Shown here: in pieces, positions 1 to 51,172 of the stretch
Layout: the number at the start of each line of letters is the position of its first letter
Numbering within the stretch: position 1 is the first letter of the stretch
Source: Gammaproteobacteria bacterium
GTDB lineage: Bacteria; Pseudomonadota; Gammaproteobacteria; Chromatiales; Chromatiaceae
Direction: 5' to 3'
DNA: 51,172 bases
NCBI GenBank assembly: GCA_030065815.1
Contig: JASJCU010000005.1
Span: 1 to 51,172, forward strand
Notes under the pieces: model-generated
Databases searched by the model: none
Seen by the model: the letters and a program-made list of their open reading frames with translations, nothing else
What the model was told of the DNA's origin: nothing
Position numbers and translations under genes: made by a program

Positions 1-128
1 CCGATCTCCAGCGCCATCTGATCGAGAATCTTCGGATCGATGCCGAAGCGCTCAGATCCGGTCAACGCTTCGCCGCTCAGCTTAAGCAGAATACGCTGGT
101 ATTTTTTTTCTACCTTGCCGCCACTCAT
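1..128 (-). CDS. pyrH: UMP kinase, N-terminal part only (cut by window edge)
   Basis: PyrH phosphorylates UMP to UDP with ATP in pyrimidine nucleotide synthesis in the cytoplasm. Only the first 42 or so codons are inside the window. They read [20 protein letters not shown] and continue with a GIDPK segment, the typical start of bacterial UMP kinases (an [11 protein letters not shown]-like strand carrying the nucleotide-binding Lys and Gly). A strong Shine-Dalgarno (GGGAGGAGAG) lies just before the ATG at 128. It follows tsf on the same strand, the common rpsB-tsf-pyrH order, but a hairpin with a T-run separates the two genes, so pyrH may be partly uncoupled from tsf or have its own promoter. 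Confidence 0.93.
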
Positions 129-191
129 GTGCTCTCCTCCCGCCGCCGCAGTCTACTAAAAATGCGCTCCCGCGCGGCTTCGAGCGCATAC

Positions 192-217
192 AAAAAACGG
201 GGCCTGGGCCCCGTTTT
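192..217 (-). terminator. Rho-independent terminator between tsf and pyrH
   Basis: Read on the minus strand, a perfect GC stem (ACGGGGCC with GGCCCCGT and a very short loop) is followed at once by TTTTTTG. It lies 27 nt past the tsf stop, the expected place for a full or partial terminator of the rpsB-tsf transcript. The stem is symmetric, but the longer T-run follows on the minus strand. Confidence 0.8.
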
Positions 218-243
218 CAGCCAGCGCCCGGCTGTTTGCCGGG

Positions 244-1101
244 TCAGGACTTGAGCTGCGCGGCCACCTCTGCCGCGAAGTCGACCTGCTCGACCTCGAT
301 GCCCTCGCCCACTTCAAAGCGAACGAAGGACGCGACGCTGGCGCCGGCGGCCGAAACGAGCTTGCCGACCGTCGTATCGGGATCCTTGACGAAGGGCTGC
401 TCGACGAGGCTGTTCTCGGCGAGGAACTTCTTGATCCGACCGCCGATCATCTTCTCGACGATTTCCGCCGGCTTGCCAGACTCCAGCGCCTGGGCGGTGT
501 AGATCTCCTTCTCCTTGGCGATGACCTCTTCCGGCATATCATCCGGCGCAACAACCTGCGGGTTGACCGCCGCGACGTGCATGGCGACGTCGCGGGCAAG
601 ATCCTGGTCGCCACCGGTCAGTTCAACGAGAACGGCGATGCGGTTGTTGCCGTGCACGTAGGCGCCCACAACGCCGTCGGCGGCGCTGGTCAGCGCAACG
701 CGACGAACGCCGATGTTCTCGCCGATCTTCTGCACCAGCGCTTCGCGGGCGTTTTCGAGTTCGCCTTCCATGAGGGATGCAACGTCGGTCTCGCGAGCCT
801 CGAAGGCAGCGTCGACGACCTTTCCAACAAAGGCCAGGAAGCCTTCGTCCCGCGCGACGAAATCCGTCTCGCTGTTGACCTCAGCCACGATCGCGTAGCT
901 GCCGTCGTCAGCCACGCGGGCCGCGACAACGCCGTCGGCGGCCGTACGACCCGCCTTCTTCGCGGCCTTCATGCCGCTGGACTTGCGGAGTTCTTCGATA
1001 GCGGTATCGATATCGCCGTTGGCCGCCGCAAGCGCCTTCTTGCACTCGAGCAGGCCCAGTCCCGTGCGCTCGCGCAGTTCCTTCACCTGGGAAGCAGACA
1101 T
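244..1101 (-). CDS. tsf: Translation elongation factor Ts
   Basis: EF-Ts is the guanine nucleotide exchange factor that recycles EF-Tu. The 285-residue product is close to the usual length (283 in E. coli). It begins [20 protein letters not shown], the conserved N-terminal UBA-like module, followed by the TDFVAR motif of the core domain (near residue 80) that contacts EF-Tu. The ATG at 1101 has a strong ribosome binding site (GAGGAG). It lies 101 nt downstream of rpsB, in the standard operon order, with a strong hairpin in the gap. Confidence 0.98.
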
Positions 1102-1160
1102 AGGTATTTCTCCTCGCGGAGGCTCGTGCGCCCCTCGCTGATAGATAAAGTGTTCTGGAT

Positions 1161-1181
1161 CGGGACGGCGGGGCCGTCCCG
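1161..1181 (-). other. Intergenic hairpin between rpsB and tsf
   Basis: A 9-bp perfect stem (CGGGACGGC with GCCGTCCCG, 3-nt loop) sits between the rpsB stop and the tsf start. No T-run follows, so it is not a classical terminator. An attenuator or mRNA-processing or stability element that adjusts the S2 to EF-Ts ratio is a reasonable inference. Confidence 0.4.
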
Positions 1182-1202
1182 GGGTGGCTCACTCGCCGGG
1201 AC

Positions 1203-1958
1203 TTACTCGGCCGCGGGTTCCGCTGCCGCGTCGGCTTCCTCGACGAACTCATCGCTGGCAGCGACACCGCCGCCCGCTTCCACCTTGCCGGCCACGCAGG
1301 CATCGGCAACGGCAGTCACGTACAGCTTGATGGCGCGAATGGCGTCGTCGTTGCCCGGAATCACGTAATCGACGCCGTCGGGATCACTGTTGGTGTCCAC
1401 GATGCCGATAACGGGAATGCCCAGCTTGTTGGCCTCGGTAATCGCAATGCGCTCGTGGTCCACATCAACAACGAACAGCGCGTCGGGAAGACCGCCCATG
1501 TCCTTGATGCCGCCAATGCTGCGCTCCAGCTTTTCCATCTGGCGCGCCCGCATGAGCGCTTCCTTCTTGGTCAGGGCCGCAAAAGTGCCGTCCTGCTGCT
1601 GGGCTTCGAGCTCCTGCAGGCGCTTTATGGACGCCCGGATGGTCTTGAAGTTGGTGAGCATCCCACCGAGCCAGCGATGGCTGACGTAGGGCATACCGGC
1701 GCGCTCCGCCTGCTCGCGGATAACCTTGCCCGCGGCACGCTTGGTGCCCACGAACAGCAGCTTGTTATTGGCTGCAGAGAGGCGCTTGACCACGTCCAGC
1801 GCCTCGTTGAAGGCCGGAACGGTGTGCTCGAGATTGATGATGTGGATCTTGTTGCGTGCACCAAAAATGAACTGGCCCATCTTGGGATTCCAGTAACGGG
1901 TCTGGTGCCCGAAGTGCGCGCCTGCCTGCAGCAGGTCCCGCATGCTTACCTGTGACAT
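1203..1958 (-). CDS. rpsB: 30S ribosomal protein S2
   Basis: S2 is an essential small-subunit protein needed for S1 binding. The frame is open further upstream, but the family start is [20 protein letters not shown], so the ATG at 1958 was chosen; AGGTG precedes it. The product is 251 residues, with the family signatures [13 protein letters not shown] near the N-terminus and the [13 protein letters not shown] and [19 protein letters not shown] segments. The C-terminus carries an acidic Ala/Glu tail ([12 protein letters not shown]). It is the first gene of rpsB-tsf and is divergent from map. Confidence 0.98.
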
Positions 1959-2169
1959 ATAACACCTGATTGTAAATAGGGTTGGAATCTCCCGGGCCGC
2001 CCCGCCTGCAAACCCCGGAGCTCGCAACACAACGGCCGGTGTTCACCGGAACCATTGCCTGTTGCTCACGTGCCGGGGCACCCTACATGCGGTTGTAGCG
2101 CCCGATCGTCTTGGCCTTTTACGGGATGACGGCTGCCGAAATCGTGCAGTGCCCCCTGAGGCGGCGCGC

Positions 2170-2178
2170 GTTATACCA
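2170..2178 (-). promoter_or_regulatory. Candidate extended -10 promoter for rpsB-tsf
   Basis: On the minus strand the sequence TGGTATAAC fits an extended -10 (TGn plus TATAAC). The -35 region is weak. It lies about 210 nt upstream of the rpsB ATG and leaves a long GC-rich leader, which fits the known autoregulation of rpsB through its leader in gammaproteobacteria. The 1959-2318 gap holds only this divergent regulatory region and no gene. Confidence 0.45.
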
Positions 2179-2239
2179 CAAGCGCGATTCAGACACCAGA
2201 GCGCACTCTTTCACAATCGTCTGAAGTAGTCGCTCACGC

Positions 2240-2245
2240 TATAAT
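2240..2245 (+). promoter_or_regulatory. Candidate -10 box for map-glnD
   Basis: A perfect TATAAT lies 73 nt upstream of the map ATG. No convincing -35 hexamer is found at 16-18 nt spacing, so the assignment rests on the -10 and its position. Confidence 0.45.
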
Positions 2246-2318
2246 CGATCGGTCGGCGTCCCTTGTTGGCGCTGCGAAAGACCAAATCAAGTCGAGTACC
2301 CCTGCGAGCACACCCTGA

Positions 2319-3101
2319 ATGGCCGTGACCATCAAAAGCGAGGATGAATTCGCCCGAATGCGCGTTGCCGGCGCCATGGCGGCCGAAGTCCTGGAAATGA
2401 TCCGCCCCCATGTCGTGCCCGGCGTGACGACCGGCGAACTCGACCGTATCTGCCACGACTACATCACCGGGGATCTCGATGCGATTCCGGCGCCCCTGAA
2501 TTACAACGGCTTCCCGCGCTCCATCTGCACCTCCATCAACGAGGTGGTGTGCCACGGCATCCCCTCGGACACCAAGAAGCTGCGCGACGGTGACATCGTC
2601 AACATCGACGTCACGGTCATCAAGGACGGCTTCCACGGCGATACCAGCAAGATGTTTTTCGTCGGCGAACCGACCGTGCTCGGCAAGCGGCTCGTCGAGG
2701 TCACGCACCGGGCGATGTGGAAGGGCATCGAGATGGTGCGCCCGGGGGCACAGCTCGGTGACATCGGCCATGCGATCCAGAAGCTCGTCGAATCGCACGG
2801 CTACTCGGTGGTCCAGGAATACTGTGGTCACGGTATCGGCCGCGGTTTCCACGAGGAGCCGCAGGTCCTGCACTACGGCAGCCCGGGCACCGGTGTCACG
2901 CTGCAGCCCGGCATGACCTTCACGATCGAGCCAATGGTCAACGCCGGACGCCGCAACGTGAAGCTGCTGCCCGACGGCTGGACCGTGGTCACCAAGGACC
3001 GCAAGCTGTCGGCGCAGTGGGAGCACACGATCCTGGTGACGGCGACCGGCCACGACGTGCTCACGCTGCGCAGCGAGGAACACCAGGCCGCTGCCGGCTG
3101 A
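2319..3101 (+). CDS. map: Type I methionine aminopeptidase
   Basis: This enzyme removes the initiator Met from nascent proteins. The 260-residue product has the typical pita-bread fold sequence, and all five metal ligands fall at the same positions as in the E. coli enzyme: Asp97, Asp108, His171, Glu204 and Glu235 (in NIDVTV, FHGDTSKMF, GHGIGRGFHEEP, TIEPM and QWEHTI). The start MAVTIKSEDEF is the family start. It is the first gene of a map-glnD unit and is divergent from rpsB, the usual gammaproteobacterial arrangement. Confidence 0.98.
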   Translation: MAVTIKSEDEFARMRVAGAMAAEVLEMIRPHVVPGVTTGELDRICHDYITGDLDAIPAPLNYNGFPRSICTSINEVVCHGIPSDTKKLRDGDIVNIDVTVIKDGFHGDTSKMFFVGEPTVLGKRLVEVTHRAMWKGIEMVRPGAQLGDIGHAIQKLVESHGYSVVQEYCGHGIGRGFHEEPQVLHYGSPGTGVTLQPGMTFTIEPMVNAGRRNVKLLPDGWTVVTKDRKLSAQWEHTILVTATGHDVLTLRSEEHQAAAG

Positions 3102-3110
3102 CCCGCGCCG

Positions 3111-5738
3111 ATGTCCAACCCCCTCCTCGACACGCTCGACCGGCAGGTCGCTGCCGGAGAAGCCGCGCTGCCGTGTTACAAGCAGGCGCTGCGCGCGTAC
3201 CGCGCCGAGCTCGCCGAGCTGTTTGCCGCCGGCGCCCCGGCACGCGACCTGGTCTGCGACACGTCGCGCTTCATCGACGCCCTGCTCACGCGCGCCTGGG
3301 CCCGCTTCATCCCCGTCGAGGCGCCGGCCTGCCTGGCCGCGGTCGGCGGCTACGGGCGCGGCGAGCTGCATCCAGCCTCGGACGTCGACGTGCTGATCCT
3401 GACGACGCAGGACCCGACGACGCTCGCCCAGCATATCGAGCCGCTGGTCATGTTCCTGTGGGACATCGGCCTCGAGATCGGCCACAGCGTGCGCAGCCTG
3501 CCGCAGTGCGTCGACGAGGCGCGCAACGACATCACCGTGATCACCAACCTGCTCGAGTCGCGCCTGCTGACCGGCGACGCGGCGCTGTATGCCCGGCTCC
3601 AGACCGAGACCGCGCCGGACCACCTGTGGTCGAGCCGCGACTTCTTCTCCGCCAAGGTCGAGGAACAGCGCCGGCGCCACGCCAAGTTCAACGACAGCGG
3701 CCAGAGCCTCGAGCCGGATATCAAGGAGGGTCCGGGCGGTCTGCGCGATATCCAGACCGTCGCCTGGGTGGCCAAGCGGCACTTCGGCGTCAGCACGATG
3801 CAGGCGCTGGTCGATCAGGGTTTCCTCAACGACCGCGAGTACCAGCAGCTGCGGCGCGGCGAGGAACACCTGTGGCGCGTGCGTTATGCGCTGCACCTGC
3901 TGACCGGGCGCCACGAGGACCGCCTGCTGTTCGAGCACCAGCGCACGCTCGCCACCCAGTTCGGCTACACCGACGTGACGGCCAACCTCGCGGTCGAGCA
4001 GTTCATGCAGGACTACTACCGGCGCGTCGTCGAGATGCAGCGTCTCAACGAGATGCTGCTGCAGCTGTTCGAGGAGGCGATCCTGCTCGACAACTCGCTC
4101 GGCAGGCCGATCCCGATCAACCGCCGCTTCCAGGCCCGCAACGGCTATCTCGAGGTGGTCAATTCCGGCATCTTCGCTCGCTACCCGCTGGCGATGCTTG
4201 AGATGTTCCTGATCCTGCAGCAGCGCCCCAATCTGCACGGCGTGCGCGCCAGCACGATCCGCCTGGTGCGTGCCCACCGCCACCTGATCGACGATCGCTT
4301 CCGCGACGACATCCGCGCGCGCGCGCTTTTCATCGAGATTTTCCGCGAGCCCGACGGCCTTACCCATGCGACCCGGCGCATGCACCGCTACGGCATCCTG
4401 GCGCGCTACCTGCCGGCCTTCCATGCCGTTACCGGGCTGATGCAGTTCGACCTGTTCCACGTCTACACGGTAGACGAGCATATCCTGATGGTGATCCGCA
4501 ACATGCGGCGTTTCGCGCTGCAGAAACACGCCGACGAATGCGTGCGCTGCAACGAGGTCTTCGCGCGCGTGCCGAAACCCGAACTGCTGTACCTCGCCGG
4601 CCTGTTCCACGATATCGCCAAGGGGCGCGGCGGCGACCATTCAGAGCTCGGCGCCGAGGACGCGCGCGCCTTCTGCCTCAAACACGCGCTGTCGGAGTTC
4701 GACGCCAACCTCGTCGCATGGCTGGTGCGCTACCACCTCGTCATGTCGCATACCGCGCAGCACAGGGACATCGACGATCCCGAGGTCACGCAGGAGTTCG
4801 CCGAGCTGGTCGGCTCGCGCATGCGCCTCGACTACCTCTATCTGCTGACGGTCGCGGACATGCGCGGCACCAACCCGGGGCGCTGGAACTCGTGGAAAGG
4901 CGCACTGCTCGACCACCTGCACAGCCGCACCGCCGAGGCGCTGGAACGCGGCCTCGACCAACCGCGGCACCAGGACGACCTGATCGCCGAGCGTCAGGCA
5001 CAGGCGCGCATTCAGCTAATGAAACGCGGTTACGACAACCACAACCTGAACCTGCTGTGGATGTCGTTGAGCACCGATTACTTTCTGCAGAACAGCGTCG
5101 AGGCGATCACCTGGCATACCGAGCTGCTGTGGCCGCCGGGCCGGCAGATCGCCCGCATCCGCGTCGCGCTACGCGAAGACGAGAACCTGCGCTGTACCGA
5201 ACTGTTCGTCTACGGGCCGGACCGCGACGACCTGTTCACGCAGACCACGGCGCTGATCGGCCAGCTCGGCCTCAACGTCCTCGGCGCGCGCATCCACACG
5301 ACCAGCGGCGGGTTGAGCCTAAGCAGCTACCTGGTGCTCGAAGAAGACGGCTCGCACATCGAGGGTGTCGAGCGGCTCGAGGGCATCCGCCTGTATCTCG
5401 AAGAAGAACTGGCCGACACGGCCCCGCGCCACAGCCAGCCGCGCATCCCGCGCCAGCTGAAGAGTTTCCAGATGCCTTCGGAGGTGGCCTTCGAGCAGGA
5501 CGAGAACCGCGTCGTCACCTGGCTCGAACTCAAGACCAGCGACCGCCCGGGCCTGCTGCAGCTGGTCGGCCAGGCATTCGCCGACAACGAGCTGCGACTG
5601 CACACGGCGCGCATCGCGACCGCCGGCGCCGAGGCACAGGACAGCTTCGCGATCACCGATCGCGACGACCAGCCGATCACCGACCGCGACCGCCTCGACG
5701 CGATCGCACGCTCGATCCGCGACATACTCGACGACTGA
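3111..5738 (+). CDS. glnD: Bifunctional uridylyltransferase/uridylyl-removing enzyme (PII uridylyltransferase)
   Basis: GlnD senses glutamine and adds or removes UMP on PII proteins, controlling nitrogen assimilation. The 875-residue length matches the family (890 in E. coli). Domain order is a nucleotidyltransferase domain with the GGYGRGELHPASDVD motif at about 79-93, the conserved KEGPGGLRDIQ segment near 205-215, an HD domain with LFHDIAKGRGGDHSELG near 502-518 (UMP removal), and two C-terminal ACT domains for glutamine sensing (about 690-770 and 800-875). It starts 9 nt after map and is probably cotranscribed with it. Confidence 0.98.
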   Translation: MSNPLLDTLDRQVAAGEAALPCYKQALRAYRAELAELFAAGAPARDLVCDTSRFIDALLTRAWARFIPVEAPACLAAVGGYGRGELHPASDVDVLILTTQDPTTLAQHIEPLVMFLWDIGLEIGHSVRSLPQCVDEARNDITVITNLLESRLLTGDAALYARLQTETAPDHLWSSRDFFSAKVEEQRRRHAKFNDSGQSLEPDIKEGPGGLRDIQTVAWVAKRHFGVSTMQALVDQGFLNDREYQQLRRGEEHLWRVRYALHLLTGRHEDRLLFEHQRTLATQFGYTDVTANLAVEQFMQDYYRRVVEMQRLNEMLLQLFEEAILLDNSLGRPIPINRRFQARNGYLEVVNSGIFARYPLAMLEMFLILQQRPNLHGVRASTIRLVRAHRHLIDDRFRDDIRARALFIEIFREPDGLTHATRRMHRYGILARYLPAFHAVTGLMQFDLFHVYTVDEHILMVIRNMRRFALQKHADECVRCNEVFARVPKPELLYLAGLFHDIAKGRGGDHSELGAEDARAFCLKHALSEFDANLVAWLVRYHLVMSHTAQHRDIDDPEVTQEFAELVGSRMRLDYLYLLTVADMRGTNPGRWNSWKGALLDHLHSRTAEALERGLDQPRHQDDLIAERQAQARIQLMKRGYDNHNLNLLWMSLSTDYFLQNSVEAITWHTELLWPPGRQIARIRVALREDENLRCTELFVYGPDRDDLFTQTTALIGQLGLNVLGARIHTTSGGLSLSSYLVLEEDGSHIEGVERLEGIRLYLEEELADTAPRHSQPRIPRQLKSFQMPSEVAFEQDENRVVTWLELKTSDRPGLLQLVGQAFADNELRLHTARIATAGAEAQDSFAITDRDDQPITDRDRLDAIARSIRDILDD

Positions 5739-5836
5739 GCCTCTCGGAACGCCGCGAGCGCCGCGGCCGCGCGGCCCGACTGCGGACGCTGCAACTGGCG
5801 CCAATTTCCGGCGGCGAGCGACGACGAACGGACACG

Positions 5837-5863
5837 AAAAAGCCCCGCCGAGGCGGGGCTTTC
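5837..5863 (+). terminator. Bidirectional terminator between glnD and the convergent PEP-CTERM gene
   Basis: A near-perfect stem (AAAGCCCCGCC with GGCGGGGCTTT) lies between two convergent genes, about 100 nt after glnD and about 20 nt after the stop of the minus-strand gene. There are A/T runs on both sides. It can serve either strand. Confidence 0.8.
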
Positions 5864-5883
5864 GATGGCATTGCGCGATGCAA

Positions 5884-6678
5884 TCAGTGCCTGGCTTGAC
5901 GCACGCGGTAAGCCAGACCGAGCATGCCAAGCGCGAGCAGGGCAAGCGGTGCCGGCACCGGCACGCCGGGCGTCGGCGGATTGACCGGCGGGGCACCGGT
6001 CTCGCCGGTGATCAGGTTCTCGAACAGCACGCCGTTGTCGAACGTACCACCCCAGTTCGGGGCGTTGTCCCAGACGTTCTGGTCGGTGATCAGGAAGATG
6101 CTGCCCGGTCCGATGTTCTGAAACGCCATCATGACCGACGGCTGGTCTTCACCGATCATCAAGGTTTCCGCGGCGCCGGACACGTTCAACGGTGCATAGG
6201 CGGCATACTCATAGGTATTGACGCCCGTCAGCAGCGGATGCATCAGGATCTGGCCGTCACCGACAGACGCAGACCGGAAACCACTGTCATGGATCACGTT
6301 CTGGATCTGGATGTTGGCGCCGAGGAAGGTCAGCGCGGCATTGATGCGGTTGTTCTGTTGCGGTGCGATGGTGCCGTGCTCGCCCATGAACGCGATACGG
6401 CCACCGACCGAGAGGTAGCTCGCCATCGCCGCCAACTCGGCCGCCGTGTACGAATCGCCGGGCTGGGTTGCCCACAGCAGGTTGACGCCCGACAGGTCGA
6501 TGGTATCGAGTTGGCCGTTGACGATCACCGAGCTGTGCCCGGCCAGGCCGTTGTAGAACGAGTTCATCGCCGTGTGGCTCAGGCCGAACGGCGTTTCACC
6601 CCAGATGTTCACCACACCCGCATTGGCAGTTGCGCCGACAATGCTGATGGCCGCCGCAAATAGTAGTTTTCTAATCAT
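5884..6678 (-). CDS. Secreted PEP-CTERM sorting-domain protein
   Basis: The 264-residue product has a signal peptide (about residues 1-20, ending near ATANA) and a C-terminal sorting tripartite: VPVPAPLALLALGMLGLAY (motif plus membrane helix) then a basic RVRQARH tail. This is the PEP-CTERM type of signal, which exosortase recognises before the protein is placed in the envelope or exopolysaccharide. The middle has no Cys and contains alternating strand and helix segments with GGRIAFMGEHGTI and IFLITDQNVWD, resembling a flavodoxin- or amidotransferase-like fold without obvious catalytic residues. The biochemical function is unknown. A sigma-54 type promoter lies upstream. No exosortase gene is in the window. 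Confidence 0.85.
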   Translation of the reverse strand: MIRKLLFAAAISIVGATANAGVVNIWGETPFGLSHTAMNSFYNGLAGHSSVIVNGQLDTIDLSGVNLLWATQPGDSYTAAELAAMASYLSVGGRIAFMGEHGTIAPQQNNRINAALTFLGANIQIQNVIHDSGFRSASVGDGQILMHPLLTGVNTYEYAAYAPLNVSGAAETLMIGEDQPSVMMAFQNIGPGSIFLITDQNVWDNAPNWGGTFDNGVLFENLITGETGAPPVNPPTPGVPVPAPLALLALGMLGLAYRVRQARH

Positions 6679-6760
6679 TGTTGACTCCCTATCAAGAACC
6701 CAGCCGCCTCACGCAAAACAACCGACGGTCTGCAAACGAGTAGCGCGTGACCTGAAGCAA

Positions 6761-6776
6761 GCAATTATTCGGCCAA
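6761..6776 (-). promoter_or_regulatory. Candidate sigma-54 (-24/-12) promoter of the PEP-CTERM gene
   Basis: On the minus strand the sequence TTGGCCGAATAATTGC has GG and GC exactly 10 nt apart, as required for RpoN promoters (consensus TGGCAC-N5-TTGC). Predicted transcription starts about 70 nt upstream of the ATG at 6678. PEP-CTERM genes in several proteobacteria are known to be driven by RpoN with the PrsK/PrsR two-component system, so both context and spacing support it. Confidence 0.65.
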
Positions 6777-7053
6777 TCTTTTTAAGTTATTGTTATTTCT
6801 ACATTAATTGGCCGGCGCCTAGCGCAGGAGGCTGCTCCCTGTAAAAAAAACAGACATCCGGTATGGTCAATTGCCTGCTACTCGGCCGCTTTACATGCGC
6901 GGCCAGACACACGGCGTTCCTCAATACCCCGCCACTGGCGCGGCTGTGCGGTATTGGCCTGCACCTTCGGCACGACTGGGCAATCCGATCGACGGCCGGG
7001 GCCGCGTCGGCCGCGTTGCCGGGCTACGCTGCAATGCCGTCAGGGGTGCGCGA
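6777..7053. other. Intergenic region with no supported gene
   Basis: This stretch lies upstream of the PEP-CTERM promoter and downstream of the VOC gene. It starts AT-rich (about 6777-6810, a possible IHF-type bend site). Near 6839-6853 it has a short CTGT/ACAG dyad around an A-run that could be an activator site. Open frames on the plus strand here have no recognisable protein character. Confidence 0.4.
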
Positions 7054-7425
7054 TCAACCCGCAATCAGCTCCCAGGCATTGCCGTCGGGGTCGCGGCAGA
7101 ACAGCGCCTGCCGTCCCGAGCGGCTCATCGTGTACGGGATCCCGGCGGCGTCGAGGCGCGCGGCGACACCCTCGAGGTCGGAAACGGTAACGGCGGTATG
7201 GCGGTCGCGGCCGCCGTGTGACGGCCGTTGCGCGACCGGATCCGGGTTGGGGAGTTCCAGCAGGTGCAGCTGGTGGTCGCCGAGCCGCAGCCAGGCGCCC
7301 GGGAATGCCAGCCGCGGCCGCGATTCCTCGACGGCCAGGCCCAGGACCTCGCGATAGAAGACCAGCGCGCGCGCCGTGTCCGCGACGATAAGGCTCACGT
7401 GGTGCAGGCCGAGTATCTCGGTCAT
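7054..7425 (-). CDS. VOC (glyoxalase/bleomycin resistance) family protein
   Basis: A 123-residue single-domain VOC protein with two beta-alpha-beta-beta-beta modules. Likely metal ligands are visible: His8/His9 (GLHHVSL), Glu57 (HLLEL), His76 (RHTAVTV) and Glu119 (AWELI). DPDGNAWEL is the family C-terminal signature. The exact substrate (glyoxalase, dioxygenase or drug binding) cannot be told. The start MTEILGLHH at 7425 overlaps the stop of the upstream EamA gene by 4 nt (ATGA), so the two are translationally coupled. Confidence 0.9.
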   Translation of the reverse strand: MTEILGLHHVSLIVADTARALVFYREVLGLAVEESRPRLAFPGAWLRLGDHQLHLLELPNPDPVAQRPSHGGRDRHTAVTVSDLEGVAARLDAAGIPYTMSRSGRQALFCRDPDGNAWELIAG

Positions 7426-8297
7426 CGAGGCTCCTCCTCCTGAAATATCGCAATCAGCGCGGCGATGAGGATCAGCGCACCGCCGATCCACTCCTGCAGG
7501 TTGACGACCTCGCCGGCCAGCCACCATGCCGACGCGGCGCCGACGATCAGCTCGAACAACATGATCACGGCCGAGCGCTGCACCGGCATGTGGGTCACGC
7601 CATAGGTCACCGCGAGCGTCGACAGCAGGAAACCGAACAGGCCGAGGCCGACGGCGGCCCACCACGCGATCTGCGGTGCCTCGGGCAACGCCGGAGACAG
7701 CACGGCGATGGTCAGCGTCGACACCAGCACGACACCGAGCCATGCCACCTGGGTCTTGGCGCGCACGCCGAGCGCGGTGATCCGCCGGGTCATGACATTG
7801 TTGAACGCAAAGGCCAGGCCCGCGCTGGCCGCGAGGACATCGGCCCGGTTCAGCGGCACCCGTCCCAGCGCCGGGTCCCACAGCATCGTCAGCGCCCCGC
7901 AGATGCCGAGGCCGAGCATGATCGCGGTGCGCGGCGTGAACGGCTCGTGCAACAGCCAGCGGCCGAGCATCACGGTCCACACCGGTGACAGGTAGAACAG
8001 CAATATCACGCGCACGACCTCGCCCTCGAGCACGGCGAGCACGAACGCGACGTTGGTCCAACCGGCGGCAATGAACAACCCGGCGACCTCGCGCGGCTGG
8101 ACCCGCACAGCGCGCAGGCTCAGGCGGGCGAACGGGAAGAACACCAGCGCCGCGGTGCCGTAGCCAACCAGGGTCAGCCAGGCGCCCTGCATGCCCTGCG
8201 ATTCGAGCCAGCGGGTCGGGTACCAGACGATGCCCCAATAGGTCGCGCCATACAGCAGTCCGAGTGTCGGCGCGAACCGGGCCAGCGCAGCATTCAT
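7422..8297 (-). CDS. EamA/DMT-superfamily transporter
   Basis: A 291-residue inner-membrane protein with about ten hydrophobic helices in two repeated five-helix halves (roughly 10-140 and 150-285), typical of EamA metabolite exporters. The PARLSL-like cytoplasmic loop, the GEVVRVILLFYLSPVW segment at the end of the first half and ELIVGAASAWWLAGE in the second are family-like. The substrate is unknown; amino acids or metabolites are usual. It forms a two-gene unit with the VOC protein and is divergent from dapC. Confidence 0.88.
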   Translation of the reverse strand: MNAALARFAPTLGLLYGATYWGIVWYPTRWLESQGMQGAWLTLVGYGTAALVFFPFARLSLRAVRVQPREVAGLFIAAGWTNVAFVLAVLEGEVVRVILLFYLSPVWTVMLGRWLLHEPFTPRTAIMLGLGICGALTMLWDPALGRVPLNRADVLAASAGLAFAFNNVMTRRITALGVRAKTQVAWLGVVLVSTLTIAVLSPALPEAPQIAWWAAVGLGLFGFLLSTLAVTYGVTHMPVQRSAVIMLFELIVGAASAWWLAGEVVNLQEWIGGALILIAALIAIFQEEEPR

Positions 8298-8310
8298 GAC
8301 AGTGATCGCC

Positions 8311-8316
8311 TATAAT
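8311..8316 (+). promoter_or_regulatory. Candidate -10 box for dapC-dapD
   Basis: A perfect TATAAT lies 28 nt before the dapC ATG and just outside the start codon of the divergent EamA gene. No good -35 hexamer at 16-18 nt is visible. The short leader has no clear Shine-Dalgarno. Confidence 0.5.
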
Positions 8317-8344
8317 CGGCCGCCCGAATCACGCCGTCCGCCGC

Positions 8345-9561
8345 ATGAATCCCGACCTGGAAAAACTTCAGCCGTACCCGTTCGAGAAGCTCAATGCGCT
8401 CAAGTCCGGGGTGACGCCGCCTGATCTGCCGCACATCGCGCTGTCGATCGGCGAGCCGAAGCATGCCACACCGGGTTTGATCGCGGCAGCCTTGCACGAA
8501 CACCTCGACGAGGGGTTGTCGAGCTACCCGTTGACGCGCGGCCTGCCGGCGCTGCGAGCGGTCATCGCCGCCTGGTTGACGCGGCGTTTCGCGCTGCCCG
8601 CGAGCAGCGTCGATCCGGATCGCCATGTGCTGCCGGTCAACGGCACGCGCGAGGCGCTGTTCGCGTTCGCCCAGGCCATCGTCGACCGCGAGCGCCCGGC
8701 GATCGTCGCGTCGCCCAACCCTTTCTACCAGATCTACGAGGGCGCGGCGCTGCTGGCCGGCGCGACACCGCATTTCATCCCGTGCACCGCGGCAACCGGC
8801 TACCTGCCGGACCTCGATAGCGTAGAGCCGGCGACCTGGGAGGCCTGCCAGCTGCTGTACCTGTGTTCGCCCGGCAACCCGACCGGCGCGGTCATCCCGC
8901 AGGCGATGTTGCAGCGCGTGATCGCGCTGGCCGAGCGGCACGACTTCATTATCGCGGCGGACGAATGCTACTCGGAGATCTACGTCGACGAACAGCGACC
9001 GCCGGCCGGCCTGCTGCAGGCGGCGGCCGCGCTGGGCAACACCGACTACCGGCGCTGCGTCGTTTTTCACAGCCTGTCGAAACGGTCCAACGCCCCCGGG
9101 CTGCGCTCGGGCTTCGTCGCCGGCGATGCCGGGGTGCTGGCCAAGTTCCTGCGCTACCGCACCTACCACGGCTGCGCGATGCCGATCCAACACCAGCATG
9201 CGAGCATCGCCGCGTGGAGCGACGAGCAGCATGTCCGCGACAACCGCCAGCAGTATCGGGCCAAGTTCGACGCCGTGCTCGACGTCCTCGACGGCTGTCT
9301 CGACGTCACGCTGCCGGACGCCGGCTTCTACCTGTGGCCGCGCACGCCGGGCAGCGACGAAGCCTTTGCCCGCGAGCTGTTCGCTCGGCAGCACGTCACC
9401 GTGCTGCCCGGGCGCTACCTGTCGCGCGACGTCGACGGCAGCAATCCGGGCGCCGACCACGTACGCATGGCCCTGGTCGCCACGCACGACGAGTGTGTCG
9501 AGGCCGCCAAACGCATCAAACAACTTGTAACCGCTATCAACGAATCAACCAGGAGAGTCTC

Positions 9562-9565
<4 letters not shown>
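8345..9565 (+). CDS. dapC: Succinyldiaminopimelate transaminase
   Basis: A PLP fold-type I aminotransferase that makes N-succinyl-LL-2,6-diaminopimelate from the keto precursor and glutamate. The 406 residues include [10 protein letters not shown] (near 174-183), [10 protein letters not shown] (near 205-213) and the PLP-Lys motif [15 protein letters not shown] with Lys246. The start [16 protein letters not shown] is characteristic of the proteobacterial DapC subfamily. The gene context (dapD follows with a 4-nt overlap, dapE is nearby) supports this role over generic aspartate aminotransferase. Confidence 0.93.
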
Positions 9566-10383
<818 letters not shown>

Positions 10384-10394
10384 ATCGAGGAAGA

Positions 10395-10491
10395 GGAACG
10401 CAGAGGGCGCGGAGATTCGCGGAGAGCGCAGAGCTTAACCAATTGAAAAGGCTCTGCGCCCTCTGCGTCTCCTCAGCGAACGCTGCGTTCC
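10395..10491. repeat. CGCAGAG-rich imperfect inverted repeat, copy A
   Basis: Two arms face each other. The left arm (10395-10434) begins GGAACGCAGAGGGCGC and ends GCGCAGAGC. The right arm (10451-10491) is its approximate reverse complement, with CTCTGCGCCCTCTGCG and ending GCTGCGTTCC. The heptamer CGCAGAG recurs at roughly 10-bp spacing. It sits between dapD and yffB and leaves 18 nt before the yffB ATG. The same motif recurs after yffB, so it is a dispersed repeat rather than a single terminator. No T-run is present. Confidence 0.75.
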
Positions 10492-10509
10492 AATTGCCCG
10501 GAATCTGCA

Positions 10510-10854
10510 ATGATCACGCTCTACGGCATACCCAACTGCGACACGATGAAGAAGGCGCGCACCTGGCTGGCCGAGCACGGCGTCGATTACGCATTCCACG
10601 ATTACAAGAAGGCCGGCATCGACGAGGCCACGCTGCGCGCCTGGGTCGACGAGCTCGGCTGGGAGGCGCTGCTCAACCGCCGCGGCATGATGTGGCGCAA
10701 GGTACCGCAGGCGGTCAAGGACACGATCGACGAGGCCGCCGCGATCCGCGTGATGCTGGAGACGCCGAGCATCATCAAGCGGCCTGTCCTCGACACCGGT
10801 GACGCCCGTCACGTCGGTTTCAACGCGGAGCAATACGAACGCCTCTTTGCCTGA
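10510..10854 (+). CDS. yffB: ArsC/Spx-like thioredoxin-fold protein (YffB family)
   Basis: A 114-residue protein with a thioredoxin-fold ArsC-like domain. It opens [20 protein letters not shown], with a single Cys10 in the position of the ArsC/Spx active Cys, and shows [10 protein letters not shown] and IKRPVLDTG. These match YffB of E. coli, whose role is not firmly known (proposed glutathione-dependent reductase). Like E. coli yffB it lies just upstream of dapE. Inverted CGCAGAG repeats flank it on both sides. A true arsenate reductase is unlikely given this subfamily. Confidence 0.93.
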
Positions 10855-10861
10855 TCGTCGA

Positions 10862-10998
10862 CAGGAACACGGGAAGCACGGCGGACACGCAGACAATGCC
10901 AGGGCTCTGGCAGAATAAAGACGTGTCAAGCCTTGGACCGGACATCGGCATTGGAAACCCCTGCACCCTCTGCGCTACTCTGCGTCCTCTGCGTTCCC
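10862..10998. repeat. CGCAGAG-rich imperfect inverted repeat, copy B
   Basis: The right arm (10961-10998) reads, on the minus strand, GGGAACGCAGAGGACGCAG then AGTAGCGCAGAGGGTGCAG, close to the consensus of copy A. A more degenerate left arm (about 10862-10895, GGAACACGGGAAGCACGGCG then GACACGCAGAC) faces it. It lies between yffB and dapE and ends 17 nt before the dapE ATG. Together with copy A it brackets yffB. Confidence 0.65.
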
Positions 10999-11015
10999 GT
11001 ACCCGAAGCCCAGCC

Positions 11016-12143
11016 ATGTCCGCCACGCTCGACCTCGCCATCGACCTGATCCGCCGACCGTCGGTGACGCCCGAAGACGCCGGCTGCCAGGCAACCATGA
11101 TGCAGCGCCTCGCGGCCGCAGGCTTCGTGACCGAGCCGATGCGCTTCGCCGACGTCGACAATTTCTGGGCGCGACGCGGCGACGCCGGCCCGCTGTTCTG
11201 CTTCGCCGGTCACACCGATGTCGTGCCGCCCGGTCCGCGACAGGAGTGGCGGTCCGACCCGTTCGATCCGCAGATCCACGAAGGCATGTTGTACGGTCGC
11301 GGCGCCGCGGACATGAAGGGCTCCCTTGCCGCGATGATCACGGCGACGGAGCGCTTCGTCGCCCGCCATCCGGCACACCGCGGCTCGATCGCTTTCCTGA
11401 TCACCAGCGACGAAGAGGGCCCGGCGATCAACGGTACGGTCAAGGTGGTCGAGACACTGCAGGCGCGTAACGAACAGATCGACTGGTGCCTGGTCGGCGA
11501 ACCCTCGTCGACGGCGCACGTCGGTGACGTGGTCAAGAACGGACGGCGCGGGTCGCTCGGTGCGGTGCTGCGAGTCAACGGTGTCCAGGGGCATGTCGCC
11601 TACCCCCACCTGGCGCGCAATCCAGTGCACGACGTCGCGCCGGCCCTGGCAGAACTCGCGGCCACCGAGTGGGATAGCGGCAACGATTCCTTTCCGCCGA
11701 CCACGTTCCAGGTCTCCAACGTCCACGCCGGCAGCGGCGCGACCAACGTCATCCCCGGCGTCTGCGAGGTCACGTTCAACTTCCGCTATTCGACCGAGAC
11801 CAGTGACGTCGCGCTGCGCGAGCGGGTCGAGCAGGTGCTCGATCGGCACGGCCTGGACTACGACATCGACTGGACACTGTCCGGTCGGCCGTTCCTGACA
11901 GCGCGTGGAGAACTCGTCGACGCCGCGCAGCAGGCGATTGCGGCGGTCGCCGGCCGCGCCACCGAACTCTCGACGGCCGGTGGCACGTCCGACGGACGCT
12001 TCATCGCGCCGACCGGCGCGCAGGTGCTCGAACTCGGACCGCTGAACGCGACCATCCACAAGGTCGACGAATGCGTCGCCGTCGACGATCTCGACCGGCT
12101 GTCGGCGATGTACCAAAAGACGCTCGAGATCCTGCTCGCCTGA
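11016..12143 (+). CDS. dapE: Succinyl-diaminopimelate desuccinylase
   Basis: A zinc-dependent M20 amidohydrolase releasing LL-diaminopimelate. The frame is open upstream through the repeat element, but [19 protein letters not shown] is the family start, so the ATG at 11016 was chosen, giving 375 residues as in E. coli. Metal and catalytic residues are visible: His66 ([11 protein letters not shown]), Asp99 ([11 protein letters not shown]), and Glu133/Glu134 (SDEEGPA). The C-terminal GGTSDGRFI and HKVDECV segments complete the site. It ends the dapC-dapD-yffB-dapE cluster. Confidence 0.97.
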
Positions 12144-12229
12144 GCGGCGGCGGCCGCGGCCGCCGTGGGTACGCGGTCGCATCGCCACTCCGGCGATGCG
12201 ATACCGCGAACGCGGCGCACGGCGTGTCG

Positions 12230-13780
12230 CTAGCGACGCAGCTGTATCGCCAGTGCGAGCTGGTTGCGCAGGGCCCGCACCAGGCGCAGCGCGCCCTTTT
12301 CGAGCTGCAAGCCGTCGGCCAGCGCGTGCTCGGCAACGATGCACCCGACCGGTTTGTTCTGCACGATCAACGGCAGGAACAGCAGCGCGCCACTCGGGCA
12401 CAGCGTGCCATACCATGTCGGGATACCCTGGCCGCGACCGGCCAGCGCCAGATCGGCGATGTGGACGTCGGTCTGTTGCTTGAGCGCGACGTGGAACACG
12501 TCATGCCGGTAGCGCTCGTCGAAGCGCAGTGCCTTCAGGTAGCCGTCGATGTTGTCGCCGAAACCCATGCGGCCCGCGTAGCAGTGCCGGACGGGATCGC
12601 GCAGGCACAGCGCGATGCGGCGCAGGTCGAAAGCGCGATAGATCGACTCGAGCACGACCTGGGCGATCTGGCCGAGACCGACGGATTCGGCGAGCATCGC
12701 CGTGGTTTCCTGCAGGCCCTCGGACAATACCGCCTCGGGATCGCCGAACGGACTGCTGCCGTCCGCGTCGACGCTGTCATCGGGCAAGGTCACGACACCC
12801 AGCTCGTCGTCGCCGTCGGCTCCTTCCGTATCCGGCGTGCCTGCCCCGGTCAGCGCCTTGATCGCGTCCGGTGCGCCATCGCGCGTCGCGATGCTGTCGG
12901 CCAGCAGGCGGTACTCGCGGCGCGTGTCGCGCAAGACCTCGGCAACGCGCTCCTCCTCCGGCTCGGCGCAGTGCCGGTAACGGCTCAGTACCGTGGACAC
13001 GTCGGTGTCGCGCAACGACGCCCCGGCGGCCAGGCAATCGGTCAGCTCGTGCGCCAGGCCGGCGAGCTGCCTGAGCGTGTCCTCGTCGCTGGTCGCGCGC
13101 TCGTGCTCACGCGGCGGCAGCGACCTCATGCTGTGCGTGATCGTGTGCGGGAAGTTCCAGGTCTTGCCGACCGCAATGCCGAGATGATCGAAATCGACGC
13201 CGAGCACTCGGCGCTGGGCCTGTGCGGCGGAGATACCCTCGTCCGCCATCGCCGCCAGGATCGCCTGATCCTCTTCCGGCAGATAGAACGCCACGAGCAG
13301 CTCGCCGAGGTTATGGAACATCGCCGCGAGGAAGGCCTCCTCGCCCTGCACGAGGCCGGCGTCGCGGGCCAGCTCGCGTGCCATCAGTGCGCCGAACATG
13401 CTCTTGCCGATCAGTGCCTTGACGCGGTCGGCATTGCGGTCGCCGGCGAACTGCTCGAACAGGATCAGCGATGCCGCCAGCGCGCGCACGGGCTTGATGC
13501 CGAGGACGACGATCGCGCGCGAGATGGTCCCGACCTTGCCGGCGAATCCCAGGTAGTACGCCGAGTTCACGACCTTGAGTATCTTGTTGGTCAGCGCGAA
13601 ATCGCGGACGATCACGGCCGCAAGGTGTTCGGTCGACCGCTCGTCTGCCGCGGACAGACGGTTGAGCGTGCGCACCGTCTCCGACAGGGCCGGGAAGTCC
13701 TGGCTGTGCTGCATGCGCCGCAGCAGGAACTCGACGGCACCGGCGGCCGATTCCGGGGCCTTGCGGTCCGCGGCTGTCAT
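12230..13780 (-). CDS. HDOD domain protein with C-terminal GAF-like domain
   Basis: A 516-residue cytoplasmic signalling protein. Residues about 20-215 form an HDOD domain (FPALSETVRTLNRLS, NSAYYLGFAGKVGTISRAIV, FHNLGELL), an HD-like fold lacking phosphohydrolase residues. A linker rich in Asp/Glu follows (about 300-340). Residues about 345-510 resemble a GAF domain (LAESVGLGQIAQVVLESIYR, GALLFLPLIVQNKPVGCIVAE). HDOD-GAF proteins are often output or adaptor parts of two-component and c-di-GMP networks. It lies downstream of the symporter-kinase/regulator cluster on the same strand and may be functionally tied to it. Confidence 0.85.
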   Translation of the reverse strand: MTAADRKAPESAAGAVEFLLRRMQHSQDFPALSETVRTLNRLSAADERSTEHLAAVIVRDFALTNKILKVVNSAYYLGFAGKVGTISRAIVVLGIKPVRALAASLILFEQFAGDRNADRVKALIGKSMFGALMARELARDAGLVQGEEAFLAAMFHNLGELLVAFYLPEEDQAILAAMADEGISAAQAQRRVLGVDFDHLGIAVGKTWNFPHTITHSMRSLPPREHERATSDEDTLRQLAGLAHELTDCLAAGASLRDTDVSTVLSRYRHCAEPEEERVAEVLRDTRREYRLLADSIATRDGAPDAIKALTGAGTPDTEGADGDDELGVVTLPDDSVDADGSSPFGDPEAVLSEGLQETTAMLAESVGLGQIAQVVLESIYRAFDLRRIALCLRDPVRHCYAGRMGFGDNIDGYLKALRFDERYRHDVFHVALKQQTDVHIADLALAGRGQGIPTWYGTLCPSGALLFLPLIVQNKPVGCIVAEHALADGLQLEKGALRLVRALRNQLALAIQLRR

Positions 13781-13894
13781 GTCTCGACGGGGTATTGACC
13801 AATCATGCAGGTACTATCGGTCGCGGCGGCGGAATCTTTGCGCGTAGCCGGTATGCGCCGATCGGGGGCTCCGGCAATCGGCCCGAACCGCCGT

Positions 13895-15388
13895 CTAGCG
13901 AAGGAACTCCTGCTGCAGCCGCAGCTGCAGCAGTCGTGCCTGGCGGAACGCCTCTTTCAGCATCATGCGCTGCGGGGCCGTCAGCCTCGCGGGATCGACC
14001 CGGTTCACTTCGTCGTGCTCGCCGCCGCCGAGTTGGCGCTGGACGCGGAGCCGCTGCACCAGGTCGAACGCCTCGACCGATGCGACCGTGTCGGACGCGG
14101 AACGCCGCATCGCCGGCCCCACGACACGCAGGCGATCGGCGGTATTGGTCAGACCGACGGCGTGTTTCAACGCCCAGATCCGCGCCGCATCGATGAACGG
14201 GCGCGCGCCGCGCGTCTTCAGGTCGATGGTGTGCGGATAGCGATGTCCGCCGTCGAACACCAGGTTGCCGAGCCACCCCAGGGCAGGTGTACAGCTCAGG
14301 GCCTCGTCGGCCAGCGCGCGCAGGAACCGGGGGTGTCGCGCCGGCAGCGGCAACAGCCACTGCTGTAACTCGTCGACGAGTTCGTCCTGGCCATACACGG
14401 GGCGCAGGTCGAAGAAGATGGTCGCGTGCAGCAATGCCTGCGGTTCCGGCTTGGCCATCCAGTTCGCAAAGCGATCGCGCCACTCGGCCGCCGACAGGCA
14501 CCACGCGGCGTTGCCGGCCATGATGTCGCCGGGACAGAGCCGGAACCCGCACAGGTCCAGGGCCTTGTTGACCGCCCGCGCGAAGGGCAACAGGGCCGCC
14601 CTGACCTCGGCGGTATCGGAGGCGTTGTCGGGCTGGAAGATGAGGCCGTTGTCCTGGTCGCTGGCGAACGCCTGCTCGAGCCGGCCCTCGGAGCCGAACA
14701 CCATCCAGCTCCACGACACGGGCGGCAGATCGAACTCGTCGGCGACCAGCTCGATGACGCGGATCGTGATCAGGTCGTTGAGGCCAGACAGCCACTGGCA
14801 CAGCGACTCGGCACCCATGCCGTTGGCAAACAGCGACGCCGCGCGTTCGCGAACGGCAATCGCGGCGCGCGCCATGCTGTCGACATTGTCGGCAATCCCG
14901 ATGCGTTCCACCAACTCGTCGGCGCCACCCTCGCGGAACCCCGGCAGGTCGTTCTGCGACAGCAGGTTGACGAACGACCCGTCGGGCTCAACGAGGACCA
15001 CGTGACCGAGTCGGGCCCGCGTCATTGTCACGCGTGCCCGGTGCAGCGTGGCATCGGCAGGCAGGCAGACCGGGGCGGCCGTCATGAAGACAAAGGTGGG
15101 ATCGTCGAGGCTGCCCTTCCTCAACGCGATCGCCTCGACAAGGTCGGCGAGCGTCACGATGCCGAGTGGCGGGCTGCCGGCTTCGGCGACCACGGCCGCC
15201 TGCACCTTGGTCTGGCTGAGCGAGAACAGCGTGTCGCGCAGTGTCGCATCAGGCCGGACGACCAGCGGGACATCACGCACCAGCGAACGCAGCTTTGACT
15301 GGCTCGTGCCCGCAACGATGTCCTCGAGCGACGCGTACTCGCTGACGCTGCTGACCGGCGCACGCGCCTTGTCGGCCTCGGGCATCAT
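13895..15388 (-). CDS. CBS-pair / DUF294 putative nucleotidyltransferase
   Basis: A 497-residue regulator-like protein. Residues about 30-150 form a pair of CBS domains (adenine nucleotide sensors), with GIVTLADLVEAI in the first and NLLSQNDLPGF in the second. Residues about 165-330 hold the DUF294 nucleotidyltransferase domain with the signature FGSEGRLEQAFASDQDNG at 231-248, including the likely metal-binding SDQD. The rest is the DUF294 C-terminal substrate-binding region. Such proteins often sit beside SSF-type symporters or symporter kinases. The ATG overlaps the stop of the response regulator gene by 4 nt, so it belongs to that operon. The target of modification is unknown. Confidence 0.9.
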   Translation of the reverse strand: MMPEADKARAPVSSVSEYASLEDIVAGTSQSKLRSLVRDVPLVVRPDATLRDTLFSLSQTKVQAAVVAEAGSPPLGIVTLADLVEAIALRKGSLDDPTFVFMTAAPVCLPADATLHRARVTMTRARLGHVVLVEPDGSFVNLLSQNDLPGFREGGADELVERIGIADNVDSMARAAIAVRERAASLFANGMGAESLCQWLSGLNDLITIRVIELVADEFDLPPVSWSWMVFGSEGRLEQAFASDQDNGLIFQPDNASDTAEVRAALLPFARAVNKALDLCGFRLCPGDIMAGNAAWCLSAAEWRDRFANWMAKPEPQALLHATIFFDLRPVYGQDELVDELQQWLLPLPARHPRFLRALADEALSCTPALGWLGNLVFDGGHRYPHTIDLKTRGARPFIDAARIWALKHAVGLTNTADRLRVVGPAMRRSASDTVASVEAFDLVQRLRVQRQLGGGEHDEVNRVDPARLTAPQRMMLKEAFRQARLLQLRLQQEFLR

Positions 15389-15762
15389 GCGCCGCGCCCT
15401 GCCAGCAACTCGCCGACCCGGTCGACCAGGTCGTGGGTCGAGAACGGCTTGGTCACATAGGCATCGGCGCCGAGCGAGAGGCCTTTCTTCATCTCCGCCT
15501 CGCGACCCTTGGCCGACAGCATCAGTATCGGCAGGCCACCGAACTGCGGATCGGCGCGGACCGCCTCGCAGACCTCGAAGCCGTTCTTGCGCGGCATCAT
15601 GACGTCGAGAATCATCAGGTCCGGCCTGACCTCGGGCAGCATGTCGAGCGCCTTTTGACCGTCACCCGCCGTCGCGACTTCGTAGCCTTCCCGCTTCATC
15701 AGGAACTCGACCGACAGCACGATATTCGGCTCGTCATCGACGATCAGGACCTTCTTCGGCAT
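15385..15762 (-). CDS. Single-domain (CheY-like) response regulator
   Basis: A 125-residue REC domain with no output domain. It shows the acidic pocket VDDEP (Asp9, Asp10), the phospho-acceptor Asp53 (MILDVMMPRKNG), a Ser in LSAKG, and Lys in TKPF. The frame also has an earlier start at 15786, but MPKKVLIVDDEP is the usual REC start and GGGGGG lies just upstream, so 15762 was chosen. The gene overlaps the end of the histidine kinase by 29 nt and the next gene by 4 nt, so it is almost certainly its cognate receiver. Confidence 0.92.
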   Translation of the reverse strand: MPKKVLIVDDEPNIVLSVEFLMKREGYEVATAGDGQKALDMLPEVRPDLMILDVMMPRKNGFEVCEAVRADPQFGGLPILMLSAKGREAEMKKGLSLGADAYVTKPFSTHDLVDRVGELLAGRGA

Positions 15763-18517
15763 CTGACCCCCCGTTGGCGGCGCCACCGCCCCGTGTTTGC
15801 GGCAGCATCACAGTAAAAGTAGCACCATTTGGCTGCCCACTTTCGACCCGGATCGTGCCGCCCAGGTGCTCGATGATCCGCCGGCTGATCGGTAGTCCAA
15901 GGCCGGTCCCGACGGGTTTCTGCGAACCGCCGCCGCCCTGGCGGAACTTGTCGAAGATATCGGCCTGGTCGGCAGGATCGATACCGGGACCGTTGTCGCT
16001 GACGCTGACTCGGTACGCGGTGCTGCCGGCCGAATCCTGTTCGGTGATCGAGACGTGCACCTTGCCGTGTCCCTCGGGCGTGAACTTGGCCGCATTCGAC
16101 AGCAGGTTGACCAGTACCTGCATCAGGCGATCGGCGTCGCCGGCGACGACGCACGGCCGAGGCGGCACGTCGCAGTGCACGACGGCACCGCGTTCACTGA
16201 ACAGCTGCTCTGTCGCCGCCGTCGCCTGGCCGACCAGTTGGACGAGATCGACGTCCTCGGTCTTCCAGTCGGCATGTCCGGATTCGATCTTGGCAAGGTC
16301 GAGCACCTGGTTGACCAGCCGTGACAGGCGGTTGGTCTCGCTGACGACGATACCGAGGAAGCGCTTTCGCTCGGCCAGCTCGATCTTTGGGTCGTCGAAC
16401 AGGATCTCGGAAAAGGCGCGGATCGAGGCCAGCGGCGTGCGCAATTCGTGAGTCACCGACGACATGAAATCGTCCTTGACCCGGTCGAGTTCCTTGAGCT
16501 GCTCGTTGGCCGTCTTCAGGTCGCGGGTCGCCGCTTCGAGCTCCGCCGATTTCTGCTCGAGTTCGCGGCTGTAGGCACGGATCTGCGAGGCTTCATCGAG
16601 TATATGCAGGACCTCGTCGACGCCGAGCGCCTCCTCGGCAGTGACCGACGCCACCATGACCCTGGCCGACGCGCTGCCGATGGCGCCGGCGAGCAGCGTC
16701 TCGGCGAAATGCACGGTTTCCGCATCCGCCGGCAGCATCGCCGGGTCGTCGATGCCGCGCTCGCCGGCGAAGCGGCGGAACGCCAACCGCGAACGCTCGC
16801 GGCCGAGGAACCGCTCGGCCAGCCCCTGCAACTCCGCCACCTCGGCGGTGCCCCGCCACAGCGCGATGCCGACCGGGCGCTCGTGCTTCAGGATATCGAC
16901 GAACAGCGTGGCCTGCGTCGTCTCCGTGACGTTCGGGGCCTGTCGCATCGAGAACAACAGGTAGGCGCCGATGTTGAATGTCATGCTCCAGAACAGGCAG
17001 TGCGTGATCTCGTTCATCCCGCTCAAGCCGAACAGCTCCTGGGGACGAAGCAGCGCAATGCCGAACGGGCCGTGCTCGAGAAAGCCCGCCGGCAACCACC
17101 CGGACTTGGCGAAAGACGGCAGCAGCAGCGTGTACAGCCAGATGCCGAATCCCGCGATCAGGCCGGCGAGCGCACCGCTGCGCGTACCCCCCCGCCAGTA
17201 GAGACCGATGATCATCGCCGGGGCGAACTGCGCGACCGCGGAAAAACTGATCAGGCCGATGCTGACCAGTGCGTAGGCCTCCCCGGCGAGGCGAAAGTAC
17301 AGGTAACCGAGCAACAGGATGACGACGATCGCGCCGCGCCGGATACGCAGCAGCAGATGACTGAGGTCGACCGACGGTGGCACGTGCTTCCAACGCCGCA
17401 GCAGGCCGGGCATGACCAGGTCGTTACAGACCATGGTCGACAACGCGATGGTCTCGACGATCACCATGCCGGTCGCCGCCGACAGGCCGCCGATGAACGC
17501 CAGCAGCGACAGCCCACCCTGCTGATGGAGCATCGGCAGCGTCAGCACGTAGGTGTCGGCATCGACCTTCGATCCAGCGAACTCCAACTGTCCCGCGAGC
17601 GCGATCGGGATCACGAATACATTGATCAGCAGCAGGTACAGTGGGAACATCCACACCGCGCGGCGCAGGTGGTGCTCGGAGCTGTTCTCGACGACGGCAA
17701 CCTGAAACTGGCGCGGCAGCATCATCACCGCGAGCGCCGCCAGCAGGGTCAGCGAAAACCAGTCCTGGTAGCCGCTGTCGGGACTGGCAATGAACGGATT
17801 CAGCAGCTCGGCCGCTTCCGCCTTGTCAAACAGATCGGCGAAGCCATCGTGCAGCGAAAAGGTTACGAACATCCCGACCGCGAGAAACGCCACCAGCTTG
17901 ACGATCGATTCGAACGCAATCGCGGCAACCATGCCCTCGTGGCGTTCACTGGCATCGAGGTGTCGGGTTCCAAACAGGATCGTGAACACCGCCAGCACCA
18001 GCGCGACGTGCAACGCCGTGTCGTGCAGCACAGGGACCGTTTGCACGTCTTGCAGGCCCTGGACCTCCGGGTAGCTCTGCAGGATCGTGAAACTGCGTGC
18101 AATCGCCTTGAGCTGCAGCGCAATGTACGGCACCACGCCGAGCACGGCGATGACGGTCACGATGCCACCCAGCATCTGGCTCTTGCCGTAGCGCGATGCG
18201 ATGAAATCGGCAATCGACGTGATGCGCTGGGTCTTGCTGACCCGGACCATCTTCAGCAGCAGCGTGCCCCACAGCGCGGCAATCAGCGTCGGCCCGAGAT
18301 AGACCGGCAGGAAGCCGACGCCGCCGCTCGCCGCACGTCCGACGCTGCCATAGAACGTCCAGGCGGTGCAGTAGACCGCGAGTGACAACGCATAGATGGT
18401 GGGGCTGTCGATCACCGAGCGCTGCTGGTCGGCCCGGCGGTCTGCCCAGTAGGCGATCGCGAACAACAGGCCCAGGTACAGCAGCGCGTACAGGACGATC
18501 AGGTTCGGCCCAAGCAT
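15734..18517 (-). CDS. Sodium/solute symporter-histidine kinase hybrid (CbrA type)
   Basis: A 927-residue inner-membrane sensor. Residues about 1-510 are a sodium:solute symporter (SSF) domain with some 12-13 helices. Residues about 525-640 (GTAEVAELQGLAERFLG, ASARVMVASVTAEEALGVDE) form the soluble STAC-type linker seen in this group, followed by a coiled coil (YSRELEQKSAELEAATRDL). The HisKA domain has the H-box SSVTHELRTPLAS with His690. The ATPase domain shows the N-box LLSNAAKFTPEG, G1 DNGPGID and G2 GTGLGLPISR. Related CbrA proteins sense or transport amino acids such as histidine. Unlike CbrA/CbrB, its partner is a stand-alone REC protein, not an NtrC-type regulator. A proline oxidation gene is upstream. 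Confidence 0.92.
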   Translation of the reverse strand: MLGPNLIVLYALLYLGLLFAIAYWADRRADQQRSVIDSPTIYALSLAVYCTAWTFYGSVGRAASGGVGFLPVYLGPTLIAALWGTLLLKMVRVSKTQRITSIADFIASRYGKSQMLGGIVTVIAVLGVVPYIALQLKAIARSFTILQSYPEVQGLQDVQTVPVLHDTALHVALVLAVFTILFGTRHLDASERHEGMVAAIAFESIVKLVAFLAVGMFVTFSLHDGFADLFDKAEAAELLNPFIASPDSGYQDWFSLTLLAALAVMMLPRQFQVAVVENSSEHHLRRAVWMFPLYLLLINVFVIPIALAGQLEFAGSKVDADTYVLTLPMLHQQGGLSLLAFIGGLSAATGMVIVETIALSTMVCNDLVMPGLLRRWKHVPPSVDLSHLLLRIRRGAIVVILLLGYLYFRLAGEAYALVSIGLISFSAVAQFAPAMIIGLYWRGGTRSGALAGLIAGFGIWLYTLLLPSFAKSGWLPAGFLEHGPFGIALLRPQELFGLSGMNEITHCLFWSMTFNIGAYLLFSMRQAPNVTETTQATLFVDILKHERPVGIALWRGTAEVAELQGLAERFLGRERSRLAFRRFAGERGIDDPAMLPADAETVHFAETLLAGAIGSASARVMVASVTAEEALGVDEVLHILDEASQIRAYSRELEQKSAELEAATRDLKTANEQLKELDRVKDDFMSSVTHELRTPLASIRAFSEILFDDPKIELAERKRFLGIVVSETNRLSRLVNQVLDLAKIESGHADWKTEDVDLVQLVGQATAATEQLFSERGAVVHCDVPPRPCVVAGDADRLMQVLVNLLSNAAKFTPEGHGKVHVSITEQDSAGSTAYRVSVSDNGPGIDPADQADIFDKFRQGGGGSQKPVGTGLGLPISRRIIEHLGGTIRVESGQPNGATFTVMLPQTRGGGAANGGSDAEEGPDRR

Positions 18518-18531
18518 CAGCGGCCCTGCTT

Positions 18532-18732
18532 TCAGCTGTCCCCGCTCTCGACCGTTACCGCGGCGAGGACGACGAGCAGCAGCCAGACGCCGAACAGGTA
18601 CAGATAGCTGAGTGGAATGCCGGCGAGTTCGTCCGCCCGGTCGAACAGGCTCAGCGCCGGCGATAGCAGCAGTACCACGCCGATCAGGAACACGCCCACG
18701 AGGCGTTGCCGGGTCAGCAGAGATCCTCGCAT
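18532..18732 (-). CDS. Small two-helix membrane protein upstream of the symporter-kinase
   Basis: A 66-residue protein with two hydrophobic helices (about 10-29 and 42-60), an FDRADELAGIPLSYLYLFGV segment between them, and a short polar tail. The ATG at 18732 has a strong AGGAG. It ends 14 nt before the kinase start, so the two are probably cotranslated. Its position matches the small membrane protein CbrX encoded just before CbrA in Pseudomonas, and it could be a small subunit of the symporter module. Homology to CbrX is an inference from position, size and topology. Confidence 0.8.
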   Translation of the reverse strand: MRGSLLTRQRLVGVFLIGVVLLLSPALSLFDRADELAGIPLSYLYLFGVWLLLVVLAAVTVESGDS

Positions 18733-18778
18733 GGTATCTCCTGGCGGAAGGCTTCCGCTGCGGCAGATGACGTAACCG

Positions 18779-21763
18779 TCAGTATAGGTCGCCGGAAAGG
18801 TCGTCACCCGTCGGCGCGACACCGCGCCGCATCGTGTTCTCGGTGACACAGCGCGGCTCCATGAACTGCAGCAGGTAATCGGGGCCGCCCGCCTTGCTGC
18901 CGATGCCGCTCAGACGGAAACCGCCGAACGGCTGGCGCGCGACCAGTGCCCCGGTGATGCCGCGGTTCAGGTAGAGATTGCCGACCCGGAACTGCTCGGC
19001 CGCGCGCCGCAGATTGGCCGGGCTGCGCGAGTAGACGCCGCCGGTCAACGCGTAGTCGGTATCGTTTGCGACGCGCAAGGCGTCATCGAAGTCGGCGGCC
19101 TGCATCACGGCCACGACCGGGCCGAAGATCTCGTGCTGGGCCAAGGGCGAACTCGGATCGACACCGGCGAAGATCGCCGGGGCGACGAAGCTGCCGTGCA
19201 GATGCGCCGGCACCTCGGCGCGGTAGCGCAGCGTTGCCTGCGTCTCGGCGTCGGCGATCACGGCCTCGATACGTTGCGCTGCGGCGTCGTTGATCACCGG
19301 CCCGAGATCGCAGTGCGGCTCCCATGGCAGGTCCATGATCAGGCCGGACACGGCGTCGCAGAGGCGTTCGAGCAAGGCATCGTGCAGGCCGCCGACGACG
19401 ATCACCCGCGAACAGGCACTGCACTTCTGCCCCTGGAAACCGAACGCCGACCGCAGGATGCCGGCGATCGCCTCGTCGGGATCGGCGCTGGCATCGACGA
19501 TGATTGCGTTCTTGCCGCCCATCTCGGCGATCACGCGCTTGACGTGGCGCTGCCCGGCCTGCACGACCGCGGCGCGCTGCAGCAGGCGGCAGCCGACGTC
19601 GCGCGAGCCGGTGAAGGCGACGACGTGGGTCGCCGGGTGATCGACGAGGTATTCGCCGACCGCCGCACCCGGCCCGGGCAGGTAGGCGACGACGCCCGGG
19701 GGCACGCCGGCCTCGAGCATCAGCTCGACGAGCCGCGCGGCGATCACCGGCGTGTCCGACGACGGCTTCAGCAGTGCACAGTTGCCGCTGACCAGCGCCG
19801 CCGACAGCATGCCGGTCAGGATCGCGAGCGGGAAGTTCCACGGCGGTATGACCACGGCGACGCCGCGCGGCTGGTAGCCGTAGCGGTTCGCCTCGCCGGC
19901 CACCGAGATGCCGCCCGGCAGCGCCAGGCGTTCGGCCTCGTCGGCGTAGAACATCAGGAAATCGATCGCCTCGCAGACGTCGGCGTCCGCCTCGGTCCAG
20001 TTCTTGCCGGCCTCGAATACCTGGTACGCGGCGAAGCGGTCGCGGTCGGCGCGCAAGCGCTCGGCCACGCTGCGCATCAGGTCGGCACGTTCACGTGCCG
20101 GGCGCGACGCCCACGCCGGAAACGCACGCTGCGCGACGTCGATGGCCAGGTCGGCCTCGGCCACACCGGCCTGGCCGACGCTGCCGATCAGCAGGTCCGG
20201 GTCTGCGGGGCTGGTCGAGCGCCGGACGTCGTCGCTGGCGGCCTCGCGGCCGTCGATCAGCGGCGCGACATCGGCACCGAGCTCGGCGCGCACGCGGCGC
20301 AGCGCGGTGGCATAGGCGTCGCGTTCGGCGGCATCGACGAAGCGTCGTGGCGGCGTGTTGCCGAACCCTGCCGCGACGGGCGCCGCGTGCCCGTCGCCGG
20401 TCGCGACCGGCGCTGCAAGCAGGTCCGCATCGCCGCCCGACTCGGCGTCGAACCAGCGCTCCAGCGACTGGCTGCTGGCATTCTCGAGCAGGCGCCGTAC
20501 CAGGTAGGCCATGCCCGGGATCGGTTCGCCGAACGGCACATAGACGCGCAGCGGATAGTCGAGGTCGAGCAGCGCCGCCTGCAGCGCGTCGGCCATGCCG
20601 TACAGCATCTGGAACTCGACCGCGTTTTGCGGCATAGCACGCCGCTCCGCGCACGCCATCGCTACCGCGACGCTGCGCGGATTGTGGGTCGCGATCGCCG
20701 TATGCAGGCGCGGATAGGCATCGAGCAGGCGTGCCGCGCAGTCCTCGAAACAGGCATCGGTCTGGGCCTTGCTCGACCAGACCGGGACCGGCCAGCCATG
20801 CTGGGTCGCCAGCACCGTCTCCTGGTCCCAGTAGGCGCCGCGCACCAGGCGGACGTGGAACGGCACGTCGCGTCGGCGGGCGAGTTCGACCAGGTGCGCG
20901 ACGTCGGCGGCGGCGTCGCGCAGGTAGGCCTGAAGCGCGATCCCGACGCCGTCCCAGTCGGCGAACTCGGGGTCTCCGATCAGGCGCGCGAACACCGCCA
21001 ACACCAGCGGACGCTTGTCGTAGTCCTCCATGTCCAGGGTCATACCGGCGCCGGCCGCGCGCAGCGCACGGACCAGCAGGCGCAGACGCTCCATGACCAC
21101 GTCGGCGGACCGGTCGAGACTGTGCGGCGCGATGCGCGGTGCCAGCGACGACAGCTTGACCGAGAGCTGCAGCGACCGCGTGCCGGCCTGTTCGGCGCGG
21201 TCGACGAGCTCAAGGTAGCCGTGCAGGTAGCGCTCGGCCTCGGCGGTGGACAGCGTCACCTCGCCGACCCGGTCCAGCGACACGCGGAACCCGCGTGCCT
21301 CGAGTCGCCCGTGCAGCGCGAGAACCGCCGCGAGGTCTGCGCCCGCCATGAACCGCCGCGAGATTTGCGCCGCCGCGGCGCGCACCGCTGCGGACACGAC
21401 CCGGTCGCCGAGCACCCTGCCGGCCTTCAGCGCCAGGCCACCCATCGGCGGCAACGGAAAGTCCTGATCGGCGAAGTACTCGTGGAACAGCGCCGCGAGC
21501 GTCGCATCGTCGTCGAGTGTGGGCAGGACATCGATGAAGCGCAGTGCCTGGATGCGAAAGCGCTGGTCGCGGTTCAGCCGCAACAGCAGCTCGCGGATCC
21601 AGCGGTCGGCTGGCGATTCGCGCGCGGCCACCGCCTGTGTGCGCGCCAGCAGGCGTCGCCCGTGTGCCTGCACCAGCGTCTCGAGACCTTGCGCATCGCG
21701 TTGCACCGCCAGATACCTCCGCTGCCACTGCGCGCCGGTCGCGGCCGACGCCCGACGATTCAC
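18779..21763 (-). CDS. putA: Bifunctional proline dehydrogenase / glutamate-semialdehyde dehydrogenase (short PutA)
   Basis: A 994-residue enzyme oxidising proline to glutamate with FAD and NAD+. Residues about 30-430 are the proline dehydrogenase barrel (MEDYDKRPLVLAVF, HNPRSVAVAMACAERR, EFQMLYGMADAL, RVYVPFGEPIPGMAYLVRRL). The rest is the aldehyde dehydrogenase domain (VIPPWNFPLAILTGM, EMGGKNAIIVD, catalytic Cys in FGFQGQKCSACSR). There is no N-terminal ribbon-helix-helix DNA-binding domain and no C-terminal extension, so it is a short PutA without repressor function. The start is GTG at 21763 with no clear Shine-Dalgarno. It lies 46 nt upstream of the small membrane protein and symporter-kinase. 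Confidence 0.94.
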   Translation of the reverse strand: MNRRASAATGAQWQRRYLAVQRDAQGLETLVQAHGRRLLARTQAVAARESPADRWIRELLLRLNRDQRFRIQALRFIDVLPTLDDDATLAALFHEYFADQDFPLPPMGGLALKAGRVLGDRVVSAAVRAAAAQISRRFMAGADLAAVLALHGRLEARGFRVSLDRVGEVTLSTAEAERYLHGYLELVDRAEQAGTRSLQLSVKLSSLAPRIAPHSLDRSADVVMERLRLLVRALRAAGAGMTLDMEDYDKRPLVLAVFARLIGDPEFADWDGVGIALQAYLRDAAADVAHLVELARRRDVPFHVRLVRGAYWDQETVLATQHGWPVPVWSSKAQTDACFEDCAARLLDAYPRLHTAIATHNPRSVAVAMACAERRAMPQNAVEFQMLYGMADALQAALLDLDYPLRVYVPFGEPIPGMAYLVRRLLENASSQSLERWFDAESGGDADLLAAPVATGDGHAAPVAAGFGNTPPRRFVDAAERDAYATALRRVRAELGADVAPLIDGREAASDDVRRSTSPADPDLLIGSVGQAGVAEADLAIDVAQRAFPAWASRPARERADLMRSVAERLRADRDRFAAYQVFEAGKNWTEADADVCEAIDFLMFYADEAERLALPGGISVAGEANRYGYQPRGVAVVIPPWNFPLAILTGMLSAALVSGNCALLKPSSDTPVIAARLVELMLEAGVPPGVVAYLPGPGAAVGEYLVDHPATHVVAFTGSRDVGCRLLQRAAVVQAGQRHVKRVIAEMGGKNAIIVDASADPDEAIAGILRSAFGFQGQKCSACSRVIVVGGLHDALLERLCDAVSGLIMDLPWEPHCDLGPVINDAAAQRIEAVIADAETQATLRYRAEVPAHLHGSFVAPAIFAGVDPSSPLAQHEIFGPVVAVMQAADFDDALRVANDTDYALTGGVYSRSPANLRRAAEQFRVGNLYLNRGITGALVARQPFGGFRLSGIGSKAGGPDYLLQFMEPRCVTENTMRRGVAPTGDDLSGDLY

Positions 21764-21828
21764 CGGCGATACAACAAGCAGCCGTGGTCACCGCACACGG
21801 TCGGCACCGGGCCGCCGCGTCGCGACCG

Positions 21829-22170
21829 CTAACCGCGCCGCGCGGCGTTGATCAGCCTGGCGCCGGCGTCCAGCGCCCAGGCGCCGAGTTTGCCGAGCAC
21901 CAGCAGCAACAGGATCACGGCGACCCAGGCCACGTAGTGGGACAGACCTTCGCCACCGGGCAGCAGCTGACCGATCTTCGTGGTCTCGAGGAAGTACCTC
22001 GCGAAGTAGGCAATGCCGTCCGGGTCGTGAAACAGCCCCCACGCGGCATAGATCGCACCACCCAGGGCCCACAGGCCGAGGGCGACGAGGACCACGGCCA
22101 GCACATAGACGAAGACGCGCCAGGCCCTGGACGCCGTGGATTCCGTTATCGGTTCGCGATCGGCGTCCAT
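21829..22170 (-). CDS. Hypothetical two-helix membrane protein
   Basis: I do not recognise this 113-residue protein. Residues about 16-45 and 78-100 are hydrophobic helices (VFVYVLAVVLVALGLWALGG and VAWVAVILLLLVLGKLGAWA), separated by a soluble loop with HDPDGIAYFARYFLETTKIG. The N-terminus is acidic and the C-terminus basic (RLINAARRG), so it is probably an inner-membrane protein. It lies 65 nt upstream of putA on the same strand. Confidence 0.65.
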   Translation of the reverse strand: MDADREPITESTASRAWRVFVYVLAVVLVALGLWALGGAIYAAWGLFHDPDGIAYFARYFLETTKIGQLLPGGEGLSHYVAWVAVILLLLVLGKLGAWALDAGARLINAARRG

Positions 22171-22254
22171 GGGCTACCGCTGCCGGCGACCGAGTGCGCG
22201 ACGGGGACGGCCCATCCGCGGTTGCTTAGCTCTCGCATCGCCGCGCATCGCGTG

Positions 22255-22974
22255 TCACTCCTTGAGCTTGACCCGTAGCGAACCCTCTTCGACGCGGACG
22301 TTCTCGACCCCGGCCGCGAAGCTGCTCCAGAAGCCTCCGCTGTCGCCGAACTCGCTGACCAGGTCGATGTTTTTCAGGCCGCCGAGCCACGAGTTCGGGA
22401 TCGGGATGCCCATGATGCTGACGCCCTTGAGCACGACCACCGGCTTGGCGTCGCGGAACGCCAGTTCGACGCCGGTGGACACGCGCAGCGTCTTGCCGCC
22501 GAGGATCGGGAAGTCGGGATCCACCGGCACCAGGATGCGCGCACTGACGAGGTCGTCACCGAGGTCGACGGCCAGCTTCTTCGCCAGATCCGGGTTGTTG
22601 GCGACCATCGCGTTGAGCTCGCGTTCGCTGAAGCTGACCTCGCGCTTGGCGCCGACCTCCGAGTAGCGCTCCGGACGCAGCCATTGCTCGTCACTCTCCG
22701 CCGACTGCTCGCTCGGTGCCGCAGTAGCCGCCGGCGCCGGATCGTAGCCGAGCACGCGCAGCTTGGCGTCGAGGGTCTGCTGTTCCGTCGCACTGAGTTC
22801 GACCGGCTCGAAGTCCTTGGCGTAGACGTAGGTACGGATCACCCAGTAGGTCACGGCGACCGTGACCAGGATCGTCGCCAGAACGATCCAGACGATGTGC
22901 TTGGCGCGCAGACCGCCCCGCTGCGCCGGGCTCTGCGCCGGGCTCTGCGCCGTTTGCTCAACCTGAAGTGTCAT
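22255..22974 (-). CDS. Hypothetical single-pass membrane protein
   Basis: I do not recognise a family with certainty. The 239-residue product has a cytoplasmic N-terminus with an imperfect SPAQ duplication, one membrane helix (about 27-47, HIVWIVLATILVTVAVTYWV), and a soluble domain that includes SERELNAMVANNPDLAKKLA and a VSARILVPVDPDFPILGGKT beta-rich part. The latter recalls lipid- or substrate-binding beta sheets of envelope proteins. The frame is open to a TTG 12 nt earlier; the ATG at 22974 was preferred. It may be an envelope stress or lipid-associated protein, but this is a guess from topology. Confidence 0.6.
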   Translation of the reverse strand: MTLQVEQTAQSPAQSPAQRGGLRAKHIVWIVLATILVTVAVTYWVIRTYVYAKDFEPVELSATEQQTLDAKLRVLGYDPAPAATAAPSEQSAESDEQWLRPERYSEVGAKREVSFSERELNAMVANNPDLAKKLAVDLGDDLVSARILVPVDPDFPILGGKTLRVSTGVELAFRDAKPVVVLKGVSIMGIPIPNSWLGGLKNIDLVSEFGDSGGFWSSFAAGVENVRVEEGSLRVKLKE

Positions 22975-23063
22975 TGCGGCACCCAATCTGCGTCTTTGTG
23001 ACGTCGTAACCGCTTTTTACACCAGAACCGGACACGCGGTCGACCGCGGCGACCTTGCGTGGG

Positions 23064-25250
<2,187 letters not shown>

Positions 25251-25434
25251 CGTGCAACTTCCTCGTCGTTACTGCGCCTTTCTGCAACGCCGTTGCTCAA
25301 CCCGTGATGCGCGCCGTGGCGGCATGTCGTGATCGGGCCCGTCGCGTTGATCCCTTGATTCAGTATGGCGTATTTCCGCCACCGAGAACGGGTGTGGTGC
25401 ACACGGCCGTAGGCGAGGCCGGGGCTGCGTCCGC

Positions 25435-25773
25435 TCAGGCGTAATCGTCGAAACCGAGCAGATCGCGCAACGAGCGGCGTTCGCCGTGATCGGCGACCTG
25501 GGAATACGCCGCGAGTGCGCGGCTGGAGCGGGTCGTCGGCCCGGGTTGCGGCGTAGCCAGCGCCTCGGCCCGCGCCACCAGATGCGTGCGCCGTGATTCG
25601 TCGATGACGCGCTGCGCGCCGCGCTGTTGCCCGGCCTGGTCGGCCGCATCTCGGGCGCGCCGCGGCGCCTGCACCGGCGCAACAGTGCGCTGCTCCTGTC
25701 GTGGTGGAGCAAGCGGGTTCGGCAGAGTCGGCGTGATGTTCACGGACGCGGGCAGTACAACTCGGTTGACCAA
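25435..25773 (-). CDS. Small conserved hypothetical protein
   Basis: The 112-residue product is low-complexity and Ala/Arg/Gln-rich in the middle. It has a distinctive C-terminus (SRALAAYSQVADHGERRSLR then DLLGFDDYA) that resembles short gammaproteobacterial proteins of unknown function. The only start that opens the whole frame is TTG at 25773, with an in-frame TAA two codons upstream and no Shine-Dalgarno. A GTG ten codons further in is an alternative. A TATACT box at 25781-25786 (minus strand) would start transcription almost at the TTG. The function is unknown. Confidence 0.55.
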   Translation of the reverse strand: MVNRVVLPASVNITPTLPNPLAPPRQEQRTVAPVQAPRRARDAADQAGQQRGAQRVIDESRRTHLVARAEALATPQPGPTTRSSRALAAYSQVADHGERRSLRDLLGFDDYA

Positions 25774-25890
25774 GACTTAAAGTATAGACCGGCGATCCGG
25801 CCGTCCGTTTACGGCCCTGTCCACGACCGCCTCAGATTTTCTCGATTGATTGTGAGAAAAGTATTTTAAGTCGCTGTTTTATATTTTTTA

Positions 25891-26235
25891 TTACCCAGGT
25901 GGCCACGCCATGGCACGTCCGCCGAGGAGGTGCAGATGGATGTGGAACACGGTCTGACCGCCATCGGCGTTGCAGTTCATCACGGTACGGTAACCGGCCT
26001 CGGCGAACCCGGCGTCGGCGGCGATCGTGCTCGCCGCGCCGACCATGCGGCCGACTTCCGCCTCGTCATCGGCAGTGAGGTCGTTCAGCGTCGCGATGTG
26101 GCGTTTCGGAATCACCAGGACATGGGTCGGCGCCTGCGGATTGAGGTCGCGGAACGCGACGACGTGGTCGTCTTCGTAGACCTTGTCTGCCGGGATCTCG
26201 CCGGCCGCGATCTTGCAGAAAATGCAGTCTTCCAT
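25891..26235 (-). CDS. HIT family nucleotide hydrolase (HinT-like)
   Basis: A 114-residue histidine triad protein that likely hydrolyses nucleoside phosphoramidates or adenylated substrates. It opens MEDCIFCKIAAGEIPADKVYE and carries the triad FHIHLHLLGG with His98, His100 and His102. CIFCKI and the early Cys residues are typical of the HinT branch (with a possible Zn site). It is the last gene of the dnaX-ybaB-recR strand run. Confidence 0.95.
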   Translation of the reverse strand: MEDCIFCKIAAGEIPADKVYEDDHVVAFRDLNPQAPTHVLVIPKRHIATLNDLTADDEAEVGRMVGAASTIAADAGFAEAGYRTVMNCNADGGQTVFHIHLHLLGGRAMAWPPG

Positions 26236-26271
26236 TGCGTCGCCCCTGTGTAGACCGGAGGTTGTTGGCGT

Positions 26272-26877
26272 TCAGTCGCCCGGCAGGCTGCGCCTTCCGG
26301 CAAAGGCGTGAGCCAGCGTGCCGCCATCGACATAATCCAGTTCGCCGCCGAGCGGCACACCATGTGCGATCCGCGATACCGCGATGCCGCGCTGCGCGGC
26401 GATCTCGCCGACAAAGTGCGCAGTCGCCTCGCCTTCGACCGTGGTCGTCGTCGCCAGAATCAGTTCGTCCGGGCGCAGTTCATCGAGGCGCTGGTGCAGC
26501 GCGTCGATGCCGATCTCCGCCGGCCCGATGCCGTCGAGCGGCGACAGCCGTCCGCCGAGCACGAAATAACGCCCGCGATAACCGGTCGCCTGCTCGATCG
26601 CAAGTACGTCCGAGGGATTCTCGACGACGCACAGCTGGCTGTCGTCGCGACTCTGGTTGCGGCACAGCTCACAGATATCGTCTTCGCTGAGCGTGTGGCA
26701 GCGGCTGCACTGCCCGATCGACTGCACCGCCTCGGCGAGCACGGCCGCCAGCCGCGCGCCCCCGCGGCGGTCGCGCTGCAGCACGTGAAAGGCCATGCGT
26801 TGCGCGGACTTGGGGCCGACGCCCGGCAGGCATCGCAGGCTGTCGATCAGCTGGGTCAGCAGCGGCTTGTCGGACAT
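26272..26877 (-). CDS. recR: Recombination mediator protein RecR
   Basis: RecR acts with RecO and RecF to load RecA on gapped DNA. At 201 residues it matches E. coli. It has an N-terminal helix-hairpin-helix ([18 protein letters not shown]), a four-Cys zinc motif (Cys57, Cys60, Cys69, Cys72 in [16 protein letters not shown]), a Toprim domain with [12 protein letters not shown] and [13 protein letters not shown], and a C-terminal LPGD. It starts 28 nt after ybaB in the common dnaX-ybaB-recR cluster. Confidence 0.97.
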
Positions 26878-26905
26878 GCGGTCGGGCGTGGTGGATCGGT
26901 GACGT

Positions 26906-27229
26906 TCAGAACGGCAGCTTCATGCCCGGCGGCAGGTTCAGTCCGGCGGTCACGCTGGCCATGCGTTCCTTGGTCGCCGCGTCGATACGGTGCGCGGCGT
27001 CGGTGCACGCGGCGGCGACGAGGTCTTCGAGCATCTCCTTGTCGTCGCCGACCAGGCTGTCGTCGATCTCGACCCGGCGCACCTCGTGACGGCCGTTCAT
27101 CGTCACCTTGACCAGCCCGCCACCGGACTCACCGGTCACTTCGGCGTTGGCCACTTCCTCCTGCGCCTTCTGCAGGTCCTCCTGCATCTTTTGCGCCTGA
27201 CGCATCAGATTTCCCATTGGCCCTTTCAT
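26906..27229 (-). CDS. ybaB: YbaB/EbfC family nucleoid-associated protein
   Basis: A DNA-binding dimeric protein that coats the nucleoid. The 107-residue product [20 protein letters not shown] matches the family, with the [20 protein letters not shown] strand region and a C-terminal [14 protein letters not shown] at 27247 opens the frame six codons earlier, but the ATG at 27229 has GAGAGGG just upstream and is the family start. It is 14 nt after dnaX. Confidence 0.95.
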
Positions 27230-27243
27230 GCTCAACCCTCTCG

Positions 27244-28914
27244 TCACGTGGTTTCGATGCGGCGGATCGAGTTCGCTACGATCGTCGCGTCAAAGGTTTC
27301 CTGCACCGCCCGCACCAGCGGGTCGCGGGCGATGTCCGCCTCGGTCGCTTGCTGCTGCGCGGCCTGTTCGCGCGCCTGGCGCTGCGCCGGCGTCTCGGCG
27401 TCGCCGCTGCGTACCTGCAGCCGCAGCGCGACTGGCCGGCCGATCGCGTCGGCGACGCTGTCCTGCAGCCGGCGCTCGGCGAGGCTGCCCTTGAGGCCCT
27501 CGCAGGCAGGGTCCAGGCGCAGCTGCAGCTGTTTGCCGTCCCATCCGTCGAACACGCAGTTCTCGGCGAGCTGCGCGGCCAAGCCACGCAGCTCGAGGCC
27601 GGCGACGAAGGAGTGCCAATCGGCCAGTTGCGCGGCCGTGCCCGCTGCAGGCGGCGCCGCTGCCGTGTCGGCAGACCGGATGGCGCCGCCCGGTGCCGGC
27701 GGTGCTGGGTCGGCGCGCGTCGCGCCGGGTGCGTCGACGGTCGGCGCGGCGCGGCTGGCGCCCGGCCGTGGCCGTGTCGCGGCCGCTCCGGGTGCCGGCG
27801 CGGAGGCCGCCGCATCGCGCCCGTCGTCGAGATCGGGACGGAACGCCAGCATGCGCAACATGACCATCTCGAATCCGGCCCGCACATCCGGCGCCAGGGG
27901 CAGATCGCGCTGCCCGGTCAGCGCGATCTGGTAGAACAGCTGCACGTCTTCGCCAGGCAGTTCGCGCGCCAGCGCCTGCAGCTCCGCGGTATCGCCCCAG
28001 CTGGCCGGCGCGGCGTCGGGCACCTGTTGCAGCACCGCGACGCGATGCAGCAGGGTCACGACGTCACGCAGCAGACCGCCGAAATCCGGCGCATGCTCGG
28101 CCAGGTCCTCGATCGACTGCAGCACCGCGGCCGCATCGCCCTGTGCGACCGCGCCGAGCATCGCCGGCAGCTGCGCGGTGGCGACGACGCCGAGCATCGC
28201 ACGCACCTCGGCCGCGTTGACCGTGCCACCACCGAACGCGATGGCCTGGTCGAGCAGACTCAGCCCGTCGCGCATACTGCCGTCGGCGGCACGCGCCAGC
28301 ACACCGAGTGCCGGCGCCTCGTAGGCGACATCCTCGGCATCGAGAATGTGCGCGAACTGGCCCTCGATCTGTTCGACCGGCAGACGCTTGAGATTGAACT
28401 GCAGGCAGCGCGACAGCACCGTCACCGGGACCTTCTGCGGATCGGTCGTCGCGAGCAGGAACTTGACGTGCGGCGGTGGTTCCTCGAGGGTCTTGAGCAG
28501 GGCGTTGAAACTGTGCCCGGAAAACATGTGCACCTCGTCGATCAGGTACACCTTGTAGCGCCCGCGCACCGGCGCGTAGGGCACGTTGTCGAGCAGCTCG
28601 CGGGTGTCGTCGACACCGGTCTTCGACGCCGCATCTACCTCGAGCAGGTCGACGAAGCGTCCCTCGTCGATCTCCCGGCACACGCTGCATTCGCCGCACG
28701 GGCTGGCGCTGACGCCGGCCTCGCAGTTCAGCGACTTGGACAGTATCCGTGCCAACGTGGTCTTGCCGACGCCACGGGTACCGGTGAACAGATAGGCGTG
28801 GTGCAGGCGGTCGTTGTCCAGCGCGTTGCTGAGCGCGCGCACGACGTGTTCCTGACCGACCATCTCGGCGAAGTTGCGCGGGCGCCATTTGCGGGCGAGG
28901 ACCTGGTATGACAT
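27244..28914 (-). CDS. dnaX: DNA polymerase III subunit tau
   Basis: The clamp-loader ATPase of the replicative polymerase. The 556-residue product has Walker [10 protein letters not shown] (about 45-53), the Cys-rich zinc module CGECSVC (73-79), [24 protein letters not shown] (split here at the sensor region) and [21 protein letters not shown]. It then has an Ala/Pro-rich linker (about 370-430) and the tau-specific C-terminal domain. It is shorter than E. coli tau (643). I saw no A-rich slippery run like the E. coli frameshift site, so a separate gamma form is not indicated. The SRP RNA gene lies just upstream. Confidence 0.97.
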
Positions 28915-28998
28915 GCGTGGCCGGGATGCGTCGGATCAGGGCCTGGAGTCTAACCGAATGTGACCGGCGGATGTACCGCGGTCACGGGCCTGGAGGGC

Positions 28999-29106
28999 GG
29001 CGGTCCCGCCAGCGATTCCCGGCGCACAAGTCCACTGCTGCGGCTGCTCCCTTCCGGGCCTGACCGGGTTCACAATCTATTGTCGCGGGAGACCAACGGG
29101 ACCACC
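28999..29106 (-). ncRNA. ffs: Signal recognition particle RNA (4.5S type)
   Basis: The minus strand carries the SRP RNA core: GGTCAGGCCCGGAAGGGAGC followed by AGCCGCAGCAG, matching the conserved helix 8 with its GGAA tetraloop and the asymmetric loop that binds Ffh. The ends pair as GGTGGTCCCG (5', near 29106) with CGGGACCGCC (3', near 28999), giving a single hairpin of about 108 nt, as in E. coli 4.5S RNA (114 nt). The exact ends are estimated. It lies upstream of dnaX on the same strand, a common position in gammaproteobacteria. Confidence 0.95.
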
Positions 29107-29118
29107 ACTGAGCCTGGC

Positions 29119-29124
29119 ATTATG
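29119..29124 (-). promoter_or_regulatory. Candidate -10 box for the SRP RNA
   Basis: CATAAT on the minus strand would put the transcription start about 6-13 nt before the mapped 5' end of the SRP RNA, as expected for a stable RNA promoter. The -35 is not convincing. Confidence 0.5.
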
Positions 29125-29244
29125 CCCGAATCGGTGGCCCGACGACAGGCAGCCGCGGCGCCAATAAGCCCGCTCGGAACACGGAACACCGACCCGCGCG
29201 CTCGGGTAGACTCGCGGCGTTTGAATCATTGCGGTGACGACACC

Positions 29245-29868
29245 ATGCGGCACATCAAGAAAGCGCTCTCCTACTCGGTGGCCGGCGGCCTCGGACTGAG
29301 CGTGATCGCCAGCCTGCAGGGCTGCAGCGACCAGGGCCCGGCACCCCCCAGTCTCGGCGGCTTCGACGCCGCACCGTCGGCGAACGAGGCCAATCAGTTC
29401 CTCGTCGTCGCACAGACCGGCAGCGACCCGGACACCTACCAACTAGTCGAGAAGCACCCGACCAACGGGCCGACGCGCGCGATCCTGCGCCTGCCTGACG
29501 GCAGCGAACGCTTCCTGTCGGAGGACGAGCTCAAGCGCATCGCTGCCGAGGAGGCGGCGCGGGTCGAGGACGGCACGTCGCGCCTGACCCAGGATCCGGC
29601 GATGCACGCCGGCGGCCTGTCACTCGGCGAGGTGCTGGTCGCCGCCGCCGCGGGCTCGCTGATCGGCGGCATGCTCGCCAACCGGCTGGCCGGCAATGCC
29701 AACTATCAGCGCACCCAGCAGAGCTACGGCGGCGGGCGCCCGACCGCGACGATCTCGCAACCGGCGCGCACCCAGACCGCCAATCGCACGCAGCCGCGCT
29801 CCGGATTCTTCGGCGGGGGCAGCGGTCGCTCGTCATCAGGCGGCGGCTTCGGCTCGTTCGGCGGCTGA
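29245..29868 (+). CDS. UPF0323 family lipoprotein
   Basis: A 207-residue protein of unknown function. It starts MRHIKKALSYSVAGGLGLSV with a lipobox-like end (SLQGC), so it is a likely lipoprotein. The middle (QFLVVAQTGSDPDTYQLVEK, ILRLPDGSERFLSEDELKRI, VEDGTSRL) and a Gly-rich region with GSLIGGMLANRLAGNANYQR, then a Gly/Ser tail (SGFFGGGSG), match UPF0323 lipoproteins such as Helicobacter HP0232. The frame is open upstream through the SRP RNA gene, but that part is not protein-like. It is followed after 3 nt by a YgiC-like gene, comparable to the YgiB-YgiC pair of E. coli. Confidence 0.9.
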   Translation: MRHIKKALSYSVAGGLGLSVIASLQGCSDQGPAPPSLGGFDAAPSANEANQFLVVAQTGSDPDTYQLVEKHPTNGPTRAILRLPDGSERFLSEDELKRIAAEEAARVEDGTSRLTQDPAMHAGGLSLGEVLVAAAAGSLIGGMLANRLAGNANYQRTQQSYGGGRPTATISQPARTQTANRTQPRSGFFGGGSGRSSSGGGFGSFGG

Positions 29869-29871
29869 TCG

Positions 29872-31047
29872 GTGGTCGACCTGCTCGCGGTGCAGCCGCT
29901 CGACCGCGAGGTCATGGAAGACATCGGCCTGAGCTGGCATACCGACCGCGACGGCAGCAGCTACATCGACAGCCAGCTGGTCCGGGTCAGCGAGGCCGAG
30001 GCCGAGGCCTACTACACGGCGGCCAACGCGCTGTACGACATGTACGTCGAGGCCGCCCAGCGCGTCATCGACGAGCAGCTGTACGTCGAGCTTGGCATTC
30101 CGGCGAACCTGGTCAAGCAGATCGAAGACAGCTGGGACAATGACGACCTGCACCTGTATGGCCGCTTCGACCTCGCCGGCGGCCTCGACGGCCTGCCGAT
30201 CAAGCTGATCGAGTTCAACGCCGACACGCCGACCAGCCTGTACGAGACCGCCATCGTGCAGTGGGCCCTGCTCAAGGCCAACGCCATGGACGAGTCGCGT
30301 CAGTTCAACAACCTGCACGAGATGCTGAAGGAGAACTACCACCGCCTGGTCACCGGCGACGACCCGCCGACGGCGTTCGCGGCGCGCTACGCACAGCAAA
30401 AGCTGCTGTTCTCCAGCGCCAGCGGTCTGCCGGAGGACGAGCAGACCGTCCGCTACCTGCAGCATGTCGCCCACGAGGCCGGCTGGTACACCGATTTCTG
30501 CTACCTGCACGAGGCCGGGTTCAGCGACGACGGGGTCTTCAACAAGGACGCACAACTCGCCGACTTCTGGTTCAAGCTGTTTCCGTGGGAGGACATCGCC
30601 GCCGACGAACTCGAGCTGACGCGCCTGCTCGGCCGCGTCGCGTCCGGCGGCCGGACGCGCATCATCAACCCGGCCTACACGCTGTTGTTCCAGAGCAAGG
30701 GCATCATGAAGGTGCTCTACGACCTGTACCCGGACTCGCCGTACCTGCTGCCCACCGACTTCGCACCGCTGGACGGCGTCGAACAGGTCCACAAGAAGCT
30801 GTTCGGCCGCGAGGGCGCCAACCTGCAGCTGCTCGGGCGCGACGGCAGCGTGCTGTCGCAGACCGACGGACCGTACGCCCACCACAAGGGCGTCTACCAG
30901 GAACGCGCGCGCTTCGCCCAGGATGCCGGCGGCGACAACTACCAGGCCGGCGTGTTCTACGTCTGGGAGGCCTGCGGACTGGGCTTTCGCCGCGGCGGCG
31001 CCATCCTCGACGACATGAGCAAGTTCGTCGGCCACGTCGTCGTCTGA
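29872..31047 (+). CDS. Glutathionylspermidine synthase-like ATP-grasp protein (YgiC family)
   Basis: A 391-residue member of the glutathionylspermidine synthase pre-ATP-grasp family. It shows ALYDMYVEAAQRVID, YGRFDLAGGLDGLPIKLIEF, EFNADTPTSLYETAIVQWAL and a C-terminal nucleotide-binding part ending GVYQERARFAQDAGGDNYQA and VWEACGLGFRRGG. It starts with GTG 3 nt after the lipoprotein stop. Family members lacking the amidase domain, such as E. coli YgiC, are ligases of uncertain substrate, so glutathionylspermidine synthesis itself is not established here. Confidence 0.88.
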   Translation: MVDLLAVQPLDREVMEDIGLSWHTDRDGSSYIDSQLVRVSEAEAEAYYTAANALYDMYVEAAQRVIDEQLYVELGIPANLVKQIEDSWDNDDLHLYGRFDLAGGLDGLPIKLIEFNADTPTSLYETAIVQWALLKANAMDESRQFNNLHEMLKENYHRLVTGDDPPTAFAARYAQQKLLFSSASGLPEDEQTVRYLQHVAHEAGWYTDFCYLHEAGFSDDGVFNKDAQLADFWFKLFPWEDIAADELELTRLLGRVASGGRTRIINPAYTLLFQSKGIMKVLYDLYPDSPYLLPTDFAPLDGVEQVHKKLFGREGANLQLLGRDGSVLSQTDGPYAHHKGVYQERARFAQDAGGDNYQAGVFYVWEACGLGFRRGGAILDDMSKFVGHVVV

Positions 31048-31527
31048 CCGCGGCTGCGGGTCAGCAGCCCTACCGGCGGGCCGACTCGCTCGGGTAGTGT
31101 CTGTCGGCCGCGCCGCCAGCCAGCCGCGCACCCCTGCGTCGGCATCGACCACCGGAATGGCCAAACCGGCACGCGCGCGGTAGCGACGACGCAGCCGCCG
31201 TCGATCGACGGCGCGCCCGGCGGCCGTGCAGCGGCGAGCGCGGTGAAGGCCTTCGCACCCGGCTCTGCAACCCGCGCATCGAGTCCGGCCCGCGTCGCCG
31301 CGTGCGTAGACCACCACGCGGTGAGCGACGACCCGGCGTCGTCGGCGCTCAGCCAGCGTGGATCGCTTTGGCCCTGCCATGCTCGATGCGGCGAATCGAC
31401 GGGACCACGACCGCCGCGGTCAATCCGCGCACGCCTGCATCAGGTCAAGCAATCGGCAATTCCTTGTACGGGCACGGGTCGCGTCTGGACTAACCTCAAC
31501 TCAGTAGTGCGGCACCCTGGTATCAGC
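31048..31527. other. Gap between the YgiC-like gene and the hydrogenase operon
   Basis: No supported gene is present in this 480-nt stretch. On the minus strand one frame between about 31130 and 31330 has protein-like composition (for example GLDARVAEPGAKAFTALAAA), but it has no plausible start and would need a frameshift near 31170 to continue (GLAIPVVDADAGVRGWLA). This might be the remains of a decayed gene. The 3' part contains a dyad (31446-31466) upstream of the hydrogenase. Confidence 0.35.
31446..31466. promoter_or_regulatory. Dyad upstream of the hydrogenase operon
   Basis: CAAGCAAT and ATTCCTTG are inverted around a 5-nt spacer, with 7 of 8 positions matching. It lies about 60 nt upstream of the first hydrogenase gene and could be an operator. 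The regulator is unknown, and it may be chance. Confidence 0.3.
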
Positions 31528-32640
31528 ATGAACAGCAGCAGCTTCCTGCCCCGCGACGCATTGCAATCGCTGATCGACGTCTTGCAGGATCGTGGCTACC
31601 GGACGATCGGCCCGCGCGCTCAGGACGGTGCGATCCAGTACCTGGACATCGACGACGTCGCGCAGCTGCCCGCCGGGACCGGCGACCATCAGTCGCCCGG
31701 CCGCTACCGCCTGCACGACGGCACGTCGCCGCGCCTGTTTGCGTGGGCCAACGGCCCTCAGGCGCTCAAGCCCTGGCTGTTCCATGCGCGCGAGACGCTG
31801 TGGTGCTCGACCCGTGGCGCCGACGGCCGGCTGAGCTTCGCCGCAGCGCCGGTCGACGAGCGGCCGCTGGCGGTCATCGGCGCGCGCGCCTGCGACCTTG
31901 CCGCCTGTCACCTGCAGGACCGGCATTTCGTCGATGGCATGACCGACCCGGCCTACGCGGCGCGCCGCCGCGGGCTGTTCACGGTCGCGGTGCACTGTAC
32001 CCAGCCGGCGGAGACCTGCTTCTGCGCGTCGACCGGCGATGGCCCGCGCGCCGGCGAAGGATTCGACCTCGCGCTCAGCGAACTCGACGACGGTTTCGTC
32101 GTCGTCGCCGGCAGCGCCGTTGGGCAGACGGTGGCCGACGCGCTGCCGACACGGACCGCGAGTCGCGAACAGCTCGCGCAGGCCGATGCCGAGATCGCCG
32201 GCGCCGCCGCGCGGCAGACGCGCCACCTGCCGTCGCGCGACCTGCGCGCGGCGCTGTTCGCGCGGCTCGAGCACGCGCGCTGGGACGACGTCGCCGGCCG
32301 CTGCCTGGCCTGCGGCAACTGCACCAGCGTCTGCCCAACCTGCTTCTGTCATGCCGAGCAGGACGTGCCGAGCCTCGACGGCACCAGCAGCGAACACGTC
32401 CGCGAATGGGATTCGTGTTTCAGCGAGGGCCACGGCTACCTGCACGGTTTCCAGATCCGGCCCGAGATCCGCCATCGCTTCCGCCAGTGGATGACCCACA
32501 AGCTCGGCAGCTGGCACGAGCAGTACGGGCGCAGCGGCTGTGTCGGCTGCGGCCGCTGTATCACCTGGTGTCCGGTCGGCATCGACATCACCGTCGAAGC
32601 ACAGGCGATCTGTGGCGACGCCGACGGAGGCAATGCATGA
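31528..32640 (+). CDS. hydB: Group 3b NiFe hydrogenase (sulfhydrogenase) beta, iron-sulfur subunit
   Basis: A 370-residue electron-transfer subunit. The C-terminal third holds two 4Fe-4S motifs, CLACGNCTSVCP and CVGCGRCITWCP, plus conserved FCHAEQD and EWDSCFSEGHGYLHG segments. The N-terminal domain (about 1-230) matches the HydB family (IGARACDLAACHLQDRHFVD, VHCTQPAETCFC). Group 3b enzymes couple cytosolic H2 oxidation or evolution to NADP(H) and can reduce sulfur in some archaea. The ATG at 31528 gives the family length; the longer upstream frame is not protein-like. It overlaps the next gene by 4 nt. Confidence 0.94.
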   Translation: MNSSSFLPRDALQSLIDVLQDRGYRTIGPRAQDGAIQYLDIDDVAQLPAGTGDHQSPGRYRLHDGTSPRLFAWANGPQALKPWLFHARETLWCSTRGADGRLSFAAAPVDERPLAVIGARACDLAACHLQDRHFVDGMTDPAYAARRRGLFTVAVHCTQPAETCFCASTGDGPRAGEGFDLALSELDDGFVVVAGSAVGQTVADALPTRTASREQLAQADAEIAGAAARQTRHLPSRDLRAALFARLEHARWDDVAGRCLACGNCTSVCPTCFCHAEQDVPSLDGTSSEHVREWDSCFSEGHGYLHGFQIRPEIRHRFRQWMTHKLGSWHEQYGRSGCVGCGRCITWCPVGIDITVEAQAICGDADGGNA

Positions 32641-33458
32641 ACCCGTACCTGCCGCGTCAGGCCGAGGTCGTGTCGCGCACCGTCGAGTCCGGCGACACCT
32701 TCAGCCTGGGTCTGCGCCTGACCGACGGCGAGCCCTACGACTTCGCGCCCGGGCAGTTCAACATGCTGTACCTGCACGGCTGCGGCGAGGTGCCGATCTC
32801 GGTGGTCGCCGACGACCCGGACAGCGATATCCTGACCCACACCGTGCGTGCCGTCGGGCGGATCACGCGCGGCCTCGAACAGCTCCAAGTCGGTGACCGC
32901 ATCGGCCTGCGCGGGCCGTATGGCCGCGGCTGGCCGATGACGCAAGCCGAGGGGCGTGACGTGGTGGTCGTGACCGGCGGTCTCGGCTGTGCACCGTCGG
33001 TCTCGATCATCCATCACATACTCGGCCACCGCGGGGGCTACGGCCACCTGAGCATCCTGCAGGGCGTCAAGCACACCGACGACCTGATCTGGCGCGCGCA
33101 GTACGACGCCTGGGCGCAGCTGCCCGACGTCGACGTGCTGCTCGCCGCCGACGTCGCCGAACCGGGCTGGCATGGCCACGTCGGCCTGGTCACGGCGCTG
33201 TTCGATCAACTGCGCCTGGAGCCGGCGCGCACGATCGCGATGCTGTGCGGCCCCGAGGTCATGATGCGGGCCGCAGCCGACGGCCTGCACGCGATCGGGC
33301 TCGCCGAAGACCGCATCTACCTGAGCATGGAGCGCAACATGCAATGCGCGGTCGGCCACTGCGGCCACTGCCAGCTCGGCGGCTCATTCGTCTGCAAGGA
33401 CGGGCCGGTGTTTGCGTGGCCGGAGATCCGGCCGCTGCTCGGCACACGGGGTTACTGA
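32637..33458 (+). CDS. hydG: Group 3b NiFe hydrogenase gamma, FAD/NAD(P)-binding subunit
   Basis: A 273-residue ferredoxin-NADP reductase-like subunit. An FAD-binding barrel (about 1-100, FAPGQFNMLYLHG, RGPYGRGWPM) precedes the NAD(P) domain (VVVVTGGLGCAPSVSIIHHI). The C-terminal Cys cluster MERNMQCAVGHCGHCQLGG then SFVCKDG is the [2Fe-2S] site of the PyrK type. This subunit passes electrons between H2 and NADP(H). The start ATG at 32637 overlaps hydB by 4 nt, and the stop is 1 nt before the next ATG. Confidence 0.94.
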   Translation: MNPYLPRQAEVVSRTVESGDTFSLGLRLTDGEPYDFAPGQFNMLYLHGCGEVPISVVADDPDSDILTHTVRAVGRITRGLEQLQVGDRIGLRGPYGRGWPMTQAEGRDVVVVTGGLGCAPSVSIIHHILGHRGGYGHLSILQGVKHTDDLIWRAQYDAWAQLPDVDVLLAADVAEPGWHGHVGLVTALFDQLRLEPARTIAMLCGPEVMMRAAADGLHAIGLAEDRIYLSMERNMQCAVGHCGHCQLGGSFVCKDGPVFAWPEIRPLLGTRGY

Positions 33459-33459
33459 C

Positions 33460-34251
33460 ATGACGCGACCGACGATCGCCGTGCACAAGTTCTCGTCGTG
33501 CGACGGCTGCCAGCTGGCGTTCCTGAACGCCGGCGAGGACCTGCTCGAGCTCGCCGGCCTGGTCGACATCCGGCACTTCCTCGAGGCCGGCGTCGCCGAC
33601 GAGGACGCCGGCGTCGACATCGCGTTCGTCGAAGGCAGCATCTCGACCGCCGAGGAGGTCGAGCGCATCCGGCGCGTACGCGCCAACAGCGGCATGGTCG
33701 TCACGCTCGGCGCCTGCGCGACCGCCGGCGGCCTGCAGGCGCTGCGCAACCTCGACGGCCGCAACGACGCGTGGAAGCAGGCCGTCTACGCGCAGCCCGA
33801 ATTCATCGGCACGCTCGAGCACGCCGAACCCGTCGCCGCGCACATCGACGTCGACTTCGCGCTGTGGGGCTGCCCGGTCAACGGCCGCCAGGTGCTGGCC
33901 GCGGTGCGTCAGCTCTTGTTCGGCGTCACCCCGCTCGACCCGCGCGACAAGCTGTGCCATGAGTGCAAGCGCCAGCACGCCGTGTGCGTGATGGTCGCCG
34001 ACGGCAGGCCGTGCATGGGCCCGGTCACCCGCACCGGCTGCGGCGCGCTGTGTCCGCGCTTCGGCCGCGATTGCTACGCGTGCTTCGGCCCCGCCGAGAA
34101 CGCCAACACGGCCGCGATGGGCGCGCGGCTCGACGGCCTCGGCCTGCCGCCGGCCGATATCGCGCGGCGCTTTCTGTTCATCAACAGCCACGCCCCCGGA
34201 TTCCTCGAGGCCGGGCGCAAGCACTACCGGAGCGATTTCGGCGATGACTGA
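33460..34251 (+). CDS. hydD: Group 3b NiFe hydrogenase delta, small subunit
   Basis: A 263-residue small subunit carrying the Fe-S chain to the NiFe site. It opens with the proximal cluster motif SSCDGCQLAFLN (Cys near 13 and 16), followed by EGSISTAEEVERI, LGACATAGGLQAL and WGCPVNGRQVL. A Cys-rich C-terminal region (CHECKRQHAVC, CMGPVTRTGCGALCPRFGRD, CYACFGPAENAN) holds the other clusters. There is no Tat signal, consistent with a cytoplasmic enzyme. The frame is open earlier, but MTRPTIAVHKFSS is the family start. It overlaps hydA by 8 nt. Confidence 0.95.
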   Translation: MTRPTIAVHKFSSCDGCQLAFLNAGEDLLELAGLVDIRHFLEAGVADEDAGVDIAFVEGSISTAEEVERIRRVRANSGMVVTLGACATAGGLQALRNLDGRNDAWKQAVYAQPEFIGTLEHAEPVAAHIDVDFALWGCPVNGRQVLAAVRQLLFGVTPLDPRDKLCHECKRQHAVCVMVADGRPCMGPVTRTGCGALCPRFGRDCYACFGPAENANTAAMGARLDGLGLPPADIARRFLFINSHAPGFLEAGRKHYRSDFGDD

Positions 34252-35539
34252 ACGCAAAGTCAGCATCCATGTCCCGGCGTTGACCCGGGTCGAGGGCGAA
34301 GGCTCGCTGCGCCTGCGCATCGAGCACGGCGAGATCGAGGAACTGGCGCTGACGATCTTCGAACCGCCGCGCTACTTCGAGAAGTTCCTCGAAGGGCGCC
34401 GGCACCACGAGGTCATCGACACCGTCGCGCGCATCTGCGGCATCTGCCCGATCGCCTACCAGATGAGCGCGGCACAGGCGCTCGAGAACGCGTTCGGCAT
34501 GACGCCGAGCGACTGGGTGCGCGATATGCGCCGGGTGTTCTACTGCGGCGAGTGGCTGCAGAGCCATGCGCTGCACGTCCATCTGCTCGCGGCACCGGAT
34601 TTCCTCGGCTTCGACAGCGTCGTCGGCATGGCCGAGAAGTACCCGGACGAGGTCAGACGCGGCCTGCGCCTGCAGGGACTCGGCAACCGGCTGATCGGCC
34701 TGCTCGGTGCGCGCTCGGTGCACCCGGTCGGCGCGCGCGTCGGCGGCTTCCACCGTGCACCGTCGCTGGCCGAGGTCGACGCGATGCTCGACAAGCTGCG
34801 CGGCGCGCTGCCGGATGCCGAATCGCTGATCGCGTGGGCGGCGTCGCTGCCGATGCCCGACGACCCCCAGGATTTCGTCAGCGTGGCGCTGCGCCACCCG
34901 ACCGACTACCCGATGACCGAGGGCCGCATCGTCGCCGACAACGGCCTCGACATCGATGTCGCCGACTACGAATCGCGCTTCGTCGAGGAACATCGCGCGC
35001 AGTCGACGGCGCTGTTCTCGCTGCTCGACGGCCAGCCCTACCTGGTCGGCCCGTTGCCACGCCTGAACCTGAACCTCGACCGCCTGCCGGCCAGCAGTCG
35101 CGCGCTGCTCGACGCGACCGGCGTGCGCTTCCCGAGCGACAACATGTTCCACAGCCTGCTGGCGCGCACGATCGAGATCCACGTCGCGCTGGTCGAGGCG
35201 ATCCGCCTGCTCGAGGACTACCGGGTACCCGACAGCCCCTATGCCGAGCCGACGGTCATGGCCGGCAGCGGCTGCGGCGCGACCGAGGCGCCACGCGGCC
35301 TGTTGTGGCATCGCTACGTCGTCGACGCGGCCGGCATCGTCCGCGGTGCGCGCATCGTGCCGCCGACCAGCCAGAACCAGGCACGCATCGAGGTCGACCT
35401 GCGCCGCAGCCTGCTGGCGTTCGGTCTCGACCACGCCGACGACGCGCTGCGCCTGCGCGCCGAGACCGTGATCCGCAACTACGATCCGTGCATCTCGTGC
35501 GCGACCCATTTCCTCCGGCTAGACGTCGAGCGCCGGTGA
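34244..35539 (+). CDS. hydA: Group 3b NiFe hydrogenase alpha, catalytic large subunit
   Basis: A 431-residue catalytic subunit that ligates the NiFe(CN)2CO site through four Cys. The N-terminal pair is in RICGICP (Cys65, Cys68) and the C-terminal pair in DPCISCATH (Cys416, Cys419, His422). The nine residues after His422 (FLRLDVERR) are the tail that a maturation protease removes after nickel insertion. LTRVEGEG near the N-terminus and the absence of a signal fit group 3 cytosolic enzymes. It overlaps hydD by 8 nt and the protease gene by 4 nt. The hyp accessory genes are not in the window. Confidence 0.96.
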   Translation: MTERKVSIHVPALTRVEGEGSLRLRIEHGEIEELALTIFEPPRYFEKFLEGRRHHEVIDTVARICGICPIAYQMSAAQALENAFGMTPSDWVRDMRRVFYCGEWLQSHALHVHLLAAPDFLGFDSVVGMAEKYPDEVRRGLRLQGLGNRLIGLLGARSVHPVGARVGGFHRAPSLAEVDAMLDKLRGALPDAESLIAWAASLPMPDDPQDFVSVALRHPTDYPMTEGRIVADNGLDIDVADYESRFVEEHRAQSTALFSLLDGQPYLVGPLPRLNLNLDRLPASSRALLDATGVRFPSDNMFHSLLARTIEIHVALVEAIRLLEDYRVPDSPYAEPTVMAGSGCGATEAPRGLLWHRYVVDAAGIVRGARIVPPTSQNQARIEVDLRRSLLAFGLDHADDALRLRAETVIRNYDPCISCATHFLRLDVERR

Positions 35540-35976
35540 TCCGGGTGATCGGACTCGGCTCGCCGTTCGGCGACGATCAGGCCGGCTGGTGGGTCGCCGA
35601 CAGGCTGCGCGAACAGAACCTCTCGGGTATCGACATCGTCACGCTGGACCGCCCCGGCGCCGCGCTGATCGACTGGTTTCGCGACTGCAACCACGTGATC
35701 CTGATCGACGCGCTGGTCGACGGCGGTGACGCCGGGCGCGTCGTCGCGCTGGACCCCGACCTGCTGCCGGGTCAGCGCCCGCTGACCAGCCACCAGCTCG
35801 CGATCAGCGAGACGCTGGCGCTGGCCGAGGCCCTGGACTGCCGGCCCGCCTGTGTCGAGATTTATGGCGTCACGATACAGACAAGCGACCAGGTCCACGC
35901 CGAGGTCAGGCATGCCGCGGAACGGCTCGGCGCTCGGCTCAGCGCCCGTTTGGGGAGCGTGCGAAGCGTCGGATAG
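35536..35976 (+). CDS. Hydrogenase maturation protease
   Basis: A 146-residue M52-family endopeptidase, expected to trim the C-terminal tail of HydA after nickel insertion. It has the typical start VIRVIGLGSPFGDDQAGWWV with the Asp pair that binds Ni, VILIDALVDGG and LTSHQLAISETLALAEAL. The start is GTG at 35536, overlapping the hydA stop by 4 nt (GTGA), so translation is coupled. It is the last gene of the hydrogenase operon. Confidence 0.92.
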   Translation: MIRVIGLGSPFGDDQAGWWVADRLREQNLSGIDIVTLDRPGAALIDWFRDCNHVILIDALVDGGDAGRVVALDPDLLPGQRPLTSHQLAISETLALAEALDCRPACVEIYGVTIQTSDQVHAEVRHAAERLGARLSARLGSVRSVG

Positions 35977-36082
35977 CCCGTTCCGAAGGGCCCGAAGGGC
36001 GCTGCCCTCAGGCATCGCAACGTCACACGACTCGACGCCTTATTGCTCTAAATCATAATTCATCGTTCCCTAATACAGTTAT

Positions 36083-36105
36083 ATTTGTCGTTCGAGACGA
36101 CAAAT
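36083..36105. promoter_or_regulatory. Perfect palindrome upstream of the cytochrome gene
   Basis: ATTTGTCGT and ACGACAAAT are exact inverted arms (9 bp) around the 5-nt spacer TCGAG, 63 nt upstream of the dihaem cytochrome ATG and right after AT-rich promoter-like sequence (TTATAT). It has no T-run of a terminator and the arms suit a dimeric repressor or activator. No regulator gene is adjacent. Confidence 0.55.
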
Positions 36106-36167
36106 CTCCCACCTTACCGGCAGCACCGTGGGCAGACCCCAAACAACACGCGAACGAGGGTTTCAGC

Positions 36168-37277
36168 ATGTACAAGAAGATGGTGGCCGTGGCGTTCCTG
36201 CTCGCCGTCAGCCTGCCGGGCTGGTCCGCGGACATGGCGAACGGCCAACGGATCAACAAGAGCTGCGCACTGTGTCACGGTGCACACGGCCAGGGCGCGT
36301 CCGGCAAGCTGTCGCCGCGCATCGCCGGCCTGCCCAAGGAATACATCATCAAGACCATGAAGGACTACGTCGAAGGCCGCCGCGTCTACCCGCTGATGGT
36401 ACGCACCTCGCAGATCGACAAGTTCACCGAACGCGATTTCGAAGACGTCGCCACCTACCTGGCGTCGCTCGACCTCAGCTCCGACGCGATGTTCGACATC
36501 CAGGCAAGCTTCGGTGACGCCGCGGCCGGCAGGAAGATCTACAAGAGCGACTGCCGGACCTGCCACAACAAGGACGGCTACGGCAGGCCGAGGAAAGAGG
36601 CCCCGCCGCTGGCCGGCCAGCACGCCGCGTACCTGTACACGACGATGCGCGGCTTCGCCGAAGGCCATCGCGTGCACGCCAACGACGACGAAGACGACAC
36701 CTTCGAAGACTACAAGGACAACGACTTCATCAACCTCACGGCCTACCTGGCGACACTCGATGATGCGCGCATCGTCGAGGGTTACGCGTTCGAGGCACCT
36801 GTCTATCGCGCGAGCCTGGCGCGCAAACCGCAGACCGAACTCGACGACAGCATCCAGATCACCGACATCAAGCAGACGGTCGTGCGCATGGCCCTGGAGG
36901 ACGGCGTGACGACCGACATGGCCGAGGAGGCGATGATCGCGAAGGCCGAAGAGATCGGCCTGAAGAAGGTCGCACAACAAAAGGTGTCGAAGTTCCTCGC
37001 CCGCCAGGACGTGAAGATGCCGCACCTGTCGATCTTCCAGTTCTGTAACCCGCTGGACGCCCGCCTGATGGTGATGGCCGACCCGGTGTTCTCGAGCTAC
37101 ATGCCGTGCCGTATCTCGATGGTCGAGGACGCCAACGGCAAGCTGTGGCTGATGATGCTCAACCTCGATATGCTCATCAACAGCAAGCTGCTGCCCAACG
37201 AGGTGGTCGAGACCGCCATCCGCGTCAACCAGCAGATGCTCGACGTCATGACCGCGGGCGCGGCCGGCAAGACCTGA
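36168..37277 (+). CDS. Secreted dihaem cytochrome c with C-terminal DUF302 domain
   Basis: A 369-residue periplasmic protein. A signal peptide (about 1-20, ending GWSA) precedes two c-type domains. The haem motifs are CALCH (Cys33, Cys36, His37) and CRTCH (Cys129, Cys132, His133), as in cytochrome c4. The first domain has PLMVRT for a Met axial ligand; the second lacks an obvious equivalent Met. Residues about 235-360 form a DUF302 domain (FQFCNPLDARLMVMADPVFS, YMPCRISMVEDANGKLWLMM, NLDMLI). DUF302 proteins are frequent in sulfur-oxidising bacteria but their role is poorly known. The gene lies downstream of the hydrogenase operon, separated by a palindrome, so it is probably an independent unit. 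Confidence 0.92.
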   Translation: MYKKMVAVAFLLAVSLPGWSADMANGQRINKSCALCHGAHGQGASGKLSPRIAGLPKEYIIKTMKDYVEGRRVYPLMVRTSQIDKFTERDFEDVATYLASLDLSSDAMFDIQASFGDAAAGRKIYKSDCRTCHNKDGYGRPRKEAPPLAGQHAAYLYTTMRGFAEGHRVHANDDEDDTFEDYKDNDFINLTAYLATLDDARIVEGYAFEAPVYRASLARKPQTELDDSIQITDIKQTVVRMALEDGVTTDMAEEAMIAKAEEIGLKKVAQQKVSKFLARQDVKMPHLSIFQFCNPLDARLMVMADPVFSSYMPCRISMVEDANGKLWLMMLNLDMLINSKLLPNEVVETAIRVNQQMLDVMTAGAAGKT

Positions 37278-37572
37278 GCAGTCGCGCGGCGTTCACGCGC
37301 CGCGCGCCGGGCGACCGCGATCACGTGGCCCCGGGCCGGGCCGCCGACCGCAGCGTCGGCGGCGCACCGGCGACTGTCTTTCCACTGGGTAATGCGTGAC
37401 GCCGTGGATCAGCGGTATCCGTAATCGGGGAGCGGCACGATCCGCGCTTCGGCGGGCAGCGCGGCCGAAGCGCGCTCGCCGCGAACGGCGCGCCTTGATC
37501 GCACCGGCGGAGCGCTTCGCTGACCACGGACACCGGGCCCGCCGACCGCGGTGTGTCCCGACGACAGCGCCG
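37278..37572. other. Convergent intergenic region with GC hairpin
   Basis: No gene is supported between the cytochrome stop and the end of the minus-strand ATPase. A GC-rich hairpin (about 37282-37305, CGCGCGGCG with CGCCGCGCG) follows the cytochrome but has no T-run, so it could at most be a weak transcript end. Confidence 0.4.
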
Positions 37573-40431
37573 TCAGATGCCCTCGACGAGCTGCAGGAAC
37601 CGCTCGAAGGTGCTCGGCGGTGCCTTCTTCGGCGGCGGCGCCTTCGGCTTGGGTCTTGCCGCGGCCTCGGCGGCCAGCCGAGCCATCTCCGCCTCGGCCA
37701 GCGCGACGGCCTCGGCCTCGTCCCGGGCTGCGACGATCTCGCGGCGCATCGACTGCATGCGTGCGCTGTCCGGCTTGACCCGCAATCCACGGTTCGCAAA
37801 CCGCTCGGCCTTGTCGTAGTCCTCCGCCCGCAGCGCCCTGAGCGCCAGCCTGGCGTAGCGGTCGACGATGCGCTCGATGCCGCGCTGCGCGTCGGCGTTG
37901 TCCGGGTCGATCTCGAGGACCTGTCTGAGGTAGCGGTAGGCGCTGCGTGCCTCCGGCATCAGCAGGCGGTCTGCGGCGATGGCACGACCGGCCTTGGCGA
38001 TCAGCGCCTCGACGTCGGGCGAGGGCGCCGCGATTGCCGCGACCCGCAGCGGGGCCTCGCTGACCGGCAGCGATTGCACCTGCTCGACGTCGGCGGCGAT
38101 CTCGAACTCCGTTCCCTCGGCGACCTGTCCGGCGGGCGATGCCACGGCGGTATCGATGTCGGTCCGGACCGCAGCCGGTTCGGTGGGCGCAGCGTCCGCG
38201 CTCGTACCGACCGCCTCCGGATCGAGGCCGGCGTCAGGGCCGGCTGCAGCGAGCGCGGTGCCGTGCGGGTCACCGCCGATCGCCGTGGCGGCGGGCAGTG
38301 CATCGTCGGGCAGGACCGGCGCTGCCAGTATCGGCGTCACGGCCACGCCGGATGCCGGGGCATCAGCGCCATCGGCCGTGCGCGGCGGAACCCCCGCGGC
38401 AGTCGTCGGCAATGCCTCGATGGCATCGACCACGGCGTGCACATCGCCGGACCGCACGGCCGCTGGTAACGACGCCGGCGCCGCGGCGTCCGCAGCAGCA
38501 GCGAGCGCGGGTTCGCGATCGGCGTGTCCGGGTGGGGTCTCGACCACCGTTACATCGGCCGGTTCGCTGTCGGTGTCTTCGAGCGGCCGGATGATTACGC
38601 CCGTGAGCTCGGTGCGCTGATCGCGTCCGTTCAGGCTCCAGACATTGATGCCCTCGCGCGACACCGCGTCAGGATCGCGCGCGATCGTCCAGACGGTCAG
38701 ACTGCTGTCGAAGCGCCCGGTCGCGCTCAACAGACCGGCCGCGGTCTCGTCGCTGATCGCCGTCACCAGCGTGCGGTCCGCCGGGCTGCCGTCGAGGGCC
38801 AGGCGAGCGCGCGCGGCCGGTGCCACGACCGGCGCCAGCGGCTGGCCGCCGAGTAGCTCGCCGATGGCCGCGCCAGCGATGCCGGTCGTTGTCAGGAAGC
38901 CGCCACGCATGACCGCCTGCAGCGTGTCGACCGCCGGTGCGATCGCGCCGGCGTCGGCGCCGCTGATCACGAAACCACCGTGCTCGTCGAGGATGCCGGG
39001 GCCGACGTAGGTCGGCGCTTCGGCATCGCCGAGCTGGCGCGACGACTCGATGACAGCGTCGCCGACGTCGCCACGATCGGCGAGTAGCAGGCCGCCGAGC
39101 ACGGCGACACCGACACCCGCCGCGGCGACGGCCGCGGTCGGGAAGCCGAACAGCGGGCGCCGTGCTTGCGTGCGCAGCGCAGCGACGGCCGCCGCTGCGC
39201 GCTGCCCCAGCGTCTGCGCCGAGCGCCCGAGCGCTGACGTCACGGCACCGCGCCAGTGTCGCAGGCGGGCAACGACACCCGACCTGCCCTGGCGCAGCTC
39301 GGCAAGCGCGTACAGCAGCCGCGTCCAGTAGCGGCGCAGCCGGCGGCGCACGCGGTAGCGCGAACGCGAACCGCTACGACGGCCAACGCGCAGCAGGTAA
39401 CGGTCGTGGCCGCGGACGTCGCGGTACGGTTTGCTGGCATGCGACTCGGGCGCCGAGCGCTCCGCCGGCAACGGCGCGCTGTCGCGTTCGTCGCGCATCG
39501 CGCGTGCGACCGATGGCGGCGGCTGCGGTATCGCACTGGGCACCAGCGCGAGTTCGTAGACCGACTGCAACTGCTGGTTGTCGACGATCTCCGGCAGACT
39601 GTCGTGCCCGAGCGGTGCCAGCAGTTCCTTGCGCAGGTCGCCAACGACCGCGTTCACGTCGGAGTCGTCGAGCGCGTGGCGTTCTTCGCTGCTGCCGTGC
39701 AGCATCAGGCGGCTGCCGATCTTGTTGACGTGACGCGGTACCCCGCGGCTGTAGCGGTAGATCGCCATGACCGCCGGGCCGCTGATCGACGGGTCGCCGC
39801 GCCAGTTGGCTGCCGCGAGGCGGTACTCGAGGTAGGCCTTGGTCTCCATCAGGTCCATCGGCTGCAGGCGGCAGCTCGCGATCACACGGTGCTGGAACTG
39901 CTCCATGCCGGGGGCACTCATGACGCCCTCGAGTTCCTGCTGGCCGAACAGCACCAGTTGCAGGACCGGCTGCGATTGCGACTGCAGGTCGGTCAACAGG
40001 CGCATCGCCTCGAGCGACTGATGGGACAGCGTCTGCGCCTCGTCGATGACGACCAGGACCCGCCGCTGGGTGAGTTGGACCTCGACCAGGTGACGTTCGA
40101 TCAGCAACGACAGCATCGCCCGGTCCTTGCCTTCGACCGGCAGTCCCAGCGCGTAGGCGAGCTTGCGCAACAGGTCCATCGGCGTCAGGTCGTTCGCGAC
40201 CAGGCGCACGCTGATGACCTTCGACGGGTTGGTCTCGCCGAGCAGGCGCTGCGACAACGTCGTCTTGCCCGAACCCGGTGGCCCGGTAACGACGACGATG
40301 CCCTCGCCGCGGCGCAACGCGTAGCGCAGGTAGGCCCAGGCGCGGGCGTTGCTGCGGTGTGGGAAACAGATCCCGGCGTCGGGCAACAAGCGAAACGGGT
40401 CGTTGCTCAGCTTGTAGTAGGTCTCGTACAT
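37573..40431 (-). CDS. ExeA/GspA-like AAA ATPase with long membrane and TPR-like extension
   Basis: A 952-residue protein. Residues about 1-270 are an ExeA-type AAA ATPase: MYETYYKLSNDPFRLLPDAG start, Walker A GPPGSGKTT (50-58), Walker B RRVLVVIDEAQTL (about 128-140) and RGVPRHVNKI. Very basic sequence follows (RVGRRSGSRSRYRVRRRLRR near 375-395), then a membrane helix near 455-475 (AVAAAGVGVAVLGGLLLA), a long Ala/Pro/Asp-rich periplasmic part, and a C-terminal TPR-like region (LEIDPDNADAQRGIERIVDR, FANRGLRVKPDSARM) with a Lys/Pro-rich end. Related ATPases serve type II secretion or PEP-CTERM/exopolysaccharide loci. The start MYETYYKL at 40431 is the family start. The extension is much longer than usual. 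Confidence 0.85.
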   Translation of the reverse strand: MYETYYKLSNDPFRLLPDAGICFPHRSNARAWAYLRYALRRGEGIVVVTGPPGSGKTTLSQRLLGETNPSKVISVRLVANDLTPMDLLRKLAYALGLPVEGKDRAMLSLLIERHLVEVQLTQRRVLVVIDEAQTLSHQSLEAMRLLTDLQSQSQPVLQLVLFGQQELEGVMSAPGMEQFQHRVIASCRLQPMDLMETKAYLEYRLAAANWRGDPSISGPAVMAIYRYSRGVPRHVNKIGSRLMLHGSSEERHALDDSDVNAVVGDLRKELLAPLGHDSLPEIVDNQQLQSVYELALVPSAIPQPPPSVARAMRDERDSAPLPAERSAPESHASKPYRDVRGHDRYLLRVGRRSGSRSRYRVRRRLRRYWTRLLYALAELRQGRSGVVARLRHWRGAVTSALGRSAQTLGQRAAAAVAALRTQARRPLFGFPTAAVAAAGVGVAVLGGLLLADRGDVGDAVIESSRQLGDAEAPTYVGPGILDEHGGFVISGADAGAIAPAVDTLQAVMRGGFLTTTGIAGAAIGELLGGQPLAPVVAPAARARLALDGSPADRTLVTAISDETAAGLLSATGRFDSSLTVWTIARDPDAVSREGINVWSLNGRDQRTELTGVIIRPLEDTDSEPADVTVVETPPGHADREPALAAAADAAAPASLPAAVRSGDVHAVVDAIEALPTTAAGVPPRTADGADAPASGVAVTPILAAPVLPDDALPAATAIGGDPHGTALAAAGPDAGLDPEAVGTSADAAPTEPAAVRTDIDTAVASPAGQVAEGTEFEIAADVEQVQSLPVSEAPLRVAAIAAPSPDVEALIAKAGRAIAADRLLMPEARSAYRYLRQVLEIDPDNADAQRGIERIVDRYARLALRALRAEDYDKAERFANRGLRVKPDSARMQSMRREIVAARDEAEAVALAEAEMARLAAEAAARPKPKAPPPKKAPPSTFERFLQLVEGI

Positions 40432-40521
40432 GGCCGCCCCCCTGACTGGCGAAGCCCACAACCCGACCGCGCGCGATGCATGTCGCGGACCGTCAGGCAC
40501 TGACATCCTCTTTTGGGATTT

Positions 40522-40527
40522 ATTATA
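40522..40527 (-). promoter_or_regulatory. Candidate -10 box for the ExeA-like ATPase
   Basis: A perfect TATAAT on the minus strand lies about 90 nt upstream of the ATG at 40431. The hexamer 17 nt before it (TTCTCT) is a weak -35. The surrounding region is AT-rich compared with its neighbours. Confidence 0.45.
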
Positions 40528-40692
40528 TGGTAGCTCAAAGGCTTAGAGAATCTTGACGAAATATTACCTAAACACCGGGACGCGCTCGCCCAGCGCGACG
40601 GCTGAGTGACGCAGTTCACAGTTTGCTGGGATCAAGTGTCGGCTGACCGCGCGCCGGCAGCAAGCCCCGGTGGCGCCCGCCGCCGTGTCGTG

Positions 40693-41082
40693 TCAGCGCG
40701 CGGCGTCGTCCGGCAGCGCTGCCGTGGATCCGGCGAGCACTCGGGCTGCCGCCTCGCGGGTGTAGAAACGTCCGTTACGCATGAAGCCGGCGATCACGGC
40801 CGGGATCGTGCGAACGATCGCGCCGAGGTCGTCGCGCCCGCCGATCCAGTGTGCCGGCAGACCGTCCAGGACATGGACCGGGGCGGGACGGCCGTCGGCG
40901 AAGCGCGAGATCCGCGTCTCGCCGGTGTCGGTATTCTGGTAGGCAGGCACGAAACCGGCGGCGCGGTTGTGGGCGCTGACCCCGCCGGTGCCGGCAAACG
41001 CATCGTTTTGCGCCCGCAGATCGCACTGACACAGGCCGGCGGCGCGACGCTGGGTATCGCGCCGCCGGCGACAGCGAATCAT
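40693..41082 (-). CDS. Small conserved hypothetical protein
   Basis: A 129-residue protein. The core GGVSAHNRAAGFVPAYQNTD, TGETRISRFADGRPAPVHVL, DGLP and AGFMRNGRFYTREAAARVLA is very protein-like and matches short uncharacterised proteobacterial proteins with an FADGRPAP motif. The N-terminal 35 residues (MIRCRRRRDTQ, then a CQC pair) are less convincing, and no other ATG, GTG or TTG is available nearer the core, so the start is uncertain. The function is unknown. Confidence 0.65.
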   Translation of the reverse strand: MIRCRRRRDTQRRAAGLCQCDLRAQNDAFAGTGGVSAHNRAAGFVPAYQNTDTGETRISRFADGRPAPVHVLDGLPAHWIGGRDDLGAIVRTIPAVIAGFMRNGRFYTREAAARVLAGSTAALPDDAAR

Positions 41083-41365
41083 CCCGCTCGTGCAATAACC
41101 ACCCGGCATCTCTGCCCCCAGTTCGTTGCCGCGACGGCGCCCATCACGCGTCGTAATTCGCCAAGCATCTCGCGTGCCAGCGCCAACCGGGCAGGACCGC
41201 GGGGATCGTCATTTTCTCTTTCGATATCATATGGTTCGAGCAGCGTCCGCGTTCCCTAACCGGGCCCCGACATGGCCCGCGATCTGTTGGGCAGCCCCAA
41301 CACCGTAAAGTTTTCTTAACATTTCCATGCGCTCAGCGGGCCGATCGGGATTAGCATTCGCGTGC

Positions 41366-42433
41366 ATGGGTGAATCGCGCCACCATCGACACGGCCGCGG
41401 CGCCGGCAGCAACCCGCGCAACCGCTACAGCGCGCACGCGACGTCGCCGTTCGACGATGGCTGGGGCGCGGCTGCGCCGACGTCGCTGCGGACCACGGTC
41501 GGCATCGACCGGGCGCGCCGGGCGATCAGCTACAACGATTCCCCGGACATACCGTTCGACCGTTCGGTGAACCCCTACCGCGGCTGCGAACACGGGTGCG
41601 TCTATTGCTACGCGCGGCCGACCCACGCCTGGCTCGACCTGTCGCCCGGCCTCGACTTCGAGAGCCGGCTGTTCGCCCGACCCGGGTTGCCGGAGCTGCT
41701 GCGCGACGAACTGGCCGCGCCGGACTATCGCCCGGCGCCGCTCGCGATCGGTGCGATCACCGATGCCTACCAGCCGATCGAACGCCACCATGCGATCACC
41801 CGGCGCGTCGTCGAGATACTGGCCGCGGCGCGCCACCCGACGCTGCTGATCACCAAGTCGGCGATGGTCGAACGCGACATCGATGTGCTCAGTGACATGG
41901 CCGCCGACGGCCTGCTCGAGGTCGCGATCTCGCTGACCACACTGGCTCCCGGCATCGCGCGCACGCTGGAGCCGCGCGCGGCGAGTCCGCGGCGCCGCCT
42001 GCAGACCATCGCCGCGCTCGCCGATGCCGGGATCCCGGTGCGCGTGATGCTGGCGCCGGTGATCCCGGTGCTGACCGAAGCGGAGATCGAATCGCTGCTC
42101 ACGGCCGCGCGCGACGCCGGCGCGCGCTGCGCCAGCTACGTGTTGCTGCGGCTGCCGCTGGAGGTTGCCGATTTGTTCCGGGATTGGCTGCGGACCCACC
42201 ACCCCGATGCCGCACAGCGGGTCATGCGGCACGTGCGCGACACCCGCGGCGGCCACGACAACGACGCCCGCTTCGGCCACCGCATGCGCGGCCGCGGCCC
42301 GTACGCCGACCTGATCGCGCAGCGCTTCGCGCTGGCCGGCAAAAGGCTGGGGTTCGAGTCGCCGACGGCGCTGCGCAGCGACCTGTTCGTGCCGCCACAG
42401 CGCCACGGGCAGATCCCGCTGTTCACCCCCTAA
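41366..42433 (+). CDS. PA0069-family radical SAM protein
   Basis: A 355-residue radical SAM enzyme of the group that includes spore-photoproduct-lyase-like proteins. The 4Fe-4S motif is in RGCEHGCVYCYARPTH (Cys74, Cys78, Cys81). NPYRGCEHGC, LITKSAMVERDIDVLSDMA, SLTTLAPGIARTLEPRAASP and VMLAPVIPVLTE are typical of this family. The N-terminus GRGAGSNPRNRYS matches the family start, so the ATG at 41366 was preferred to 41327. The reaction is unknown. It is followed 222 nt later by a second radical SAM gene, with no sign that they act together. Confidence 0.9.
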   Translation: MGESRHHRHGRGAGSNPRNRYSAHATSPFDDGWGAAAPTSLRTTVGIDRARRAISYNDSPDIPFDRSVNPYRGCEHGCVYCYARPTHAWLDLSPGLDFESRLFARPGLPELLRDELAAPDYRPAPLAIGAITDAYQPIERHHAITRRVVEILAAARHPTLLITKSAMVERDIDVLSDMAADGLLEVAISLTTLAPGIARTLEPRAASPRRRLQTIAALADAGIPVRVMLAPVIPVLTEAEIESLLTAARDAGARCASYVLLRLPLEVADLFRDWLRTHHPDAAQRVMRHVRDTRGGHDNDARFGHRMRGRGPYADLIAQRFALAGKRLGFESPTALRSDLFVPPQRHGQIPLFTP

Positions 42434-42655
42434 GACCCCTGATATAGCCAGGTTTTCTTTAATTTACAAGGCGTTGCGATTTTGTCCGCCTTTGAAGGAC
42501 GTAACGCAATCTGTTAACGTCGCGGCCTTCTTGACGACATCCCCCGATTGCCAGCCGACACCCGGGGCGGAGACCGCCGACGCCAGAACGCGGTTCCCAC
42601 CAGACAACCTCGGCCGCGCCCAGACTGGCGCGACCGCATACTGAGAGAGGTGGAT

Positions 42656-44041
42656 ATGTCCACGATTTCAGCACTGCGACGTCAGCACGACGGCGCGGCC
42701 AAGCCAGATGCCGCGGCACGGCGTTTCCAGGTCTACACACAACGCGACCTCGATCGCATCGAGCAGCTCGAACAGCTGCCGGAACAGACGCGTTTCGACA
42801 TGCGCGTCGTCGCGTCGGTGCTGCCGTTCCGGGTCAACGCCTACGTCATCGAGGAGCTGATCGACTGGTCACGGGTGCCGGACGACCCGATCTACCAGCT
42901 GACCTTCCCGCAGCGTGACATGCTGTCGCCCGGGCAGTACGCACGGATGGCAGCGGCACTGCATGCCGGTGCCCCGAAGGCCACGCTGCAGGCGCTCGCC
43001 CACGAGCTGCGCGCCGAGCTCAATCCGCACCCGGCCGGCCAGCTGCAGCTCAACGTGCCGACCGACGCCGACGGCCAGGACCTCAACGGACTGCAGCACA
43101 AGTACCGCGAGACCGTGCTGTTTTTCCCCAGCCAGGGCCAGACCTGCCATAGCTACTGCACGTTCTGCTTTCGCTGGGCGCAGTTCGTCGGCGACAAGGC
43201 CCTGCGCATGGCGTCGACCGAGGCCACGCGCCTGCACGCCTACCTGCGCGACCATCGCGAGGTCAGCGACCTGTTGATCACCGGCGGCGACCCGATGGTC
43301 ATGAAGACCAAGCACCTCGCGGGCTACCTCGAAGCGCTGCTCGACCCGGCATACGACCACGTCCAGACGATCCGCATCGGCACCAAGGCACTGACGTTCT
43401 GGCCGCAGCGCTTCGTCACCGACGACGACGCCGACGACCTGTTGGCGCTGCTGTCCCGCCTCGTCCGGGCCGGCAAGCATGTCGCGATCATGGCGCACTA
43501 CAACCACTGGCGCGAGCTGTCGACCGACATCGCCCAGCGGGCGGTCCGGCGCCTGCGCGACTGCGGCGCCGAGATCCGCAGCCAGGGGCCGCTGCTCGCA
43601 CACATCAACGACAACGCCGACGACTGGGCACGCCTGTGGAAGACCCAGGTACGGCTCGGCATCGTGCCCTATTACATGTTCGTCGAGCGCGACACCGGCG
43701 CCCGCCACTACTTCGAAGTGCCGCTGGCACGCGCGTGGAACATCTACCGCGACGCCATGCAACAGGTCTCCGGTCTCGGCCGCACCGCGCGCGGACCGAG
43801 CATGAGCGCCGGCCCGGGCAAAGTCGAGATCCAGGGCGTCACCGAGATCGGCGGCGAGAAGCTGTTCGTGCTGCGCTTCATCCAGGGGCGCGATCCCGAC
43901 TGGGTGCAGCGGCCGTTCTTCGCCCGCTACGACGAACGGGCCACCTGGCTCGACCAGCTGCAGCCGGCGTTCGGCGATGCCGCGTTCTTCTTCGAGCCGG
44001 CGTATCGGGCAATGCAGGCGGCCAGCGTGGACGGCACCTGA
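42656..44041 (+). CDS. KamA-family radical SAM aminomutase-like protein
   Basis: A 461-residue protein related to lysine 2,3-aminomutase. The radical SAM motif is CHSYCTFCFRW (Cys164, Cys168, Cys171), with ITGGDPMVMK and HYNHWRELS later. A Lys in SAGPGKVEIQG near the C-terminus takes the place of the PLP-binding Lys of aminomutases. It is longer than EpmB and lacks the usual GGGGK form, so the substrate may not be lysine. The ATG at 42656 has GAGAGAGG upstream. A secreted redoxin gene follows after 56 nt, possibly cotranscribed. Use as an osmolyte or beta-amino acid enzyme is speculative. Confidence 0.85.
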   Translation: MSTISALRRQHDGAAKPDAAARRFQVYTQRDLDRIEQLEQLPEQTRFDMRVVASVLPFRVNAYVIEELIDWSRVPDDPIYQLTFPQRDMLSPGQYARMAAALHAGAPKATLQALAHELRAELNPHPAGQLQLNVPTDADGQDLNGLQHKYRETVLFFPSQGQTCHSYCTFCFRWAQFVGDKALRMASTEATRLHAYLRDHREVSDLLITGGDPMVMKTKHLAGYLEALLDPAYDHVQTIRIGTKALTFWPQRFVTDDDADDLLALLSRLVRAGKHVAIMAHYNHWRELSTDIAQRAVRRLRDCGAEIRSQGPLLAHINDNADDWARLWKTQVRLGIVPYYMFVERDTGARHYFEVPLARAWNIYRDAMQQVSGLGRTARGPSMSAGPGKVEIQGVTEIGGEKLFVLRFIQGRDPDWVQRPFFARYDERATWLDQLQPAFGDAAFFFEPAYRAMQAASVDGT

Positions 44042-44097
44042 CATCGCTGAAATACAATGCCATCCCCGGTGGTCCTGTGATCAAGGAGGTACCGACG

Positions 44098-44823
44098 ATG
44101 GCTTTCGGCAGACGCGCACACGAATTCGGTTTGGCGGCCGCGGCAGCCATGTTGATGCTCGGCGCGCATGGCGTCCCGGCCCTGGAGGCGATCAGCCCGC
44201 CGAGCGGCCGCGCGCCCACTGTTCACCTCGGTCCACGCCTGCTCGATCCGGCCGAGCACCAGATCGGCAAGCAGATCCCGGACACCCCCTTCACCGGCGT
44301 CGACGGCCGTGCCCACCGTCTGTTCGATGACGCCGGCAGACGCGGCACCGTCGTCATCGTGCGCGACCCGGCCTGCCCGGTGTCGCAACGTTACGGCCCG
44401 CGGATCAAGCAGCTCGCCGAGCGCTACGGCGACGACTTCAGCTTCGTGTACATCTACCCCAGCACCGACCTGACCGCCGAAGAGCGGGCCGACGATGCGC
44501 GCGCGATCGGCCTGCCCGGCCAGTTTGCCGTGCGCGGCAGTTTCGTCCTTGCCGAGGTGTTGGGCGTCGCCAGCACCGGTGACGTGTTCGTCCTCGACGA
44601 CGCACGCCGACTGCGTTATCGCGGCGCCGTCGATGACCAGTTCGGCGTCGGCTACACGCGCGACTTCCCGACCGCCCATTACCTGCGCAACGCCCTCGAC
44701 GACGTACGCAGCGGCCGGCCGGTCGACACCCCGGCCACATCGGCCCCCGGCTGCTACATCGACGCTGACCCGCTCAAGGACCGGCTGATCCCGTCGGTCC
44801 CCGGCGGCCACCTGCTGTCATAG
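44098..44823 (+). CDS. Secreted redoxin-domain protein (thioredoxin-like)
   Basis: A 241-residue protein with a likely signal peptide (about 1-31, AAAAAMLMLGAHGVPA). The thioredoxin-like domain (about 60-200) has IPDTPFTGVDGRAHRLFDDA, VVIVRDPACPVSQRYGPRIK and DVFVLDDARRLRYRGAVDDQ. The active-site position is CPVS with one Cys, so peroxiredoxin- or monothiol-type chemistry is more likely than a CxxC disulfide reductase. A second Cys occurs in SAPGCYID near the C-terminus. The ATG has a perfect AAGGAGGT upstream, the strongest Shine-Dalgarno in the window. It lies 56 nt after the KamA-like gene. Confidence 0.8.
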   Translation: MAFGRRAHEFGLAAAAAMLMLGAHGVPALEAISPPSGRAPTVHLGPRLLDPAEHQIGKQIPDTPFTGVDGRAHRLFDDAGRRGTVVIVRDPACPVSQRYGPRIKQLAERYGDDFSFVYIYPSTDLTAEERADDARAIGLPGQFAVRGSFVLAEVLGVASTGDVFVLDDARRLRYRGAVDDQFGVGYTRDFPTAHYLRNALDDVRSGRPVDTPATSAPGCYIDADPLKDRLIPSVPGGHLLS

Positions 44824-44884
44824 TCGGGCCGGCGTCATGCGGCATGGGCCGCGCGCGTCGCCGGGCCGCTGCGCCGACCGCGCT

Positions 44885-45343
44885 TCAATCGACGATGCGG
44901 ATCTTGGCCTTGCGCAGGCGCGCGTCGATCTCCGCCTCGGCGACCAGCCAGTCCTGCCCCGCATCGCCGAGAAAACCCTGCGCCTCGCTGCGCAGATAGG
45001 CCGCCTCGGCGATCAGTTGGTGGCGCTGCGCCGCCGACAGGCTGCGTGGCGCGGCGTGCGCTGCGCGGGCCTTGCGCCGACCGGTGGCCGGCGGCGCCGG
45101 GGCCTTTTTCGGCGTGGCCTTGCGCCTGCTCGCCGCCTTCTTGGCCGCCGCCTTCTTGGTAACCGCCTTCTTGGCCGCGGCCTTCTTGGTAACCGCCTTT
45201 TTCGCCGCCGCCTTCTTCGCAGCCGGCGCTTTCGCGGCCGTCTTTTTTGCTGTCTTCTTGGCGGTCTTTGTCGTGGCCTTTTTGCCGGCCCGCCGGGCGG
45301 CCGGATCGGCGTCGTTGTCGGTCGTCGTCACGGTCTTTGCCAT
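44885..45343 (-). CDS. Histone H1-like Lys/Ala-rich protein with DUF2934 domain
   Basis: A 152-residue basic protein. Residues about 15-85 are Lys/Ala-rich with a ten-residue KKAAAKKAVT unit repeated three times, resembling the C-terminal tail of histone H1 and bacterial H1-like/AlgP proteins that bind DNA. The C-terminal 50 residues (LIAEAAYLRSEAQGFLGDAG then DWLVAEAEIDARL) match DUF2934. The repeat is also visible as 30-nt DNA units near 45136-45225. A nucleoid or DNA-binding role is inferred from composition only. Confidence 0.85.
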   Translation of the reverse strand: MAKTVTTTDNDADPAARRAGKKATTKTAKKTAKKTAAKAPAAKKAAAKKAVTKKAAAKKAVTKKAAAKKAASRRKATPKKAPAPPATGRRKARAAHAAPRSLSAAQRHQLIAEAAYLRSEAQGFLGDAGQDWLVAEAEIDARLRKAKIRIVD

Positions 45344-45507
45344 TGCTCTCCCTCGTCGGTGCCGCCCGCGCCGGGCAGCGTCCGGTGTTTTACATCATCC
45401 CGAATCGGCTCGCTGCGCCTTTGTGTGCGCGACGACGCGGCGACCGATCGACGGCCACCGCTGGCGGCAGCGGCGACGATTGTATGCGCCGGGAGTAAGC
45501 TTTCTGC

Positions 45508-46101
45508 ATGATGGACATCAAACACGCCGACTGTCGCTACACGCGCTACTTCTGTGAGGAGAACATCTGGCACCTGGCCGGCGCCGGCATCGCGCAGGGG
45601 ACGCCGCCACGCGAGCTCGAGGTGCTCTATTTCATCAACACCTCGCAGAGCGTGTTGCTGCTCGAGCAGCGCGCCGCACCTCCGGGCATGCCGGTCGTCT
45701 GGGACTACCACGTTGTACTGCGCGCGCGCGACGCGCAGCACGACCGCATCTTCGATCTCGACACCCGGCTGGCGTTTCCGCAAGCCACCGACGGCTACCT
45801 GCGCGCGACGTTCCCGGCCCAGCAAGCGCTGCCCGCCGGCCTGCGCGCGCAGGTGCGATCCATCCCGGCGGCGGCCTACCTGGCACGGTTCCGCTCCGAC
45901 CGCTCGCACATGGTCGGCCATCTGCCGGCGTCGGCGTTCCCCGACTACCCATGCCTGACACCGGCGCCCGGCGTCGCCGCGATAGACCTCGCCGACTACC
46001 GCGACCCGCGACGCCGGCTGGACGACGGCAGCACGCTGTGTCACGTCGATGACCTGCTGGCACCCGCCGCCGCCAAGCGCGCGCTTCAGCCGGCGCGCTG
46101 A
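45508..46101 (+). CDS. Protein N-terminal glutamine amidohydrolase (NTAQ1-like)
   Basis: A 197-residue homologue of eukaryotic NTAQ1, which converts N-terminal Gln of proteins to Glu. It has YFCEENIWHLAG with the catalytic Cys16, VVWDYHVVLRAR with His68, FDLDTRLAFP with the Asp (83 or 85), and RFRSDRSHMVGHL and DYPCL near the C-terminus, all NTAQ1 signatures. Start is the first of two adjacent ATGs. The substrate in bacteria is not known to me. Its 3' end overlaps the convergent methyltransferase by 16 nt. Confidence 0.88.
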   Translation: MMDIKHADCRYTRYFCEENIWHLAGAGIAQGTPPRELEVLYFINTSQSVLLLEQRAAPPGMPVVWDYHVVLRARDAQHDRIFDLDTRLAFPQATDGYLRATFPAQQALPAGLRAQVRSIPAAAYLARFRSDRSHMVGHLPASAFPDYPCLTPAPGVAAIDLADYRDPRRRLDDGSTLCHVDDLLAPAAAKRALQPAR

Positions 46102-46673
46102 GCCACCAGCTGCGCGCGATTGCGGAACCCCGCGGCGAGGTCCCCGGCGCGCCCCTCGTCGCGGTAGAAGCGCACCCGCAGTCCGGCGAACAGGCGCAGC
46201 AGCTCGTTGGGCTGCAGGCGATACGGGCCGTCGCCGGGGCCGCTGTCGTCGACGCGCTCGCTGCTGAAGGTCTGGTAGAACAACAGGCCGCCCGGGCGCA
46301 ACGCCGCGGCCAGCGCTGCACACAGGCCGCGGTCGAGGAAATGGCCGACGACGACGACATCGAACGCGGCGGCGCGCGGCGGACGGGCGACGACATCGCG
46401 CGCCTCGGCGACCAGCGGCAGGCCTGCGGCGCGCTCGCGCAGCCGCTGCACCGCGACCGGCGAGATATCCCACGCCCGCACGCGAAACCCGCGATCGGCG
46501 AGGAACAGCGCGCTGCCGCCGAGCCCGCACGCCAGATCCAGCGCGTCGCCTGCCGCCGGCAACAGGTGGGCGTTGTCGACCAGTACCTCGAGCGGCATCG
46601 CGGCGCCGCTGGCGTCGGCGTGGCGCCGGTCCCATTTGTCGCGTAGCGGGTCGCCGTCCATGCGATCGAGCAT
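46086..46673 (-). CDS. Class I SAM-dependent methyltransferase
   Basis: A 195-residue TehB-like methyltransferase. It starts MLDRMDGDPLRDKWDRRHAD; motif I is ALDLACGLGGSALFLADRGF, followed by VRAWDISPVAVQRL (acidic end of strand 2), AFDVVVVGHFLDR and LRPGGLLFYQTF. The ATG at 46673 has CGGAG upstream; the ATG at 46661 is an alternative. The substrate is unknown. It lies 38 nt after the DUF1537 kinase and may be the last gene of that transcript. Confidence 0.88.
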   Translation of the reverse strand: MLDRMDGDPLRDKWDRRHADASGAAMPLEVLVDNAHLLPAAGDALDLACGLGGSALFLADRGFRVRAWDISPVAVQRLRERAAGLPLVAEARDVVARPPRAAAFDVVVVGHFLDRGLCAALAAALRPGGLLFYQTFSSERVDDSGPGDGPYRLQPNELLRLFAGLRVRFYRDEGRAGDLAAGFRNRAQLVAQRAG

Positions 46674-46711
46674 AACGCGATCTCCGCGATCGGGCCGCGA
46701 CCGGGCGACGA

Positions 46712-48061
46712 TCAGGCCGCGGTCCTGTCGCACCCGCGCTCGGCCAGCGTCCGATAGGCATCGGTAAGCGCCGCGTCGTCACCGACATTGCCCGGAAAGA
46801 TCACGACCGGCAGGCGCGGATAGCGCGGGTGGTCGTCCGGGCACACGACCATCGAGCAACCCGCGCGCACCTGGCCGACGACGCGCGCGCTGCGCAGCGC
46901 CAGTCCATCGCTGAGCGTGTCGTTCGACGTGATGCCACCCTTGCTGATCAGGAAGCCGATGTCCGCCGGCAGCTCGCGTACCAGGCGCATCAGGAACGCC
47001 GATACCCGTTCGCCGAACGCCAGGCGTTGCGCGGTCGACGCGAAGGTCCGTTCGCCGCGGCTCGTGAACAGCACGGCACCGCGCCCGGCGGCCTGCGCAT
47101 CGGCTAGCCCGTGCACGAGCGCGTCGAACAGCTCGTCGGCGGCATCCGCCAGGCGATCGAGATCGACGTGCAGCGGCACGACATCGGTCGCCGCGATCAG
47201 GTGCTCGAGCTGGCGCGTCGACTTGTCGACGTGCGATCCGACAACCACGACGCCGGGACGACCGTGCCGCACGTACTGCGCCATCGCGGCCGGCGCCACC
47301 GGCTGTGGCGGCAGGTTGGCCAACGCGGTCAGCAGGCTCGCGGCGCTGCGGAACAGGAAACGTTGCCCGTCGGCGGCGGCACGCAGCACCTGCCGGGCGA
47401 AGTTGTCGAGGTCGGACTGGCGTTCGGCATCGACGACACAGCAGCGGTTGCCGCCGAGCCCGCGCAGCCGCGATGCGATGTCGCCGCGCACGTCCTGCAA
47501 AGAGAAATGCTCGACCTGATCCGCCGCAATCCGCCCACGTGTCTTTTCCGCCACGTACGCGGGCAGGTACGCGGTGCTGAAACCGAACACCGAGTCACGG
47601 GCGAACTCGGTCTGGTCGACCGGCACCTCGTTGCCGTCGACGACGAGGTAGTGCGTGGCGTCGCGCGTGACCCGCCCGCCCTCGAAGAACGCCGGCACGA
47701 GAAAGTGCGCGTCGAACGGGCCGAGTTCTTCGGCGATCACGTCGGTCTCGACCGGGTAGTGGCCGCGCAGGGTCGAGTCCGAGCGGCTGACGATGACCGG
47801 GCGTATGCGCTCGCCGCTTGCCGCCAGCCGGTCCAGCGCGCTGCGCAGGTTGACGCAGATCTCGCGGGTTACCGCGGCGGCCCGATCGGCGTCCATACCG
47901 CGCGTGTTGCCGAGCACGAACAACAGCGGCGACGGATCGCGCAGGCCCTCGATCAGCGTGTCCGGATCCCAGCGCGTCAACAGCAGGCAGCCGTGCACCG
48001 TCTGCGAGCCGGTTGGATCGTCGTCGATCGCAATGATCTTGGTGGTTTCGCGATGCTCCAT
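46712..48061 (-). CDS. Four-carbon acid sugar kinase family protein (DUF1537)
   Basis: A 449-residue kinase of the OtnK/DtnK family, which phosphorylates four-carbon sugar acids such as threonate or erythronate. The N-terminal IIAIDDDPTGSQTVHG (about 9-24) is the family signature. RSDSTLRGHYPVE, VPAFFEGGRVTRDATHYL and the C-terminal nucleotide-binding FLISKGGITSNDTLSDGLAL follow. The ATG at 48061 has TGAGGAGAA upstream. It starts 10 nt after the phosphoketolase-like gene, so they form one operon. The usual dehydrogenase, PdxA2 or OtnC partners of threonate/erythronate pathways are missing, so the substrate is open. Confidence 0.9.
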   Translation of the reverse strand: MEHRETTKIIAIDDDPTGSQTVHGCLLLTRWDPDTLIEGLRDPSPLLFVLGNTRGMDADRAAAVTREICVNLRSALDRLAASGERIRPVIVSRSDSTLRGHYPVETDVIAEELGPFDAHFLVPAFFEGGRVTRDATHYLVVDGNEVPVDQTEFARDSVFGFSTAYLPAYVAEKTRGRIAADQVEHFSLQDVRGDIASRLRGLGGNRCCVVDAERQSDLDNFARQVLRAAADGQRFLFRSAASLLTALANLPPQPVAPAAMAQYVRHGRPGVVVVGSHVDKSTRQLEHLIAATDVVPLHVDLDRLADAADELFDALVHGLADAQAAGRGAVLFTSRGERTFASTAQRLAFGERVSAFLMRLVRELPADIGFLISKGGITSNDTLSDGLALRSARVVGQVRAGCSMVVCPDDHPRYPRLPVVIFPGNVGDDAALTDAYRTLAERGCDRTAA

Positions 48062-48071
48062 CGTGTTCTCC

Positions 48072-50312
48072 TCAAGCCGCGCGGCTGTCGGCCGCGCCGG
48101 CGTCGAGCATCGCGACCGCGCGCTCGGCGAGCGATTCGGCGGTGATGCCGTTGAATGCCAGGATCTCGGCGGGACTCGCAGTCGTCTCGCCGCGCTGCCA
48201 CGCGAACAGGTCGCGCGCCGCGGCACGACTGCGCAGCATGACCGGCTCCAGGCCGCTCGTACCGCCGCCGCTGACCCCGATCAGCGCGTCGCCGTCGAAC
48301 AGCGCGGCGAACGTCGCATCGTCGATGAATCTGCCGTCGGCCTCGGCCGCGTGCTGCCACGCCACGTCACGCGGCCGGTACAGGCGGCGCGGGTTGGCGA
48401 CGCAGACCACGCGCACGCGGTAGCCGAGGCTCTCCAGGCGGTCCCTGGCGGCGAACACCGGCTGATAGACCATGTCACCGGTGACCGCGAACACGATCGT
48501 CGCGCGGCCGCTCGCGGCCGACTCGTACAACGTCACGGCGCCGTGCTCGATCGCGTCGGCGGCCTGCGCCGGCGTCGTGTAGACCGGCAGTGCCGATTTC
48601 GATGCGACGATGCTGATCGCCTTGTTCGACTGCGCCATCGCCCAGCTGTAAGCCGCCTGGATCATGTTGGCGTCGGCCGGATACAGCAGGTAGACGTTGC
48701 CGTTGCGCATCTGGCCGCCGATGTAGTTCTCGATCTCCGGGCGCTGGTGGGTCCAGCCGTTGCGGCCCTGCTCCAGCGCACCGGCCGTGAACATCGACAC
48801 CGTGGCCGGCGTCTTGCGGCGCAGCTCGGCCATCGCCTGGCCGACGGTCTGCACGATCGGCCAGCCGTTGATCGCAAAACTCTCGTAGGACAGCCACAGC
48901 GAGCGTCCGCCGAACAGCGCGAGGGCGGCAGCGAAGCCGGCACAGGCGTCCTCGCTGAGCGGTTCGTAGACCTGCCCGGACGGCGATTGGTTGTACAGCG
49001 GATCGGCGGTCGGGTGGCGGATTTGCAGCGCCTCGTTGATCGGCTTCATGTTCGAGGCCTCGTTGCCGTCGGCGTTGGTGACGACGAACTGCGGATCGCG
49101 GCGGCCCAGCTCGGCGACCATGTGCGCCATCGCCGTCGCCGGCACGGCCTTGTCGCCGGGCGCGTAGTCGTGGGTCGGCAGCTCGCCGATCGCGGGCAGC
49201 GCACGCTCGAACTCGGTGACGACGGTGTGACCGGCCGGACCACCGCCGGCGCGCCGCATGTTCTCGCGGACCAGCGCCCAGGCCTGCGGCGACAGCGCAC
49301 CGCGCTGCAGCGCCGACGCGATATTCGGCTTGTCGGGATTGTCGCCCGGGTACAGGTTGTGCGCCTTGGCGCCGTGCGCATGCACGCCGGCGCCCTTGAG
49401 CTGCTTGATGATAAGCACGCTCAACGTGCCGTTCAGCGCCGCGTCGGCGGCGGCACGCGCGCCTTCGAGGACCGCCCGCGTGAATGCCGAGCGCGCCGTG
49501 TCGCCGAACAGCGTGCTGTCGACGTAGGCACCGGGCTGGCCGCTGTCGTCAAAGTCCTTGGCGTCGATGAGCACGACGTTGTCGACGTCGTGCGCCCGCC
49601 AGTAGGCGGTCATCTGCGCGTTGTCCATCAGCGACACCATCGAGTGGTGCTCCTGGCTGAACCCGTTCCAGACCAGTACCGGCAGGAAGTTGGTCACGTC
49701 CGGATAGCTGGTATGAAAGTGCTTGATCGCCGACAGGATGTACGGCTCGCCGAGGCCACCGTCGCCGATCGTGCACGGGAACAGGGTGTCACGATTCAGG
49801 TAGGCCCCGGCCATCGCGAAGTGCTGCCCCTGACCGAGCGGGCCGGCCGGCGCGAGCAGGCCGGGAATCGCCCCCGACAGGTGGCCGAGCAGGCCGTCGC
49901 GCTCGCGGAAACGTGCCTGCAGCTGGCGCATGTTGCGGATGCCCATGGCCTCGAGCGAGCCGTCGAGAAACATCGCGCTGTAGAACCCCGGCGCATGATG
50001 ACCGACCTCGGTGACGATGTTGGTGTGCCCGAGCACCGTCAGTGCGGCATAGGCATCGGCAATGCTCGCGAAGCCGCCCGGGTGACCGGACTCCTTGGCC
50101 GCACACAGCTGTAGCGTCGTGTAGCGCAGCGCATCGGCGATCGACCGCGTCTGCGCGACGGCGCTGTCGTCGATCGCGGCGATCGTGCCCGTCGCGGCGT
50201 CGACGACCGGCTCCGGCGCCGGCACGGCGGCCGCGCCGTCGTCTGCGAGATGCAGCACGCCTTCGCAGAAGGCGGGGATGTTGTCGAGCGTCTGTTCGGC
50301 GGCCGTGTGCAT
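48072..50312 (-). CDS. Divergent phosphoketolase-like ThDP enzyme
   Basis: A 746-residue thiamine-diphosphate enzyme of the transketolase/phosphoketolase class. The ThDP motif is IGDGGLGEP...WNGFSQEHHS (GDG at 183-185, Asn216), aligning with VGDGEAETG...LNGYK of phosphoketolases. GHHAPGFYSAMFLDG, PSGQVYEPLSEDACAGFAAA, GRNGWTHQRPE and YLLYPADANMIQAAYS parallel phosphoketolase GHGGPA, SEHLCQGW, NGFSHQDPG and YLPPDANCLL regions. The N-terminus and C-terminus differ and it is shorter than typical Xfp (about 790-830). It probably cleaves a keto-sugar phosphate, but the substrate is unknown. The ATG has AGGAG upstream. It leads an operon with a DUF1537 kinase and is divergent from an IclR regulator. 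Confidence 0.85.
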   Translation of the reverse strand: MHTAAEQTLDNIPAFCEGVLHLADDGAAAVPAPEPVVDAATGTIAAIDDSAVAQTRSIADALRYTTLQLCAAKESGHPGGFASIADAYAALTVLGHTNIVTEVGHHAPGFYSAMFLDGSLEAMGIRNMRQLQARFRERDGLLGHLSGAIPGLLAPAGPLGQGQHFAMAGAYLNRDTLFPCTIGDGGLGEPYILSAIKHFHTSYPDVTNFLPVLVWNGFSQEHHSMVSLMDNAQMTAYWRAHDVDNVVLIDAKDFDDSGQPGAYVDSTLFGDTARSAFTRAVLEGARAAADAALNGTLSVLIIKQLKGAGVHAHGAKAHNLYPGDNPDKPNIASALQRGALSPQAWALVRENMRRAGGGPAGHTVVTEFERALPAIGELPTHDYAPGDKAVPATAMAHMVAELGRRDPQFVVTNADGNEASNMKPINEALQIRHPTADPLYNQSPSGQVYEPLSEDACAGFAAALALFGGRSLWLSYESFAINGWPIVQTVGQAMAELRRKTPATVSMFTAGALEQGRNGWTHQRPEIENYIGGQMRNGNVYLLYPADANMIQAAYSWAMAQSNKAISIVASKSALPVYTTPAQAADAIEHGAVTLYESAASGRATIVFAVTGDMVYQPVFAARDRLESLGYRVRVVCVANPRRLYRPRDVAWQHAAEADGRFIDDATFAALFDGDALIGVSGGGTSGLEPVMLRSRAAARDLFAWQRGETTASPAEILAFNGITAESLAERAVAMLDAGAADSRAA

Positions 50313-50376
50313 GGCGTGTCTCCTGTGCGGTGTCTGAGGTCCGATGCTGAAAAGCTAGGCGGGCCCTGTGTTTTCC

Positions 50377-50406
50377 GCAATATACGATGTATTTCGCATA
50401 GTGCAA
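50377..50406 (-). promoter_or_regulatory. Sigma-70-type promoter with overlapping operator for the phosphoketolase-like operon
   Basis: On the minus strand TTGCAC (50401-50406) and TATATT (50379-50384) are separated by 16 nt. An imperfect palindrome with 11-nt arms (GCAATATACGA and TCGCATAGTGC, 9 of 11 matching) spans 50377-50404, covering both hexamers. This is the size and position expected of an IclR-type repressor site. Confidence 0.65.
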
Positions 50407-50428
50407 TTTCGTTGACAACATGCCAATC

Positions 50429-50448
50429 ACTCGAGCAAGCGCTTGAGT
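50429..50448. promoter_or_regulatory. Second dyad in the divergent promoter region
   Basis: ACTCGAGCAAGCGCTTGAGT is an imperfect 20-bp palindrome (7 of 8 outer positions pair). It lies about 25 nt upstream of the phosphoketolase -35 box and between the two divergent genes, so it may be a regulator binding site. Confidence 0.45.
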
Positions 50449-50594
50449 GGGTTGGGATTTTCCTACTACCCGATAACGTGTTAGGTAATTTTTGCAATGT
50501 GGAAGAAGGCATCGGCTCCATCCGTCGAGCTGGCCAGGGGGCGCCGTCTGCCGACGCTTCCACAGAATTTTTACATCGTGGTAAGCTGTTGCCG

Positions 50595-51080
50595 ATGAGC
50601 GAGAAACGACGCACGAATGCCATCCAGGTCATCGACCGCGCCACCGCGCTGCTCGACGCGATCGCACGCTATCCGGACCCGGTCAGCCTGAAGGTGCTCA
50701 GCGCCGAGACCAGCCTGCATGCGTCGACGGCGCATCGCATCCTCGGCTCGCTGGTCGACAACGGCTTCGTCGAGCGCGACGGGGCCGGCCACTACCGGCT
50801 CGGATTGCGCCTGCTGCAGCTCGGCGCTCGCCTGCACAGCAACATCGATCTGCGCGCGGTCGCGCTGCCGGTCATGGAAGCGCTGCGCGACAAGTTCGGC
50901 GAATCGGTGAACCTGACGCTGCGCGAGGGCGACGTGGTCGTCTACATCGAAAAGGCGACGCCGAACCGCATGATGCATGTGCAGCAGCTGGTCGGCAGTC
51001 GCGCGCCGCTGCACGTGACCGCGGTCGGCAAACTGATGCTCGGCGCCGCCGGCGAGGACGCGATCCGCGGCTATGCCGAG
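50595..51080 (+). CDS. IclR-family transcriptional regulator, partial
   Basis: The N-terminal winged helix-turn-helix (about 8-75, TNAIQVIDRATALLDAIARY, ASTAHRILGSLVDNGFVERD, YRLGLRLLQLG) and the start of the effector domain (AVALPVMEALRDKFGESVNL, VVYIEKATPN, LHVTAVGKLMLGAAGEDAIR) are present. IclR proteins respond to small catabolites and often control a divergent operon. From 51081 on, the sequence is an inverted copy of 50932-51023, and the frame there no longer resembles the family. The annotation is therefore stopped at 51080, about residue 162. The start ATG at 50595 is the natural family start. Confidence 0.9.
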
Positions 51081-51172
51081 CGCGGTCACGTGCAGCGGCG
51101 CGCGACTGCCGACCAGCTGCTGCACATGCATCATGCGGTTCGGCGTCGCCTTTTCGATGTAGACGACCACGT
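50932..51172. repeat. 92-bp exact inverted repeat at the window end (probable fold-back artefact)
   Basis: Bases 50932-51023 reappear exactly, reverse complemented, as 51081-51172. The spacer is 57 nt (51024-51080). Both arms carry the same coding segment of the IclR effector domain (VVYIEKATPN onward), so the second arm destroys the reading frame. The right arm ends at the last base of the window. This is what a template-switch or assembly fold-back at a contig end produces. Confidence 0.9.

Follow-up and report, generated by a model that had tools for sequence, protein, structure and literature searches.

A dihaem cytochrome c4-like protein with a C-terminal DUF302 domain and its two-gene counterparts in gammaproteobacteria

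Cytochromes c4 are exported proteins built of a tandem pair of class-I haem domains, in which both haems have His/Met ligation. Domains of the DUF302 family (PF03625) have been solved in TT1751 (1j3m) and APC35924 (1q9u), both of which possess a CNP...PC cysteine pair. According to the available portions of the respective reports, an unfused DUF302 gene is located between soxA and soxB in Acidithiobacillia, where a role in trithionate oxidation was suggested and no fused cytochrome is described (PMC5037610), and another between soxF and soxH in Sulfitobacter (PMC11034169); Thiobacillus thioparus has no DUF302 gene between soxA and soxB, and six elsewhere in its genome (PMC5248467). Two further kinds of haem protein are relevant for comparison, again as described in the accessible text: TsdA and SoxA, multihaem proteins that act in sulfur metabolism in the periplasm and combine one unusual haem with a reactive Cys (PMC6879331), and the Thermus dihaem cytochrome c550, a shuttle for a sulfite-oxidising molybdoenzyme (PMC3561395). 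Within the accessible part of the open-access DUF302 literature, subscription journals lying outside the search, no cytochrome–DUF302 fusion is described; the same open-access texts give no shown function for DUF302.

The gene considered here (Table 1) is located in a 51,172-nt stretch of DNA, the whole of which is referred to as the window. It starts with ATG and encodes, as anticipated in an earlier note made from the sequence alone, two c4-like haem domains and a DUF302 domain in one secreted chain, the signal peptide being recognised by eye. Pfam profiles matched as Cytochrom_C (E 1.6e-15, two stretches), Cytochrome_CBB3 (E 3.9e-13) and DUF302 (39.4 bits against a gathering cut-off of 23), and the best PDB relatives of residues 21–174 are cytochromes c4 (6q2u, E 5.8e-17; 1etp, E 1.2e-12). 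The protein differs from cytochrome c4 in that the Met loop of haem 2 is replaced by R-x-H and an acidic stretch, and in the added C-terminal domain; the His/Met pattern of c4 would therefore hold for haem 1 (Met77) and not for haem 2, where no Met aligns. The DUF302 domain shares the CNP...PC cysteines of TT1751 and APC35924 but, unlike these, is secreted, tied to haem domains and placed in a separate subclade. In being periplasmic and multihaem, with one unusual haem and a Cys pair, the fusion resembles TsdA and SoxA. However, its six cysteines are residues 33, 36, 129, 132, 293 and 314; the haem domains thus have no Cys besides those of CXXCH, a Cys axial ligand inside the haem domain is not predicted, and the Cys pair resides in another domain. 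The best NCBIfam match, to the periplasmic dihaem shuttle PdsA (NF049874; 57.4 bits, residues 18–196), is far under the curated cut-off of 330, and PdsA has no DUF302 domain. The arrangement characteristic of the haem subunit (FccA) of the sulfide dehydrogenase FCSD, a gene directly with FccB, is not that of the fusion: no FCSD gene lies beside it in window positions 28001–45000, and the FCSD flavoprotein gene of this genome is at another locus (L056). An AlphaFold model calculated from four sequences had a pLDDT of 34.5 and a pTM of 0.26.

Table 1. Positions of the fusion gene, its parts and the elements upstream of it, in window coordinates.
Feature	Position	Strand	Basis
Group-3b-like NiFe hydrogenase (sulfhydrogenase-type): FeS, FAD/NAD, small and large subunits, maturation protease	31528..35976	+	neighbour of the fusion
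FNR/ANR-like box TTGCTCTAAATCAT	36043..36056	+	counterparts with the same spacing in L009, L010, L011, L042
Candidate -10 hexamer TATATT	36080..36085	+	puts the box centre near -41.5
Dihaem c4-like cytochrome–DUF302 fusion gene, 369 aa (P0001)	36168..37277	+	ORF, Pfam and PDB matches
Sec-type signal peptide, residues ~1–21	36168..36230	+	by eye
Haem 1 site CALCH, residues 33–37	36264..36278	+	sequence; Pfam Cytochrom_C
Met77, presumed distal ligand of haem 1	36396..36398	+	Met at the aligned position in module cytochromes
Haem 2 site CRTCH, residues 129–133	36552..36566	+	sequence; Pfam Cytochrome_CBB3
Haem-2 distal loop RVHANDDEDDTF, residues 168–179	36669..36704	+	occupies the place of the ordinary c4 Met loop
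DUF302 module, residues ~227–369	36846..37274	+	standalone genes match query 227–368
Pfam DUF302 core, residues 274–332	36987-37163	+	profile match
Cys293 in FQFCNP motif	37044..37046	+	aligned DUF302 rows
Cys314 in YMPC motif	37107..37109	+	aligned DUF302 rows

An error of assembly or annotation joining two genes, on which the earlier note would have foundered, is ruled out, since independent genomes have the gene in an unbroken frame. Four congeneric genomes possess full-length homologues with 74–81% identity, and further genomes have others at 49–62%, each in a single frame; one of the genomes carrying a single-frame fusion (G006) is a single contig.

To what extent the architecture is distributed was assessed in surveys of increasing breadth, and the expectation that it is uncommon was confirmed. 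In the first one, in which 56 relatives were searched with the fusion protein, the fusion was found in the window genome and G004, G005, G006 and G008 of its genus, in G017 (where a contig end cuts it), G018 and G019 elsewhere in the family, and in G043 of another family; the congeneric G001, G002, G003 and G007 had no full-length match. Of 194 genomes of the family, 64 matched at E ≤ 1e-40. Seventeen of these carry single-frame fusions, a number obtained by reading the rows and including two fusions cut by contig ends (G017, G503) and two diverged ones (G415, G455; 37% identity), the DUF302 scores of which (22.4 and 20.3 bits) fall slightly short of the Pfam cut-off, 23. In 10 genomes one alignment crossed one or two stops, corresponding to in-line neighbouring genes, and the two-gene form was confirmed in all four such loci that were retrieved (G491, G507, G508, G557). 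Cytochrome and DUF302 matches were separate and neighbouring in 18 genomes, and the cytochrome half alone exceeded the threshold in 19, two of which (G023, G031) do possess a neighbouring DUF302 gene after all. At the level of the class, 3 of 369 genomes contain the fusion (G000, G043, G187), with any match at E ≤ 1e-20 in 64, and among 398 genomes of the phylum it was detected solely in the window's own (E ≤ 1e-28). DUF302 itself is widespread, being present in 231 of the 369 sampled gammaproteobacterial genomes. The halves of the fusion protein are thus separate neighbouring genes in many relatives and, therefore, it was most likely a two-gene module already in existence that was united in the fusion; the split-gene DUF302 relatives have, by eye, a signal peptide of their own.

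In order to trace the origin of the fusion, 78 DUF302 rows, ten of them fused, were placed in a maximum-likelihood tree. The ten form one clade (support 100/99) and have one origin; nine other fused loci are outside the tree, and the single origin therefore covers ten of 19. The sister group consists of pairs adjoining sulfide dehydrogenase genes (G015, G028, G032), and both are nested in a clade of 24 rows (100/98), 21 of which have a cytochrome partner. This position, next to pairs and within a mostly cytochrome-partnered clade, makes it most likely that the fusion arose from a gene pair. Another large DUF302 clade, often of 195 aa, is represented by loci L135–L174 (e.g. L135, L137, L147, L149), where the genes alongside encode, by eye, a membrane protein whose start is rich in Cys in 16 loci, a ParA-like ATPase in 15 and a dynamin-like GTPase in 10. 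DUF302 similarity alone was rejected as a sign of sulfur oxidation, as a 34-row clade takes in the 16 loci beside the Cys-rich membrane protein.

For the haem-2 loop, 48 distinct dihaem c4-like ORFs were aligned, 22 of which are members of the module, that is, fused to DUF302 or its immediate neighbours. The absence of a Met ligand at haem 2 that had been read from the window sequence holds for RVHANDDEDDTF and for the module as a whole: all 22 cytochromes have Met at haem 1, presumed by analogy to be its distal ligand (Met77 in the fusion), and R-x-H at haem 2, and none has an aligned haem-2 Met, two partnered rows (L091, L094) having Met residues a few places past that position. The module cytochromes also possess an acidic loop at haem 2, the acidic part of which varies (e.g. 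L214). Among the other 26 ORFs, 18 have, by eye, a Met in the haem-2 loop, including several dihaem cytochromes from the same gene clusters; in L033 neither Met nor R-x-H is clear, and L027 stops before the loop. The remaining six (L036, L101, L103, L105, L106, L114) have a related R-x-H loop without Met and no DUF302 gene within the 2.2–3.7 kb examined, by which the R-x-H loop is partly rejected as specific to DUF302 partners. The haem-2 His, residue 170 in the fusion, is therefore probably older than the link with DUF302, and it is the fuller acidic loop that, judging from the alignment, goes with DUF302 partnership. Four of the six cytochromes (L101, L106, L103, L036) adjoin, by eye, NosZ-, NnrS- or NorC-like genes.

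Both cysteines of the DUF302 domain, Cys293 and Cys314, are Cys in all 78 aligned rows, distant rows of the window genome included. The pair is general to DUF302 and therefore no marker of sulfur oxidisers; two other DUF302 genes of the window genome do without it (L054, L058:7634). In the 24-row clade the surroundings of the pair are nearly fixed (FC-x-P-x-DA, YMPC, VED, LNL), and Met301 and Met312, beside the cysteines, are fixed in 24 of 24 rows.

A second dihaem cytochrome c–DUF302 fusion is encoded in the window genome (L058:6585-7637 on contig C8; 350 aa). It likewise unites two haem c sites and DUF302 in one chain, but its haem domains are cbb3/c6-like, with scores below NCBIfam cut-offs, both haem loops contain Met by eye (it is one of the 18 ORFs with Met mentioned above), and its DUF302 domain is distant from that of the window fusion in the tree. 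It is near full-length in 10 of the 56 genomes, its own included, with one extra partial match. The gene overlaps by 4 nt another DUF302-like gene without the Cys pair. Because two fusions and many neighbour pairs exist, it appears from their sequences that the cytochrome and DUF302 parts belong together, and the idea that DUF302 is an electron-linked module is thereby supported indirectly, by the same parts as neighbouring genes and by a second, unlike fusion. As for the other DUF302 genes of this genome, which also has SoxB and DsrA above cut-off, one (L056) adjoins the FCSD genes, another (L055) a gene for an SQR-like flavoprotein (116 bits to the SQR model, cut-off 525), and a third, without the Cys pair, a CusA-like RND gene identified by eye. 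Yet another, at L057:786-1181, does have the Cys pair and lies beside an ATP sulfurylase-like gene (by eye).

Gene neighbourhoods were examined in stretches picked by similarity to P0001 rather than by sulfur genes; they differ in length, several stop at contig ends, the home-made gene finder misses or trims genes, and neighbours without a family call were named by eye. A systematic search of the stretches found SoxB at one and the hydrogenase at five of 19 fused loci; as far as the retrieved stretches extend, the 18 without SoxB also lack FCSD, SQR-like and other Sox genes. The 18 pair loci include FCSD in four, a DMSO-reductase-family molybdoenzyme in three and CcoN in two, those with FCSD, SQR-like or Sox genes numbering four; the 53 other DUF302 loci include FCSD in two and SoxB in two. 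At L134 a DUF302 gene lies between soxA and soxB, in the order of the Acidithiobacillia cluster. None of the 19 stretches of a small control contained FCSD, SQR-like or Sox genes. Among the matches listed, 15 genomes belonging to three genera have FCSD at a distance of 2.9–3.1 kb from the DUF302 half, and FCSD is also near the pair of G507 (L218). The cbb3 oxidase genes adjoin pairs in two loci of one family (L117, L120). Three loci from three genera (L123, L222, L223) have an operon-like arrangement of genes for a pentahaem protein, a DMSO-reductase-family molybdoenzyme (825 or 862 aa, below subfamily cut-off), a c4-like cytochrome and DUF302, the last being cut by a contig end in L123. At L214:5946-8971 the fusion gene is convergent with soxB 95 nt away (SoxB 882 bits), and on its opposite side one finds, by eye, norCB-like genes and a gene for a CRP-like regulator.

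Across the family, FCSD was present in 61 of 64 genomes with a module match versus 94 of 130 others (p 6e-5) and SoxB in 61 of 64 versus 92 of 130 (p 2e-5), numbers that are confounded by ancestry (FCSD in 155 and SoxB in 153 of the 194 genomes) and in which 17 of the 64 'module' genomes are represented by the cytochrome half alone. Sulfur chemistry, as suggested in the earlier note, is plausible: FCSD or SoxB stands by some module copies and FCSD and an SQR-like flavoprotein by other DUF302 genes of the window genome, but the stretches retrieved for 18 of the 19 fused loci show no such neighbour.

The hydrogenase upstream of the window fusion adjoins it in the five copies of the genus and is absent from the stretches retrieved for the other 14 of 19 fused loci. 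The large, small and FeS subunits match Hyd/Shy models best, and the FAD/NAD subunit matches the cytochrome-c3 hydrogenase gamma model, followed by AsrB and Hyd/Shy, all below cut-offs. The hydrogenase is a possible functional partner; the gap of 191 nt between the two contains promoter-like elements of the fusion's own. The distance from the FNR/ANR-like box to the -10 hexamer is 23 nt in all five genus upstream regions (by eye). Scored against the FNR/ANR consensus, the five boxes reach 8, 8, 8, 8 and 7 of 10 (window 8), and at least 8 is also attained by 4–12% of shuffled regions (5% for the window region); the evidence for the box is therefore its conservation rather than its score. In a scan of 36 loci, with no start found for L048, L049, L116 and L119 and with L215 left out, a score of 9 was obtained for TTGATGTAGGTCAA upstream of the L214 fusion, as well as for L120 and L122, the regions of which are AT-rich and where 8 is attained by 31% and 37% of shuffles. 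Beyond the genus and L214, FNR-like control of the module at large is unsupported.

What the sequences show is the architecture, one origin of the ten fusions in the tree, a haem-2 loop kept throughout the module, the Cys pair, and relatives in which the two parts are separate genes. We take the fusion to be a single-chain version of a two-gene module of the periplasm, which occurs chiefly in sulfur-oxidising gammaproteobacteria, and propose tentatively that thiols or sulfur are oxidised at the Cys pair and that electrons leave via the haems. The Cys pair would react with a reduced sulfur compound (sulfane sulfur, a persulfide or a thiol made near FCSD/Sox), electrons would pass to haem 2, then to the His/Met haem 1 and from there to a soluble cytochrome or cbb3 oxidase; in the fused chain, the domain that reacts with sulfur would stay attached to the one that accepts its electrons. 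Thiol or sulfur oxidation appears to be the best-supported role because sulfide- or thiosulfate-oxidising enzymes recur, in a minority of loci, as neighbours, haems move electrons and the cysteines are invariant. We count against it the 18 fused loci lacking a sulfur neighbour in the stretches retrieved, the confounding by ancestry and the generality of the Cys pair, as well as the retention of Met by the second fusion and by other dihaem cytochromes near DUF302 genes; three pair loci, moreover, follow the molybdoenzyme and the window copy stands behind a hydrogenase operon, with promoter-like elements for itself. A rather unlikely alternative, but one that suits such diverse neighbours (FCSD, SoxB, the molybdoenzyme with its pentahaem protein, cbb3 oxidase, hydrogenase), is a plain electron shuttle, the haems serving various periplasmic oxidoreductases and DUF302 docking or dimerising without chemistry of its own. 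Thermus c550 offers a precedent in the accessible text (PMC3561395), yet a Cys pair conserved in 78 of 78 rows with nearly fixed surroundings suggests more than docking.

The fixed Met residues beside the Cys pair, which might also suit a copper site and to that extent count against sulfur oxidation, could indicate that DUF302 is a metal site or metallochaperone for the cytochrome or an oxidase, formed by the Cys pair, Met and perhaps the acidic haem-2 loop. The CusA-like neighbour and the two pairs adjoining cbb3 genes would agree with this, but the DUF302 next to CusA lacks the Cys pair and, by eye, most module loci have no copper or oxidase-assembly gene, which makes it improbable. Still less credible is a haem 2 that is five-coordinate or His-ligated and binds NO, O2 or peroxide in a sensor or detoxifier induced at low oxygen: the missing Met in all 22 module cytochromes, the FNR-like box of the genus and of L214 with its norCB-like genes, and the denitrification-type neighbours (NosZ-, NnrS-, NorC-like; by eye) of the R-x-H relatives point that way, but 4–12% of shuffles reach the box score of the genus copies, the box is not general at other module loci, and no ligand chemistry is required of a c4 fold that holds a low-potential haem. 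Equally doubtful is a direct approach of Cys293 or Cys314, in the form of a reactive thiolate or persulfide, to the Met-less haem 2, creating a SoxA/TsdA-like two-domain sulfur site that in the split form would be assembled from two proteins; if true, DUF302 would gain a catalytic role. Returning to the tentatively preferred sulfur-oxidising module, what is new here is the Met-less R-x-H/acidic haem-2 loop of the module, the invariant Cys pair and the second, unlike fusion. Two unlike dihaem fusions and a conserved cytochrome–DUF302 pair provide the widespread DUF302 with a concrete partner and with a function that can be put to the test, namely redox or sulfur chemistry of the Cys pair.

Two minor features of the window may be added. 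A perfect 9-bp inverted repeat, ATTTGTCGT-N5-ACGACAAAT, extends over the candidate -10 region (36083-36105); inverted repeats of at least 7 bp are absent from that region in L009, L011 and L042, and L010 has another one, further upstream. The converging neighbour of the fusion gene (37573-40431, minus strand) encodes a protein resembling the XrtA/PEP-CTERM-system ATPase, with 251 bits against a cut-off of 324.5.
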